Of a DNA stretch of 37,983 nt, positions 1 to 37,983 are shown piece after piece. The translations under genes and the position numbers were made by a program. The DNA is from Geobacteraceae bacterium GWC2_55_20 (lineage in GTDB: Bacteria > Desulfobacterota > Desulfuromonadia > Geobacterales > Pseudopelobacteraceae): assembly GCA_001802125.1 (NCBI GenBank), contig MGZK01000170.1, positions 1-37,983 on the forward strand, written 5' to 3'. Every line of letters begins with the position of its first letter. Position 1 is the stretch's first letter. The notes beneath the pieces were generated by a model. It had not been told where the DNA came from. It did no database searches and saw only the letters and a list, made by a program, of their open reading frames with translations.

Positions 1-1
1 T

Positions 2-331
2 CCCGAAGCTCCGAAGTCCGAGGTAAAGCCGGAAGCACCTGCCAAGCCTCAGGATCAGGCACAACAGACTGCAGCACCTGTTCAGAATGACAGCCTGACA
101 CCAGCACCAGCAGGACAGCCACAGCCACAGCCACAACAGCAGGCAGCAGCTATCACCCCAGCCGCAGCAACTCGCAGGCCACCGCAGCAACAGCAGGCAC
201 CCGCACCGACTCTTATTCCGCAGGTAATACCGGGCGGCCCGCGCCCAGGGCGGTCGGTACAGCAGCATCAGCAGACGGCGAGGGCAAAAACCGCAACACC
301 TGCACCAGCGCCAACGCCAAAACCGCGCTGA
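2..331 (+). CDS. C-terminal tail of a Pro/Gln/Ala-rich protein (partial)
   Basis: An open frame enters from the left edge and ends at a TGA at 329-331, giving at least 109 residues. The visible part is almost entirely Pro, Gln and Ala with Lys/Glu near its start and includes short PQ repeats, so it is a low-complexity, probably disordered tail and no domain can be named. It is followed at once by a strong terminator and lies just upstream of F-type transfer genes on the same strand, so it is most likely the end of a conjugation gene. Which one cannot be told from this tail. Codon phase was chosen because the other two frames are interrupted. Confidence 0.65.
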   Translation, partial: PEAPKSEVKPEAPAKPQDQAQQTAAPVQNDSLTPAPAGQPQPQPQQQAAAITPAAATRRPPQQQQAPAPTLIPQVIPGGPRPGRSVQQHQQTARAKTATPAPAPTPKPR

Positions 332-355
332 TTCAGCGCGACAGAACAGCAGATC

Positions 356-386
356 AAGAGCCCCTTTCCATAGGGGCTCTTTTTGT
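356..386 (+). terminator. Rho-independent terminator after the Pro/Gln-rich gene
   Basis: A 9-bp stem AGAGCCCCT / AGGGGCTCT (357-365 with 372-380) is followed by TTTTTGTTT. It closes the upstream transcription unit, and 26 bases later the first copy of the shared 26-bp promoter-like element begins. Confidence 0.9.
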
Positions 387-408
387 TTGTGAAAATATTT
401 TTGTCGCG

Positions 409-440
409 AGGTTAATTTTCGGCGGGCTGGTCTGTACTCA
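409..440 (+). promoter_or_regulatory. Shared two-box promoter-like element, copy 1
   Basis: TTAATT (412-417), exactly 17 bp, then TACTCA (435-440), with a GC-rich spacer containing GCTGGTC. The same layout and spacing occur at 3446, 7559 and, on the minus strand, 26107. The second box ends 32 bp before the ATG at 472, which leaves a short leader carrying the ribosome binding site, as expected for a promoter. The boxes fit the sigma-70 spacing rule but are poor matches to its consensus, so an activator or alternative sigma factor may be needed (inference). Confidence 0.65.
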
Positions 441-471
441 TATCAAGAGCAAAAAAAGGAGTCTTACAGCC

Positions 472-1143
472 ATGAAAAAAATCATCATAACAATAGCAAT
501 ACTGATCACAAGCCTGTTTGCATCTTCTCCGGCAACAGCTGCCCCAGCGCAATGTGTAACAGATTGGCGCGTAGATTCATGGTCAGAGTGCGGATGGGGA
601 GCAACACCTATTTTAATCGGGATTGTGTACGAAAGCCCAGCTGGAGCGTGCTCCCTCGATCATACCGGCTGGAATGAGACGACAGCATTTTTGGGCTGGA
701 TCAACTGTTCCGGCGTGCCGCAACCAGATGACGGCAATTTCACAAATCCCGAAACTTGGCGATCAACATTGATCGAGCCAGGTTTTTGTAATTCTCCGCG
801 ATATCCGGCCGGTTATTTTACTGCATACACAGACGCTACGATTACGGCAGGATCATCGAAATTCCGGGCGGCACACATAACGGAACTTCGGATAAATATT
901 GATTTAATGCGGGCAGACGCCGGGTTGGCAAACTTCTCATGGACAGATCCAATATTGAAAATTGGAATAACAAGAGTGAAAAAAGTTCATATCGACGAAC
1001 TTCGGACAGCAATTGCCGAAGTGTACACAACTTGCGGCACTGCCGCCCCGGTTTTTTCAGATGCTTCTATCACAACAGGCATAACAAAAATCAAAGCCGC
1101 GCACATCAACGAACTCAGGGCAGCGGTCGACAACGCACCTTAA
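472..1143 (+). CDS. Secreted three-repeat protein in the transfer region
   Basis: 223 residues. The start ATG follows AAAAAAGGAG. Residues 1-23 are a Sec signal peptide (MKK, hydrophobic core, ATAAPA). The middle part contains several cysteines (for example CVTDW, SECGW, GACSL, INCSG), suggesting disulfides in an extracytoplasmic protein. The C-terminal half holds three copies of a roughly 35-residue unit built as D-x-x-I-T-x-G-x-(T/S)-K-(I/V/F)-x-x-x-HI-x-ELR. I have seen similar HI-x-ELR repeats in secreted proteins of unrelated bacteria, but I know of no assigned function. It is the first gene behind copy 1 of the shared promoter element and is followed by a small membrane gene and a TraN-like gene without a terminator, so it is probably co-transcribed with transfer genes. 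A surface or mating-contact role is an inference from position only. Confidence 0.8.
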   Translation: MKKIIITIAILITSLFASSPATAAPAQCVTDWRVDSWSECGWGATPILIGIVYESPAGACSLDHTGWNETTAFLGWINCSGVPQPDDGNFTNPETWRSTLIEPGFCNSPRYPAGYFTAYTDATITAGSSKFRAAHITELRINIDLMRADAGLANFSWTDPILKIGITRVKKVHIDELRTAIAEVYTTCGTAAPVFSDASITTGITKIKAAHINELRAAVDNAP

Positions 1144-1165
1144 CCAAAAAAGGAGAAAATTCGTC

Positions 1166-1378
1166 ATGGGAAAATCATATCAACAACGCACAATCGAGGG
1201 CCTTTCGTACACCCTGGGCTACCGTAAGTTCAACCAGGAACCGTGCAAATCTTGGGGCGAACTTGGCCGGGCTGCAGCTTTTACCTACCTTGCACCAACT
1301 CTCTGCGTCGGCATCCCGGCGGTTGTGGTAGTCGTCGCTGTCTCTGTTTTTCCGTTCATTCAACGGATCTTTCACTAA
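1166..1378 (+). CDS. Small single-span membrane protein
   Basis: 70 residues with a good ribosome binding site (AAAAAAGGAG) 22 bp after the preceding stop codon. The N-terminal 35 residues are polar and basic, and residues about 38-64 form a strongly hydrophobic segment (AAAFTYLAPTLCVG followed by a Val-rich run) ending in a short basic tail. Gene packing (20-22 bp gaps on both sides) makes it a real member of the operon rather than a chance frame. I do not recognise the family. Small inner-membrane proteins are common in F-type transfer operons, but no specific homologue can be claimed. Confidence 0.6.
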   Translation: MGKSYQQRTIEGLSYTLGYRKFNQEPCKSWGELGRAAAFTYLAPTLCVGIPAVVVVVAVSVFPFIQRIFH

Positions 1379-1398
1379 AAAAAATACTGGAGGATATT

Positions 1399-3372
1399 AT
1401 GCTTAAATATCTGTTTTGCATGCTGTTATTGTCGAGCACAATCGCAGCTCACGCAGACGACAAAACCGACGCAAGGGCATCGGCTACGGGCAGCTATAAT
1501 CAGTATATTGCGCCTGCAGCAGGAACGAACATCAACAATAACCCGCTGATTTCGGGCGGAGAACTGAAGTCCCTGGACGGCGAGAGATCTTTCACAATTG
1601 GCGGCATGCAAAACTCAGGAAAAACGGCGCTGAAAGTGACCGCAATTCCCAATTTTGCCAGCGGGGATATTCTAAAAGTTGTTGTCGAGCAGGACCTAGA
1701 CGGCGACGGAACCATCGAGACAATCTCCAATTTTCCTGCGGCGGCGGATGCTGGAAAATTAATCTCTGGTGTGTGTGCGAATGGATATGTTGCTTGCACA
1801 CCTGGGACATACAGTAACTGCAATTTTGAAAAATGGGCGGTCGATAATACGTCCGGAGCTATAGCAGCGGCACAACAGCCCACGATCAACGGATTGACAA
1901 ACTGCTACTGTTTCAATAATCACTGTTCGACTTTTACAAACAGCATAATTTTGAACCTGGATTCTCTTGTAAGTGACTTCGGCGGCGGAGTCTTAACTGC
2001 ATTTCTCGAAAAACATACGGATTTTGCATTCAGCAGCGCATCGGCATCTTCAGGGACGATATCGTATAACGGCGTAAAAACCACAAAACCGGCTGCAGTC
2101 CCGGCCGCACCGGCGCAAAACCCGGTGATCTATTCAGCCCAGGCCCCAGGCGATATACAGGGCTACTACCAGGACATCGGGCCGCTGGACGGCATCGGAC
2201 AGGGCGAGATTGACGCACAAAAAGCAAGCCCAAACTCTATGTATAGTATCGTTAAGGGCGTTGCCGACAATCAGCCGGGCGTGTCACTAAAATCATGCAC
2301 AATGACAAAAAATACATCGATCGATATTGAAAACCGCATTTACAAAACAGACGACATAGTGGAAGCCACCTCGAGCGACCACTATATATACCTGACTTAT
2401 GACAGAGTTGGGGAAACAGGCCTGAAAGTGCACCTTTCTACATATTCATACCAGGGCAACTTAGAGCAAAGTCGGGACCTCGGGACCGTTAATTTCGTTC
2501 CGGATTCTCCCGATTACGCCAACGGATTCGAACTCACGCAAATCGATATGAACTATAAATTAGTTGGCACCGGATGCTCGAATTTGAACAACACTATTAC
2601 CTGGTTTAAGGGTGTCGGAGCATTCCCGATGACGGCAAATACTGTATGTTCGGGCGGTGGCGTGCAATCGTTCACGATCACGACATCGGCAACATTCACA
2701 TTTTCAGCGCAAAAATTCGTGCATTCAGAACAAAACGGCTGTGCAATTTACGAAACAGATCCTGCCTGCCGGCTGAAGGATGAAAAATGGGACACCCGCG
2801 ACACGGTCTTTAATTTCATGCCGACCGGCTTTCAGATGGCCCAAAATTGTCAGACTATCAATGGCCCGATCAGGGCGACCCAGTTCTGTCGCGACTGGTG
2901 GCAGAAAGACAGAACGTATTCTTGTGTTAACAATCTGCCGGCCTACACCTTCGATAAAAGCAGGTTTGCCGAAGCACGTAACTCGGCAACATTAAACGGC
3001 GACACCATGACTTACACTGACGGCGGAGTAGAAAAAAGCTACATCATAGGAGCCCCGCCAGGCGATCTCCCCTGCGAGCAGATTTGCAAAGTCAAGTTGC
3101 CGGCGGCGGCGGTTGTGATATCAACAACGGCACCGGCCACGGACGTAAAAACAAATTCATCGTTGGCAGCGGCAGGATATAAATTCTATTTCCGGACGTG
3201 TCTCGCGGATCAGGCCGGCAACCCGACGTGCCCAACAGAAACAGGAGAAACGATAGACGAAGCGTGCGCGTGTACAGACCAAAAAGCTTTCGGCGAAATA
3301 ATGGGCGGCTTATCTGCGATCAGCAGCATCAAACGCGACAGTATCTGTTCAGCTGTTTTGCCAACGCAGTAA
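1399..3372 (+). CDS. TraN-like secreted conjugation protein (N-terminal-type half)
   Basis: 657 residues from the ATG at 1399, chosen over an upstream start at 1243 because TGGAGG lies just ahead and the protein then begins with a clean signal peptide (MLKYLFCMLLLSSTIAAHADD). The mature part is rich in cysteines and beta-prone Gly/Ser/Thr. Two segments recall TraN mating-pair stabilisation proteins: a CRDWW-to-YSC cysteine motif near residues 480-500, and near the C terminus a cysteine pair (CAC) followed by a DSICS ending. The typical TraN C-terminal block (CC...CCF-x-SKLARI) is absent here but present in the next gene, so TraN functions may be split between the two. Family assignment rests on motif memory and could be wrong; the export and operon position are firm. 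Confidence 0.55.
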   Translation: MLKYLFCMLLLSSTIAAHADDKTDARASATGSYNQYIAPAAGTNINNNPLISGGELKSLDGERSFTIGGMQNSGKTALKVTAIPNFASGDILKVVVEQDLDGDGTIETISNFPAAADAGKLISGVCANGYVACTPGTYSNCNFEKWAVDNTSGAIAAAQQPTINGLTNCYCFNNHCSTFTNSIILNLDSLVSDFGGGVLTAFLEKHTDFAFSSASASSGTISYNGVKTTKPAAVPAAPAQNPVIYSAQAPGDIQGYYQDIGPLDGIGQGEIDAQKASPNSMYSIVKGVADNQPGVSLKSCTMTKNTSIDIENRIYKTDDIVEATSSDHYIYLTYDRVGETGLKVHLSTYSYQGNLEQSRDLGTVNFVPDSPDYANGFELTQIDMNYKLVGTGCSNLNNTITWFKGVGAFPMTANTVCSGGGVQSFTITTSATFTFSAQKFVHSEQNGCAIYETDPACRLKDEKWDTRDTVFNFMPTGFQMAQNCQTINGPIRATQFCRDWWQKDRTYSCVNNLPAYTFDKSRFAEARNSATLNGDTMTYTDGGVEKSYIIGAPPGDLPCEQICKVKLPAAAVVISTTAPATDVKTNSSLAAAGYKFYFRTCLADQAGNPTCPTETGETIDEACACTDQKAFGEIMGGLSAISSIKRDSICSAVLPTQ

Positions 3373-3393
3373 TAGAATATATATACCGTTTCC

Positions 3394-3419
3394 AAAGCCC
3401 CTGTTCAGGGGCTTTTTTT
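3394..3419 (+). terminator. Rho-independent terminator after the first TraN-like gene
   Basis: AAAGCCCCT / AGGGGCTTT stem (3394-3402 with 3407-3415), a GTTC loop and a run of seven T. It separates the first transfer unit from the lectin-TraN unit, whose own promoter-like element starts 22 bp downstream. Confidence 0.92.
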
Positions 3420-3440
3420 GTTCGCGTTTTTTCTTTTGCG

Positions 3441-3474
3441 GGAGGTTAATTTTTCCGGTGCTGGGCTGTACTGA
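3441..3474 (+). promoter_or_regulatory. Shared two-box promoter-like element, copy 2
   Basis: TTAATT (3446-3451), 17 bp, TACTGA (3469-3474). The spacer again carries GCTGG. The second box ends 32 bp before the ATG at 3506, the same distance as in copy 1, which supports this ATG as the true start of the lectin-TraN gene. Confidence 0.65.
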
Positions 3475-3505
3475 TTATATGCCCAACTCCAGGAGGAAAA
3501 ACGAT

Positions 3506-6500
3506 ATGCAAAAAAGACATTCAGCGTTCCGCTTCATCACTTGCCGGCCGCTTGTGGCAGCTGTCGCAATGCTCGCCGGGTTTTTACTCACCGGCATAAT
3601 GGACACATCAATCGCACTCGCGGCGACGTGCAATACAGCCGATTTCGAGAGTTTCACACTTTCAGCCGTCGACGGCCGGACAACTTATGCTGTCACAAAA
3701 AACGTTCTCTCGTGGAACGACGCGCAGGCTCTCGCGGTTGCGTCTGGCGGGCGGCTGGCAACGATCATCAACGCAGGACAAAACGAGGAGATTGCAACGA
3801 AACTTGGCAATCTGTTCACCCCCGCACCGGCTCCGTCATCCGGAAACAAGGCTTGGATTGGTCTGCGGGATCTTGCAAACACTGGCGTCTGGAGCCTGGA
3901 GGGGGCAGATATACAGCTAACTCCGGACCGGTTTTCGTGGGCCAGCGGCACAAGCAATTACACAAATTACCCAATGGACCAGCCGGATGATTATTGCACG
4001 CTGGCTGAGAAACAGGTTAATCCCGACCGGATCTGCTACGGCGAGCCGTGGGTAACAATCGAGGCATACGGGGCATGGTCAGACGAAGGCGACCACGGCC
4101 CTACCACCTTGAAGTTAAAGGGAGTCGTTGAGTGGCCGAATAATATTTTGGATTGCGTAAAAACTACTACACCGCCGACGACTATTCCTGACGAAACATT
4201 GCCGGGAACAGAAAACGGAGCACTTTATTGTAAAGATCAATCGGGACTCATGCTGGCTGAATGCGTGGCCACAATTGACAGCGGCAAGTTTTGCCCCTTG
4301 GATAAAATCGCTTGCGAACCTGTCAACGCAGCCGCAAAATGCCCCACAGGCTCGACTCTGAACACAGAGCGGGACATGTGCCAGGCAGACCATTTGTCTG
4401 TCATATGTCCGGCCAGCTACACATGGGATTCTTCGATTGATCGTTGCGTCTTGCCGCCGACCTGCGCTGGCGGTGGGGTTTTCAATACAATAACAGACCG
4501 CTGTGAAACCCTGATTTCTCAGGATTGCCCGGCCGGTTACACCTTCAACCAGGGTGAAAACAAATGCACAATGGCTGTTGTTTGTGCCGAAGGTGGAACA
4601 TACAACCCGACAGCGGACAGATGCGAAAAGTCACAGTCCGGAACTTGTGACAACGGGTTTGTTCTCAACTCGACCAGCGGGCTGTGCGAGAAGGCGCCTA
4701 CATGCCCAACCGGAACTACATATAACAATACATACAACAAATGTATCAGCGATACGGATAGTGTTTGCCCGGCCGGGTACACCTGGGCAGAGGTCAGAAC
4801 CCGGTGCGAAAAAACTCCGGAGTGCGGAACCGGTGCATCATACAGCCCGGTTTCCGGGAAGTGCGAATCTCAATCACCGCCCAGCACAAGCAATTATGCA
4901 GCTGTACAGGGGCCAGCGTTCGACACGCCGTTTCCTCTGTATTTTACTGGCACAATGGATTCTGTATTGGAAATGGGATACGTAGGTTCTCAAGTTGTAA
5001 ATTTGCCAACTGTTGAAACATATAATTGGGTGAATTCAAATCCGCTTGGACCTTTTACGGTTGGACCTTTCGTTGGAACATTGCTTAATTATCAGATTGC
5101 AAACGCTTGGGATGTTTTTAACGGGGTTGGATATGGAATCCAATGTCAAAGAGGACCAGATTATTATTTTTCTCCGTATTGGTACCCAAGCTCGTTTTGT
5201 GGCGAGGCAGCTTTAGCGGCAGCTGGATGCACATCTGTAAAGTATAATACTTGCGGACATGAAGTTAATGCTGCCGGGCCTTGGTCTTGTGGATGGGACA
5301 ATAAGGTAAGAGTCCTCGGATACAACGCCTATGCAATTTGCGGTAACGCCACTTCCGGCACATCCACTTGCCCAACCGGCGGAACTCTTTCCGGCACTAC
5401 TTGTGTTTTTGACTCTATTTGTGCGGACGGATCTACTCCAACTGACAACGTGTGCCAGGTCAACCCCACCTGCACCGGCGGTAGCTTCGACACAAATACC
5501 GACACATGCTTTGTCACTCCAAACCCTTGCACCGATCCGGGAACGACTCTTGATACTGCCCTTGGGCGTTGCACGGCGGCAGCCAGTTGTACACCCGGCG
5601 TTTTGGATACGGCCCAGGATAAATGTACCGTCGCACCAACTTCCGGTTGCACTGCAGCTTACCCGCTTGACCCGGTTGCCGGGGTCTGTGCGTCTCCGGT
5701 TGTCTGCAATGGTGGCGTTTTCGTGCCGGCCGCCGACCGGTGTGAAGCCACCGTAGGTGATAATTGCACGACTGGCTACGTCTACGAGCCCCTTATCAAC
5801 AAATGCACTTCCGCGCCGACCTGCCCGACTGACATTGACTTCAACATGGGCGAGATCATCCTTTTTTCAACCGAGATAGACAAATGCGCGGCCGTGCCAA
5901 TACACACCTGCGGTGCTGACCTCACATGGATGTCCACTCCATACAACAAATGTGAAGCAATCCCGGTTTGTGATTCTCCCGGAGTTTACAGCAACACAAC
6001 CGACACCTGTTCGGCCGGCGTTTGCCCAGCCGGTGGAACCTGTAAGCAGATATCTGGAGATATGACCCTGGCGGCCGATGGATCGCCGATGACCTGGTGT
6101 TCTCCAAACCAGTGCCAGGACGACACGGCCGGCATGATCACCGGCGGGGATATCCCGCCTCAGGGAACGAACGATCTGACAGACGACGGCCCGAAAAATG
6201 AAGATGGAACATGTGCCGGCCAGATCTACATTTTCAACGGCCGGGACATGCGCTGCACAAAAGACGACATGCGCGGCATGATCGGATCTATCGCAAAAAT
6301 CGTTGCAATCATCGTTGCATCAATCCTGACCGCCGGGGCTCTGGCACCGCTGGCGCAAGGGCTCGCAGTCGCCATGGCAAGCACGAGCATCGTCACCCCG
6401 GCTGCAGCCATGGCAATATCATCAGCTATCATCACGTCCGCGGTTACGAGCATTATGAATCTGGGAATCGACGCAGCAACGGTAGGAATCGACGGCCAGG

Positions 6501-7474
6501 CTTGGGCAATACAGTCGTCAATTAGCCTCGTTTCGGCAGGCGTCATGGCTTACCTCGGGGGGGCCGTGACAGACGGATTTAAAACCTTCATGAGGCCTGA
6601 TGGTGCCATGGTGACGACTCAAACGGTGACGCAAACACTTCCTGCAGCGGGGTACGATGCTGGTGTAGAGGCGGCTGTTGGCGGACTCCAGGGCAATGTT
6701 CAGCAAGGATCACTTTCGTTAGTGTCGAGTACGGCAGGCGGGCAGACCTTATCAACAATCGGTACATATGTGGGCGAGCCGCTTATTAAAACAAGTGATG
6801 GAATCTGGCAGCAGATCAAAAATATGGGAACGAGTCTGAGTAATAATCTGTTGGGATCGAGCACACAGTCTGTTCAGATTTTTACGGATCGTCTCAATCA
6901 TACGATCACAACTATCACCTCGACTTTAACGACGTCTCCGACCGCTCTTGCACAAAGTCTTTATTATGCACAACAAATCGGCGCAGTCGTTCAGCCCGCA
7001 ATAAATGCGGGCATGATGGCGAGCTATCAGACAAAGAAATGCTGTAATCCGGACTCGATAGCTGCAAGCTGTGAAGCATCAGAAATCGAGGAATGGAGCC
7101 TTGTTGAAAAAGGAAATTGCCACCGGGTAGGGACTTACTGCGACACCAAATTTCTTGGTATGTGCATGGCACATAAAGAGACTTCCTGCTGTTTCGCGTC
7201 AAAGCTTGCACGGATCATACACGAACAGGGCCGGCCACAGCTGCAAGCTTTTGGAGAGGGAGGCGGCTGGGGAAGCCCGGAATCCCCGAGGTGCCGTGGT
7301 TTTACCCCCGATGAATTCCAGATGGTGGACTTCGGCCAGCTCAATCTTGATGAATATGTGGCGGATCTGACAGCACAGATTCAGCAAGTCGGACCGGGTT
7401 TTCAGAATTATATGGATTCGGTTTCGGCTGATGCTTCAAACAGAGCAAACACTTTAGTGCCAGCTGGAGAATAA
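3506..7474 (+). CDS. traN: TraN mating-pair stabilisation protein with N-terminal C-type lectin domain
   Basis: 1322 residues from the ATG at 3506, chosen because AGGAGGAA sits 7 bp upstream; a start at 3458 would fall inside the promoter element. Order of parts: signal peptide (about 1-40); C-type lectin-like domain (about 45-210) with WIGL, a QPD motif at 159-161 and WSD at 191-193; two blocks of cysteine-rich repeats (about 250-470 and 625-865), each roughly 35 residues of the form C-P-x-G-x-x-(Y/F)-x-x-x-x-x-x-C; a hydrophobic Ala/Ile-rich stretch (about 925-985); and the TraN C-terminal block with CCF-x-SKLARIIHEQG near 1228. F-plasmid TraN is about 600 residues, an outer-membrane adhesin that recognises recipient surface proteins. 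The extra lectin domain is unusual; QPD motifs in calcium-dependent lectins usually mean galactose-type sugars, so glycan recognition on recipients is a reasonable inference. Confidence 0.85.
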   Translation: MQKRHSAFRFITCRPLVAAVAMLAGFLLTGIMDTSIALAATCNTADFESFTLSAVDGRTTYAVTKNVLSWNDAQALAVASGGRLATIINAGQNEEIATKLGNLFTPAPAPSSGNKAWIGLRDLANTGVWSLEGADIQLTPDRFSWASGTSNYTNYPMDQPDDYCTLAEKQVNPDRICYGEPWVTIEAYGAWSDEGDHGPTTLKLKGVVEWPNNILDCVKTTTPPTTIPDETLPGTENGALYCKDQSGLMLAECVATIDSGKFCPLDKIACEPVNAAAKCPTGSTLNTERDMCQADHLSVICPASYTWDSSIDRCVLPPTCAGGGVFNTITDRCETLISQDCPAGYTFNQGENKCTMAVVCAEGGTYNPTADRCEKSQSGTCDNGFVLNSTSGLCEKAPTCPTGTTYNNTYNKCISDTDSVCPAGYTWAEVRTRCEKTPECGTGASYSPVSGKCESQSPPSTSNYAAVQGPAFDTPFPLYFTGTMDSVLEMGYVGSQVVNLPTVETYNWVNSNPLGPFTVGPFVGTLLNYQIANAWDVFNGVGYGIQCQRGPDYYFSPYWYPSSFCGEAALAAAGCTSVKYNTCGHEVNAAGPWSCGWDNKVRVLGYNAYAICGNATSGTSTCPTGGTLSGTTCVFDSICADGSTPTDNVCQVNPTCTGGSFDTNTDTCFVTPNPCTDPGTTLDTALGRCTAAASCTPGVLDTAQDKCTVAPTSGCTAAYPLDPVAGVCASPVVCNGGVFVPAADRCEATVGDNCTTGYVYEPLINKCTSAPTCPTDIDFNMGEIILFSTEIDKCAAVPIHTCGADLTWMSTPYNKCEAIPVCDSPGVYSNTTDTCSAGVCPAGGTCKQISGDMTLAADGSPMTWCSPNQCQDDTAGMITGGDIPPQGTNDLTDDGPKNEDGTCAGQIYIFNGRDMRCTKDDMRGMIGSIAKIVAIIVASILTAGALAPLAQGLAVAMASTSIVTPAAAMAISSAIITSAVTSIMNLGIDAATVGIDGQAWAIQSSISLVSAGVMAYLGGAVTDGFKTFMRPDGAMVTTQTVTQTLPAAGYDAGVEAAVGGLQGNVQQGSLSLVSSTAGGQTLSTIGTYVGEPLIKTSDGIWQQIKNMGTSLSNNLLGSSTQSVQIFTDRLNHTITTITSTLTTSPTALAQSLYYAQQIGAVVQPAINAGMMASYQTKKCCNPDSIAASCEASEIEEWSLVEKGNCHRVGTYCDTKFLGMCMAHKETSCCFASKLARIIHEQGRPQLQAFGEGGGWGSPESPRCRGFTPDEFQMVDFGQLNLDEYVADLTAQIQQVGPGFQNYMDSVSADASNRANTLVPAGE

Positions 7475-7498
7475 ATCCTTTCAACAGCAAAAAACCTT

Positions 7499-7530
7499 AA
7501 AGCCGCCCTTTAATCAGGGCGGCTTTTTTG
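7499..7530 (+). terminator. Rho-independent terminator after traN
   Basis: AAAGCCGCCCT / AGGGCGGCTTT, an 11-bp stem (7499-7509 with 7516-7526), six-base loop, then T-rich sequence. It lies 25 bp after the traN stop and just ahead of copy 3 of the shared element. Confidence 0.93.
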
Positions 7531-7552
7531 CGCCCAAAATTTATTTTTCGCC

Positions 7553-7587
7553 AGGAGGTTAATTTTTCGGCCGCTGGTCGGTACTTA
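7553..7587 (+). promoter_or_regulatory. Shared two-box promoter-like element, copy 3
   Basis: TTAATT (7559-7564), 17 bp, TACTTA (7582-7587), with GCTGGTC in the spacer. The second box ends 28 bp before the traU start codon. It would drive traU and the relaxase gene together. Confidence 0.65.
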
Positions 7588-7614
7588 AAATAGACCCGAA
7601 AAAACGGAGGCTAT

Positions 7615-8619
7615 ATGACAACAAAAAATCAAATATTAACCCTGGCAGCGGCGGTGCTGCTTGCTGTGCCGGCCAGTTCTTTTGCGGGAAAATGCAACAA
7701 CACTATCTTCAACCCGGTCACAGACGTCGCCTGGAACGGCTTGTTCCCGATCCGTGTCGGCGGCGTAAAGGTCACCCCGGCAGGCGTGCTGCCAGACGCC
7801 GGGGCGGGATCTGAAACCACGTCGCCGGTTTGTGCATGCTCTAGCGATGAGGGCCAATGGGTAGGGCTGAAAACCAGTTTTTGGGACATTGCAAACTTGA
7901 TCGAGGTCGTTGAAACCCCCGGCTGTTCAACGACTTTTGGAAAACAATTATATATGGGACAAGAGGGCTTTCACGGTGGCGGAGTTCGGGGAGGTACAAC
8001 GGCCCCGGCGCTTTTTAAACAAACACATTGGGTGTCTTTCCCAGTGATGAGTATTTTGAATTTGATGACGGATATGAAATGTGCGTCGAAAGGAAATATC
8101 AACTTTTTATACCCGACCGAGTTCGATCCTTCACACAACAACGACTTGATTGCTGTGTTCAGGCGGCCCGACAACTTTCTTTTCGCAAATCCGGCTTTCG
8201 ATCTGCTGCAGCCGGCAAACGCTCTGCAGGCGAACACAACCGCCAGTGTTTTGCCAGCAGCATATGACGCCCTGTTTTGGCTCTATTGGGACACTATCTA
8301 TCCGCTCTCCGGGTCGAAGTCTACGCCACATGACCTCGAGGGCTCCGCGCAGATCGCAGCGAAACAGATCTATTCGTTTTATGGAACAGGGATGCTGCAA
8401 GACCAAGTCAAAAACGTATGTCAGAGCGAAATCACTTTCACCCCGAAAAAGAGCCACTGGAGATTCCAGCTTGCAAAACCAGTGAAAACGCCAAAACCAT
8501 TTATCCCTGGGCAGTCTGAATTTGTCTGGGGCATGGGCGGGAAAAATCCACCGTTTAAGGAAGGGAACTTCCTTTTTGTCCTCTTCCAGAAACGCAACTG
8601 CTGCGAACGGCTGTACTAA
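7615..8619 (+). CDS. traU: TraU, F-type transfer protein
   Basis: 334 residues, the same size as F-plasmid TraU (about 330). It starts with a cleavable signal peptide (residues 1-24, ending SSFAGKC) and has the family's paired cysteines (CNNTIFNP, CACSSDEG, GCSTTFG, NCCERLY) and the conserved segment around SFWDIANLIEVVETPGC. TraU is a periplasmic or outer-membrane-associated protein needed for DNA transfer but not for pilus assembly in F, working with TraN, TraW and TrbC. The gene has CGGAGG before its ATG, follows a promoter-like element and lies 18 bp upstream of the relaxase gene, so both are likely transcribed together. In F, traU lies ahead of traN; here the order is reversed. Confidence 0.92.
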   Translation: MTTKNQILTLAAAVLLAVPASSFAGKCNNTIFNPVTDVAWNGLFPIRVGGVKVTPAGVLPDAGAGSETTSPVCACSSDEGQWVGLKTSFWDIANLIEVVETPGCSTTFGKQLYMGQEGFHGGGVRGGTTAPALFKQTHWVSFPVMSILNLMTDMKCASKGNINFLYPTEFDPSHNNDLIAVFRRPDNFLFANPAFDLLQPANALQANTTASVLPAAYDALFWLYWDTIYPLSGSKSTPHDLEGSAQIAAKQIYSFYGTGMLQDQVKNVCQSEITFTPKKSHWRFQLAKPVKTPKPFIPGQSEFVWGMGGKNPPFKEGNFLFVLFQKRNCCERLY

Positions 8620-8637
8620 ATTAAACGGGAGACAAAC

Positions 8638-11454
8638 ATGAAACCAATGAAAGTGTCAGCCGTGAAAGCGACGGAATACTATTACCAAGCAGACCCGTTG
8701 TACAGCCTTGACGGCGATCACAAATGGATCGGGTCTGGAGCCAAAAACCTGGGGTTGACTGGCAATATCGACTATGACAAATTCACGAATTTGTTGAACG
8801 GCATGGCTCCGGACGGCAGCAAAAGGCTTGCTGGACGTGAGGCAGATCACGGCAAATACGCTGCTATTGATATGCCGATCAGCATTCCAAAGAGCTTTTC
8901 GATACTCGCAATGGTAGACCCGGAATTTCGGGCAAAACTGACCGAAACTTTGATAAGCAGCGCTGAAAACGTCGGTGAATACGTTTATGGCCGGCAGACT
9001 GCAAACGGCGTCACAGAGCAAGTAAAGGGCGGCATGATCGGGGCGGCATTCGTGCATTCGACGTCCAGGGCAGGCGATCCGAATTTTCATTGCCATACGG
9101 TTGTCGCGAATGTCGTTCAACGCCCAGACGGAACATTTTCGACCCTCGAAAATCGGGAGATTTTCGTCAACCAGGGCGAACACCAGCAGCGGGTTTATTC
9201 GGATCTGGCGTCGATGGCGCACAAAATGGGGTACGCTACGGAACTATCAACAAACAAGGGCGGGCTTGTCGTACCTGAAATATCAGGCGTTGGAAAAGAC
9301 ATTAACGACCAGTTTTCAAAACGGCATGAAGAGATACGGAACGCTACTGAATTAAGGGCTGGGATCAAAGAACGCATGCCGGGCTTGTCAGAAATCGAGG
9401 TTGACGGGCTTGTGCAATTGCATACCAAAGCTGCAAAAGACAAGGATCTTTCGGGCGACGAGCTTAACAAATCGTTTCAGACGCAGCTGAAGGGTCTAGG
9501 AACTTCAGCTGATGAAATACTATCTTCTGCAAAAATGGCAGGGTCAGAGCGGGTGCAGTCGGACCTGACAGCACGCGATTTTGTAAAAATGGCGGCTGGT
9601 GATCTGGCAGAACAAGAGAGTGTTACGTCAGAAAAAAATATTCTGGCGATGGCGACAAAATTGTCTACTGGCGTTTGCGTTCGCGAAGATCTTCAAGGAG
9701 CTTTCAGGGAGTCAGTGAAATCTGGTGATATCGTGGATCTGGGAAAAGGCGGATTTACGACACCGGAGATACAGAAAATCGAACATCATATTGCGACTGT
9801 TGCAGTCGAACAGGCCCATGCTTTCAAACCTCTTCTCGACAAAGCCGGGGCTCTTGATGCGATAACTGTTTTTGAAGCTGCCAAGGGTTTCAAAACAACG
9901 GCAGGACAGGCCGCAGCAATCGAATATACTCTGACAGGCGAAGGGCGGCTGTTGGTGATCCAGGGCGACGCCGGGGCCGGTAAATCGACGGCGTTTGATG
10001 CGATCAACAGAGCTCTGGAAGGCCGGGACGATGTAACTGTAAGAGGTTTGGGGTTCCAGGGAAAGGCGGCTGCAGGTCTTGAGTCCAGCTCTGGTATCAA
10101 ATCTGGAACGATCGACGGCTTTCTTTTGTCAAGATCTGATTGGGACGGCCAAAGCCGGCAGCTTTGGGTTGTCGATGAAGCCAGCATGGCAAGTTCGAAG
10201 CATCTCGGGGCTCTGATGACTCGTGCAGAGAACGAAAACGCGCAGATCGTGCTCGTTGGTGACGCGAAACAGATTGCATCGATCGGGGCCGGCAAATTAT
10301 TTCAGGATCTTCAGGATCATGGTTTAGTAAACACAGCAATTATGGATGAAGTGCGGCGGCAAAAAACAGACTATACAATTGATGTTGCGACGGCTCTTAA
10401 AAAACACGATATCAAATCCGCTCTGGATATATTAGATAACCGTGGCAATATTTTTGAATGTGCTGAAAACGGCGACAGAATAACGAGAGCTGCGAATTTG
10501 TATGTCGAACGTGACGAGGTGATTGCTATTACAGTGACAAACAGGGAACGGTTGGATCTAATCCAGGAAATACGCGCTCTTGAAAAAGCTTCTGGTAAAA
10601 TCGGGACGGAAGATCACATATATACAACAAGGGAACCAGTCAATATCATGGGAGCCGCGAAGCGTTTTGCATCGTCGTATGAACCGGGTAATAGCGTATT
10701 TATTCAACAAAATATAGAGGGATTAATACGAGGTAGCGAATTACAAATTGTCGCGGCTGATACTGCAAAAAACAGGCTGACAGTGCAGAACGATAAAGGC
10801 GATTTGATCGAAATCGACACACTGAAAAACGGGGACAAAATCAGTCAATTCCAGGAGGCCCAAACAGCTTTTTCTGAAGGCGAAAAAGTGATTTGGACAA
10901 AAAACGATAATACTGATTTTGGAAAACAACACGGACTTATGAACGGCGTTACCGGCGTGATATCAGAAATTAAGGACGGTATCGCAACAATTAAAACTGA
11001 AAACGGAGATACAATACAACAGCGACTGGAGGGGGCATATATCACAAATGCTCAGGCTATTACGATCAATAAAAGCCAAGGTTTGGGAGAGCGAGACGTT
11101 ATCGCTGTTTTATCATCAGACGCGCCAGCAGCGCTGCTCGATGAAAACAAATTCTATACTGCTTTAACAAGGATGACTCATAACATTTTTGCAGTTACTG
11201 ATGATAAAAACAAACTACTGGAGGCTGTCAGCAACCCCCAAGAAAAAACTTCGACTCTTGACCATGCTGACGAGCTTTTGGCAGGCCTGAAAGCCCGCCA
11301 GGCTGCAGAACAAAATATCAACGACATGCCGGGCGGCTGGAAAGAAAATCATGTGGCGGCTGATGAAAAATCCGCGGTTGTCATCGAGGACAAAATGCAG
11401 GATAAATCGAACGAGCAGCAACAGCAGAGGGCGCAGATCCAGATGAGTATGTAG
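8638..11454 (+). CDS. traI: MobF conjugative relaxase-helicase (TrwC/TraI type)
   Basis: 938 residues, close to R388 TrwC (966) and much shorter than F TraI (1756). The N-terminal relaxase domain (about 1-300) shows the tyrosine cluster Y14-Y16, expected to attack the nic-site phosphate, and the metal-binding histidine triad H140, H151, H153 in HSTSR...DPNFHCH. The helicase part has Walker A GDAGAGKS (443-450), Walker B VVDEAS (D513, E514), the VGDAKQ motif and the C-terminal NKSQG and YTALTR motifs of SF1 RecD-like helicases. The extreme C terminus (about 890-938) is polar and Gln-rich. The enzyme nicks oriT, stays covalently bound to the 5' end and unwinds the strand. Its coupling protein (TraD) is not in the window. 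It follows traU closely (GGGAG ribosome site). Confidence 0.95.
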   Translation: MKPMKVSAVKATEYYYQADPLYSLDGDHKWIGSGAKNLGLTGNIDYDKFTNLLNGMAPDGSKRLAGREADHGKYAAIDMPISIPKSFSILAMVDPEFRAKLTETLISSAENVGEYVYGRQTANGVTEQVKGGMIGAAFVHSTSRAGDPNFHCHTVVANVVQRPDGTFSTLENREIFVNQGEHQQRVYSDLASMAHKMGYATELSTNKGGLVVPEISGVGKDINDQFSKRHEEIRNATELRAGIKERMPGLSEIEVDGLVQLHTKAAKDKDLSGDELNKSFQTQLKGLGTSADEILSSAKMAGSERVQSDLTARDFVKMAAGDLAEQESVTSEKNILAMATKLSTGVCVREDLQGAFRESVKSGDIVDLGKGGFTTPEIQKIEHHIATVAVEQAHAFKPLLDKAGALDAITVFEAAKGFKTTAGQAAAIEYTLTGEGRLLVIQGDAGAGKSTAFDAINRALEGRDDVTVRGLGFQGKAAAGLESSSGIKSGTIDGFLLSRSDWDGQSRQLWVVDEASMASSKHLGALMTRAENENAQIVLVGDAKQIASIGAGKLFQDLQDHGLVNTAIMDEVRRQKTDYTIDVATALKKHDIKSALDILDNRGNIFECAENGDRITRAANLYVERDEVIAITVTNRERLDLIQEIRALEKASGKIGTEDHIYTTREPVNIMGAAKRFASSYEPGNSVFIQQNIEGLIRGSELQIVAADTAKNRLTVQNDKGDLIEIDTLKNGDKISQFQEAQTAFSEGEKVIWTKNDNTDFGKQHGLMNGVTGVISEIKDGIATIKTENGDTIQQRLEGAYITNAQAITINKSQGLGERDVIAVLSSDAPAALLDENKFYTALTRMTHNIFAVTDDKNKLLEAVSNPQEKTSTLDHADELLAGLKARQAAEQNINDMPGGWKENHVAADEKSAVVIEDKMQDKSNEQQQQRAQIQMSM

Positions 11455-11961
11455 TGCCACTGGGTAAGGCAATCTTTCAAAAGCTGCTTCTGAAAGGCCA
11501 ACAGGTAACATAGGTGTAGGTTTTTTTACACATAGCTAACAAGCTGATATTGAAACAGAAAATGGCGATAAACCTAAATGTGTAAAGAATCTTTCCAACT
11601 CAATAAAAGCCAACATAATAAGTATGTTAGAGCGTTATTTGAAAATGTTGTAAAGAATCTTTACACATTTTTTCTGGCTTAAAGATTCTCCCGTCCTACT
11701 CATATCTCCGTATATTCCCATCTGCGGTAACAGATAACGTAAAATATTTTTCTTCATAAAAATGCTGAACACCCTTTGGAGTCAGTATCCACGGCCTTTT
11801 GACGATTTCCACACTACGTATGTGTGATTATTTTTAAAAAGTTGGCATTATATGTGTAAAACCTGTGTGGGTTATGATACAGAAGACCATATGATATATG
11901 CGTATTAACGAATAATTAAACATATTTCTTTTGGAATGAATATTAACATCTGGAGGTAACA
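11455..11961. other. Non-coding junction between relaxase and Rhs cargo
   Basis: About 500 bp without a convincing gene. It holds a terminator-like hairpin (11643-11675), a partial second copy of the same sequence (TGTAAAGAATCTTTCCA, 11581-11597) and an AT-rich stretch before the GTG start at 11962. On the minus strand a frame of about 41 codons without a start (roughly 11705-11827) could be a gene remnant. Base composition shifts from GC-balanced transfer genes to AT-rich DNA here, marking the left edge of the cargo. Confidence 0.5.
11643..11675 (+). terminator. Probable terminator downstream of the relaxase gene
   Basis: AAATGT and GTAAAG pair with CTTTAC and ACATTT around an AAT loop (12 bp with one bulged T), followed by more T. 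It is AT-rich and therefore weaker than the other terminators here, and the inner 17 bases (11649-11665) form a palindrome that could instead be a protein-binding site. Confidence 0.5.
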
Positions 11962-12831
11962 GTGAAATTTAGAGTTGTATTTGCCACAATATTATTGATT
12001 CTTTCTTCTTCCTTACAGGTTTTTGCCGCCGATCAGGTCTATTATTACCACACAGACCCTGCGGGAACTCCGCTGTCCATGACTGATTCCAACGGCACAG
12101 TAGTATGGAAAGCAGACTACAAACCCTTTGGGGAAGAGTATGCTGTTACCGGTTCTGCCGCCAATGATAAGCGTTTTGTTGGTAAGGAGAAGGACGAAGA
12201 AACGGGACTTTCATATTTTGGTGCGCGATATGAAGATGCAAAGATTGGGAGATTTACCGCAGTTGACCCTGTAAGTGCGGTTGATCCGATAACTGGCAAA
12301 ACCAATGAGAAAGTGCTGTTGAATCCGCAGCGACTGAATGCTTATGCCTATACTTTGAACAATCCGTATAGATTTGTTGATCCTGATGGGAGAGATGTTG
12401 CTTTTACGGTTGATCCTTTAGCAGCCGGTGGGAATGGCCATACTTCACTTTTTTATCAAGATAGAAATGGCGGGTGGAATAAATATGACCAAGGAGCTGC
12501 TGGGGAAACTAGGTCCTCTGGTGGGAATAAAGGTTTTCTACTTGGATTTGATGCTCCCGCAGGTGTTTCTATAAAACCAGTTGGCTCACTACCAGGAGAA
12601 GCCTTTGTAATAAAAACTTCTAGAAACCAGGATGCACTTATTGCTGATAGTGCTCTTAAAAGTCAAGCAGAACATAATTCCGGCGCTGCCAGATACAACC
12701 TCTATAGTAATAATTGCACAGACGCAGCTACAGATGTGGTTAATAAATCAGATGCTGGCATTAAAATCCCTAATCCTTGGCATACGATAAAACCTAATTC
12801 ATGGTTTAAAACATTGATTAATACTAAATAA
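11962..12831 (+). CDS. Secreted orphan Rhs tip with C-terminal toxin-like domain
   Basis: 289 residues, GTG start preceded by CTGGAGG. Residues 1-23 are a signal peptide (ending VFAA). Residues 24-143 are an Rhs core-associated region: YYYHTDPAGTPLSMTD, KPFGEEY, the G-x-SYFGARYED-x-x-GRF segment and NPYRFVDPDG, where Rhs proteins normally switch to a variable toxin tip. Residues 144-289 are the variable part, with H160 in GNGHTSLF and C252 in NNCTDAA. A His before a Cys in this setting recalls permuted papain-like (NlpC/LRAT-type) folds, so a peptidase or amidase toxin is possible but unproven. It lacks the long YD-repeat shell usually in the same chain; a separate shell-like protein is encoded at 13818. 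The two genes in between are immunity candidates. Confidence 0.75.
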   Translation: MKFRVVFATILLILSSSLQVFAADQVYYYHTDPAGTPLSMTDSNGTVVWKADYKPFGEEYAVTGSAANDKRFVGKEKDEETGLSYFGARYEDAKIGRFTAVDPVSAVDPITGKTNEKVLLNPQRLNAYAYTLNNPYRFVDPDGRDVAFTVDPLAAGGNGHTSLFYQDRNGGWNKYDQGAAGETRSSGGNKGFLLGFDAPAGVSIKPVGSLPGEAFVIKTSRNQDALIADSALKSQAEHNSGAARYNLYSNNCTDAATDVVNKSDAGIKIPNPWHTIKPNSWFKTLINTK

Positions 12832-12849
12832 ATATATAAGGAAGATAAC

Positions 12850-13296
12850 ATGAAAGCACTATTACTTACAACTATGATGATTATTGTAATATCGTCTGTT
12901 GCTTGCACACAAGCTAAAACTATTAATCACAAACTTCAAGTAATTGATAACGATATTATAATAACATGCAATATCAATAAAACACAAACAAAGACATATA
13001 ATTCAGATGAGGTTAAACAACTCAATTTAACCAGTAATTTACAAACATTCATATATGGTGTTATTGATGTTAAAAACATGACTGCAAAACCAGTAATTTT
13101 CAACATAGAAGATTACAAACTATCTTTTGACAGTAGTATTAGCAGCAAAATTTATATTGATAGCATAGCAGACATAATAATTAATAAAGAGGTATTAACA
13201 CCTAATGGTCATTCAACAAAAAACGTCTATTGGGTATTTCCCGGAAGCATCAATACTGATGATATAAACAAAATACAAGTAAATATTAATAGATAA
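12850..13296 (+). CDS. Small exported protein, candidate Rhs immunity protein
   Basis: 148 residues, start after AAGGAAG, 18 bp behind the orphan Rhs tip. The N terminus is a signal peptide (MKALLLTTMM...SSVACTQA); the cysteine at residue 19 could be a lipidation site, although the lipobox (SVAC) is imperfect. The rest is polar, Asn/Ile/Lys-rich and beta-prone with no recognised domain. DNA here is very AT-rich compared with the transfer genes, typical of recently acquired immunity genes. Immediate position after a putative secreted toxin suggests a periplasmic immunity protein; this is an inference from context only. Confidence 0.6.
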   Translation: MKALLLTTMMIIVISSVACTQAKTINHKLQVIDNDIIITCNINKTQTKTYNSDEVKQLNLTSNLQTFIYGVIDVKNMTAKPVIFNIEDYKLSFDSSISSKIYIDSIADIIINKEVLTPNGHSTKNVYWVFPGSINTDDINKIQVNINR

Positions 13297-13395
13297 TTGC
13301 TGTAGTAGTTTTATAAAATATGTATGAGGCAAAAAAACACTTTCGAATTTAACTTCAGAATCTTTAGGCGAAATAAAAACTGCGAGGTAAATAAT

Positions 13396-13749
13396 ATGAT
13401 CAGGATTGTCAATTTAAGCTTGATAATATTATTTGCTGTATTGCTGACTAGCTTCACTGTAGCAGCTAAAGAGAAGGGATTAGAACTTACTGGAAGTTGT
13501 ATTAAGGCATTGCTTGTTTGTTATGATGATTTTAAACAAATTGACAGCATGTCATACGAACAAAGAGTTCTCGATAACTATAAAATTAAAATAAGTGAGA
13601 ACAAAAAAGAGTACTTAATAGAATATATACCAAAGTTGCTAAGTGAATCAGAAATGAAAAAGATAAATAGAATGACTATTGGTAGAAATATTAAATATGT
13701 TGTAAATAAAAATACTACTAAAATAACTAAGCGTGAATTTTATAAATGA
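13396..13749 (+). CDS. Small exported protein, second immunity candidate or orphan
   Basis: 117 residues from the ATG at 13396, preferred to an upstream start at 13324 because GCGAGG lies ahead of it and the protein then begins with a signal peptide (MIRIVNLSLIILFAVLLTSFTVAA). The mature part has two cysteines (SCIKALLVCYDD) and is Lys/Ile/Glu-rich; no family recognised. The DNA is again very AT-rich. It lies between the first immunity candidate and the large YD-repeat gene and could serve either. Confidence 0.55.
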   Translation: MIRIVNLSLIILFAVLLTSFTVAAKEKGLELTGSCIKALLVCYDDFKQIDSMSYEQRVLDNYKIKISENKKEYLIEYIPKLLSESEMKKINRMTIGRNIKYVVNKNTTKITKREFYK

Positions 13750-13817
13750 TCTGCCAAACAATAAGTATTTAAATTATATTTGATGGTATCAATTAAACTG
13801 ATCTATGTGGAGGGTAA

Positions 13818-16800
13818 ATGTCCAGTAGCTTTCTTAATAATATTCGCAACATCTTAATGCTATGCACGATCGTAATACTTTTGGCGGCGAACTATGCCTT
13901 TGCCGACTTCGATACCGATCCGTTCTATGATCGTCGAGGAAAACTCGGCGCTCCTACATATGATTCCATTACCGAGCACATAGATCCATTTTCAGGAAAT
14001 ATGTTGATTGTCCATACCGACCTGCACCTACCCGGCAAAGGGGGATTGGATGTAACCCTCAACCGCTCATATAACAGCCTGATCTATGGACGCCGGGACG
14101 ACTCTTTTCCTGATTTTGTGGGAGGATATGACAAAAGCCCACTTGGACCAGGCTGGTCAATGCATATGGGAATACTGCGTAATCCTCCTGCGATGTCTGC
14201 TGTAAATTATCCTTTGAACATGACATGGGGTAACAACCCGGTATTTGAACTGTCAGACGGAACAAAACAGATATTTTATCCAGCACCTTCCGACAACACT
14301 AAAATGGTGAGTAAAGACTTCTGGATATTGAAAACCATTCAGATTGTTGACTATAACAATCACGGAGATTGGCAGATTACCTCACCTGATGGAACTGTCT
14401 ATTTGGTCAGCAACAACACCGCTGGATACAGCACCACCAATTTCACAAACGTTAGCATGACAAACGTAGCACAAGTCACTTCCATAACTAACGCTTCTCA
14501 GACTGCCACCATTACGGTTACGTATGATAAGACCAACTCTGCGACCGGAATCGACACAATCACAGATTCGCTTGGCAGGGTAATTTCGTTCACCTATAAC
14601 TCTACAACGCAAATGCTCCAATCAATAACTACCGGCACCGGAGCAGATTCAAGAACTATTTCGTATGAATACAAGACGGTAGCTCCCTATAATCTATTGA
14701 ACAAGGTCATCCTGCCCGTAGGTAATCCGTGGCAATATGACTACGATACGACAGACGAATTATCCGAAATTACATTCCCTGCAGGCGGGAAAAACAAATA
14801 CACCTACAAGGATCAGCTTTTCAATGTAGGTGGATGCAAAGTGTCCTTCCGAGTTATGGACTATAAAGAAACGCAGAGCATACGAAGTGTTACTGGTGGC
14901 AAGTGGACGTACAGTTACAATTCAGGTGGAGCATCAGGAGATGTCACGACTGTCACAGCTCCGGATAATGTTACGGAAACCTATACCTATTACGGGTGGG
15001 GTAACACCGGCAGCAACAATCTCTGGAAAGTTGGACTGCCAATGAATCAAGTTTTCAACTTCAACGGCACCACCACCACGGAAGCATTTAGCTGGGATAA
15101 GCCGACATCAGCACTATCAAATATCACCATAAGCAATATAACCTGGGGCTGCAACGGTTTTGTTATCTCTGATTCAGGCGTGTACCCGGCTCTTATGACC
15201 ACAAAGTCATCTAACCGAGATGGAAAAACCTATAAAACAGAAACCCCACAAGTCAGTGATTTTAACGCATACGGCGACCCGCTGAAGATAATTGAAACTG
15301 GTGATGCCATCAGAACGAAGACTTTAACTTATTGCACAAATCCGCTACTGAATATCGTCAAAGGCAAAGTGTCGTCTGAAACCATTGTAAGTAATACGAG
15401 CAATGTTTTCACCGGAACCTCGTCATCCAGTTGGACATATGGCACACCCTCTGATTGCATCAACGTAACAAATACAGACATTAATGGTGTAACAACCGAC
15501 TACGAATATTATCCCAAGGATGACATCTACAATCAATACGGACCCAATGGCGGTAATCTCAAAAAGGTTACTGATGCCAACGATCACACTATGACTTATG
15601 AATGGTCAAACGGTAAAATTTCAAAAGAAACCAACTCGCTTCCGGCGCCTTTTTCGATTATCCGTGAAATTAACATTGATGGCACGGTTAAAAACGAGAA
15701 AAACGGCAGAGGATTCAAAACTAGTTATGAGTATGATAAAAATTTACGCTTAACCAAAATCACACCGCCAATAATCTCCCCCTCATCAAATCTGACCGAC
15801 ATAGCATATCCCACTGATAACTCAACGAAAAAAGAGACTCGTGGTGAGTTTGTTACGACCTATTACTACGATGGGTTTGGTCGCCCCACTGGCAGCAGCA
15901 ATTCAAAAGATGTCACTACAACAATTGCCTACAAAGCTTATGGAGTGAAAGACTACACCGATTCGAACATTGGTGACAAAACTGAATATGACTTCTTTGG
16001 CAGGCCGACTAAAGTTACGGATAAAGATTCTTACAGCGAAACGTATGATTATGATGTTGTCAGTAACACTACGACAACAAAAGTAACGGACAAGAAAACC
16101 AAGACTTACTATCTCACGTATACCGCCTTTGGCAATCCGGACGAAAAGTATCTCATGGCCGTCAAGGATCAGAACCTTAAAACAACAACCTACTCCAGAA
16201 ATATTCTCGGCAATCTTACCCAGACAAGCCAGATAATGCCAACCGGGAATGTAACTCGCAGCTACGTCTATGGCCTGTATGAAGATCTTGCATTGGATCT
16301 TACCAAACCAGCTTTTTTGGTTTCCGAAACCAACCCTGAAACCGGCACCATCACGTATATAAGGGATAATGTCGGCAACATGAAACAGAGGACGGATGCG
16401 TCAGGCACTGCGACTTATACATACGACGAAATCAATCGACTGAAAAAAATCAGTAAAAACTCGGAAGTCATCGATTTTGATTACGACAAAGCCAACAACA
16501 GGACATTGCTTGCAACAAGCGCGGCGCATATCGACTATACTTACGATGGAGCAAATCGACAGGAAACAAAGATTGAAATCATTGCGGGTAAAAGTTACTT
16601 AACCAAATACGGATATTCAGGAAATGACATCATAAACAGCATCACCTATCCGTCAGGCAGAATAGTCAACTATGGAATCAACACCAAAAACCAAGTGACA
16701 TCAATAACCCAGGCGGGAGCAGGTGCCGATTTTGTTGATAATGTATCCTACTATACTACCGAGCTGTCTGGAATTCATGCGGGATTACCAAAAGACTATA

Positions 16801-18521
16801 CCTTCAGCAATAATGTGAAAACCACCCCCACCTACAACAATAGGCAGCTCATTACAGATATTTCCGCCGGGACAACTGGGTCCAAATTGACAGCCCATTA
16901 CGAATACGACACACGAGGTAATACATCTGTATTTACCAGCAATGTTGGTAGTCCGCAGGGATTTGAGTACGATGATTTAAGCCGACTCACGACTTTTACC
17001 GGTGCGTGGGGGAGTGGATTGTTTGAATATTACGACGCAGGAAACCGCAAGACAAAAAATGTCGGCACCAATAATTCCACTACCTACAACTACAATGATG
17101 GAAACAGTAAAAATCGCCTTGATTCGACTACCGGCAGTGAACCAGCATCATATACATACAACGGCAATGGTTCCCTGCTCGCCGGCTCTTGGGGAGGAAC
17201 AAACTATACATTTGCATATAATGCCTATGACAATCTGACCAGCGTTTCGAGTGGCGGTATAACACTTGCCAGCTACGGGTATGATGGCGACGGCATGCGG
17301 ATAACGAAGACAGCCAACGGCAAGACAACCGTATATCATTACGATCAATCCGGACAAGTAATTTCCGAAGATGCAGGTAATAATGGCTTGATTGCCGATT
17401 ATGTTTATCTAAACGGTAAGCTGGTCGCAAAAATTGTCTCAACACCTATAATCACAGTTACTCCACCATCTGACAGTTTTGGAAGTGTCGCTATCAATAT
17501 TTCTTCTCCTAACCATCTGGTTACAATCAAGAACACCGGCAAGGCGGGACTTGAACTCGGATCAATAATTATTTCCGGTGCGGATTCTGCCGAATTTGCA
17601 TTAACTACCGACGGATGCTCCGGAAATATACTTGCACCACAAGCAAGTTGTATTGTTCAGATGAAATTCTCTCCCACATCAGCGGGGTCAAAATCCGCCA
17701 TTCTCGAAATTCCGTCCAATGATCCGATCACATCTGTTGTTAATGTGACCTTGAATGGTATCGGCATCATCCCAACACTGTACGTCTATAAGATCGGCAC
17801 AGGAACCGGTACGATATCCAGTTTGCCCAGCGGCATAGATTGCGGCGGTATTTGTTCAGCGACATTTCCGACAAATACACAAGTAGCGTTAACGGCAATA
17901 CCTGATACTAATTCGAAATTCTCTGGATGGTCTGGTGATTGTGTTGGTACAGATTGTAACGTTACATTGGATGGTTTAAAGAGCGTGGCTGCTGTATTCG
18001 ACTTAAATTTACCTGTCGTTGAATTCAGTGCGACGCCCACGATTGGAGAAGGGCCGTATCTCGTTAATTTCACAAGTCAGTTACAAGAGGCCGTTACCTG
18101 GCAGTGGGATTTTGGGGACGGTACAACCAGCACGGAAAATAATCCTTCGCATCTATACCGTCTACCTGGCACATATACCGTCAACCTGACGGCAGAAAAT
18201 GCTATAGGCACCAGTGCTGTCAGTAAAAGCAATTACATTACCGTGAATACATGCTCCCAACTCCCGGTCAGGATCTTACGTAATCCACCCGTATATTACA
18301 ATCTCCTTCAGACCGCGTATTCAAATGCACAAAATGACGAAACAATTCAGGTGCAGGCAATCACTTTTACTGAAGAGTTTGACGCAACATTGGAAAACAC
18401 GATAACGATTGATGGTGGTTACACTTGCGACTATTCTACCAATCCCGATATGACCTTAATTAATGGATCAGCCAGTATGTCATTTGGGACAACAACAATG
18501 CAGAATATCGCCGTTCAATGA
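13818..18521 (+). CDS. Giant secreted YD-repeat (Rhs-like) protein
   Basis: 1567 residues, ATG preceded by GGAGGG. Signal peptide 1-29 (ending NYAFA). Residues about 35-1200 are an Rhs/YD-repeat shell: an N-terminal segment with DPFSGNM and LNRSYNS, then many Y-D-x-x-x-R/N-R-L units. About 1209-1315 is an ASH/choice-of-anchor-type beta domain (DSFGSVAI...ADSAEFALTTDGCSG); about 1318-1395 resembles a divergent InlB B-repeat (GTGTISSLPSGIDCGG...FSGWSGDC); about 1399-1485 is a PKD domain (WQWDFGDGTTSTENNPSHLY). The final 80 residues (VRILRNPPVYYNLLQTAY...DGGYTCDY) match a C-terminal domain I associate with secreted Geobacter proteins. Unlike toxin-bearing Rhs proteins there is no core-plus-toxin end; the chain instead ends in adhesion-type domains. 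The missing tip is encoded separately at 11962. A surface shell or adhesin is likely. Confidence 0.85.
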   Translation: MSSSFLNNIRNILMLCTIVILLAANYAFADFDTDPFYDRRGKLGAPTYDSITEHIDPFSGNMLIVHTDLHLPGKGGLDVTLNRSYNSLIYGRRDDSFPDFVGGYDKSPLGPGWSMHMGILRNPPAMSAVNYPLNMTWGNNPVFELSDGTKQIFYPAPSDNTKMVSKDFWILKTIQIVDYNNHGDWQITSPDGTVYLVSNNTAGYSTTNFTNVSMTNVAQVTSITNASQTATITVTYDKTNSATGIDTITDSLGRVISFTYNSTTQMLQSITTGTGADSRTISYEYKTVAPYNLLNKVILPVGNPWQYDYDTTDELSEITFPAGGKNKYTYKDQLFNVGGCKVSFRVMDYKETQSIRSVTGGKWTYSYNSGGASGDVTTVTAPDNVTETYTYYGWGNTGSNNLWKVGLPMNQVFNFNGTTTTEAFSWDKPTSALSNITISNITWGCNGFVISDSGVYPALMTTKSSNRDGKTYKTETPQVSDFNAYGDPLKIIETGDAIRTKTLTYCTNPLLNIVKGKVSSETIVSNTSNVFTGTSSSSWTYGTPSDCINVTNTDINGVTTDYEYYPKDDIYNQYGPNGGNLKKVTDANDHTMTYEWSNGKISKETNSLPAPFSIIREINIDGTVKNEKNGRGFKTSYEYDKNLRLTKITPPIISPSSNLTDIAYPTDNSTKKETRGEFVTTYYYDGFGRPTGSSNSKDVTTTIAYKAYGVKDYTDSNIGDKTEYDFFGRPTKVTDKDSYSETYDYDVVSNTTTTKVTDKKTKTYYLTYTAFGNPDEKYLMAVKDQNLKTTTYSRNILGNLTQTSQIMPTGNVTRSYVYGLYEDLALDLTKPAFLVSETNPETGTITYIRDNVGNMKQRTDASGTATYTYDEINRLKKISKNSEVIDFDYDKANNRTLLATSAAHIDYTYDGANRQETKIEIIAGKSYLTKYGYSGNDIINSITYPSGRIVNYGINTKNQVTSITQAGAGADFVDNVSYYTTELSGIHAGLPKDYTFSNNVKTTPTYNNRQLITDISAGTTGSKLTAHYEYDTRGNTSVFTSNVGSPQGFEYDDLSRLTTFTGAWGSGLFEYYDAGNRKTKNVGTNNSTTYNYNDGNSKNRLDSTTGSEPASYTYNGNGSLLAGSWGGTNYTFAYNAYDNLTSVSSGGITLASYGYDGDGMRITKTANGKTTVYHYDQSGQVISEDAGNNGLIADYVYLNGKLVAKIVSTPIITVTPPSDSFGSVAINISSPNHLVTIKNTGKAGLELGSIIISGADSAEFALTTDGCSGNILAPQASCIVQMKFSPTSAGSKSAILEIPSNDPITSVVNVTLNGIGIIPTLYVYKIGTGTGTISSLPSGIDCGGICSATFPTNTQVALTAIPDTNSKFSGWSGDCVGTDCNVTLDGLKSVAAVFDLNLPVVEFSATPTIGEGPYLVNFTSQLQEAVTWQWDFGDGTTSTENNPSHLYRLPGTYTVNLTAENAIGTSAVSKSNYITVNTCSQLPVRILRNPPVYYNLLQTAYSNAQNDETIQVQAITFTEEFDATLENTITIDGGYTCDYSTNPDMTLINGSASMSFGTTTMQNIAVQ

Positions 18522-18627
18522 AAACATTGAAGTCCTGATAAGTAAACTTATTCAAACAAGTGAATACGACGATGTATATTCAGAAATAAACCCATTAATT
18601 GCAAAAGCATTGGGTACTTCAAAATAA
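18522..18627 (+). pseudogene. Possible remnant of a gene end after the YD-repeat gene
   Basis: In the frame ending at TAA 18625-18627 the sequence reads as a plausible acidic helical C terminus (IEVLISKLIQTSE...PLIAKALGTSK) but has no start codon or ribosome site of its own. It could be the surviving end of an older gene cut by insertion of the YD-repeat module. It may also be chance. Confidence 0.25.
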
Positions 18628-18644
18628 TATAGATAGGTTGCGGA

Positions 18645-18926
18645 ATGACAAAAGCAGATATTGCAGAGAAAATTCAGCAAAAAAGCGAATTTTCAAAGAA
18701 AGATTCAGCAGAAATTCTCGAAGCACTTTTCAGCATTATGAAGACCACACTTGAATCCGGAGAAAAATTGAAGATTGCCGGTTTCGGGAACTTTGAAATT
18801 AAGCAGAAGAAAGACCGCAAAGGCCGAAATCCGCAAACTGGAGAAACCATTACTATTAAGGCACGAAGAGTCCTATCGTTTAAACCAAGTATGGTTCTCC
18901 GTAACGCGATCAACCGCAATAAATAG
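18645..18926 (+). CDS. ihfA: HU/IHF family protein, IHF-alpha-like
   Basis: 93 residues, full length for the family. It begins MTKADIAEKI and has the DNA-bending beta-arm signature GRNPQTGETI, followed by ITIKARRV-x-SFKPS, which is closer to IHF alpha than to HU. IHF bends DNA and is needed by many tyrosine integrases and by relaxosomes at oriT, so an element-encoded copy could support its own integration or transfer, or simply be a stray paralogue. It lies between the YD-repeat gene and the Qat operon, in AT-rich DNA, with a weak ribosome site. Whether its partner is the host IHF-beta cannot be told. Confidence 0.85.
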   Translation: MTKADIAEKIQQKSEFSKKDSAEILEALFSIMKTTLESGEKLKIAGFGNFEIKQKKDRKGRNPQTGETITIKARRVLSFKPSMVLRNAINRNK

Positions 18927-19192
18927 CAAATGGAAAATAACAAAGCTCACACGCTGATATCATTGCAGGATTGGTGTTTATTATTGTCGGAATGCCAATT
19001 GATAATTCCAAAACTCAGAATAATCTATGTATCTGCATTTGCCTCGATACTTGCATTTATCATAATAGCTGGAATGTATATTGACTATACTCAGACCAAG
19101 CTGCGTACCTAGACATGGTACTTCTATCCAGGGACAATTCAAAGTTTTCTTCCTTGGGGTGAACTTCAAGCGACAGAGCATAGGGGCTACTG

Positions 19193-21175
19193 ATGATTCT
19201 GACTGACAACGAGACCAAAGTTGATCTCCTTAATAATGAAGCAATCGCGGCGACGATCATCAAACTCCTTCGAGATCGGCCCGATCAGCCAGTGACTGTC
19301 GGCGTCCATGGTGACTGGGGTGCTGGCAAATCAAGCGTCCTGGAGATGATCGAGGGCGGGTTCGAAGGTGAAGAGAAGGTTCTGTGTCTTAAATTCAATG
19401 GCTGGCGCTTTCAGGGATTCGAAGATGCCAAGATTGCACTCATCGAAGGTATTGTAACAGGCCTAATCGAAAAAAGGCCCGTCCTCACCAAGGCCAGTGA
19501 AGCGGTCAAGGATGTCTTTCGTCGTATTGATTGGCTCAAATTGGCCAAGAAGGCCGGTGGTCTCGCCTTTACGGCCTTCACCGGAGTCCCAACTCCAGAC
19601 CAGATAAATACAATTGTCGCTACGCTAGAGGGGTTTATCGCCGATCCGGCAAGGCTTGCCACGAAAGATAATGTCGAATCAGCCATTGTGGGAGTTAAAG
19701 GCCTGCTGAAGCCGAGGGGCGAAAGCGATTCGAACAATGTGCCCGAGGAGATTAACGCATTCCGAAAAGCTTTTGACAATCTCCTTGAAAAGGCAGGCAT
19801 TGAGCAACTCGTCGTTCTTATCGATGACCTCGATCGCTGCCTCCCCGACACGGCGATAGAGACACTAGAGGCCGTGCGTCTCTTCGTTTTCACGTCTCGA
19901 ACCGCATTCGTCGTCGCTGCAGACGAGGCGATGATTGAATACGCGGTGCGCAAGCACTTCCCGGATCTACCAGACACAACAGGCCCACAGACTTACGCCA
20001 GAAATTATCTCGAAAAGCTAATCCAGGTGCCATTCCGTATCCCTGCACTGGGCGACACCGAAACCCGCATCTATGTCACGCTCCTTCTTGTGGGCGCCGA
20101 GCTCGGCGAAAAAGATGAAGAGTTCATTGCGTTAATCAGTGCTGCCCGTGAACGACTAAAACGACCGTGGGCGTCGAGTGCACTTGATGCGGCGACCGTC
20201 CGGACTGTGCTCGGCGATAAGGCTTTGCGCGTAAACAATGCGCTGGCGCTCAGTGATCAGATCGGACCGATCTTGGCCAGTGGAACGAAGGGCAATCCCC
20301 GTCAGATCAAGCGCTTCCTTAATACGCTGGTCTTGCGTCATCTCACGGCCGAAGCGCGGGGGTTTGGGAGCGATGTCAAGTTGCCGGTTCTCGCCAAGCT
20401 CATGCTGGCCGAACGCTTCCTTCCGCGATTCTTCGATAAGATAGCTGCAGCTGCGGCCGCAGCGCCGGATGGGAAATGTCCAGACCTGACCGCTCTCGAA
20501 GAGGCCGCGACCACGAAGGAAAAAGCAAAGGAGGCGGCAAAACCGGAGAAGACCCTCTTCAAGGGTGCTGGCACAACCATGGCCGCGCCTAAGCTGGAGC
20601 CCGTAAAAATGACCGAGAGCGTGCTCCTTAATGAATGGCTTTCCTCGCCCGCCATCAAGGCCTGGGCAGCCGTACCGACAATGCTCGGCAACGAGGATCT
20701 ACGTGCATATCTCTTTGTAGCCAAGGACCGAAAAGATTACTTCGGCGCCGCCTCGGTGCTCGGTCACCTGGCTACCGTTGTCGATCAGCTCTTTGGTGGC
20801 AAACTCGCGGTACAGGGTCTTGATACCGACCTCAAGAGACTCGCTCTTCCCGAAGCTGAGCAAGTTTTCGAAGCCGTGCGCGGCCGTATCGTCGGCGGAG
20901 ACAGCTTCGTAATTGAACCTCCTGGCGTGGCTGGATTGGCTGTCCTCGTCAAAGCCCATCCGACACTTCAAAGTAGCCTCATCGATTTTCTAGAGTCATT
21001 GCCTAGAGATCGACTTGGTCCATGGGTTTGCAAAGGTTGGGAGGCTACCATCAAGGATCAAGAAGCGACTCAGCGTTTCGATCATCTCCTACTGGAATGG
21101 AGCAAAGATGGAGGTCAGATGTTGAAAGTTGCTGCCAGCGGTGTGTTACGTACGCGCCAGGAGAGAGGTAACTGA
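19193..21175 (+). CDS. qatA: QatA, KAP-family P-loop NTPase of a Qat defence system
   Basis: 660 residues. The Walker A motif GDWGAGKS is at 40-47, the KAP Walker B LIDDLDRC at about 209-216, and the central region (about 235-400) carries KAP-type motifs such as FVVAADE, YLEKLIQVPF and GNPRQIKRFLN. KAP NTPases appear in several anti-phage systems; here the three genes behind it (QatB, QueC-like, TatD-like) identify QatABCD. The start ATG at 19193 follows a modest AGGGG. Its stop codon overlaps the qatB start by one base (TGATG), showing translational coupling. The operon is clearly more GC-rich than the Rhs region before it and the regulatory region after it, which indicates a separate origin. 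Confidence 0.92.
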   Translation: MILTDNETKVDLLNNEAIAATIIKLLRDRPDQPVTVGVHGDWGAGKSSVLEMIEGGFEGEEKVLCLKFNGWRFQGFEDAKIALIEGIVTGLIEKRPVLTKASEAVKDVFRRIDWLKLAKKAGGLAFTAFTGVPTPDQINTIVATLEGFIADPARLATKDNVESAIVGVKGLLKPRGESDSNNVPEEINAFRKAFDNLLEKAGIEQLVVLIDDLDRCLPDTAIETLEAVRLFVFTSRTAFVVAADEAMIEYAVRKHFPDLPDTTGPQTYARNYLEKLIQVPFRIPALGDTETRIYVTLLLVGAELGEKDEEFIALISAARERLKRPWASSALDAATVRTVLGDKALRVNNALALSDQIGPILASGTKGNPRQIKRFLNTLVLRHLTAEARGFGSDVKLPVLAKLMLAERFLPRFFDKIAAAAAAAPDGKCPDLTALEEAATTKEKAKEAAKPEKTLFKGAGTTMAAPKLEPVKMTESVLLNEWLSSPAIKAWAAVPTMLGNEDLRAYLFVAKDRKDYFGAASVLGHLATVVDQLFGGKLAVQGLDTDLKRLALPEAEQVFEAVRGRIVGGDSFVIEPPGVAGLAVLVKAHPTLQSSLIDFLESLPRDRLGPWVCKGWEATIKDQEATQRFDHLLLEWSKDGGQMLKVAASGVLRTRQERGN

Positions 21176-22071
21176 TGGGAACATCTTCCGCATTTGGAGG
21201 TCAAAACGGCGGCACACCGCTCATTCCGAGCTGGCTTGACAATGGTGGTGCGCCGCCGGCGGCTCCGAATGGGGCTCCTCCCGATGGTGGACCACCAAAC
21301 GGTCCGCCGCAGGACATTCCAGCGCCCGGCACACCACCTACACCACCCGCACGACCGCCTATACCACTTGTGGCAGATCCATCTCGTTTCTCGGCGGCGC
21401 GCAACAACCTCTCTCGTTTCGCTGGTTCTGGGGGCAACGATCGAAAGAGCCTTGGTCGAGCGGTGTCACATTATGTTGGTTCGTCATCGGGCGGAGCTCG
21501 CAACGCAGCTGCAAGGATGGGATCGGCGCGTGGCGCTGGTAGTCGCCTTGTTGGTTTTCTGTCTGACGCAGTTGCACGGGGTGCTACCGAGGCCCTTCGC
21601 GCGCTTAACCTCGGGGCTCTCGCCGGCCGCCCGATCGAAGAAATTTTTCTCGGCCTGTCGAATTATGTGTGCCCTGACGGCGGTTCGATTGATGAAGGTA
21701 TCGCGCGCGAAGCATTCATTGAGACAATCACGGAACTTGCGAGCGCGGGCATAGCAGACCTCGACGGGCTCACCGTAGATCAGATGCAGACCGTGTTCGA
21801 GCTTTACGCGACCAATGCCATCGAGGCGCGACTCTGCAATGATATTGGCATGAAAACAATTACCTTGCCGGCTGACAGCCACGATGCCGCACTCGTACAG
21901 GCGCAACTGAAAGATTTTATACGTCGCGGAGTGGCCGATGCGCTTACTACAACCCGCACCGCAGCTGCCGCGCTCACACCTGACCGTGTGCTCCAATTCG
22001 TTGGGGGTGTTTACGAGCAGGCGTTCGCGATCTTGCAGATTATGGGTGATGATGAAGCGGAGGGCGCATGA
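21175..22071 (+). CDS. qatB: QatB of a Qat defence system
   Basis: 298 residues. It begins Met-Gly, so methionine removal would expose an N-terminal glycine (MGTSSAFGGQNGG). Residues about 20-65 are a Pro/Gly-rich disordered linker (GAPPDGGPPNGPP), and the remainder is largely alpha-helical with many Ala. No catalytic motif is visible. QatB is required in characterised Qat systems, but its role was undefined when the system was first described. I recall later work proposing that QueC-like enzymes of defence systems modify the N-terminal glycine of a partner protein; the Met-Gly start would fit, but I cannot verify that here. It overlaps qatA by one base and qatC by four (ATGA). Confidence 0.88.
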   Translation: MGTSSAFGGQNGGTPLIPSWLDNGGAPPAAPNGAPPDGGPPNGPPQDIPAPGTPPTPPARPPIPLVADPSRFSAARNNLSRFAGSGGNDRKSLGRAVSHYVGSSSGGARNAAARMGSARGAGSRLVGFLSDAVARGATEALRALNLGALAGRPIEEIFLGLSNYVCPDGGSIDEGIAREAFIETITELASAGIADLDGLTVDQMQTVFELYATNAIEARLCNDIGMKTITLPADSHDAALVQAQLKDFIRRGVADALTTTRTAAAALTPDRVLQFVGGVYEQAFAILQIMGDDEAEGA

Positions 22072-23438
22072 GGCGACACGTAATAATAGGTCGGTACGGT
22101 CTTGACGACCGCAGCCAATTTCCACTCGGAGATGGTGAAGTCGAAACCCGACTTGACCTAGTTGTCGGCGAGCGATCGCTCGATCACGGGATCGGCCTCG
22201 CACTTACCGATCTGGCCCGGATTGGAGTTCATCCCTCCGAGATTGGTGTTGATGTTCTGGTTTTGGCAGCGCATGTTCACGCCGCCGATACCAGAATTTC
22301 GCGCACTAGTGAGTCACAGGATGGGTGGACTCGCGAAATCCGGCTGATCGTCCCAGTTTCCAATCCGGAGCGCTGGACATCTGTCGCACCGAACTTCGTC
22401 CGGATGCTGAACTTCCTTACCGGCGACCGCTGGTTGCTCGCGTTTCGCGCTCGACCGAGTCGCTTCACCAGAGTCGCGCCAGCACGTCCAGCTCGGCTCT
22501 TTGGTCCTCCGTTCGACAATCTTGCACTCTTTTCTGGGGGCCTGGATAGTCTCATCGGAGCGATCGACTCCCTCGAAGAAGGTCGTACACCTCTTCTTAT
22601 CAGCCACGCAGGAGAAGGCGCTGTAAGCAAATCACAAACCTCGATCTTTGACGTGTTGCAGTCACACTATCGGGGTCGCTCCCTAAATCGCTTGCGTCTC
22701 TGGATGGCGTTTCCGAAGGGATTCATTCAAGGTTCAGCCGGAGAGGATACCACACGCGGCAGATCTTTCCTTTTCTTTGCACTTGGCGTCTTTGCAGGCA
22801 GTGGCCTTGATACACCGTTTACTCTGAAGGTGCCTGAAAACGGTCTGATCGCCGTTAATGTGCCTCTCGATCCATTGCGGCTCGGCGCGCTAAGCACTCG
22901 CACGACCCATCCCTTCTATATCGCCCGGTGGAACGACGCGCTCCAAGGACTGGGTCTGAATGGCCACATAGAGAACTCCTATTGGGATAAGACCAAGGGC
23001 GAAATGGTGGCCGCATGCGCCAACGGCACTTTGCTACGCCAACTCATTCCTTCGTCGTTCTCCTGTGCCTCCCCCACCAAAGGGCGATGGCAAGGTCATG
23101 GCACACAGCATTGCGGCTATTGTCTGCCGTGTCTAATCAGGCGAGCTGCACTCGTTACAGGGCTGTGCCCCGATCCCGACCCGACCGTCTATACAATCGA
23201 CAATCTGACAGACCACGTGCTTGATACTCGGCAATCTGAGGGCGTGCAGATTCGCTCCTTTCAACTTGCGATTGAACGGCTTCGTGCAAGACCGGGTTTG
23301 GCGCCGATCCTTATCCATAAGCCGGGACCGCTCTTTGATGAATCGCCTGCACGCCAGGAAGCCATCGCAGGTGTCTACCGTCGCGGCCTTGAAGAAGTCA
23401 GAACACTATTATCCGGCGTAAGGACAGGGCCAAGATGA
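22068..23438 (+). CDS. qatC: QatC, QueC-like PP-loop enzyme of a Qat defence system
   Basis: 456 residues, about twice the length of housekeeping QueC (about 230). The N-terminal roughly 140 residues are an extra domain. The PP-loop ATP-pyrophosphatase motif SGGLDS is at 156-161. Four cysteines at 333, 349, 352 and 355 (C...CGYCLPC) match the zinc site of QueC, which converts 7-carboxy-7-deazaguanine to preQ0. Both catalytic and zinc motifs are intact, so the protein is probably an active adenylating enzyme acting on a deazaguanine or related carboxylate. It overlaps qatB and qatD by four bases each (ATGA), so the four genes are translated as a unit. Confidence 0.92.
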   Translation: MRRHVIIGRYGLDDRSQFPLGDGEVETRLDLVVGERSLDHGIGLALTDLARIGVHPSEIGVDVLVLAAHVHAADTRISRTSESQDGWTREIRLIVPVSNPERWTSVAPNFVRMLNFLTGDRWLLAFRARPSRFTRVAPARPARLFGPPFDNLALFSGGLDSLIGAIDSLEEGRTPLLISHAGEGAVSKSQTSIFDVLQSHYRGRSLNRLRLWMAFPKGFIQGSAGEDTTRGRSFLFFALGVFAGSGLDTPFTLKVPENGLIAVNVPLDPLRLGALSTRTTHPFYIARWNDALQGLGLNGHIENSYWDKTKGEMVAACANGTLLRQLIPSSFSCASPTKGRWQGHGTQHCGYCLPCLIRRAALVTGLCPDPDPTVYTIDNLTDHVLDTRQSEGVQIRSFQLAIERLRARPGLAPILIHKPGPLFDESPARQEAIAGVYRRGLEEVRTLLSGVRTGPR

Positions 23439-24190
23439 CAGAAAACCTTTGTCCCGTTGGAGTGGATTTCCACTGTCATCTAGATCTCTATCCCGACCAT
23501 AAGGCTGCGATCGCTAGGGCAGAAGCCTCCCGCATTTATACGCTTTCAGTTACCACGACGCCGAGAGCCTGGCCGCGCAATCACGAGCTCACGCGCGACA
23601 CCCACTATGTTCGTGCTGCGCTCGGTCTACATCCGCAGCTCGTTGCCGAGCGTTCCGACGAGCTGTCGTTATGGGAGCGATATCTGCCTGAAGCTCGATA
23701 CGTCGGTGAGGTTGGCCTTGATGCCGGTCCACGCTTCTATAAGTCGTTAGAATCTCAGAGGCACGTCTTCCGTACCGTACTTGAGAAATGTGCAGAAGCT
23801 GCGGGTAAAATTCTCTCTGTCCACAGTGTGAGGAGCGTTCCAGCAGTGCTCGATATGATCGAACGGTATCTCCCGCGGGACCGTGGTGTCGTTGTGCTTC
23901 ACTGGTTCACCGGCAGTAAAAGTGAGGCGAGGCGAGCAGCCGCACTTGGTTGCTATTTCTCCGTCAATGCTGAAATGGTTCGGTCGGATCGAGGTTGTGG
24001 TCTTGTCGCCGACCTACCGATGGATCGTATTCTTACCGAAACGGATGGCCCATTTACCAAAATCAATGGTCGTCCAGCCGAACCATCCAACATGAATGTG
24101 ACAATTGATTTAATCGCACGAGTTCGTAATGTGCCATCACATGAAATCGCAAAGACAGTTCAAGTTAACCTTCAAGCCTTATTGTGTTGA
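23435..24190 (+). CDS. qatD: QatD, TatD-like metal-dependent nuclease of a Qat defence system
   Basis: 251 residues, normal length for TatD. Metal-binding features are present in order: DFHCH (H13, H15), GEVGLD, the SVHS segment, HWFTGS and the ETDGP motif near the C terminus, all as in TatD 3'-5' DNases. In Qat systems the TatD-like protein is an essential component. The last gene of the operon, it ends 54 bp before a strong bidirectional terminator. A housekeeping TatD is ruled out by its translational coupling to qatC. Confidence 0.92.
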   Translation: MTENLCPVGVDFHCHLDLYPDHKAAIARAEASRIYTLSVTTTPRAWPRNHELTRDTHYVRAALGLHPQLVAERSDELSLWERYLPEARYVGEVGLDAGPRFYKSLESQRHVFRTVLEKCAEAAGKILSVHSVRSVPAVLDMIERYLPRDRGVVVLHWFTGSKSEARRAAALGCYFSVNAEMVRSDRGCGLVADLPMDRILTETDGPFTKINGRPAEPSNMNVTIDLIARVRNVPSHEIAKTVQVNLQALLC

Positions 24191-24244
24191 TGCAGGATGG
24201 ATCTCCACTCTGGGGCGCAAGCAGAATAATTACTTACGAGAAAT

Positions 24245-24284
24245 AACAACAAAGGCCCCTGGAGAAGGAGGCCTTTGTTGTTTC
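24245..24284. terminator. Bidirectional terminator between qatD and the lipoprotein gene
   Basis: A perfect 13-bp stem AACAACAAAGGCC / GGCCTTTGTTGTT (24245-24257 with 24270-24282) around a 12-base loop. It lies between convergent genes and can stop transcription from both, with T-rich ends in both directions. Confidence 0.9.
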
Positions 24285-24301
24285 AATCCTGGATGTAAAA
24301 A

Positions 24302-24994
24302 TTACAGCTTCTGAGACTGCATTTCCGACAATGCTGACTCCAACATCCGAAGCTTTGATTCTGCATTCGCCCTCATTCTCCTGGCTTCCGGAGTTGCTTC
24401 CGGAGTGTTCAAATTTGAGATCAACATTTTCTGATACTCGATGTCTTTTAATTTCATTTCGTAATCAGTTTTTCTTTGCTTTTCTGCTGCTGCTTGTCTT
24501 GCATGCGCCAGACGTGTCAGCGTCTCTTCTGGCCACTGCTGGCCGTTTTCGGCTGGCTGTGCATTGACAATCAGCCTAGCGGCCTCTGTACGGCACTGGC
24601 TGCGATTATCACACTCAAATTCCTTCTGTTGTCCGTGGTTGTATGTCCCTATAATATTTTGCAGACGAGATCCGGCGTGCATCGGAGTTCCAAGTGCAGC
24701 ACCGGCGAAAAATAGTCCGATGTTTGCCCCTACCTGGTCATCAACAACAATTGCCTCATACACTATATAGTCGAGTTTTTTATCTTTCTGAAATGCATCA
24801 ACGGCAGCACGGTCGAGCGGAAACGCTTCGCAAGCCGTTGCTTGTGACGGGCAGTAGCCGTCAGCAACATATCCCACTCTTGCACCTGGAGCGCCCAAAT
24901 CCGTAGTTTTTACTTCAGTGATATGGGTAGCACAACCGTATAGGGAGGTTGCTACTATTGCAACTGCGATTATTTGGCTGAGTAATGTTTTCAT
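24302..24994 (-). CDS. Predicted lipoprotein under paired-operator control
   Basis: 230 residues, start preceded by CAGGAGC. Residues 1-21 form a lipoprotein signal peptide with lipobox LYGC (C21). The central region (about 90-125) contains a small Gly/Ala-rich hydrophobic stretch (GLFFAGAALGTP); several cysteines follow (ECDNRSQC). The C-terminal third is a charged helical, probably coiled-coil region (QAAAEKQRKTDYEMKLKDIEYQKM). No family recognised. Its promoter at 25037-25085 carries two TGTACACCCAT sites shared with the promoter of the metallopeptidase/RHH operon upstream, so all three are probably one regulon. Confidence 0.75.
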   Translation of the reverse strand: MKTLLSQIIAVAIVATSLYGCATHITEVKTTDLGAPGARVGYVADGYCPSQATACEAFPLDRAAVDAFQKDKKLDYIVYEAIVVDDQVGANIGLFFAGAALGTPMHAGSRLQNIIGTYNHGQQKEFECDNRSQCRTEAARLIVNAQPAENGQQWPEETLTRLAHARQAAAEKQRKTDYEMKLKDIEYQKMLISNLNTPEATPEARRMRANAESKLRMLESALSEMQSQKL

Positions 24995-25036
24995 TTTGGG
25001 GCTCCTGGTGTGTAGTTCGTTTTCAACCTATAATAA

Positions 25037-25085
25037 ACTGTACACCCATAATAATAACCGGTCAAGTATTATTTTGTACACCCAT
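25037..25085 (-). promoter_or_regulatory. Promoter with two TGTACACCCAT operators (lipoprotein gene)
   Basis: On the minus strand: -35 TTGACC (25065-25060), 17 bp, -10 TACAGT (25042-25037). Identical 11-bp sites TGTACACCCAT (plus-strand reading) lie at 25039-25049, overlapping the -10, and 25075-25085, upstream of the -35, 36 bp apart. Sites in these positions are typical of repressor operators that block polymerase. Confidence 0.75.
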
Positions 25086-25086
25086 G

Positions 25087-25287
25087 TTATTTTAAGGCAG
25101 CGGCACGATCCAAGGCCGCTTGACGGATATAATGCGACAGATCTTCGCCGGCGGCTTCAGCCGCTGCTTTAACTGCAGCTATCTCAGACTCTTTCCAGCG
25201 CAGCTTAATGGCAACCCTCCGGGCATCGGCTTTGATCGATCCCAAGGGCTTGCCAGGGCCTCGTTTTGCCGGGGTTTCGTCAGTCAT
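25087..25287 (-). CDS. Small ribbon-helix-helix-like DNA-binding protein
   Basis: 66 residues from the ATG at 25287; AGGAGAAA lies 7 bp upstream, and longer in-frame starts would run far into the preceding gene. The N terminus is basic and Gly/Pro-rich (AKRGPGKPLGS), followed by a beta-strand plus two helices (VAIKLRWKESEIAAVKAAAEAAGEDLSHYIRQAAL split into strand, helix, helix), the pattern of ribbon-helix-helix proteins such as CopG, Arc or MobC. It overlaps the upstream peptidase-like gene by 8 bp. It lies directly between the two operator-bearing promoters, so it is the prime candidate for the repressor that binds them. A relaxosome accessory role (MobC-like) is the main alternative. Confidence 0.65.
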   Translation of the reverse strand: MTDETPAKRGPGKPLGSIKADARRVAIKLRWKESEIAAVKAAAEAAGEDLSHYIRQAALDRAAALK

Positions 25288-25963
25288 GTTTGTTTCTCCT
25301 ATATGGGGTCGGCGGCCAATTTGGTATCGGATCTGGAAGAAAGGGGATATCGTCAACATTGCCCAAGGTGCCGGCAACTTCCAGAGCGGCGGCCAGGTCC
25401 TGCACTCGTTTCCAAATTTCCGGAGTTCGCAGAAGACGTTCTGTTTCGATCGCGAGAAAATCGTACTCGTTTCGCCAGGGCAGCAGCATGCAAAGCGCTT
25501 CTGCATCACAGATATCATTATTCCCGATTTCGTTGCATTCCGGAGCTAAAGCAATCTCAACACTGTCAGAAATTGCATCAGCAATCGGCCCCGCGAGGGC
25601 CGCGCATACTCCTGACCTGATCCACCGGCGCTCTTCCATGAGGCTTTTTTTGCCCACAATGCGGGTCTGAATATATTTTTTGTAGCCAGTGCGGTTGACC
25701 GACATACAGTAACTATCTTCGTCCCAAAAAACATAGGGGGATTTTGCTGAATGCGGCAGTTCAGCGCGGCAGATACCATTAATATCAGTCCGCACGCTGC
25801 CCCTCTTGCTTGTGTGCTGCCACGCGCCGGGACCCTCCGGCCGGACAGCCATCTCAGACACAAAAGCCCCGCCGAAGGCGTAAATAACGGCATGGGCGGC
25901 CTCGTGTATGCATGTCTGTCTGCGGTCGGCAGCTGTGAAGAGACAGTCGGTATCGTCGTTCAT
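25280..25963 (-). CDS. HEXXH metallopeptidase-like protein
   Basis: 227 residues from the ATG at 25963, preferred to 25975 because GGAG lies 6 bp ahead. HEAAH at 20-24, within C-I-HEAAHAVIYAFGG, resembles the zinc-binding helix of FtsH-type (M41) peptidases. A likely third ligand would lie in the C-terminal half (around CNEIGNNDICDAEALCM), but I cannot assign it. Element-borne HEXXH proteins next to DNA-binding regulators can act as anti-repressors (ImmA cleaving ImmR in ICEBs1 is the known example); here the neighbour is an RHH-like protein, so a similar role is an inference. It is first in an operon with the RHH gene, behind an operator-bearing promoter and, further up, copy 4 of the shared element. 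Confidence 0.65.
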   Translation of the reverse strand: MNDDTDCLFTAADRRQTCIHEAAHAVIYAFGGAFVSEMAVRPEGPGAWQHTSKRGSVRTDINGICRAELPHSAKSPYVFWDEDSYCMSVNRTGYKKYIQTRIVGKKSLMEERRWIRSGVCAALAGPIADAISDSVEIALAPECNEIGNNDICDAEALCMLLPWRNEYDFLAIETERLLRTPEIWKRVQDLAAALEVAGTLGNVDDIPFLPDPIPNWPPTPYRRNKHD

Positions 25964-26001
25964 ATCAGTCTCCATAAGGGATTATTCTTTCAGATAAATA
26001 A

Positions 26002-26049
26002 ACCGTACACCCATAATAATACCATGTCAACAATATTCTGTACACCCAT
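26002..26049 (-). promoter_or_regulatory. Promoter with two TGTACACCCAT-type operators (peptidase/RHH operon)
   Basis: On the minus strand: -35 TTGACA (26030-26025), 17 bp, -10 TACGGT (26007-26002). Operator-like sites CGTACACCCAT (26004-26014) and TGTACACCCAT (26039-26049) occupy the same positions relative to the -10 and -35 as at 25037-25085. The duplicated layout shows co-regulation. Confidence 0.75.
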
Positions 26050-26078
26050 ATAAATATTAATTTGCAAGCGATGTCATA

Positions 26079-26112
26079 TCGGTACAGCCCGGCCCTGGGG
26101 AAATTAACTTCC
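26079..26112 (-). promoter_or_regulatory. Shared two-box promoter-like element, copy 4 (minus strand)
   Basis: Reading the minus strand: TTAATT (26107-26102), exactly 17 bp, TACCGA (26084-26079), with GGGCTG before the second box as in copy 2. It lies 116 bp upstream of the peptidase-like gene and just above the operator promoter, so that operon may respond both to the transfer-gene signal and to the operator-binding repressor. Confidence 0.55.
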
Positions 26113-26960
26113 AAAGCCAAAAACTGTTCAGAGCTTCATGAATATACTAACAAAAGCCTACAAAATTGCATAAAATCGAGGCGTCTGGTATATTCCGAGC
26201 GATTTTTGAAAAAACAGAAATATATACCACACCGGATAAGTAAACAAACAACCCAGGAATGTATTAAATATAAATAATATTATAAATATATAATTAGTAA
26301 ATTGATCTGTTTACATTAGCGTTGTATTAACTTTCAATAAACTTTTGTACTACATACAACATGGGTAAGCATGGCAGCAAAACAACTACTGTATAACAAT
26401 AACACCTTTATTTACAAGGCTTTCAAGCTTTACATCTGTCAACAACGCACCACTCCTGAGATCTATTTTCCGTCACAATATTTTATTCAAATTAAAGGGC
26501 ATATATCATGCCAACGATTAAACATTAAAATTACTGTATACAATTATTGATACAATTTAATTAGATAAGTTAGCTTACTAAAAAACCCCGAAGATAACTT
26601 TTTCTACCAACTCCCCATACAATCACGTAACTACCTAATAACTAACAGCTATACCCTCAAACCGGCCGTCCGCTTCACGTTCACCAACCCCGTTCACGTC
26701 AATCTCCCGGCCCCAAAACCTGCACACTGATTGCTCCGCGTCACCAGAGGCCGTTCCGGCGGTCAACCAGAGTGCCTAAAGGCTCTAGGCTTTTACGGCA
26801 TCTTGCTTTCTGGATCAACCCTCCACCGTCACGCCAATCTGTTTCAATAATCGGTTCCCCCTAAAGGTTTCCCCCCAATTATCTTCACAGATCGCTGCGC
26901 TTTGTCATGTCGTCTCCAGGCCGTTCCAGACGCTGCGACCAGATCATTTATCCGTAGTTA
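26113..26960. other. Non-coding region, possible oriT/leading-region control DNA
   Basis: About 850 bp with no convincing gene. The left half (to about 26640) is very AT-rich; the right half is GC-balanced and contains short inverted repeats (GCCG-TTC-CGGC at 26750-26760; GCCTA/TAGGC at 26774-26790) and a repeated AGGCCGTTCC (26748-26757 and 26918-26927). It separates minus-strand regulatory genes from plus-strand leading-region genes, a usual place for an origin of transfer, but no known nic sequence was recognised. The oriT idea is inference. Confidence 0.35.
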
Positions 26961-27078
26961 TCGTTTGTGCCTGGTTTCCTCCCAATCCCTTGAGTTGTGC
27001 CCCGCAGTTGGTTGTGACGGGGCGACGAACTCAAGGAACATCCGGGAGGAAACACAAAATGAACGCACAAACGACAAC
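26957..27078 (+). promoter_or_regulatory. Four-tier nested hairpin enclosing a ribosome binding site and start codon
   Basis: Four stems nest around one loop. Tier 1: GTT-A-TCGTTTGTGC (26957-26970) with GCACAAACGA-C-AAC (27065-27078), 13 of 14 paired. Tier 2: GTTTCCTCCC (26974-26983) with GGGAGGAAAC (27044-27053), 10 of 10. Tier 3: CCTTGAGTT (26988-26996) with AACTCAAGG (27028-27036). Tier 4: GCCCCG (26999-27004) with CGGGGC (27018-27023). The ribosome binding site GGGAGG is inside tier 2 and the ATG (27059) is in the internal loop between tiers 1 and 2, so translation would be shut off in the folded RNA. The same fold in single-stranded DNA resembles the F-plasmid Frpo idea, a promoter active only on the incoming strand (inference). 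Confidence 0.8.
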
Positions 27079-27276
27079 AAAACAGAATGGTTTTCGGGGG
27101 GCTTCAGAATCTAAGGATCATCAGGTTTCCGGACTTAACGAAATCAAAACAGACTTGTTGGCGAGCTTCAGAGCCTGAACATCAACGACACAAATCACCT
27201 GGCGGCAGCAATTAACCTGCAGCACGGAATGGACCGCATACAGAGCGCAATCAACCAAATTCAGGCAACAGCCTAA
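27059..27276 (+). pseudogene. Small leading-region gene with apparent frameshift
   Basis: The ATG at 27059, behind GGGAGGA, reads 39 residues to a TGA at 27176-27178 (MNAQTTTKQNG...TDLLASFRA). From about 27165 a second frame continues as protein-like sequence (ELQSLNINDTNHLAAAI...QIQATA) to TAA 27274-27276, 22 bp before ardC. Joining the frames with one extra base near 27165 gives LLAELQSLN and an intact protein of about 72 residues. Either a base is missing (mutation or sequencing error) or the gene is decoded by frameshifting. The family is not recognised; the helical, Gln/Asn-rich product precedes ardC. Confidence 0.5.
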
Positions 27277-27298
27277 ACCACCAAAGGAGATCACAGCC

Positions 27299-28180
27299 AT
27301 GAAAAAAACATCAACAGACACAAAACAGACAGTTGCGGACATCATCACAGAAGCGATCATAGCTAAACTTGAAGCCGGTTGCATTCCCTGGCGCAAGCCC
27401 TGGAATGGTGCAGCAAACGCTCCAAAAAACCTTATCACTGGCAAGCCATACCGGGGCATCAATGCCTTTATCCTGGGCTGCTACGGCTTCACAAGTCCGT
27501 ATTTTGCAACCTTTAAACAGATCCAGGAGAAAAAAGGCACCGTCAAAAAAGGCGCAAAATCAATTCCCGTCGTGTTTTACAGCATTAAAGAAGTGGCTGA
27601 CCGGATCACAGGCGACGAGATCAATGTGCCAGTTCTGCGCTATTACCGGGTTTTCAATTTGGAAGACGTTGAAGGGATCGATGTCCCGACCCCGGAGGAA
27701 GTAACACGCGAGTTTTCAGCAATCGAAGAGGCCGAACGGATCGTTGCAGATATGCCGTTTTGTCCAGAGATTAAGACAGGGCAGGCAAAAGCCTATTATT
27801 CGCCATCGCTCGATTACGTCAACATGCCAAAAAACGAGCTTTTCCATTCTGATGAAGAATTTTACAGCACGCTTTTTCACGAACTGACACACAGCACCGG
27901 CCATTCTAACAGGCTGAACCGGTCAACAGTAACAAAAACCGCGCACTTTGGATCTTCTGAATACAGCAAGGAGGAATTGATTGCAGAGATGGGGGCGGCA
28001 TTTCTTGCAGCAGAGGCCGGGATTGTTAACGCTACTATCGACAACAGCGCGGCATATATCAAAGGCTGGATTGCAGCTTTAAAAACAAAGGACAACCGGG
28101 GGATGGTTATCCAGGCAGCGTCAGCAGCCCAGAAGGCCGCAGACTACATTTTGAATATACCGGCACCGGCGGCAGTTTAA
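27299..28180 (+). CDS. ardC: ArdC antirestriction protein
   Basis: 293 residues, about the usual length for ArdC (pSa ArdC is 297). The N-terminal single-stranded DNA-binding domain (about 1-130) has IPWRKPW, YRGINAF and FATFKQIQEK-x-GTVKKGAKS. The C-terminal zincin-like peptidase domain (about 150-290) has HELTH (194-198) followed by STGH and, downstream, EELIAEMGAAFL, completing the metal site. ArdC enters the recipient early and protects incoming DNA from type I restriction in characterised plasmids. It starts after AAAGGAG and leads an operon with the DUF6573-like gene and a small lipoprotein. Its position behind the nested hairpin supports a leading-region role. Confidence 0.93.
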   Translation: MKKTSTDTKQTVADIITEAIIAKLEAGCIPWRKPWNGAANAPKNLITGKPYRGINAFILGCYGFTSPYFATFKQIQEKKGTVKKGAKSIPVVFYSIKEVADRITGDEINVPVLRYYRVFNLEDVEGIDVPTPEEVTREFSAIEEAERIVADMPFCPEIKTGQAKAYYSPSLDYVNMPKNELFHSDEEFYSTLFHELTHSTGHSNRLNRSTVTKTAHFGSSEYSKEELIAEMGAAFLAAEAGIVNATIDNSAAYIKGWIAALKTKDNRGMVIQAASAAQKAADYILNIPAPAAV

Positions 28181-28236
28181 CAAATCAAACCGGGGAGGGT
28201 AAAACCTCCCCCGAAATTCCCCAGGAGGAAAGAAAA

Positions 28237-28617
28237 ATGCAGAGAGACTTTGAAATAATTCACACATACACAAGGGCGGAGGCGATAGCAGACGGCGTTT
28301 TGATCGACCTAACGACAAACTATCCGAATGAAGCAAAATTATTTAAATTTCCCGTCGCTTGTACAGATGCGGTCTGGCAGATCATCGACCAGGCAGCAAC
28401 CAACAAACAGCATCATCAAACACATGCCGGCATCATCTGGGACATTCTTTATATGAGTATTCACGGAATTACTCGCAGATTCTCTGATGCAGAGCATTTG
28501 TTTACTGTGATCATAACCGGAGCAAGCCGGCAGCAAAATTACACGCTGAAAGCGATTTGTGGCCCGTCTGATGATCTTTCACCTTGCATTACCATATTGA
28601 CCGAGTTTGAAGATTAA
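28237..28617 (+). CDS. DUF6573-like protein of mobile elements
   Basis: 126 residues, start behind CCAGGAGGAAAG. The sequence pattern FEIIHTYTRAEAIADGVLIDLT at the N terminus, then KFPVACTDAVWQII, is what I know as DUF6573, a family common on conjugative plasmids and near ardC. The function is unknown. No signal peptide, no membrane segment, no catalytic motif. A short GC hairpin (GGGGAGG / CCTCCCC, about 28192-28210) precedes it and might limit readthrough from ardC. Confidence 0.75.
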   Translation: MQRDFEIIHTYTRAEAIADGVLIDLTTNYPNEAKLFKFPVACTDAVWQIIDQAATNKQHHQTHAGIIWDILYMSIHGITRRFSDAEHLFTVIITGASRQQNYTLKAICGPSDDLSPCITILTEFED

Positions 28618-28643
28618 ACTATAAACCCAGGAGGAAAGAAAAA

Positions 28644-28865
28644 ATGAAAAAATCGATTATGGCCGTGGTTGTAATTATATCAATGCTGGTTTCCGGTTGC
28701 GCTGGTGTCTGCAATCCCAACGGCATCGGCATTGCGGCAGGATACGGCATGCAATCAGGCGTTGCAGGTATCCCAGGCCTTGCCCTAGCAGGCGGGCAGC
28801 TCGCCGCTTGTGGGGCATATTTGGGAGTTCAGAAGCTGATGGAGAAGCCGAAACCGGCAGAGTAA
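28644..28865 (+). CDS. Small lipoprotein
   Basis: 73 residues, start behind CCAGGAGGAAAG, the same leader as the previous gene. A lipoprotein signal peptide ends in the lipobox VSGC (C19). The remaining 54 residues are Gly/Ala-rich (GIGIAAGYGMQSGVAGIPG) and end in a Lys/Pro tail. Family not recognised. Possibilities include an entry-exclusion-type lipoprotein, but there is no sequence support for that. The gene is followed by a hairpin terminator. Confidence 0.7.
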   Translation: MKKSIMAVVVIISMLVSGCAGVCNPNGIGIAAGYGMQSGVAGIPGLALAGGQLAACGAYLGVQKLMEKPKPAE

Positions 28866-28874
28866 AGAAGAAGC

Positions 28875-28907
28875 AGAGGGGCCGGGAAACCGGCCCTCAT
28901 ATTTTTG
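28875..28907 (+). terminator. Terminator after the ardC operon
   Basis: GAGGGGCCGG / CCGGCCCTC stem with one bulged G and a GAAA loop, then ATATTTTTG. It ends the plus-strand leading-region operon ahead of the convergent integrase gene. Confidence 0.85.
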
Positions 28908-29003
28908 TCGCGGCCCTGTCGGGCCGGGGTTGGGGAAGTAAGCTATTTTAAAAACAGTCTTTCAAAAAGATAAGAAACAAAGGCTGCTATTGAAATCAAA
29001 ACA

Positions 29004-30212
29004 TCACGAGGCTTTTAGGTGATCTAAATAATCAGCCCATTTTTGGATCATCTCTCGCCGCTCGTCGATTAGATCAACACGATCATATGCCGTACCATTT
29101 GGAGATTTTGTCAAATGTGCGAGTTGTATTTCTAACAGTTCTACATTGATTTTCAGCTGTTCGCGGCCCATGGTTCGCGCCATAGCGCGAAATCCGTGGC
29201 CAACCATTTCTTCACTGGAGAACCCCAGGGCTCGCAGAGCCATATTAACTGTATTCTCACTCATGCAGCGCGTTTTTCCGCGAGTGCTCGGAAAAACATA
29301 TTTACCGGTTCCGGTAAACGGCTGTAAATCCCGCAATATTTCAACAGCTTGCTTACTGAGCGGCACGACGTGCGCTTTTTTCATTTTCATTTTTGTTGCA
29401 GGTATTTCGCATAATTCAGAATCAAAATCAATTTCCGACCATTCCAACGCGCGCAGGTTGCCGGGGCGCAAAAAAGACATAGGAGCGAGCAGGAGTGCTG
29501 CCCGGACTACATGACTGCCCGAATACGAATCGATAGCTTGTAATAGACGGGCAGCGTCTTTGGGTTTTGTGAATGCTGCATAGTTGTTGTTTTTGACCGC
29601 TGGTAAAATACCTTTCAACTGCAGGGCTGCATTGTATTTTACAACACCCAGCGCTATTGCATAACCCCAGATTTTTGTGCAGTCATACAAAAGCCGGTGT
29701 GCCCCTTCAAGCGCTCCCCTGCCCACTACTAATTGTAAATACTTCAGCAGCTCGGGCGGTTCAATTTCGTCGATCGGTCGTTTGCCGATTGCCGGGAAAA
29801 GATCATTTTCTAATTTGCGGAGCTTGTTTTTTGCGTGCTCTTCATCCCATTTTTTAGCATCAGCATGCGATTTATGCCAAGCCCGCGCAATTGTCTCAAA
29901 ACTATTCAAGACAAATCCGGATGCTACTGCTTTTTTGTGTTTCTTCTCTGCTGCTGGATCTATACCAACTGCGACCTGTTCGCGGGCGGCTTTCCGTTTT
30001 TCTCTCGCGGCTGAGAGAGAAATTTCAGGATATGAACCCAGAGCAAGGATCTTCTCCTTACCCTCAAATCGGTATTTGAAACGCCACAACTTGCTGCCCG
30101 TCGGCATTACAACAACAAAGAGGCCGTCACCGTCAAACAAGGTGAACTGCTTGTCTCTGGGCTTTTCATTTTTGATTTGTGAATCTGATAAAGGCAGTGT
30201 TTTTCGTGCCAT
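29004..30212 (-). CDS. int: P4-type tyrosine recombinase, element integrase
   Basis: 402 residues, standard for the family. An N-terminal DUF4102-type arm-binding domain (about 1-90: LSDSQIKN, LFVVVMPTGSKLWRFKYRF), a SAM-like core-binding domain (about 100-200) and the catalytic domain. The catalytic residues are visible: R249 in FLRPGN, H339 and R342 in GHGFR, H366 in QLAH, and the nucleophile Y376 in TAYDR. It integrates and, with an excisionase, excises the element. It starts 263 bp from the tRNA-Thr gene and reads away from it, the usual arrangement for tRNA-targeting elements. No excisionase gene was recognised in the window. Confidence 0.95.
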   Translation of the reverse strand: MARKTLPLSDSQIKNEKPRDKQFTLFDGDGLFVVVMPTGSKLWRFKYRFEGKEKILALGSYPEISLSAAREKRKAAREQVAVGIDPAAEKKHKKAVASGFVLNSFETIARAWHKSHADAKKWDEEHAKNKLRKLENDLFPAIGKRPIDEIEPPELLKYLQLVVGRGALEGAHRLLYDCTKIWGYAIALGVVKYNAALQLKGILPAVKNNNYAAFTKPKDAARLLQAIDSYSGSHVVRAALLLAPMSFLRPGNLRALEWSEIDFDSELCEIPATKMKMKKAHVVPLSKQAVEILRDLQPFTGTGKYVFPSTRGKTRCMSENTVNMALRALGFSSEEMVGHGFRAMARTMGREQLKINVELLEIQLAHLTKSPNGTAYDRVDLIDERREMIQKWADYLDHLKAS

Positions 30213-30229
30213 TTCCCCTCCCCTTCCAC

Positions 30230-30288
30230 TTTTTAGGTATATGCAAAACAGTATAGGTATATTTTGCCAAAAAATCTATACCTAAAAA
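30230..30288. repeat. TAGGTATA repeat cluster upstream of the integrase gene
   Basis: TTTTTAGGTATA (30230-30241) and its reverse complement TATACCTAAAAA (30277-30288) flank a direct copy TATAGGTATA (30252-30261). Repeats just upstream of the integrase start are probably recombinase, excisionase or repressor binding sites. Confidence 0.6.
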
Positions 30289-30311
30289 CCGTGGATACAG
30301 GCGTATTCGAC

Positions 30312-30445
30312 AGGACATCTGCGGACAAAAATGCCCTCGACAACAACAAAAACACCCTTTCTCCCAGGGGCTAAAAACAAGAAAAGCCCTTGCAATAACA
30401 AGGGCTTTTATACACTCAAAGACACTATAGGACATATACGGACAA
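30312..30445. repeat. Paired direct repeats near the attachment site
   Basis: AGGACATCTGCGGACAA (30312-30328) and AGGACATATACGGACAA (30429-30445) match at 14 of 17 positions and lie between the integrase gene and the tRNA 3' end. Arm-type integrase sites are expected exactly here. Confidence 0.6.
30382..30409. terminator. Perfect hairpin terminator between integrase and tRNA-Thr
   Basis: AAAAGCCCTTG / CAAGGGCTTTT, an 11-bp perfect stem (30382-30392 with 30399-30409) with loop CAATAA. A-run and T-run ends make it bidirectional. It would terminate the minus-strand tRNA transcript on element DNA. Confidence 0.85.
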
Positions 30446-30474
30446 GACAAAATTAATAAACCCAAAAAAGGTAC

Positions 30475-30550
30475 TGGAGCCGATTGTCGGAATCGAACCG
30501 ACGACCTCATCATTACGAGTGATGTGCTCTACCAACTGAGCTAAATCGGC
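30475..30550 (-). tRNA. tRNA-Thr (anticodon CGT), probable attachment site
   Basis: 76 bases including an encoded CCA. The minus strand folds as a standard cloverleaf: acceptor stem GCCGATT with AATCGGC, anticodon stem CATCA/TGATG with loop CTCGTAA (anticodon CGT, plus-strand ACG at 30515-30517), and T arm with GGTTCGATTCC. The 3' end faces the integrase gene, so the tRNA 3' half is the likely attB; the matching att copy should lie at the other end of the element outside the window. Confidence 0.97.
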
Positions 30551-30714
30551 AATCTGGTATCGGTCGCAGTGACCGTGGACCTGGATAATTACCCTAAAAC
30601 AGAGCCTGCTGTCAATGCCATAAAGCTCTTTTCCAATGAAATTTCTGCTTTACCGCCGCCCGGATTAAAGCTACTATCTACCCCCTGAAAATCAATCAAA
30701 TCCTCTCGGTTCAA

Positions 30715-31551
30715 ATGGTCGCCATGTACTTTCGAATTATTACCGCATCAATCCTGCTGCTCCTGACGACCCTGCCGGCGTCGGCGGCAAAGTCAACCTC
30801 GATCACCCGCCTCGGCCATGCCATCCAGATGGGCGCCTTCGCCGATGTGAAAAACGCCGAACGTTTTACCACCAGGCTGCAATCCAAGGGGATCGAGGCC
30901 TTCTACTTCCGCAAGGACAACGGTGTTTACGCCGTTCGTTTCGGCGATTTCCCCAGCAAGGAGAAGGCCCGAGCCGTGGCCAACAAACTGGTGGCCGACC
31001 GTCTGATCGACAGCTACTACATCGCCCCCCCCAACGAGATCGTCTTCAGCCGCCCCAGGGAAGCGGGCTGGGAGAAGCAACAGCCGAACGAGGTCAGAAA
31101 TCCTCGCGAGGCAATCCAACCGGTCGTTCCAAGGGAGCCACCCGTCAAGCCGCAACCCAAACCGGCCAGTAAAGAAAAGGATATGGGCGAAATCGCCGCA
31201 CGCACCGCTGAACGCTTCGTTGGCATCCCCTATCGCTGGGGCGGTGACAACGTCGTGGAAGGCATGGATTGCAGCGGTTTCGTCAGGGCGGTCTACAACC
31301 TGTGCGGCCTGAGCATCCCGCGCACCTCCCGCGACCAGTACCGCGCCGGCGACGCGGTCTCCAGACAGGATCTGCAGGACGGGGACCTGGTTTTCTTCGG
31401 CTCCTCGGCCGACAAGATCAACCACGTCGGCATCTATGTCGGCAACGGCAAATTCGTGCATGCGCCGCGGCGTGGCGAAGAGATCCGGATCACCTCGGTT
31501 GAGGAGAATTATTTTGACAAACGCTACGTCGGCGCACGGCGCTATTTTTAA
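30715..31551 (+). CDS. SPOR-NlpC/P60 cell-wall hydrolase
   Basis: 278 residues; the real start may be the ATG at 30724, as neither has a strong ribosome site. Signal peptide to about residue 25 (PASAA). Residues about 33-105 form a SPOR domain (HAIQMGAFADVKNAERF...YAVRFGDF) that binds denuded septal peptidoglycan. A Pro-rich linker (about 110-155) leads to an NlpC/P60 domain with C186 in MDCSGF, H237 in NHVGIY and H249 in FVHAP, the expected Cys-His-His triad of D-glutamyl-diaminopimelate endopeptidases. It is chromosomal, first of a three-gene cluster with 26-bp and 6-bp gaps. Confidence 0.93.
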   Translation: MVAMYFRIITASILLLLTTLPASAAKSTSITRLGHAIQMGAFADVKNAERFTTRLQSKGIEAFYFRKDNGVYAVRFGDFPSKEKARAVANKLVADRLIDSYYIAPPNEIVFSRPREAGWEKQQPNEVRNPREAIQPVVPREPPVKPQPKPASKEKDMGEIAARTAERFVGIPYRWGGDNVVEGMDCSGFVRAVYNLCGLSIPRTSRDQYRAGDAVSRQDLQDGDLVFFGSSADKINHVGIYVGNGKFVHAPRRGEEIRITSVEENYFDKRYVGARRYF

Positions 31552-31577
31552 TACTTCACAGGCATAAAGGATCAGAT

Positions 31578-32819
31578 ATGGCCATCATCAAACCATTCCG
31601 CGCGCTGCGCCCCCCCAGAGAGCTGGCTGAAAAAGTAGCCGCCCTGCCCTACGACGTGATGGATGTCGAGGAAGCCAGGGGCATGGCCGCCGGCAATCCC
31701 AACAGTTTTCTGCACGTATCCCGCCCCGAGATCGACCTGCCGGCGGAGATCGACCCGCACGACGAACCGGTTTACCTCCGGGGCAAAACCAACCTGAAGG
31801 AGTTCATCGCGCGCGGCGTCCTGGTACAGGACGGCAGTGATTCGTTCTACGTCTATCGCCAGAGGATGGGCAACATCACCCAGACCGGACTGGTGGTCTG
31901 CGCCAGCGTGGACGACTACCAGTCCGGCGTGATCAAGAAGCACGAGCACACCCGCGCCGACAAGGAAGAGGACCGCGTCAAGCATATCGACTACCTGGAC
32001 GCCAATGATGAACCGGTCTTTTACCTTTCTCGCTCCTGCGGAGAGGTCGAGGGGATCATCGAAGGTGTCACCAACGGCCGGCCGGAATACGACTTTGTCA
32101 GCGACGACGGGGTTGGCCACACCCTCTGGGTAGTGGCGGACCGGAGCCTGATCGAACGGCTGATCGTGCTGTTCGCCGCAATTCCCAAACTCTACGTCGC
32201 CGATGGCCACCACCGCAGCGCCGCCGCCGGGCGGGTGCGCGAACTGCGCCGCGACAAGAATCCGGGGCACACCGGCAGCGAGGAGTACAACTCGTTCCTG
32301 ACCGTGATCTTCCCCGAAAACCAGCTCAACATCATGCCCTACAACCGGGTGGTCCGGGATCTGAACGGCAACGACGCGGCCGGTTTCATCGAAAAGATCA
32401 GTGAATTTTTCGATGTGATTCCCTCGGCATCGCAGGTGCTTCCTTCACAGCGCCACCATTTCGGCATGTACCTGGACGGCAACTGGTTCAGCCTGAATGC
32501 CAAATCCACGATCATCAACGAAAAAGACACCGTTGACCGCCTGGATGTATCGATCCTGCAGAACAACCTGCTGAGCCCGCTGCTCGGCATCCACAATCCC
32601 CGCACAGACAAGCGCATCCATTTCGTGGGCGGCATCCGCGGCAACGACGAACTGGTCCGGCTGGTGGATTCGGGCGACTACGCTGTGGCCTTTGCACTCT
32701 ACCCGACCTCGATCAGCGAACTGATCGAACTGGCCGACCAAGACCAGATCATGCCGCCCAAATCGACCTGGTTCGAACCCAAACTTCGCAGCGGCCTGTT
32801 CGTGCACCTGCTCTCCTGA
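31578..32819 (+). CDS. DUF1015 family protein
   Basis: 413 residues, full length for DUF1015. Recognisable by the N-terminal IIKPFRALRP...LPYDVMD segment, the YVYRQ motif, HEHTRADKEEDR and the DGHHRSAAA motif in the middle (about 212-220). The DGHHR motif is shared with ParB/sulfiredoxin-like nucleotide-binding folds, where it is part of a kinase or CTPase-like site, so a phosphotransferase activity is conceivable, but the family function is not established to my knowledge. It begins after AAAGGA and is followed after 6 bp by the Sir2 gene. Confidence 0.9.
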   Translation: MAIIKPFRALRPPRELAEKVAALPYDVMDVEEARGMAAGNPNSFLHVSRPEIDLPAEIDPHDEPVYLRGKTNLKEFIARGVLVQDGSDSFYVYRQRMGNITQTGLVVCASVDDYQSGVIKKHEHTRADKEEDRVKHIDYLDANDEPVFYLSRSCGEVEGIIEGVTNGRPEYDFVSDDGVGHTLWVVADRSLIERLIVLFAAIPKLYVADGHHRSAAAGRVRELRRDKNPGHTGSEEYNSFLTVIFPENQLNIMPYNRVVRDLNGNDAAGFIEKISEFFDVIPSASQVLPSQRHHFGMYLDGNWFSLNAKSTIINEKDTVDRLDVSILQNNLLSPLLGIHNPRTDKRIHFVGGIRGNDELVRLVDSGDYAVAFALYPTSISELIELADQDQIMPPKSTWFEPKLRSGLFVHLLS

Positions 32820-32825
32820 CCCGCC

Positions 32826-33638
32826 GTGATGACGGATCGCGCCGCACAGGCCATCAGGGAGGCCGAGGTATTCATCATCACCGCCGGAGCCGGCATGGGA
32901 GTGGATTCCGGCCTGCCTGACTTTCGTGGCGACCAGGGTTTCTGGAACGCCTACCCGATGTATGCCCGCCTGGGACTCTCCTTTGCCAATTGCGCCAATC
33001 CGGAGCACTTCGAGCGTGACCCGGCCTTCGGCTGGGGCTTTTACGGCCATCGCACCAACCTCTACCGAGAAACAGTCCCCCACGATGGCTTCAGGATCAT
33101 CCTGAACTGGATAGCACGCAACAAGGCCGAATATTTCGTGGTCACCTCCAATGTGGATGGCCAGTTCCAGAAAGCCGGCTATGCCGAAGAGCGGCTGCTG
33201 GAAGTACACGGTTCGATCCACCACCTGCAGTGCCTGACCCCCTGCTGCCGCAACATCTGGCCCAACAACGAACAGATCGCTATCAACATGGACACGATGC
33301 GCTCCCGCGGCATTCCCGGATGCCCCTACTGCCACGGCGTCAGCCGCCCCAACATCCTGATGTTCGGTGACTGGTCCTGGATTTCCGATCGCACCGAACA
33401 GCAGCGCGCAAGGTTCGGCCGCTTTCAGCGCGACCAGCTCGGCAAGCGGACGGTGGTGATCGAAATGGGCGCCGGCCGGGCAATTCCCACCATCCGCTAC
33501 ACCTCTGAAGAGCTGGGGGAAATATCCGGAACCACCGTTATCCGCATCAACCCCCGCGAATCCGAAATTCATGCTCCGCACGTATCAATTGACTGCGGCG
33601 CTCTGGAAGGTTTGCAACTGTTGGATAAATTAATTTAA
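32826..33638 (+). CDS. Sir2 family NAD-dependent protein deacylase
   Basis: 270 residues. The NAD-binding motif GAGMGVDSGLPDFRG is at 21-35, TSNVDGQF at 107-114, the catalytic histidine H128 in VHGS, and a four-cysteine zinc site (C136, C140 or C141, C166, C169). Late NAD contacts are visible as EMGAG and VIRINP. Sirtuins remove acyl groups from lysine using NAD. It lies 6 bp behind the DUF1015 gene, probably the last gene of the operon. A 30-residue insertion around YGHRTNLYRETVPHDGF is typical of bacterial Sir2 proteins. Confidence 0.93.
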   Translation: MMTDRAAQAIREAEVFIITAGAGMGVDSGLPDFRGDQGFWNAYPMYARLGLSFANCANPEHFERDPAFGWGFYGHRTNLYRETVPHDGFRIILNWIARNKAEYFVVTSNVDGQFQKAGYAEERLLEVHGSIHHLQCLTPCCRNIWPNNEQIAINMDTMRSRGIPGCPYCHGVSRPNILMFGDWSWISDRTEQQRARFGRFQRDQLGKRTVVIEMGAGRAIPTIRYTSEELGEISGTTVIRINPRESEIHAPHVSIDCGALEGLQLLDKLI

Positions 33639-33747
33639 TGTACATTTCTTTTCGATAAAAACTTCCATCTCATATCATATTGTTACACCTGCACGCCCTC
33701 CTATTCCCGACTATTTCTAACAAGAATCAATTAAAAACTTAATATAT

Positions 33748-33765
33748 TTGGCACCTATTGTGCAA
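33748..33765 (+). promoter_or_regulatory. Sigma-54 promoter of the multihaem cytochrome gene
   Basis: TGGCACCTATTGTGCA (33749-33764) matches the -24/-12 consensus TGGCAC-N7-TGCA with the required spacing (GG at 33750, GC at 33762). It lies about 100 bp upstream of the cytochrome start codon. RpoN control of redox and surface genes is common in Geobacter. Confidence 0.85.
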
Positions 33766-33866
33766 AAAAGTGCAATCGATTTCATTAATTAAAGCAATTA
33801 TTATCGTACAGATCGTGCGGCTGATTTTGCATGAATTTGCTGGATATGTATGTCAGGAGGGTCTGA

Positions 33867-36800
33867 ATGAGTGTCCGTGGATTTCAGGTAGCCATGGTTT
33901 CGTCCTTGTTGCTGGCGTTGATATTCATGCCAAATGGCAGAGTTGAAGCAGCGCTTCCGTGCTATGGCTGTCATGGCACGGACACCCCGGCCGATGTCAG
34001 GCCCGAGGATTCCTCCGAACGTAATATCGCCACGGGCGGGTTTGTGGGCAACCACCGCCGGCACATGCCCGGTCCGGCCAGCACGGCTAACTGCAACACC
34101 TGCCATCCCGGCAGCAAGGACTACCTGTCTTCCCACCGTGACGGCCATATCAAGATCGGTTCCAGAATAAACGCATCTCCGCTCCTGACGCCCTACAAGA
34201 ACAGCACCTCGGCCTTTCCCCAGAGCGCCACACCGGCGCCGGGAAGCTGCGCCAACGTCAACTGCCACTTCGAAGCATCCACTCCGGCCTGGGGCAGCAA
34301 TCCGGCGGCAACCAACTGCGCCACCTGCCATAACGCACCGCCCAGCGATGGCAGCCATGGCAAGAAACATGGCCAGACCTACGGCAACGGCCCGGAAAGC
34401 TGCGCCAGATGTCATCCCAACCATCTGGCCGAATCGCATACCTTTGCACATGCCACCAGCGCCGGCAAACGCGGGCTGCAGATCCGCTTCGGAACTCCCA
34501 ACAGCGGCGGAACTTATTCAGGCACTCCGCTGAAAGTCAGGCTGGGCTACCCGGATTACCTGCCGAGCCAGAATCCCCCGCGCCAGGGCAGTTGCAGCGG
34601 CATCTACTGCCACAGCGACGGCCTCGGCAATCCGCCCAAGGACACCCCGCAGTGGTCGGCCTTGACCACCACCAGCTGCGACTCCTGCCACCGCTACCAG
34701 GGTGTCGCCTATCTGAACATGACTTCCAACGGGCACACCAAGCTGGCCGATTACCGCTGGATCAGAAAATACCCCTGCACCTACTGCCACTCGGCCACGA
34801 TCTCCTCGACCATCCCCTCACCGGGCATGCCGCCGGTTGACAGCTCGCTGATCATGGGCCGCTCCGTGAACGGGCTTTTCAGCAGCAGCCGGCACGTCAA
34901 CGGCGTCAGGGATGTCTCCATGAACCAGTTCTGGCGCATCGAGGGTGACCGCAAGACATACCCGCAGCCCAGTTACAATTCCACAACCAAGGTCTGCGAC
35001 AACGTCTACTGCCACAGCGACGGCACCACCGACCCGGAATCGATCAGGGCCTTCCCCTGGAACCAGCGCGGCACCGAATGCAATAGCTGCCACGGCCACC
35101 AGCGCAGCGAAAACTGTATCGACTGCCACAACGGCACCCGGGAATTCCTGATTGACGGCAAGCAGACCGTTCTATCGCTGCAGTCCGCCTGGCCGGCCGG
35201 CCAGGAATGGATGTCGGCCATGCCGATGTTTCCCAATGAGGGAACCAACAAACCGCGCGCGAACTCACATCCCAGGCACATGCAGACCAATTTCAGCTGC
35301 GCCGAATGCCACTACAACACCATCCTTGCCGGCGGAGAGTGCAAGCTGTGCCACGACGGCAGCATTGGCAAAATGGGCGAAGCCTCCCATCTCAACCCGG
35401 CCTTCCATGTCAACAAGGTCCGGGACGTGAGTTTCAAGCAGGGGGGCAGCTACAACCGCGACCTCAAATCCTGCTCCAACACCAAGTGTCACACCGGCAG
35501 CGATCCGCAATGGGGAGCCTCCACCAACAGTGCCATCATCTGCCTCTCCTGCCACGGAACCGAGTCGGAAACGGATCTGGACGACTTCGGCAGCGTCAAC
35601 GACACCAAGGCCCAGATCAGCCTGCCGCAGTGGCGCAACACCGGCCACGGCCGCAAACAGACGGTTTCCGGCAACTACAAATCCGGGAACCCGGCCGCCA
35701 ACTTCCCCGGCAACCCCTGCTGGTACTGTCATGACAACAAGGTGTTGCACAACTACAGCGGCAATCCCTTCAGGCTCAAGATCCACCCCCAGATAGTCAA
35801 GCGCTACGAGCGGGAATGCGTCTACTGCCACATGGAGCGCACCGACGTGGAATGCCTCAGCTGCCATAACACGGCCGAGTCGCTGGCGCCCCAGATCAGT
35901 TCGATTTTTTACAGCATTTCGGCCAGATGGCCGAACCGCTCCACCGTCACGCGCCCCAACCACGCGGTGATGTACAATTCCGAAACCAGGACCGCGACTT
36001 CGTGCATAACCTCTGACTGCCATTTTGTCGATCCGGCCACCCCCTCCGCCGACATGAAGATCCACAACAACGGCTCAGTCAAATGGACCTCCCAGCAGAA
36101 GGAGGATGTCAGGAACCAGTACCAGATGATGGGGGTCTGCCTGCAGTGCCACGACGATAACAGCAACGGCAAGTGCAACGGCTGCCACGACGGCACCCTT
36201 CCCAAATACCGACTGGGTTACGATCCGGGAACCGGTTATATCGTACCCTCCGTGGCCAAGGCTTCATCGGTGCACTTCGGCTACAAACACTACAAGAAGT
36301 ATGTGGAGAGCAACACCTGGAGCGGCGGCAAATTCTGCTGGGATTGTCACGATCCCCACGGCGACGGCAACATCTACATGGTCCATGACAACGTAGCCAC
36401 CGAGACCGACGGCAGGTTCGGCATTCCCCTTCCGGGCAAGCGCGCCCCGGTCGTCTTCTCCCAGAAACTGACCGGCGAGGATTACGCCAAGAGCATCGGC
36501 ACCATCAATGGCATCTGCAACGTCTGCCACTCGACCAACGCAAAACATTACCGCAGCGACGGCGGCGACGGCCACAACACCAAGTACGTCTGCACCAAGT
36601 GCCACGAGCACCGTTTTACCGACAGCCATGCCGACAGGAAATCCTGTAATACCTGCCACAAGAACAAACCGGTGCCGCGCCACTCCGGCTTCGGGTTGCC
36701 GATGGACTGCGTCAAGTGCCACAACGGCAACGTCGGCGCTAGGGTGGACGTGATCGGCCAGTTCATGGGCAATTCGCACCATGTGCAGGGCATCCCCATC

Positions 36801-37983
36801 AGCAACAAGCATTGCTACCAGTGCCACTGGGAATCGACCCCCGAAGGGTTGATCAACAACCAGTATCACGAAGGTTTCAACTTCAAGAACTACACCAGCC
36901 TCAAGAACGCCAAGGTAGACCTGGTCATCTACGGCGCCGGCAATCGTCCGCTGATCTACCGGCTCTACTCGTCAACCTCCGGCCGAGCCACAACTTCGCA
37001 GTTCACCGCCGCCAACATCAAGAGCAGCAATATCAACGTGGAAAGAAAGGAAGTCGGCAATGTCACCAACCACTGCCTTGGCTGCCACAGCGACCGGAAC
37101 AACGAGCTCAAACCCTTCGATGACTGCAAGACGCCGCGCCAATACGCCTGGGATCTGAGCAGCATCGACGCCCGCTACTCGCAGAAAGCCACCACCAAAT
37201 GGGGCAAATATTCCACCGCCAACACCAACGTCAAATTCAAGGTCACCAAGGCCCTGTCCGCGCACGGGAACGCCGCCGACAACCAGGGGGGCTGGAATCC
37301 AGCCACCGGCACCGATGCCAACATCTCCGACACCCGTCCCGGCTTCAGCGGCATGAGCAGCGCCCGTAAATCGGTGCAGTGCTTCGACTGCCACAACTCG
37401 CACGGTTCCAAGGCGGGCGGAGTCACTTCCAGCTACGCCTCCTACAGCGGCCTCAAAAACGGAGCCAACCTGAAGGAAGTAACCTCCGGCAAGGGGGGCT
37501 ACCAGGTCAACTACTACGCCAAAGCCAAGGCCGACGGCCTGGGTGTGGTCAACCCCTACAACGCCGGCGCGGCCCAATGTTTCGATTGCCACCTGACGGC
37601 CAGCAAGGGAACCCCCGGCACAGAGGGGACCCCCTGGGGCTACCAGGCCACCTTCAACGCCTCGCAACCGATCAAGGGTTACCGCGACGGCTACAAGTTC
37701 GGTGACAAGAGCAACGCCACCTACCAGCTGGCGCCCGGTTTCAAAACCGGCAAGACCATCACCGGCGGCCACTTCAAGGCATCCTCTCCGCTCAAGAAAG
37801 GCGCGATGGATCCGATCGACGGACTCTGCACACCCTGCCACGACCCGCACGGCGTCAGCCCGACGCTGGGATCACTCAAGAATTACGCCGTGCCACTACT
37901 CAAGGACACCTGGATGTCCTCCCCCTACAAAGAGGACTTCCCCTCGCCAACTCCTTTCGGCCCCAACGCCAACGCACAGGGCT
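33867..37983 (+). CDS. Very large multihaem c-type cytochrome (partial, runs off the window)
   Basis: At least 1372 residues, open to the right edge. The ATG at 33867 follows AGGAGG (33855-33860). A signal peptide ends near residue 29 (GRVEAALPC). I count 26 CX2CH haem-binding motifs in the visible part (first CYGCH, last CTPCH) and five CX4CH motifs (CANVNCH, CSGIYCH, CDNVYCH, CSNTKCH, CITSDCH). CX4CH domains alternating with CX2CH are characteristic of a Geobacter family (the GSu C4xC/C2xCH domain). Such proteins are periplasmic or outer-surface electron carriers. The sequence is GC-rich chromosomal DNA, unlike the element. Whether the CX4CH sites also carry haem is unresolved. Confidence 0.95.
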   Translation, partial: MSVRGFQVAMVSSLLLALIFMPNGRVEAALPCYGCHGTDTPADVRPEDSSERNIATGGFVGNHRRHMPGPASTANCNTCHPGSKDYLSSHRDGHIKIGSRINASPLLTPYKNSTSAFPQSATPAPGSCANVNCHFEASTPAWGSNPAATNCATCHNAPPSDGSHGKKHGQTYGNGPESCARCHPNHLAESHTFAHATSAGKRGLQIRFGTPNSGGTYSGTPLKVRLGYPDYLPSQNPPRQGSCSGIYCHSDGLGNPPKDTPQWSALTTTSCDSCHRYQGVAYLNMTSNGHTKLADYRWIRKYPCTYCHSATISSTIPSPGMPPVDSSLIMGRSVNGLFSSSRHVNGVRDVSMNQFWRIEGDRKTYPQPSYNSTTKVCDNVYCHSDGTTDPESIRAFPWNQRGTECNSCHGHQRSENCIDCHNGTREFLIDGKQTVLSLQSAWPAGQEWMSAMPMFPNEGTNKPRANSHPRHMQTNFSCAECHYNTILAGGECKLCHDGSIGKMGEASHLNPAFHVNKVRDVSFKQGGSYNRDLKSCSNTKCHTGSDPQWGASTNSAIICLSCHGTESETDLDDFGSVNDTKAQISLPQWRNTGHGRKQTVSGNYKSGNPAANFPGNPCWYCHDNKVLHNYSGNPFRLKIHPQIVKRYERECVYCHMERTDVECLSCHNTAESLAPQISSIFYSISARWPNRSTVTRPNHAVMYNSETRTATSCITSDCHFVDPATPSADMKIHNNGSVKWTSQQKEDVRNQYQMMGVCLQCHDDNSNGKCNGCHDGTLPKYRLGYDPGTGYIVPSVAKASSVHFGYKHYKKYVESNTWSGGKFCWDCHDPHGDGNIYMVHDNVATETDGRFGIPLPGKRAPVVFSQKLTGEDYAKSIGTINGICNVCHSTNAKHYRSDGGDGHNTKYVCTKCHEHRFTDSHADRKSCNTCHKNKPVPRHSGFGLPMDCVKCHNGNVGARVDVIGQFMGNSHHVQGIPISNKHCYQCHWESTPEGLINNQYHEGFNFKNYTSLKNAKVDLVIYGAGNRPLIYRLYSSTSGRATTSQFTAANIKSSNINVERKEVGNVTNHCLGCHSDRNNELKPFDDCKTPRQYAWDLSSIDARYSQKATTKWGKYSTANTNVKFKVTKALSAHGNAADNQGGWNPATGTDANISDTRPGFSGMSSARKSVQCFDCHNSHGSKAGGVTSSYASYSGLKNGANLKEVTSGKGGYQVNYYAKAKADGLGVVNPYNAGAAQCFDCHLTASKGTPGTEGTPWGYQATFNASQPIKGYRDGYKFGDKSNATYQLAPGFKTGKTITGGHFKASSPLKKGAMDPIDGLCTPCHDPHGVSPTLGSLKNYAVPLLKDTWMSSPYKEDFPSPTPFGPNANAQG

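Follow-up and report, generated by a model that had tools for sequence, protein, structure and literature searches.

According to PMC9849209, deletion of Frpo1 or Frpo2 in the F plasmid abolishes the early expression of the genes behind them, and PMC11541004 describes leading anti-defence genes as sharing one orientation, suited to being read from the entering strand. The Geobacteraceae hairpin analysed here resembles Frpo1 and Frpo2 in being nested, in its (here inferred) position in the leading region, in preceding leading genes and in having more than one copy. It differs from them in having no AT-rich core between the arms of its inner stem and in possessing extra outer and middle stems; BLASTN of the hairpin against 72,556 plasmid records, F among them, gave no match, hence none to known Frpo or ssi sites, and the likeness is one of motif. 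The ssi sites of ColIb-P9 are similarly repeated hairpins before leading genes, with wobbles on the same strand (two sites), but they have another sequence and, by eye, no evident direct repeat of the kind called B/C below. The repeated control stretches of IncN R46/pKM101, which we take to be the CUP elements, also precede leading-region genes (ard/ccg); unlike the hairpin family, they are near-identical, and several have a TTGACT...GATAAT-type promoter at their end, close to the start codon (by eye).

The window, that is, the whole stretch of 37,983 nt that was analysed (contig MGZK01000170.1 of Geobacteraceae bacterium GWC2_55_20, to which all coordinates refer), holds an F-type conjugative element with TraN, TraU, a TrwC-type relaxase, ArdC, an integrase and tRNA-Thr (Table 1). 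Cargo at 11962-24190 comprises RHS and PKD-domain proteins, HU, a KAP NTPase and a TatD nuclease.

Table 1. Features of the window, and loci with a recognised gene behind the hairpin.
Feature	Position or loci	Strand	Remarks
TrwC/TraI-type (MOBF) relaxase	8638..11454	+	
Pyrimidine-rich stretch upstream of hairpin	26800..26956		motifs GTCACGCCAATC (26828-26839), TTCCCCC repeats and TTTGTCATG common to relatives; by eye
Four-tier nested hairpin	26957..27078	- (inferred transferred strand; appears to be the selected one)	folding, covariation, wobbles
Outer stem, 5' arm	26957..26970		partner 27065-27078; 93% complementary
Middle stem, 5' arm	26974..26983		partner 27044-27053; 100% complementary
Segment A (inner stem, 5' arm)	26988..26996		partner 27028-27036; fold
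Segment B (inner stem, 3' arm, plus 3' bulge)	27028..27042		variable stretch X = 27033-27042
GGGAGG (27044-27049, ribosome-site-like) and ATG (27059-27061)	27044..27061	+	in 3' arm; unconserved in family
39-codon frame from ATG	27059..27178	+	ORF; 71-72 aa in two relatives
Segment C (downstream box GGCTTCAGAATCT-X)	27100..27122		X = 27113-27122, repeats X of B
ArdC antirestriction protein gene	27299..28180	+	PF08401, PF18818
DUF6573 gene	28237..28617	+	profile match
Tyrosine integrase of element	29004..30212	-	profile match
Attachment repeat TGGAGCCGATTGTCGG	30475..30490		in tRNA-Thr 3' end; other copy on contig C74
ArdC behind hairpin	window, L143, L144, L131, L125, L013, L124, L121_6639, L134		interrupted in L134
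ArdA behind hairpin	L132, L130		
RadC behind hairpin	L145, L126, L127, L120_10948, L129, L121_12335		
DUF4942 behind hairpin	L120_13126		
DUF6573 behind hairpin	L121_15834		
DUF3560 behind hairpin	L119		

A preliminary description, made from the sequence alone, had proposed this four-tier hairpin, and both its coordinates and its fold hold up, the predicted folding being far above shuffles on both strands. As RNA, the plus strand reaches -59.5 kcal/mol (z -6.1, 0 of 200 shuffles as good) and the minus strand, which folds better, -70.3 kcal/mol (z -10.3); as DNA the values are -34.1 and -37.7 kcal/mol, respectively. In the plus RNA fold a GC-rich terminal stem lies inside the inner stem. The pairing, said at the outset to be perfect on both sides of the gene start, is in fact broken by internal loops and by three A·C mismatches on the plus strand, which are read as G·T wobbles on the minus strand. 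The same description had the stems enclose GGGAGG and the ATG: in the plus fold GGGAGG is indeed paired, but the ATG, while enclosed, sits unpaired in an internal loop. Since two relatives encode a longer product from the frame that starts there, the window's copy would be truncated or misread (a disabled gene or a sequencing slip); a protein search with this small ORF returned two proteins, the query's own sequence and one other. The region upstream of the hairpins is G-poor (mean of the 26 family members: C 0.32-0.33 and G 0.16-0.17 at 60-180 bases upstream), and the shared motifs of the pyrimidine-rich stretch precede many of them, though not that of L128.

The hairpin belongs to a family that is absent from Rfam: it matched no family at the curated score, the only match in the scan being the tRNA, and relaxed searches gave sub-threshold matches only (best E 0.0069, to a microRNA family). 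BLASTN of 26940-27280 against 277 genomes of the class matched 9, the own genome included. A covariance model (R1), built on the plus strand from ten copies of the hairpin, raised this at E <=0.001 to 18 of the 277, again with the own genome, and matched 2 of 395 genomes drawn across the phylum, namely the own genome and one of its family. Because just 3 of 80 ardC loci (L012-L014) have a hairpin at E <=0.001, the hairpin does not generally accompany ardC. The 26 members analysed from here on are the window copy and 25 others found with R1, the weakest of which is L121 6639 (E 0.011); left out were L048 (weak, E 0.13), minus-strand echoes of the same hairpins, and L123, which repeats L122.

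The search for compensatory changes in relatives, suggested as a check when the hairpin was first noticed, revealed strong covariation. In the ten copies, both partners had changed in 21 of 39 pairs and 87.1% of cells were paired; the covariation score of 0.375 (shuffles 0.179) was reached by none of 500 shuffles, and every covariation measure drops when the partner is slid along. Across the 26 members, a copy's own 3' arm was its best partner in 18, with a mean duplex energy of -57.3 for own arms versus -34.4 for swapped arms. The pattern holds after thinning, the own arm being best in 17 of 19 representatives at <80% identity and in 6 of 6 at <70%. The selection on the fold that had been proposed is thus supported.

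We then counted wobbles by strand, from alignments in which every 5' arm was set against its own 3' arm in reverse complement, so that plus and minus were treated alike. The 26 members contain 1147 Watson-Crick pairs, 49 A·C on the plus strand (that is, G·T on the minus strand), 4 G·T on the plus strand and 61 other mismatches. By their wobbles, which are scattered across the arms, 24 members lean to the minus strand, none to the plus strand, and 2 are ties; in the thinned sets the counts are 38 minus versus 2 plus (19 members) and 15 versus 2 (6 members). The minus strand is also the more stable as DNA in 21 of 26 members. R1 allowed G·U on the plus strand, so the search was biased against this result. 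The near absence of G·T on the plus strand implies that the mRNA is not the selected strand, and it speaks likewise against a conserved mRNA leader or riboswitch fold, in which G·U would be expected to be tolerated on that strand. Strand-biased cytosine deamination on transferred DNA could contribute to the wobble bias.

The strand that enters a recipient can be proposed from the structure of the element. The attachment repeat has its second copy on contig C74, a match of 16 bp that is weak alone (E 0.48); its support comes from its place at the end of the tRNA, between chromosomal-looking genes and transfer genes. Read onward from this repeat, C74 has a weak HTH match, then an AAA/DnaB_C-like gene, a gene for an RHH-like protein of 144 aa (called by eye; no Pfam match), the TraD/TrwB-type coupling protein and, truncated where the contig stops, a TraG_N protein. 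With the two contigs joined, these transfer genes run in the relaxase's direction, and we infer that C74 continues into the window's contig and bears the element's other end. A candidate oriT, CACTNTACGCAAGC, lies just upstream of the RHH-like gene on C74 and also before the corresponding gene in L134, where an SSB gene directly precedes it; a 14-base pattern drawn from these two candidates is present in 2 of 157 loci, those two alone. In reverse complement, the candidate shows a small hairpin and then TTGCGTA(G/T)AGTGCC, resembling the R388 nic region TGCGTATTGTCT, in which the nic point of R388 presumably lies and guides the choice of strand here. In R388 the small DNA-binding protein, the coupling protein and the relaxase are encoded opposite to the nic strand; the transferred strand here should thus be the minus strand, which should also be the template for ardC. 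Starting at oriT, transfer should pass att and then, with the element in its circular form, int and ardC, and reach the hairpin after about 9.6 kb. A NikA-like accessory gene (25087-25518, minus) stands beside a noncoding stretch of about 900 bases, far from the C74 candidate, and could mark a second or old oriT region.

The leading-region setting given in the preliminary description gains support from the att joining, from the transferred-strand geometry and from the genes behind the hairpins, and the leading position of the window's hairpin is probable through that joining. The coupling protein and the hairpin share a strand in 5 of 5 cases (G269:C272, G244:C71, G231:C170, G208:C307 and the window's contig pair). 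Counted against a single-strand start site are that only 7 of 26 hairpins are on contigs with a relaxase or coupling-protein match, that in G252, a genome in one contig, the hairpin lies a long way from either coupling-protein gene, and that in G244 and G231 the relaxase and coupling protein are upstream of the hairpins on the contig, which makes early entry of these hairpins less certain.

Within about 1.6 kb, 20 of the 26 hairpins are followed by leading-region genes on their own strand (ArdC 9, RadC 6, ArdA 2, and DUF4942, DUF6573 and DUF3560 one each). Of the remaining six (L146, L118, L133, L135, L122 and L128), the Pfam scan covered the first proteins after the hairpins of L146, L118 and L133 and gave no match, and the frame scan showed no frame behind that of L135. 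Hairpins also occur in series, in one orientation and each before its own operon: three in L121 (6639, the weak member mentioned above, 12335 and 15834) and two in L120 (10948 and 13126). A permissive scan placed an ATG and a ribosome-site-like stretch within the hairpin in 15 of 26 copies, 13 of which have a frame starting there (12 of at least 60 codons, plus the window's 39-codon frame), and none in the other 11.

We favour, with a probability of about 60%, the reading that the hairpin is a divergent Frpo-like single-strand DNA start site on the transferred strand of the ICE. The minus strand would enter the recipient 5' end first, and pairing of its arms would create a double-stranded segment within the leading region. 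An enzyme of the host, with RNA polymerase the likeliest, might then start RNA at the paired hairpin and read the transferred strand across the antirestriction genes before the second strand is made; once the element is double-stranded, the hairpin would be gone and expression from it would end. Polymerase entry, early expression and later switch-off are steps proposed by analogy. The single-strand DNA promoter that had been put forward at the outset is supported by the transferred-strand geometry and by the wobbles on the transferred strand, both read from sequence. A scan of the arms for sigma-70-like -35/-10 elements found no pair above the shuffled level, and the same scan misses the F Frpo sites too. 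If true, early expression from single-strand promoters would extend to Geobacteraceae elements, found here through covariation and not through similarity to F, and the asymmetry of wobbles offers a simple test for which strand of a DNA hairpin is selected.

Of the other explanations, a complementary-strand start site (ssi), which would load primase or polymerase for second-strand synthesis with expression as a secondary effect, is unlikely, even if the same strand and place fit it and the title of the original Frpo paper, as far as a title goes, covers both transcription and primer RNA synthesis. One such site would be enough, yet separate copies precede separate operons in L121 and L120, and the co-varying box near the gene start, described below, also speaks against it. 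Template switching can improve the match of imperfect inverted repeats, and B and C in the window are direct repeats 80 bases apart, so that repair of quasi-palindromes by this route, or some other DNA role such as a protein or recombination site, might be thought to maintain the pairing; we consider this quite improbable, as plain conversion would erase the fixed differences between B and C and the bulges that recur at the same places. Less probable still is a folded antisense RNA, made from the minus strand and controlling the operon: such an RNA would fit the wobbles equally well, but wobbles make up just about 4% of paired positions, which is low for a structured RNA, a simple scan of 26510-27320 found no minus-strand sigma-70-like site, and the transferred-strand geometry would be left unexplained. 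The mRNA switch of the preliminary description, in which plus-strand RNA hides the ribosome site and ATG, has in its favour that this strand folds well with the ribosome site paired, but is very improbable given the wobble counts, the 11 copies with no start codon and ribosome site in the hairpin, and the lack of any Rfam match at curated score.

The Frpo-like start site appears to have a further component. The typical order after the hairpin is GGGYTC-NNGAAATCT-X, where X repeats the stretch behind AACTC of the inner 3' arm, and this downstream box C seems to form one device with the hairpin. Over the first ten bases of X, B and C agree at 8.48 of 10 within a member versus 5.30 between members (25 members, 0 of 5000 permutations), a test that leaves some shared ancestry in. 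Thinning gave 8.67 versus 5.23 for 18 members (0 of 10000) and 8.67 versus 4.53 for six (18 of 10000); with 2 members the test is powerless (5058 of 10000). L120_13126, which has no CTCA anchor, was omitted, the C anchor of L144_3097 was hand-set one base off, lowering its score, and position 1 of X, being fixed by the search pattern, is excluded as evidence. The match extends through bases that are unpaired in the hairpin and holds whether C is coding or noncoding. B and C nevertheless keep fixed differences between the matched variable bases (ACTC/ATCT, and often A/T at position 6). As copies on one contig (L121, L120) differ in X, one protein reading a fixed X is unlikely, and a link in cis between B and C is required.

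Pairing of A with C is possible but weak, and we rejected it as the sole cause of the match (A:C -11.4 versus A:B -20.4): over the bulge part of X, A is mostly without a complement though B and C match (by eye). When further complements of X were sought on either side, cis scores were barely above swapped ones (7.32/7.05, 6.64/6.33 and 6.60/6.54), and coding constraint as the sole cause was set aside since some members have C inside a gene and others do not. By eye, no B/C pair is evident in R46, nor in ColIb-P9. Our literature search, within the accessible text of its sources, found no mention of a downstream box coupled to B, and the box appears to be new.

The third, coupled box also appears in F Frpo, on a well-worked plasmid. 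There an additional A:B stem surrounds the known hairpin, with a C box downstream that repeats the variable stretch of B; seven copies in three plasmids have three types of X, and C follows B in all. This arrangement can be seen in L166 (about 8320-8640 and 13710-14040), L167 and L168. For A in the Frpo1 copy of F, the X part belongs to another type, mismatched to B. The Geobacter B-box profile placed the two F C boxes tied first among the 37,972 positions of the F stretch and the F B boxes at rank 20, and the C profile placed the F C boxes at rank 50; in two more plasmids the B profile ranked C boxes 2, 4, 5 and 1, 3, and B boxes 109-151. The script for B/C pairs missed the F pairs (an offset of one base) and gave one stray match in F. 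The transferred strand folds better in 7 of 7 F-type copies, as the minus strand does here, and the F leading genes are oriented relative to the tra genes as in the window's element. Wobbles split 17 versus 7 in six distinct copies from three F-type plasmid stretches and 5 versus 0 in the two ColIb-P9 sites, in the same direction as in Geobacteraceae and less extreme.

These likenesses suggest a possible homology between the Geobacteraceae device and F Frpo. One might speculate, and we hold this as a doubtful proposal, that F-type single-strand promoters share a three-part A/B/C device of which the two are distant forms. On the entering strand A would pair with B. C, located inside the first gene or shortly before it, would accept arm A once displaced, or else RNA started at B, in a kind of hand-off or primer jump on single-stranded DNA. 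In ColIb-P9 (L171, about 28060-28250 and 35090-35280), GTGGAC occurs both upstream and downstream of GTCCAC, and by eye two exclusive pairings seem possible.
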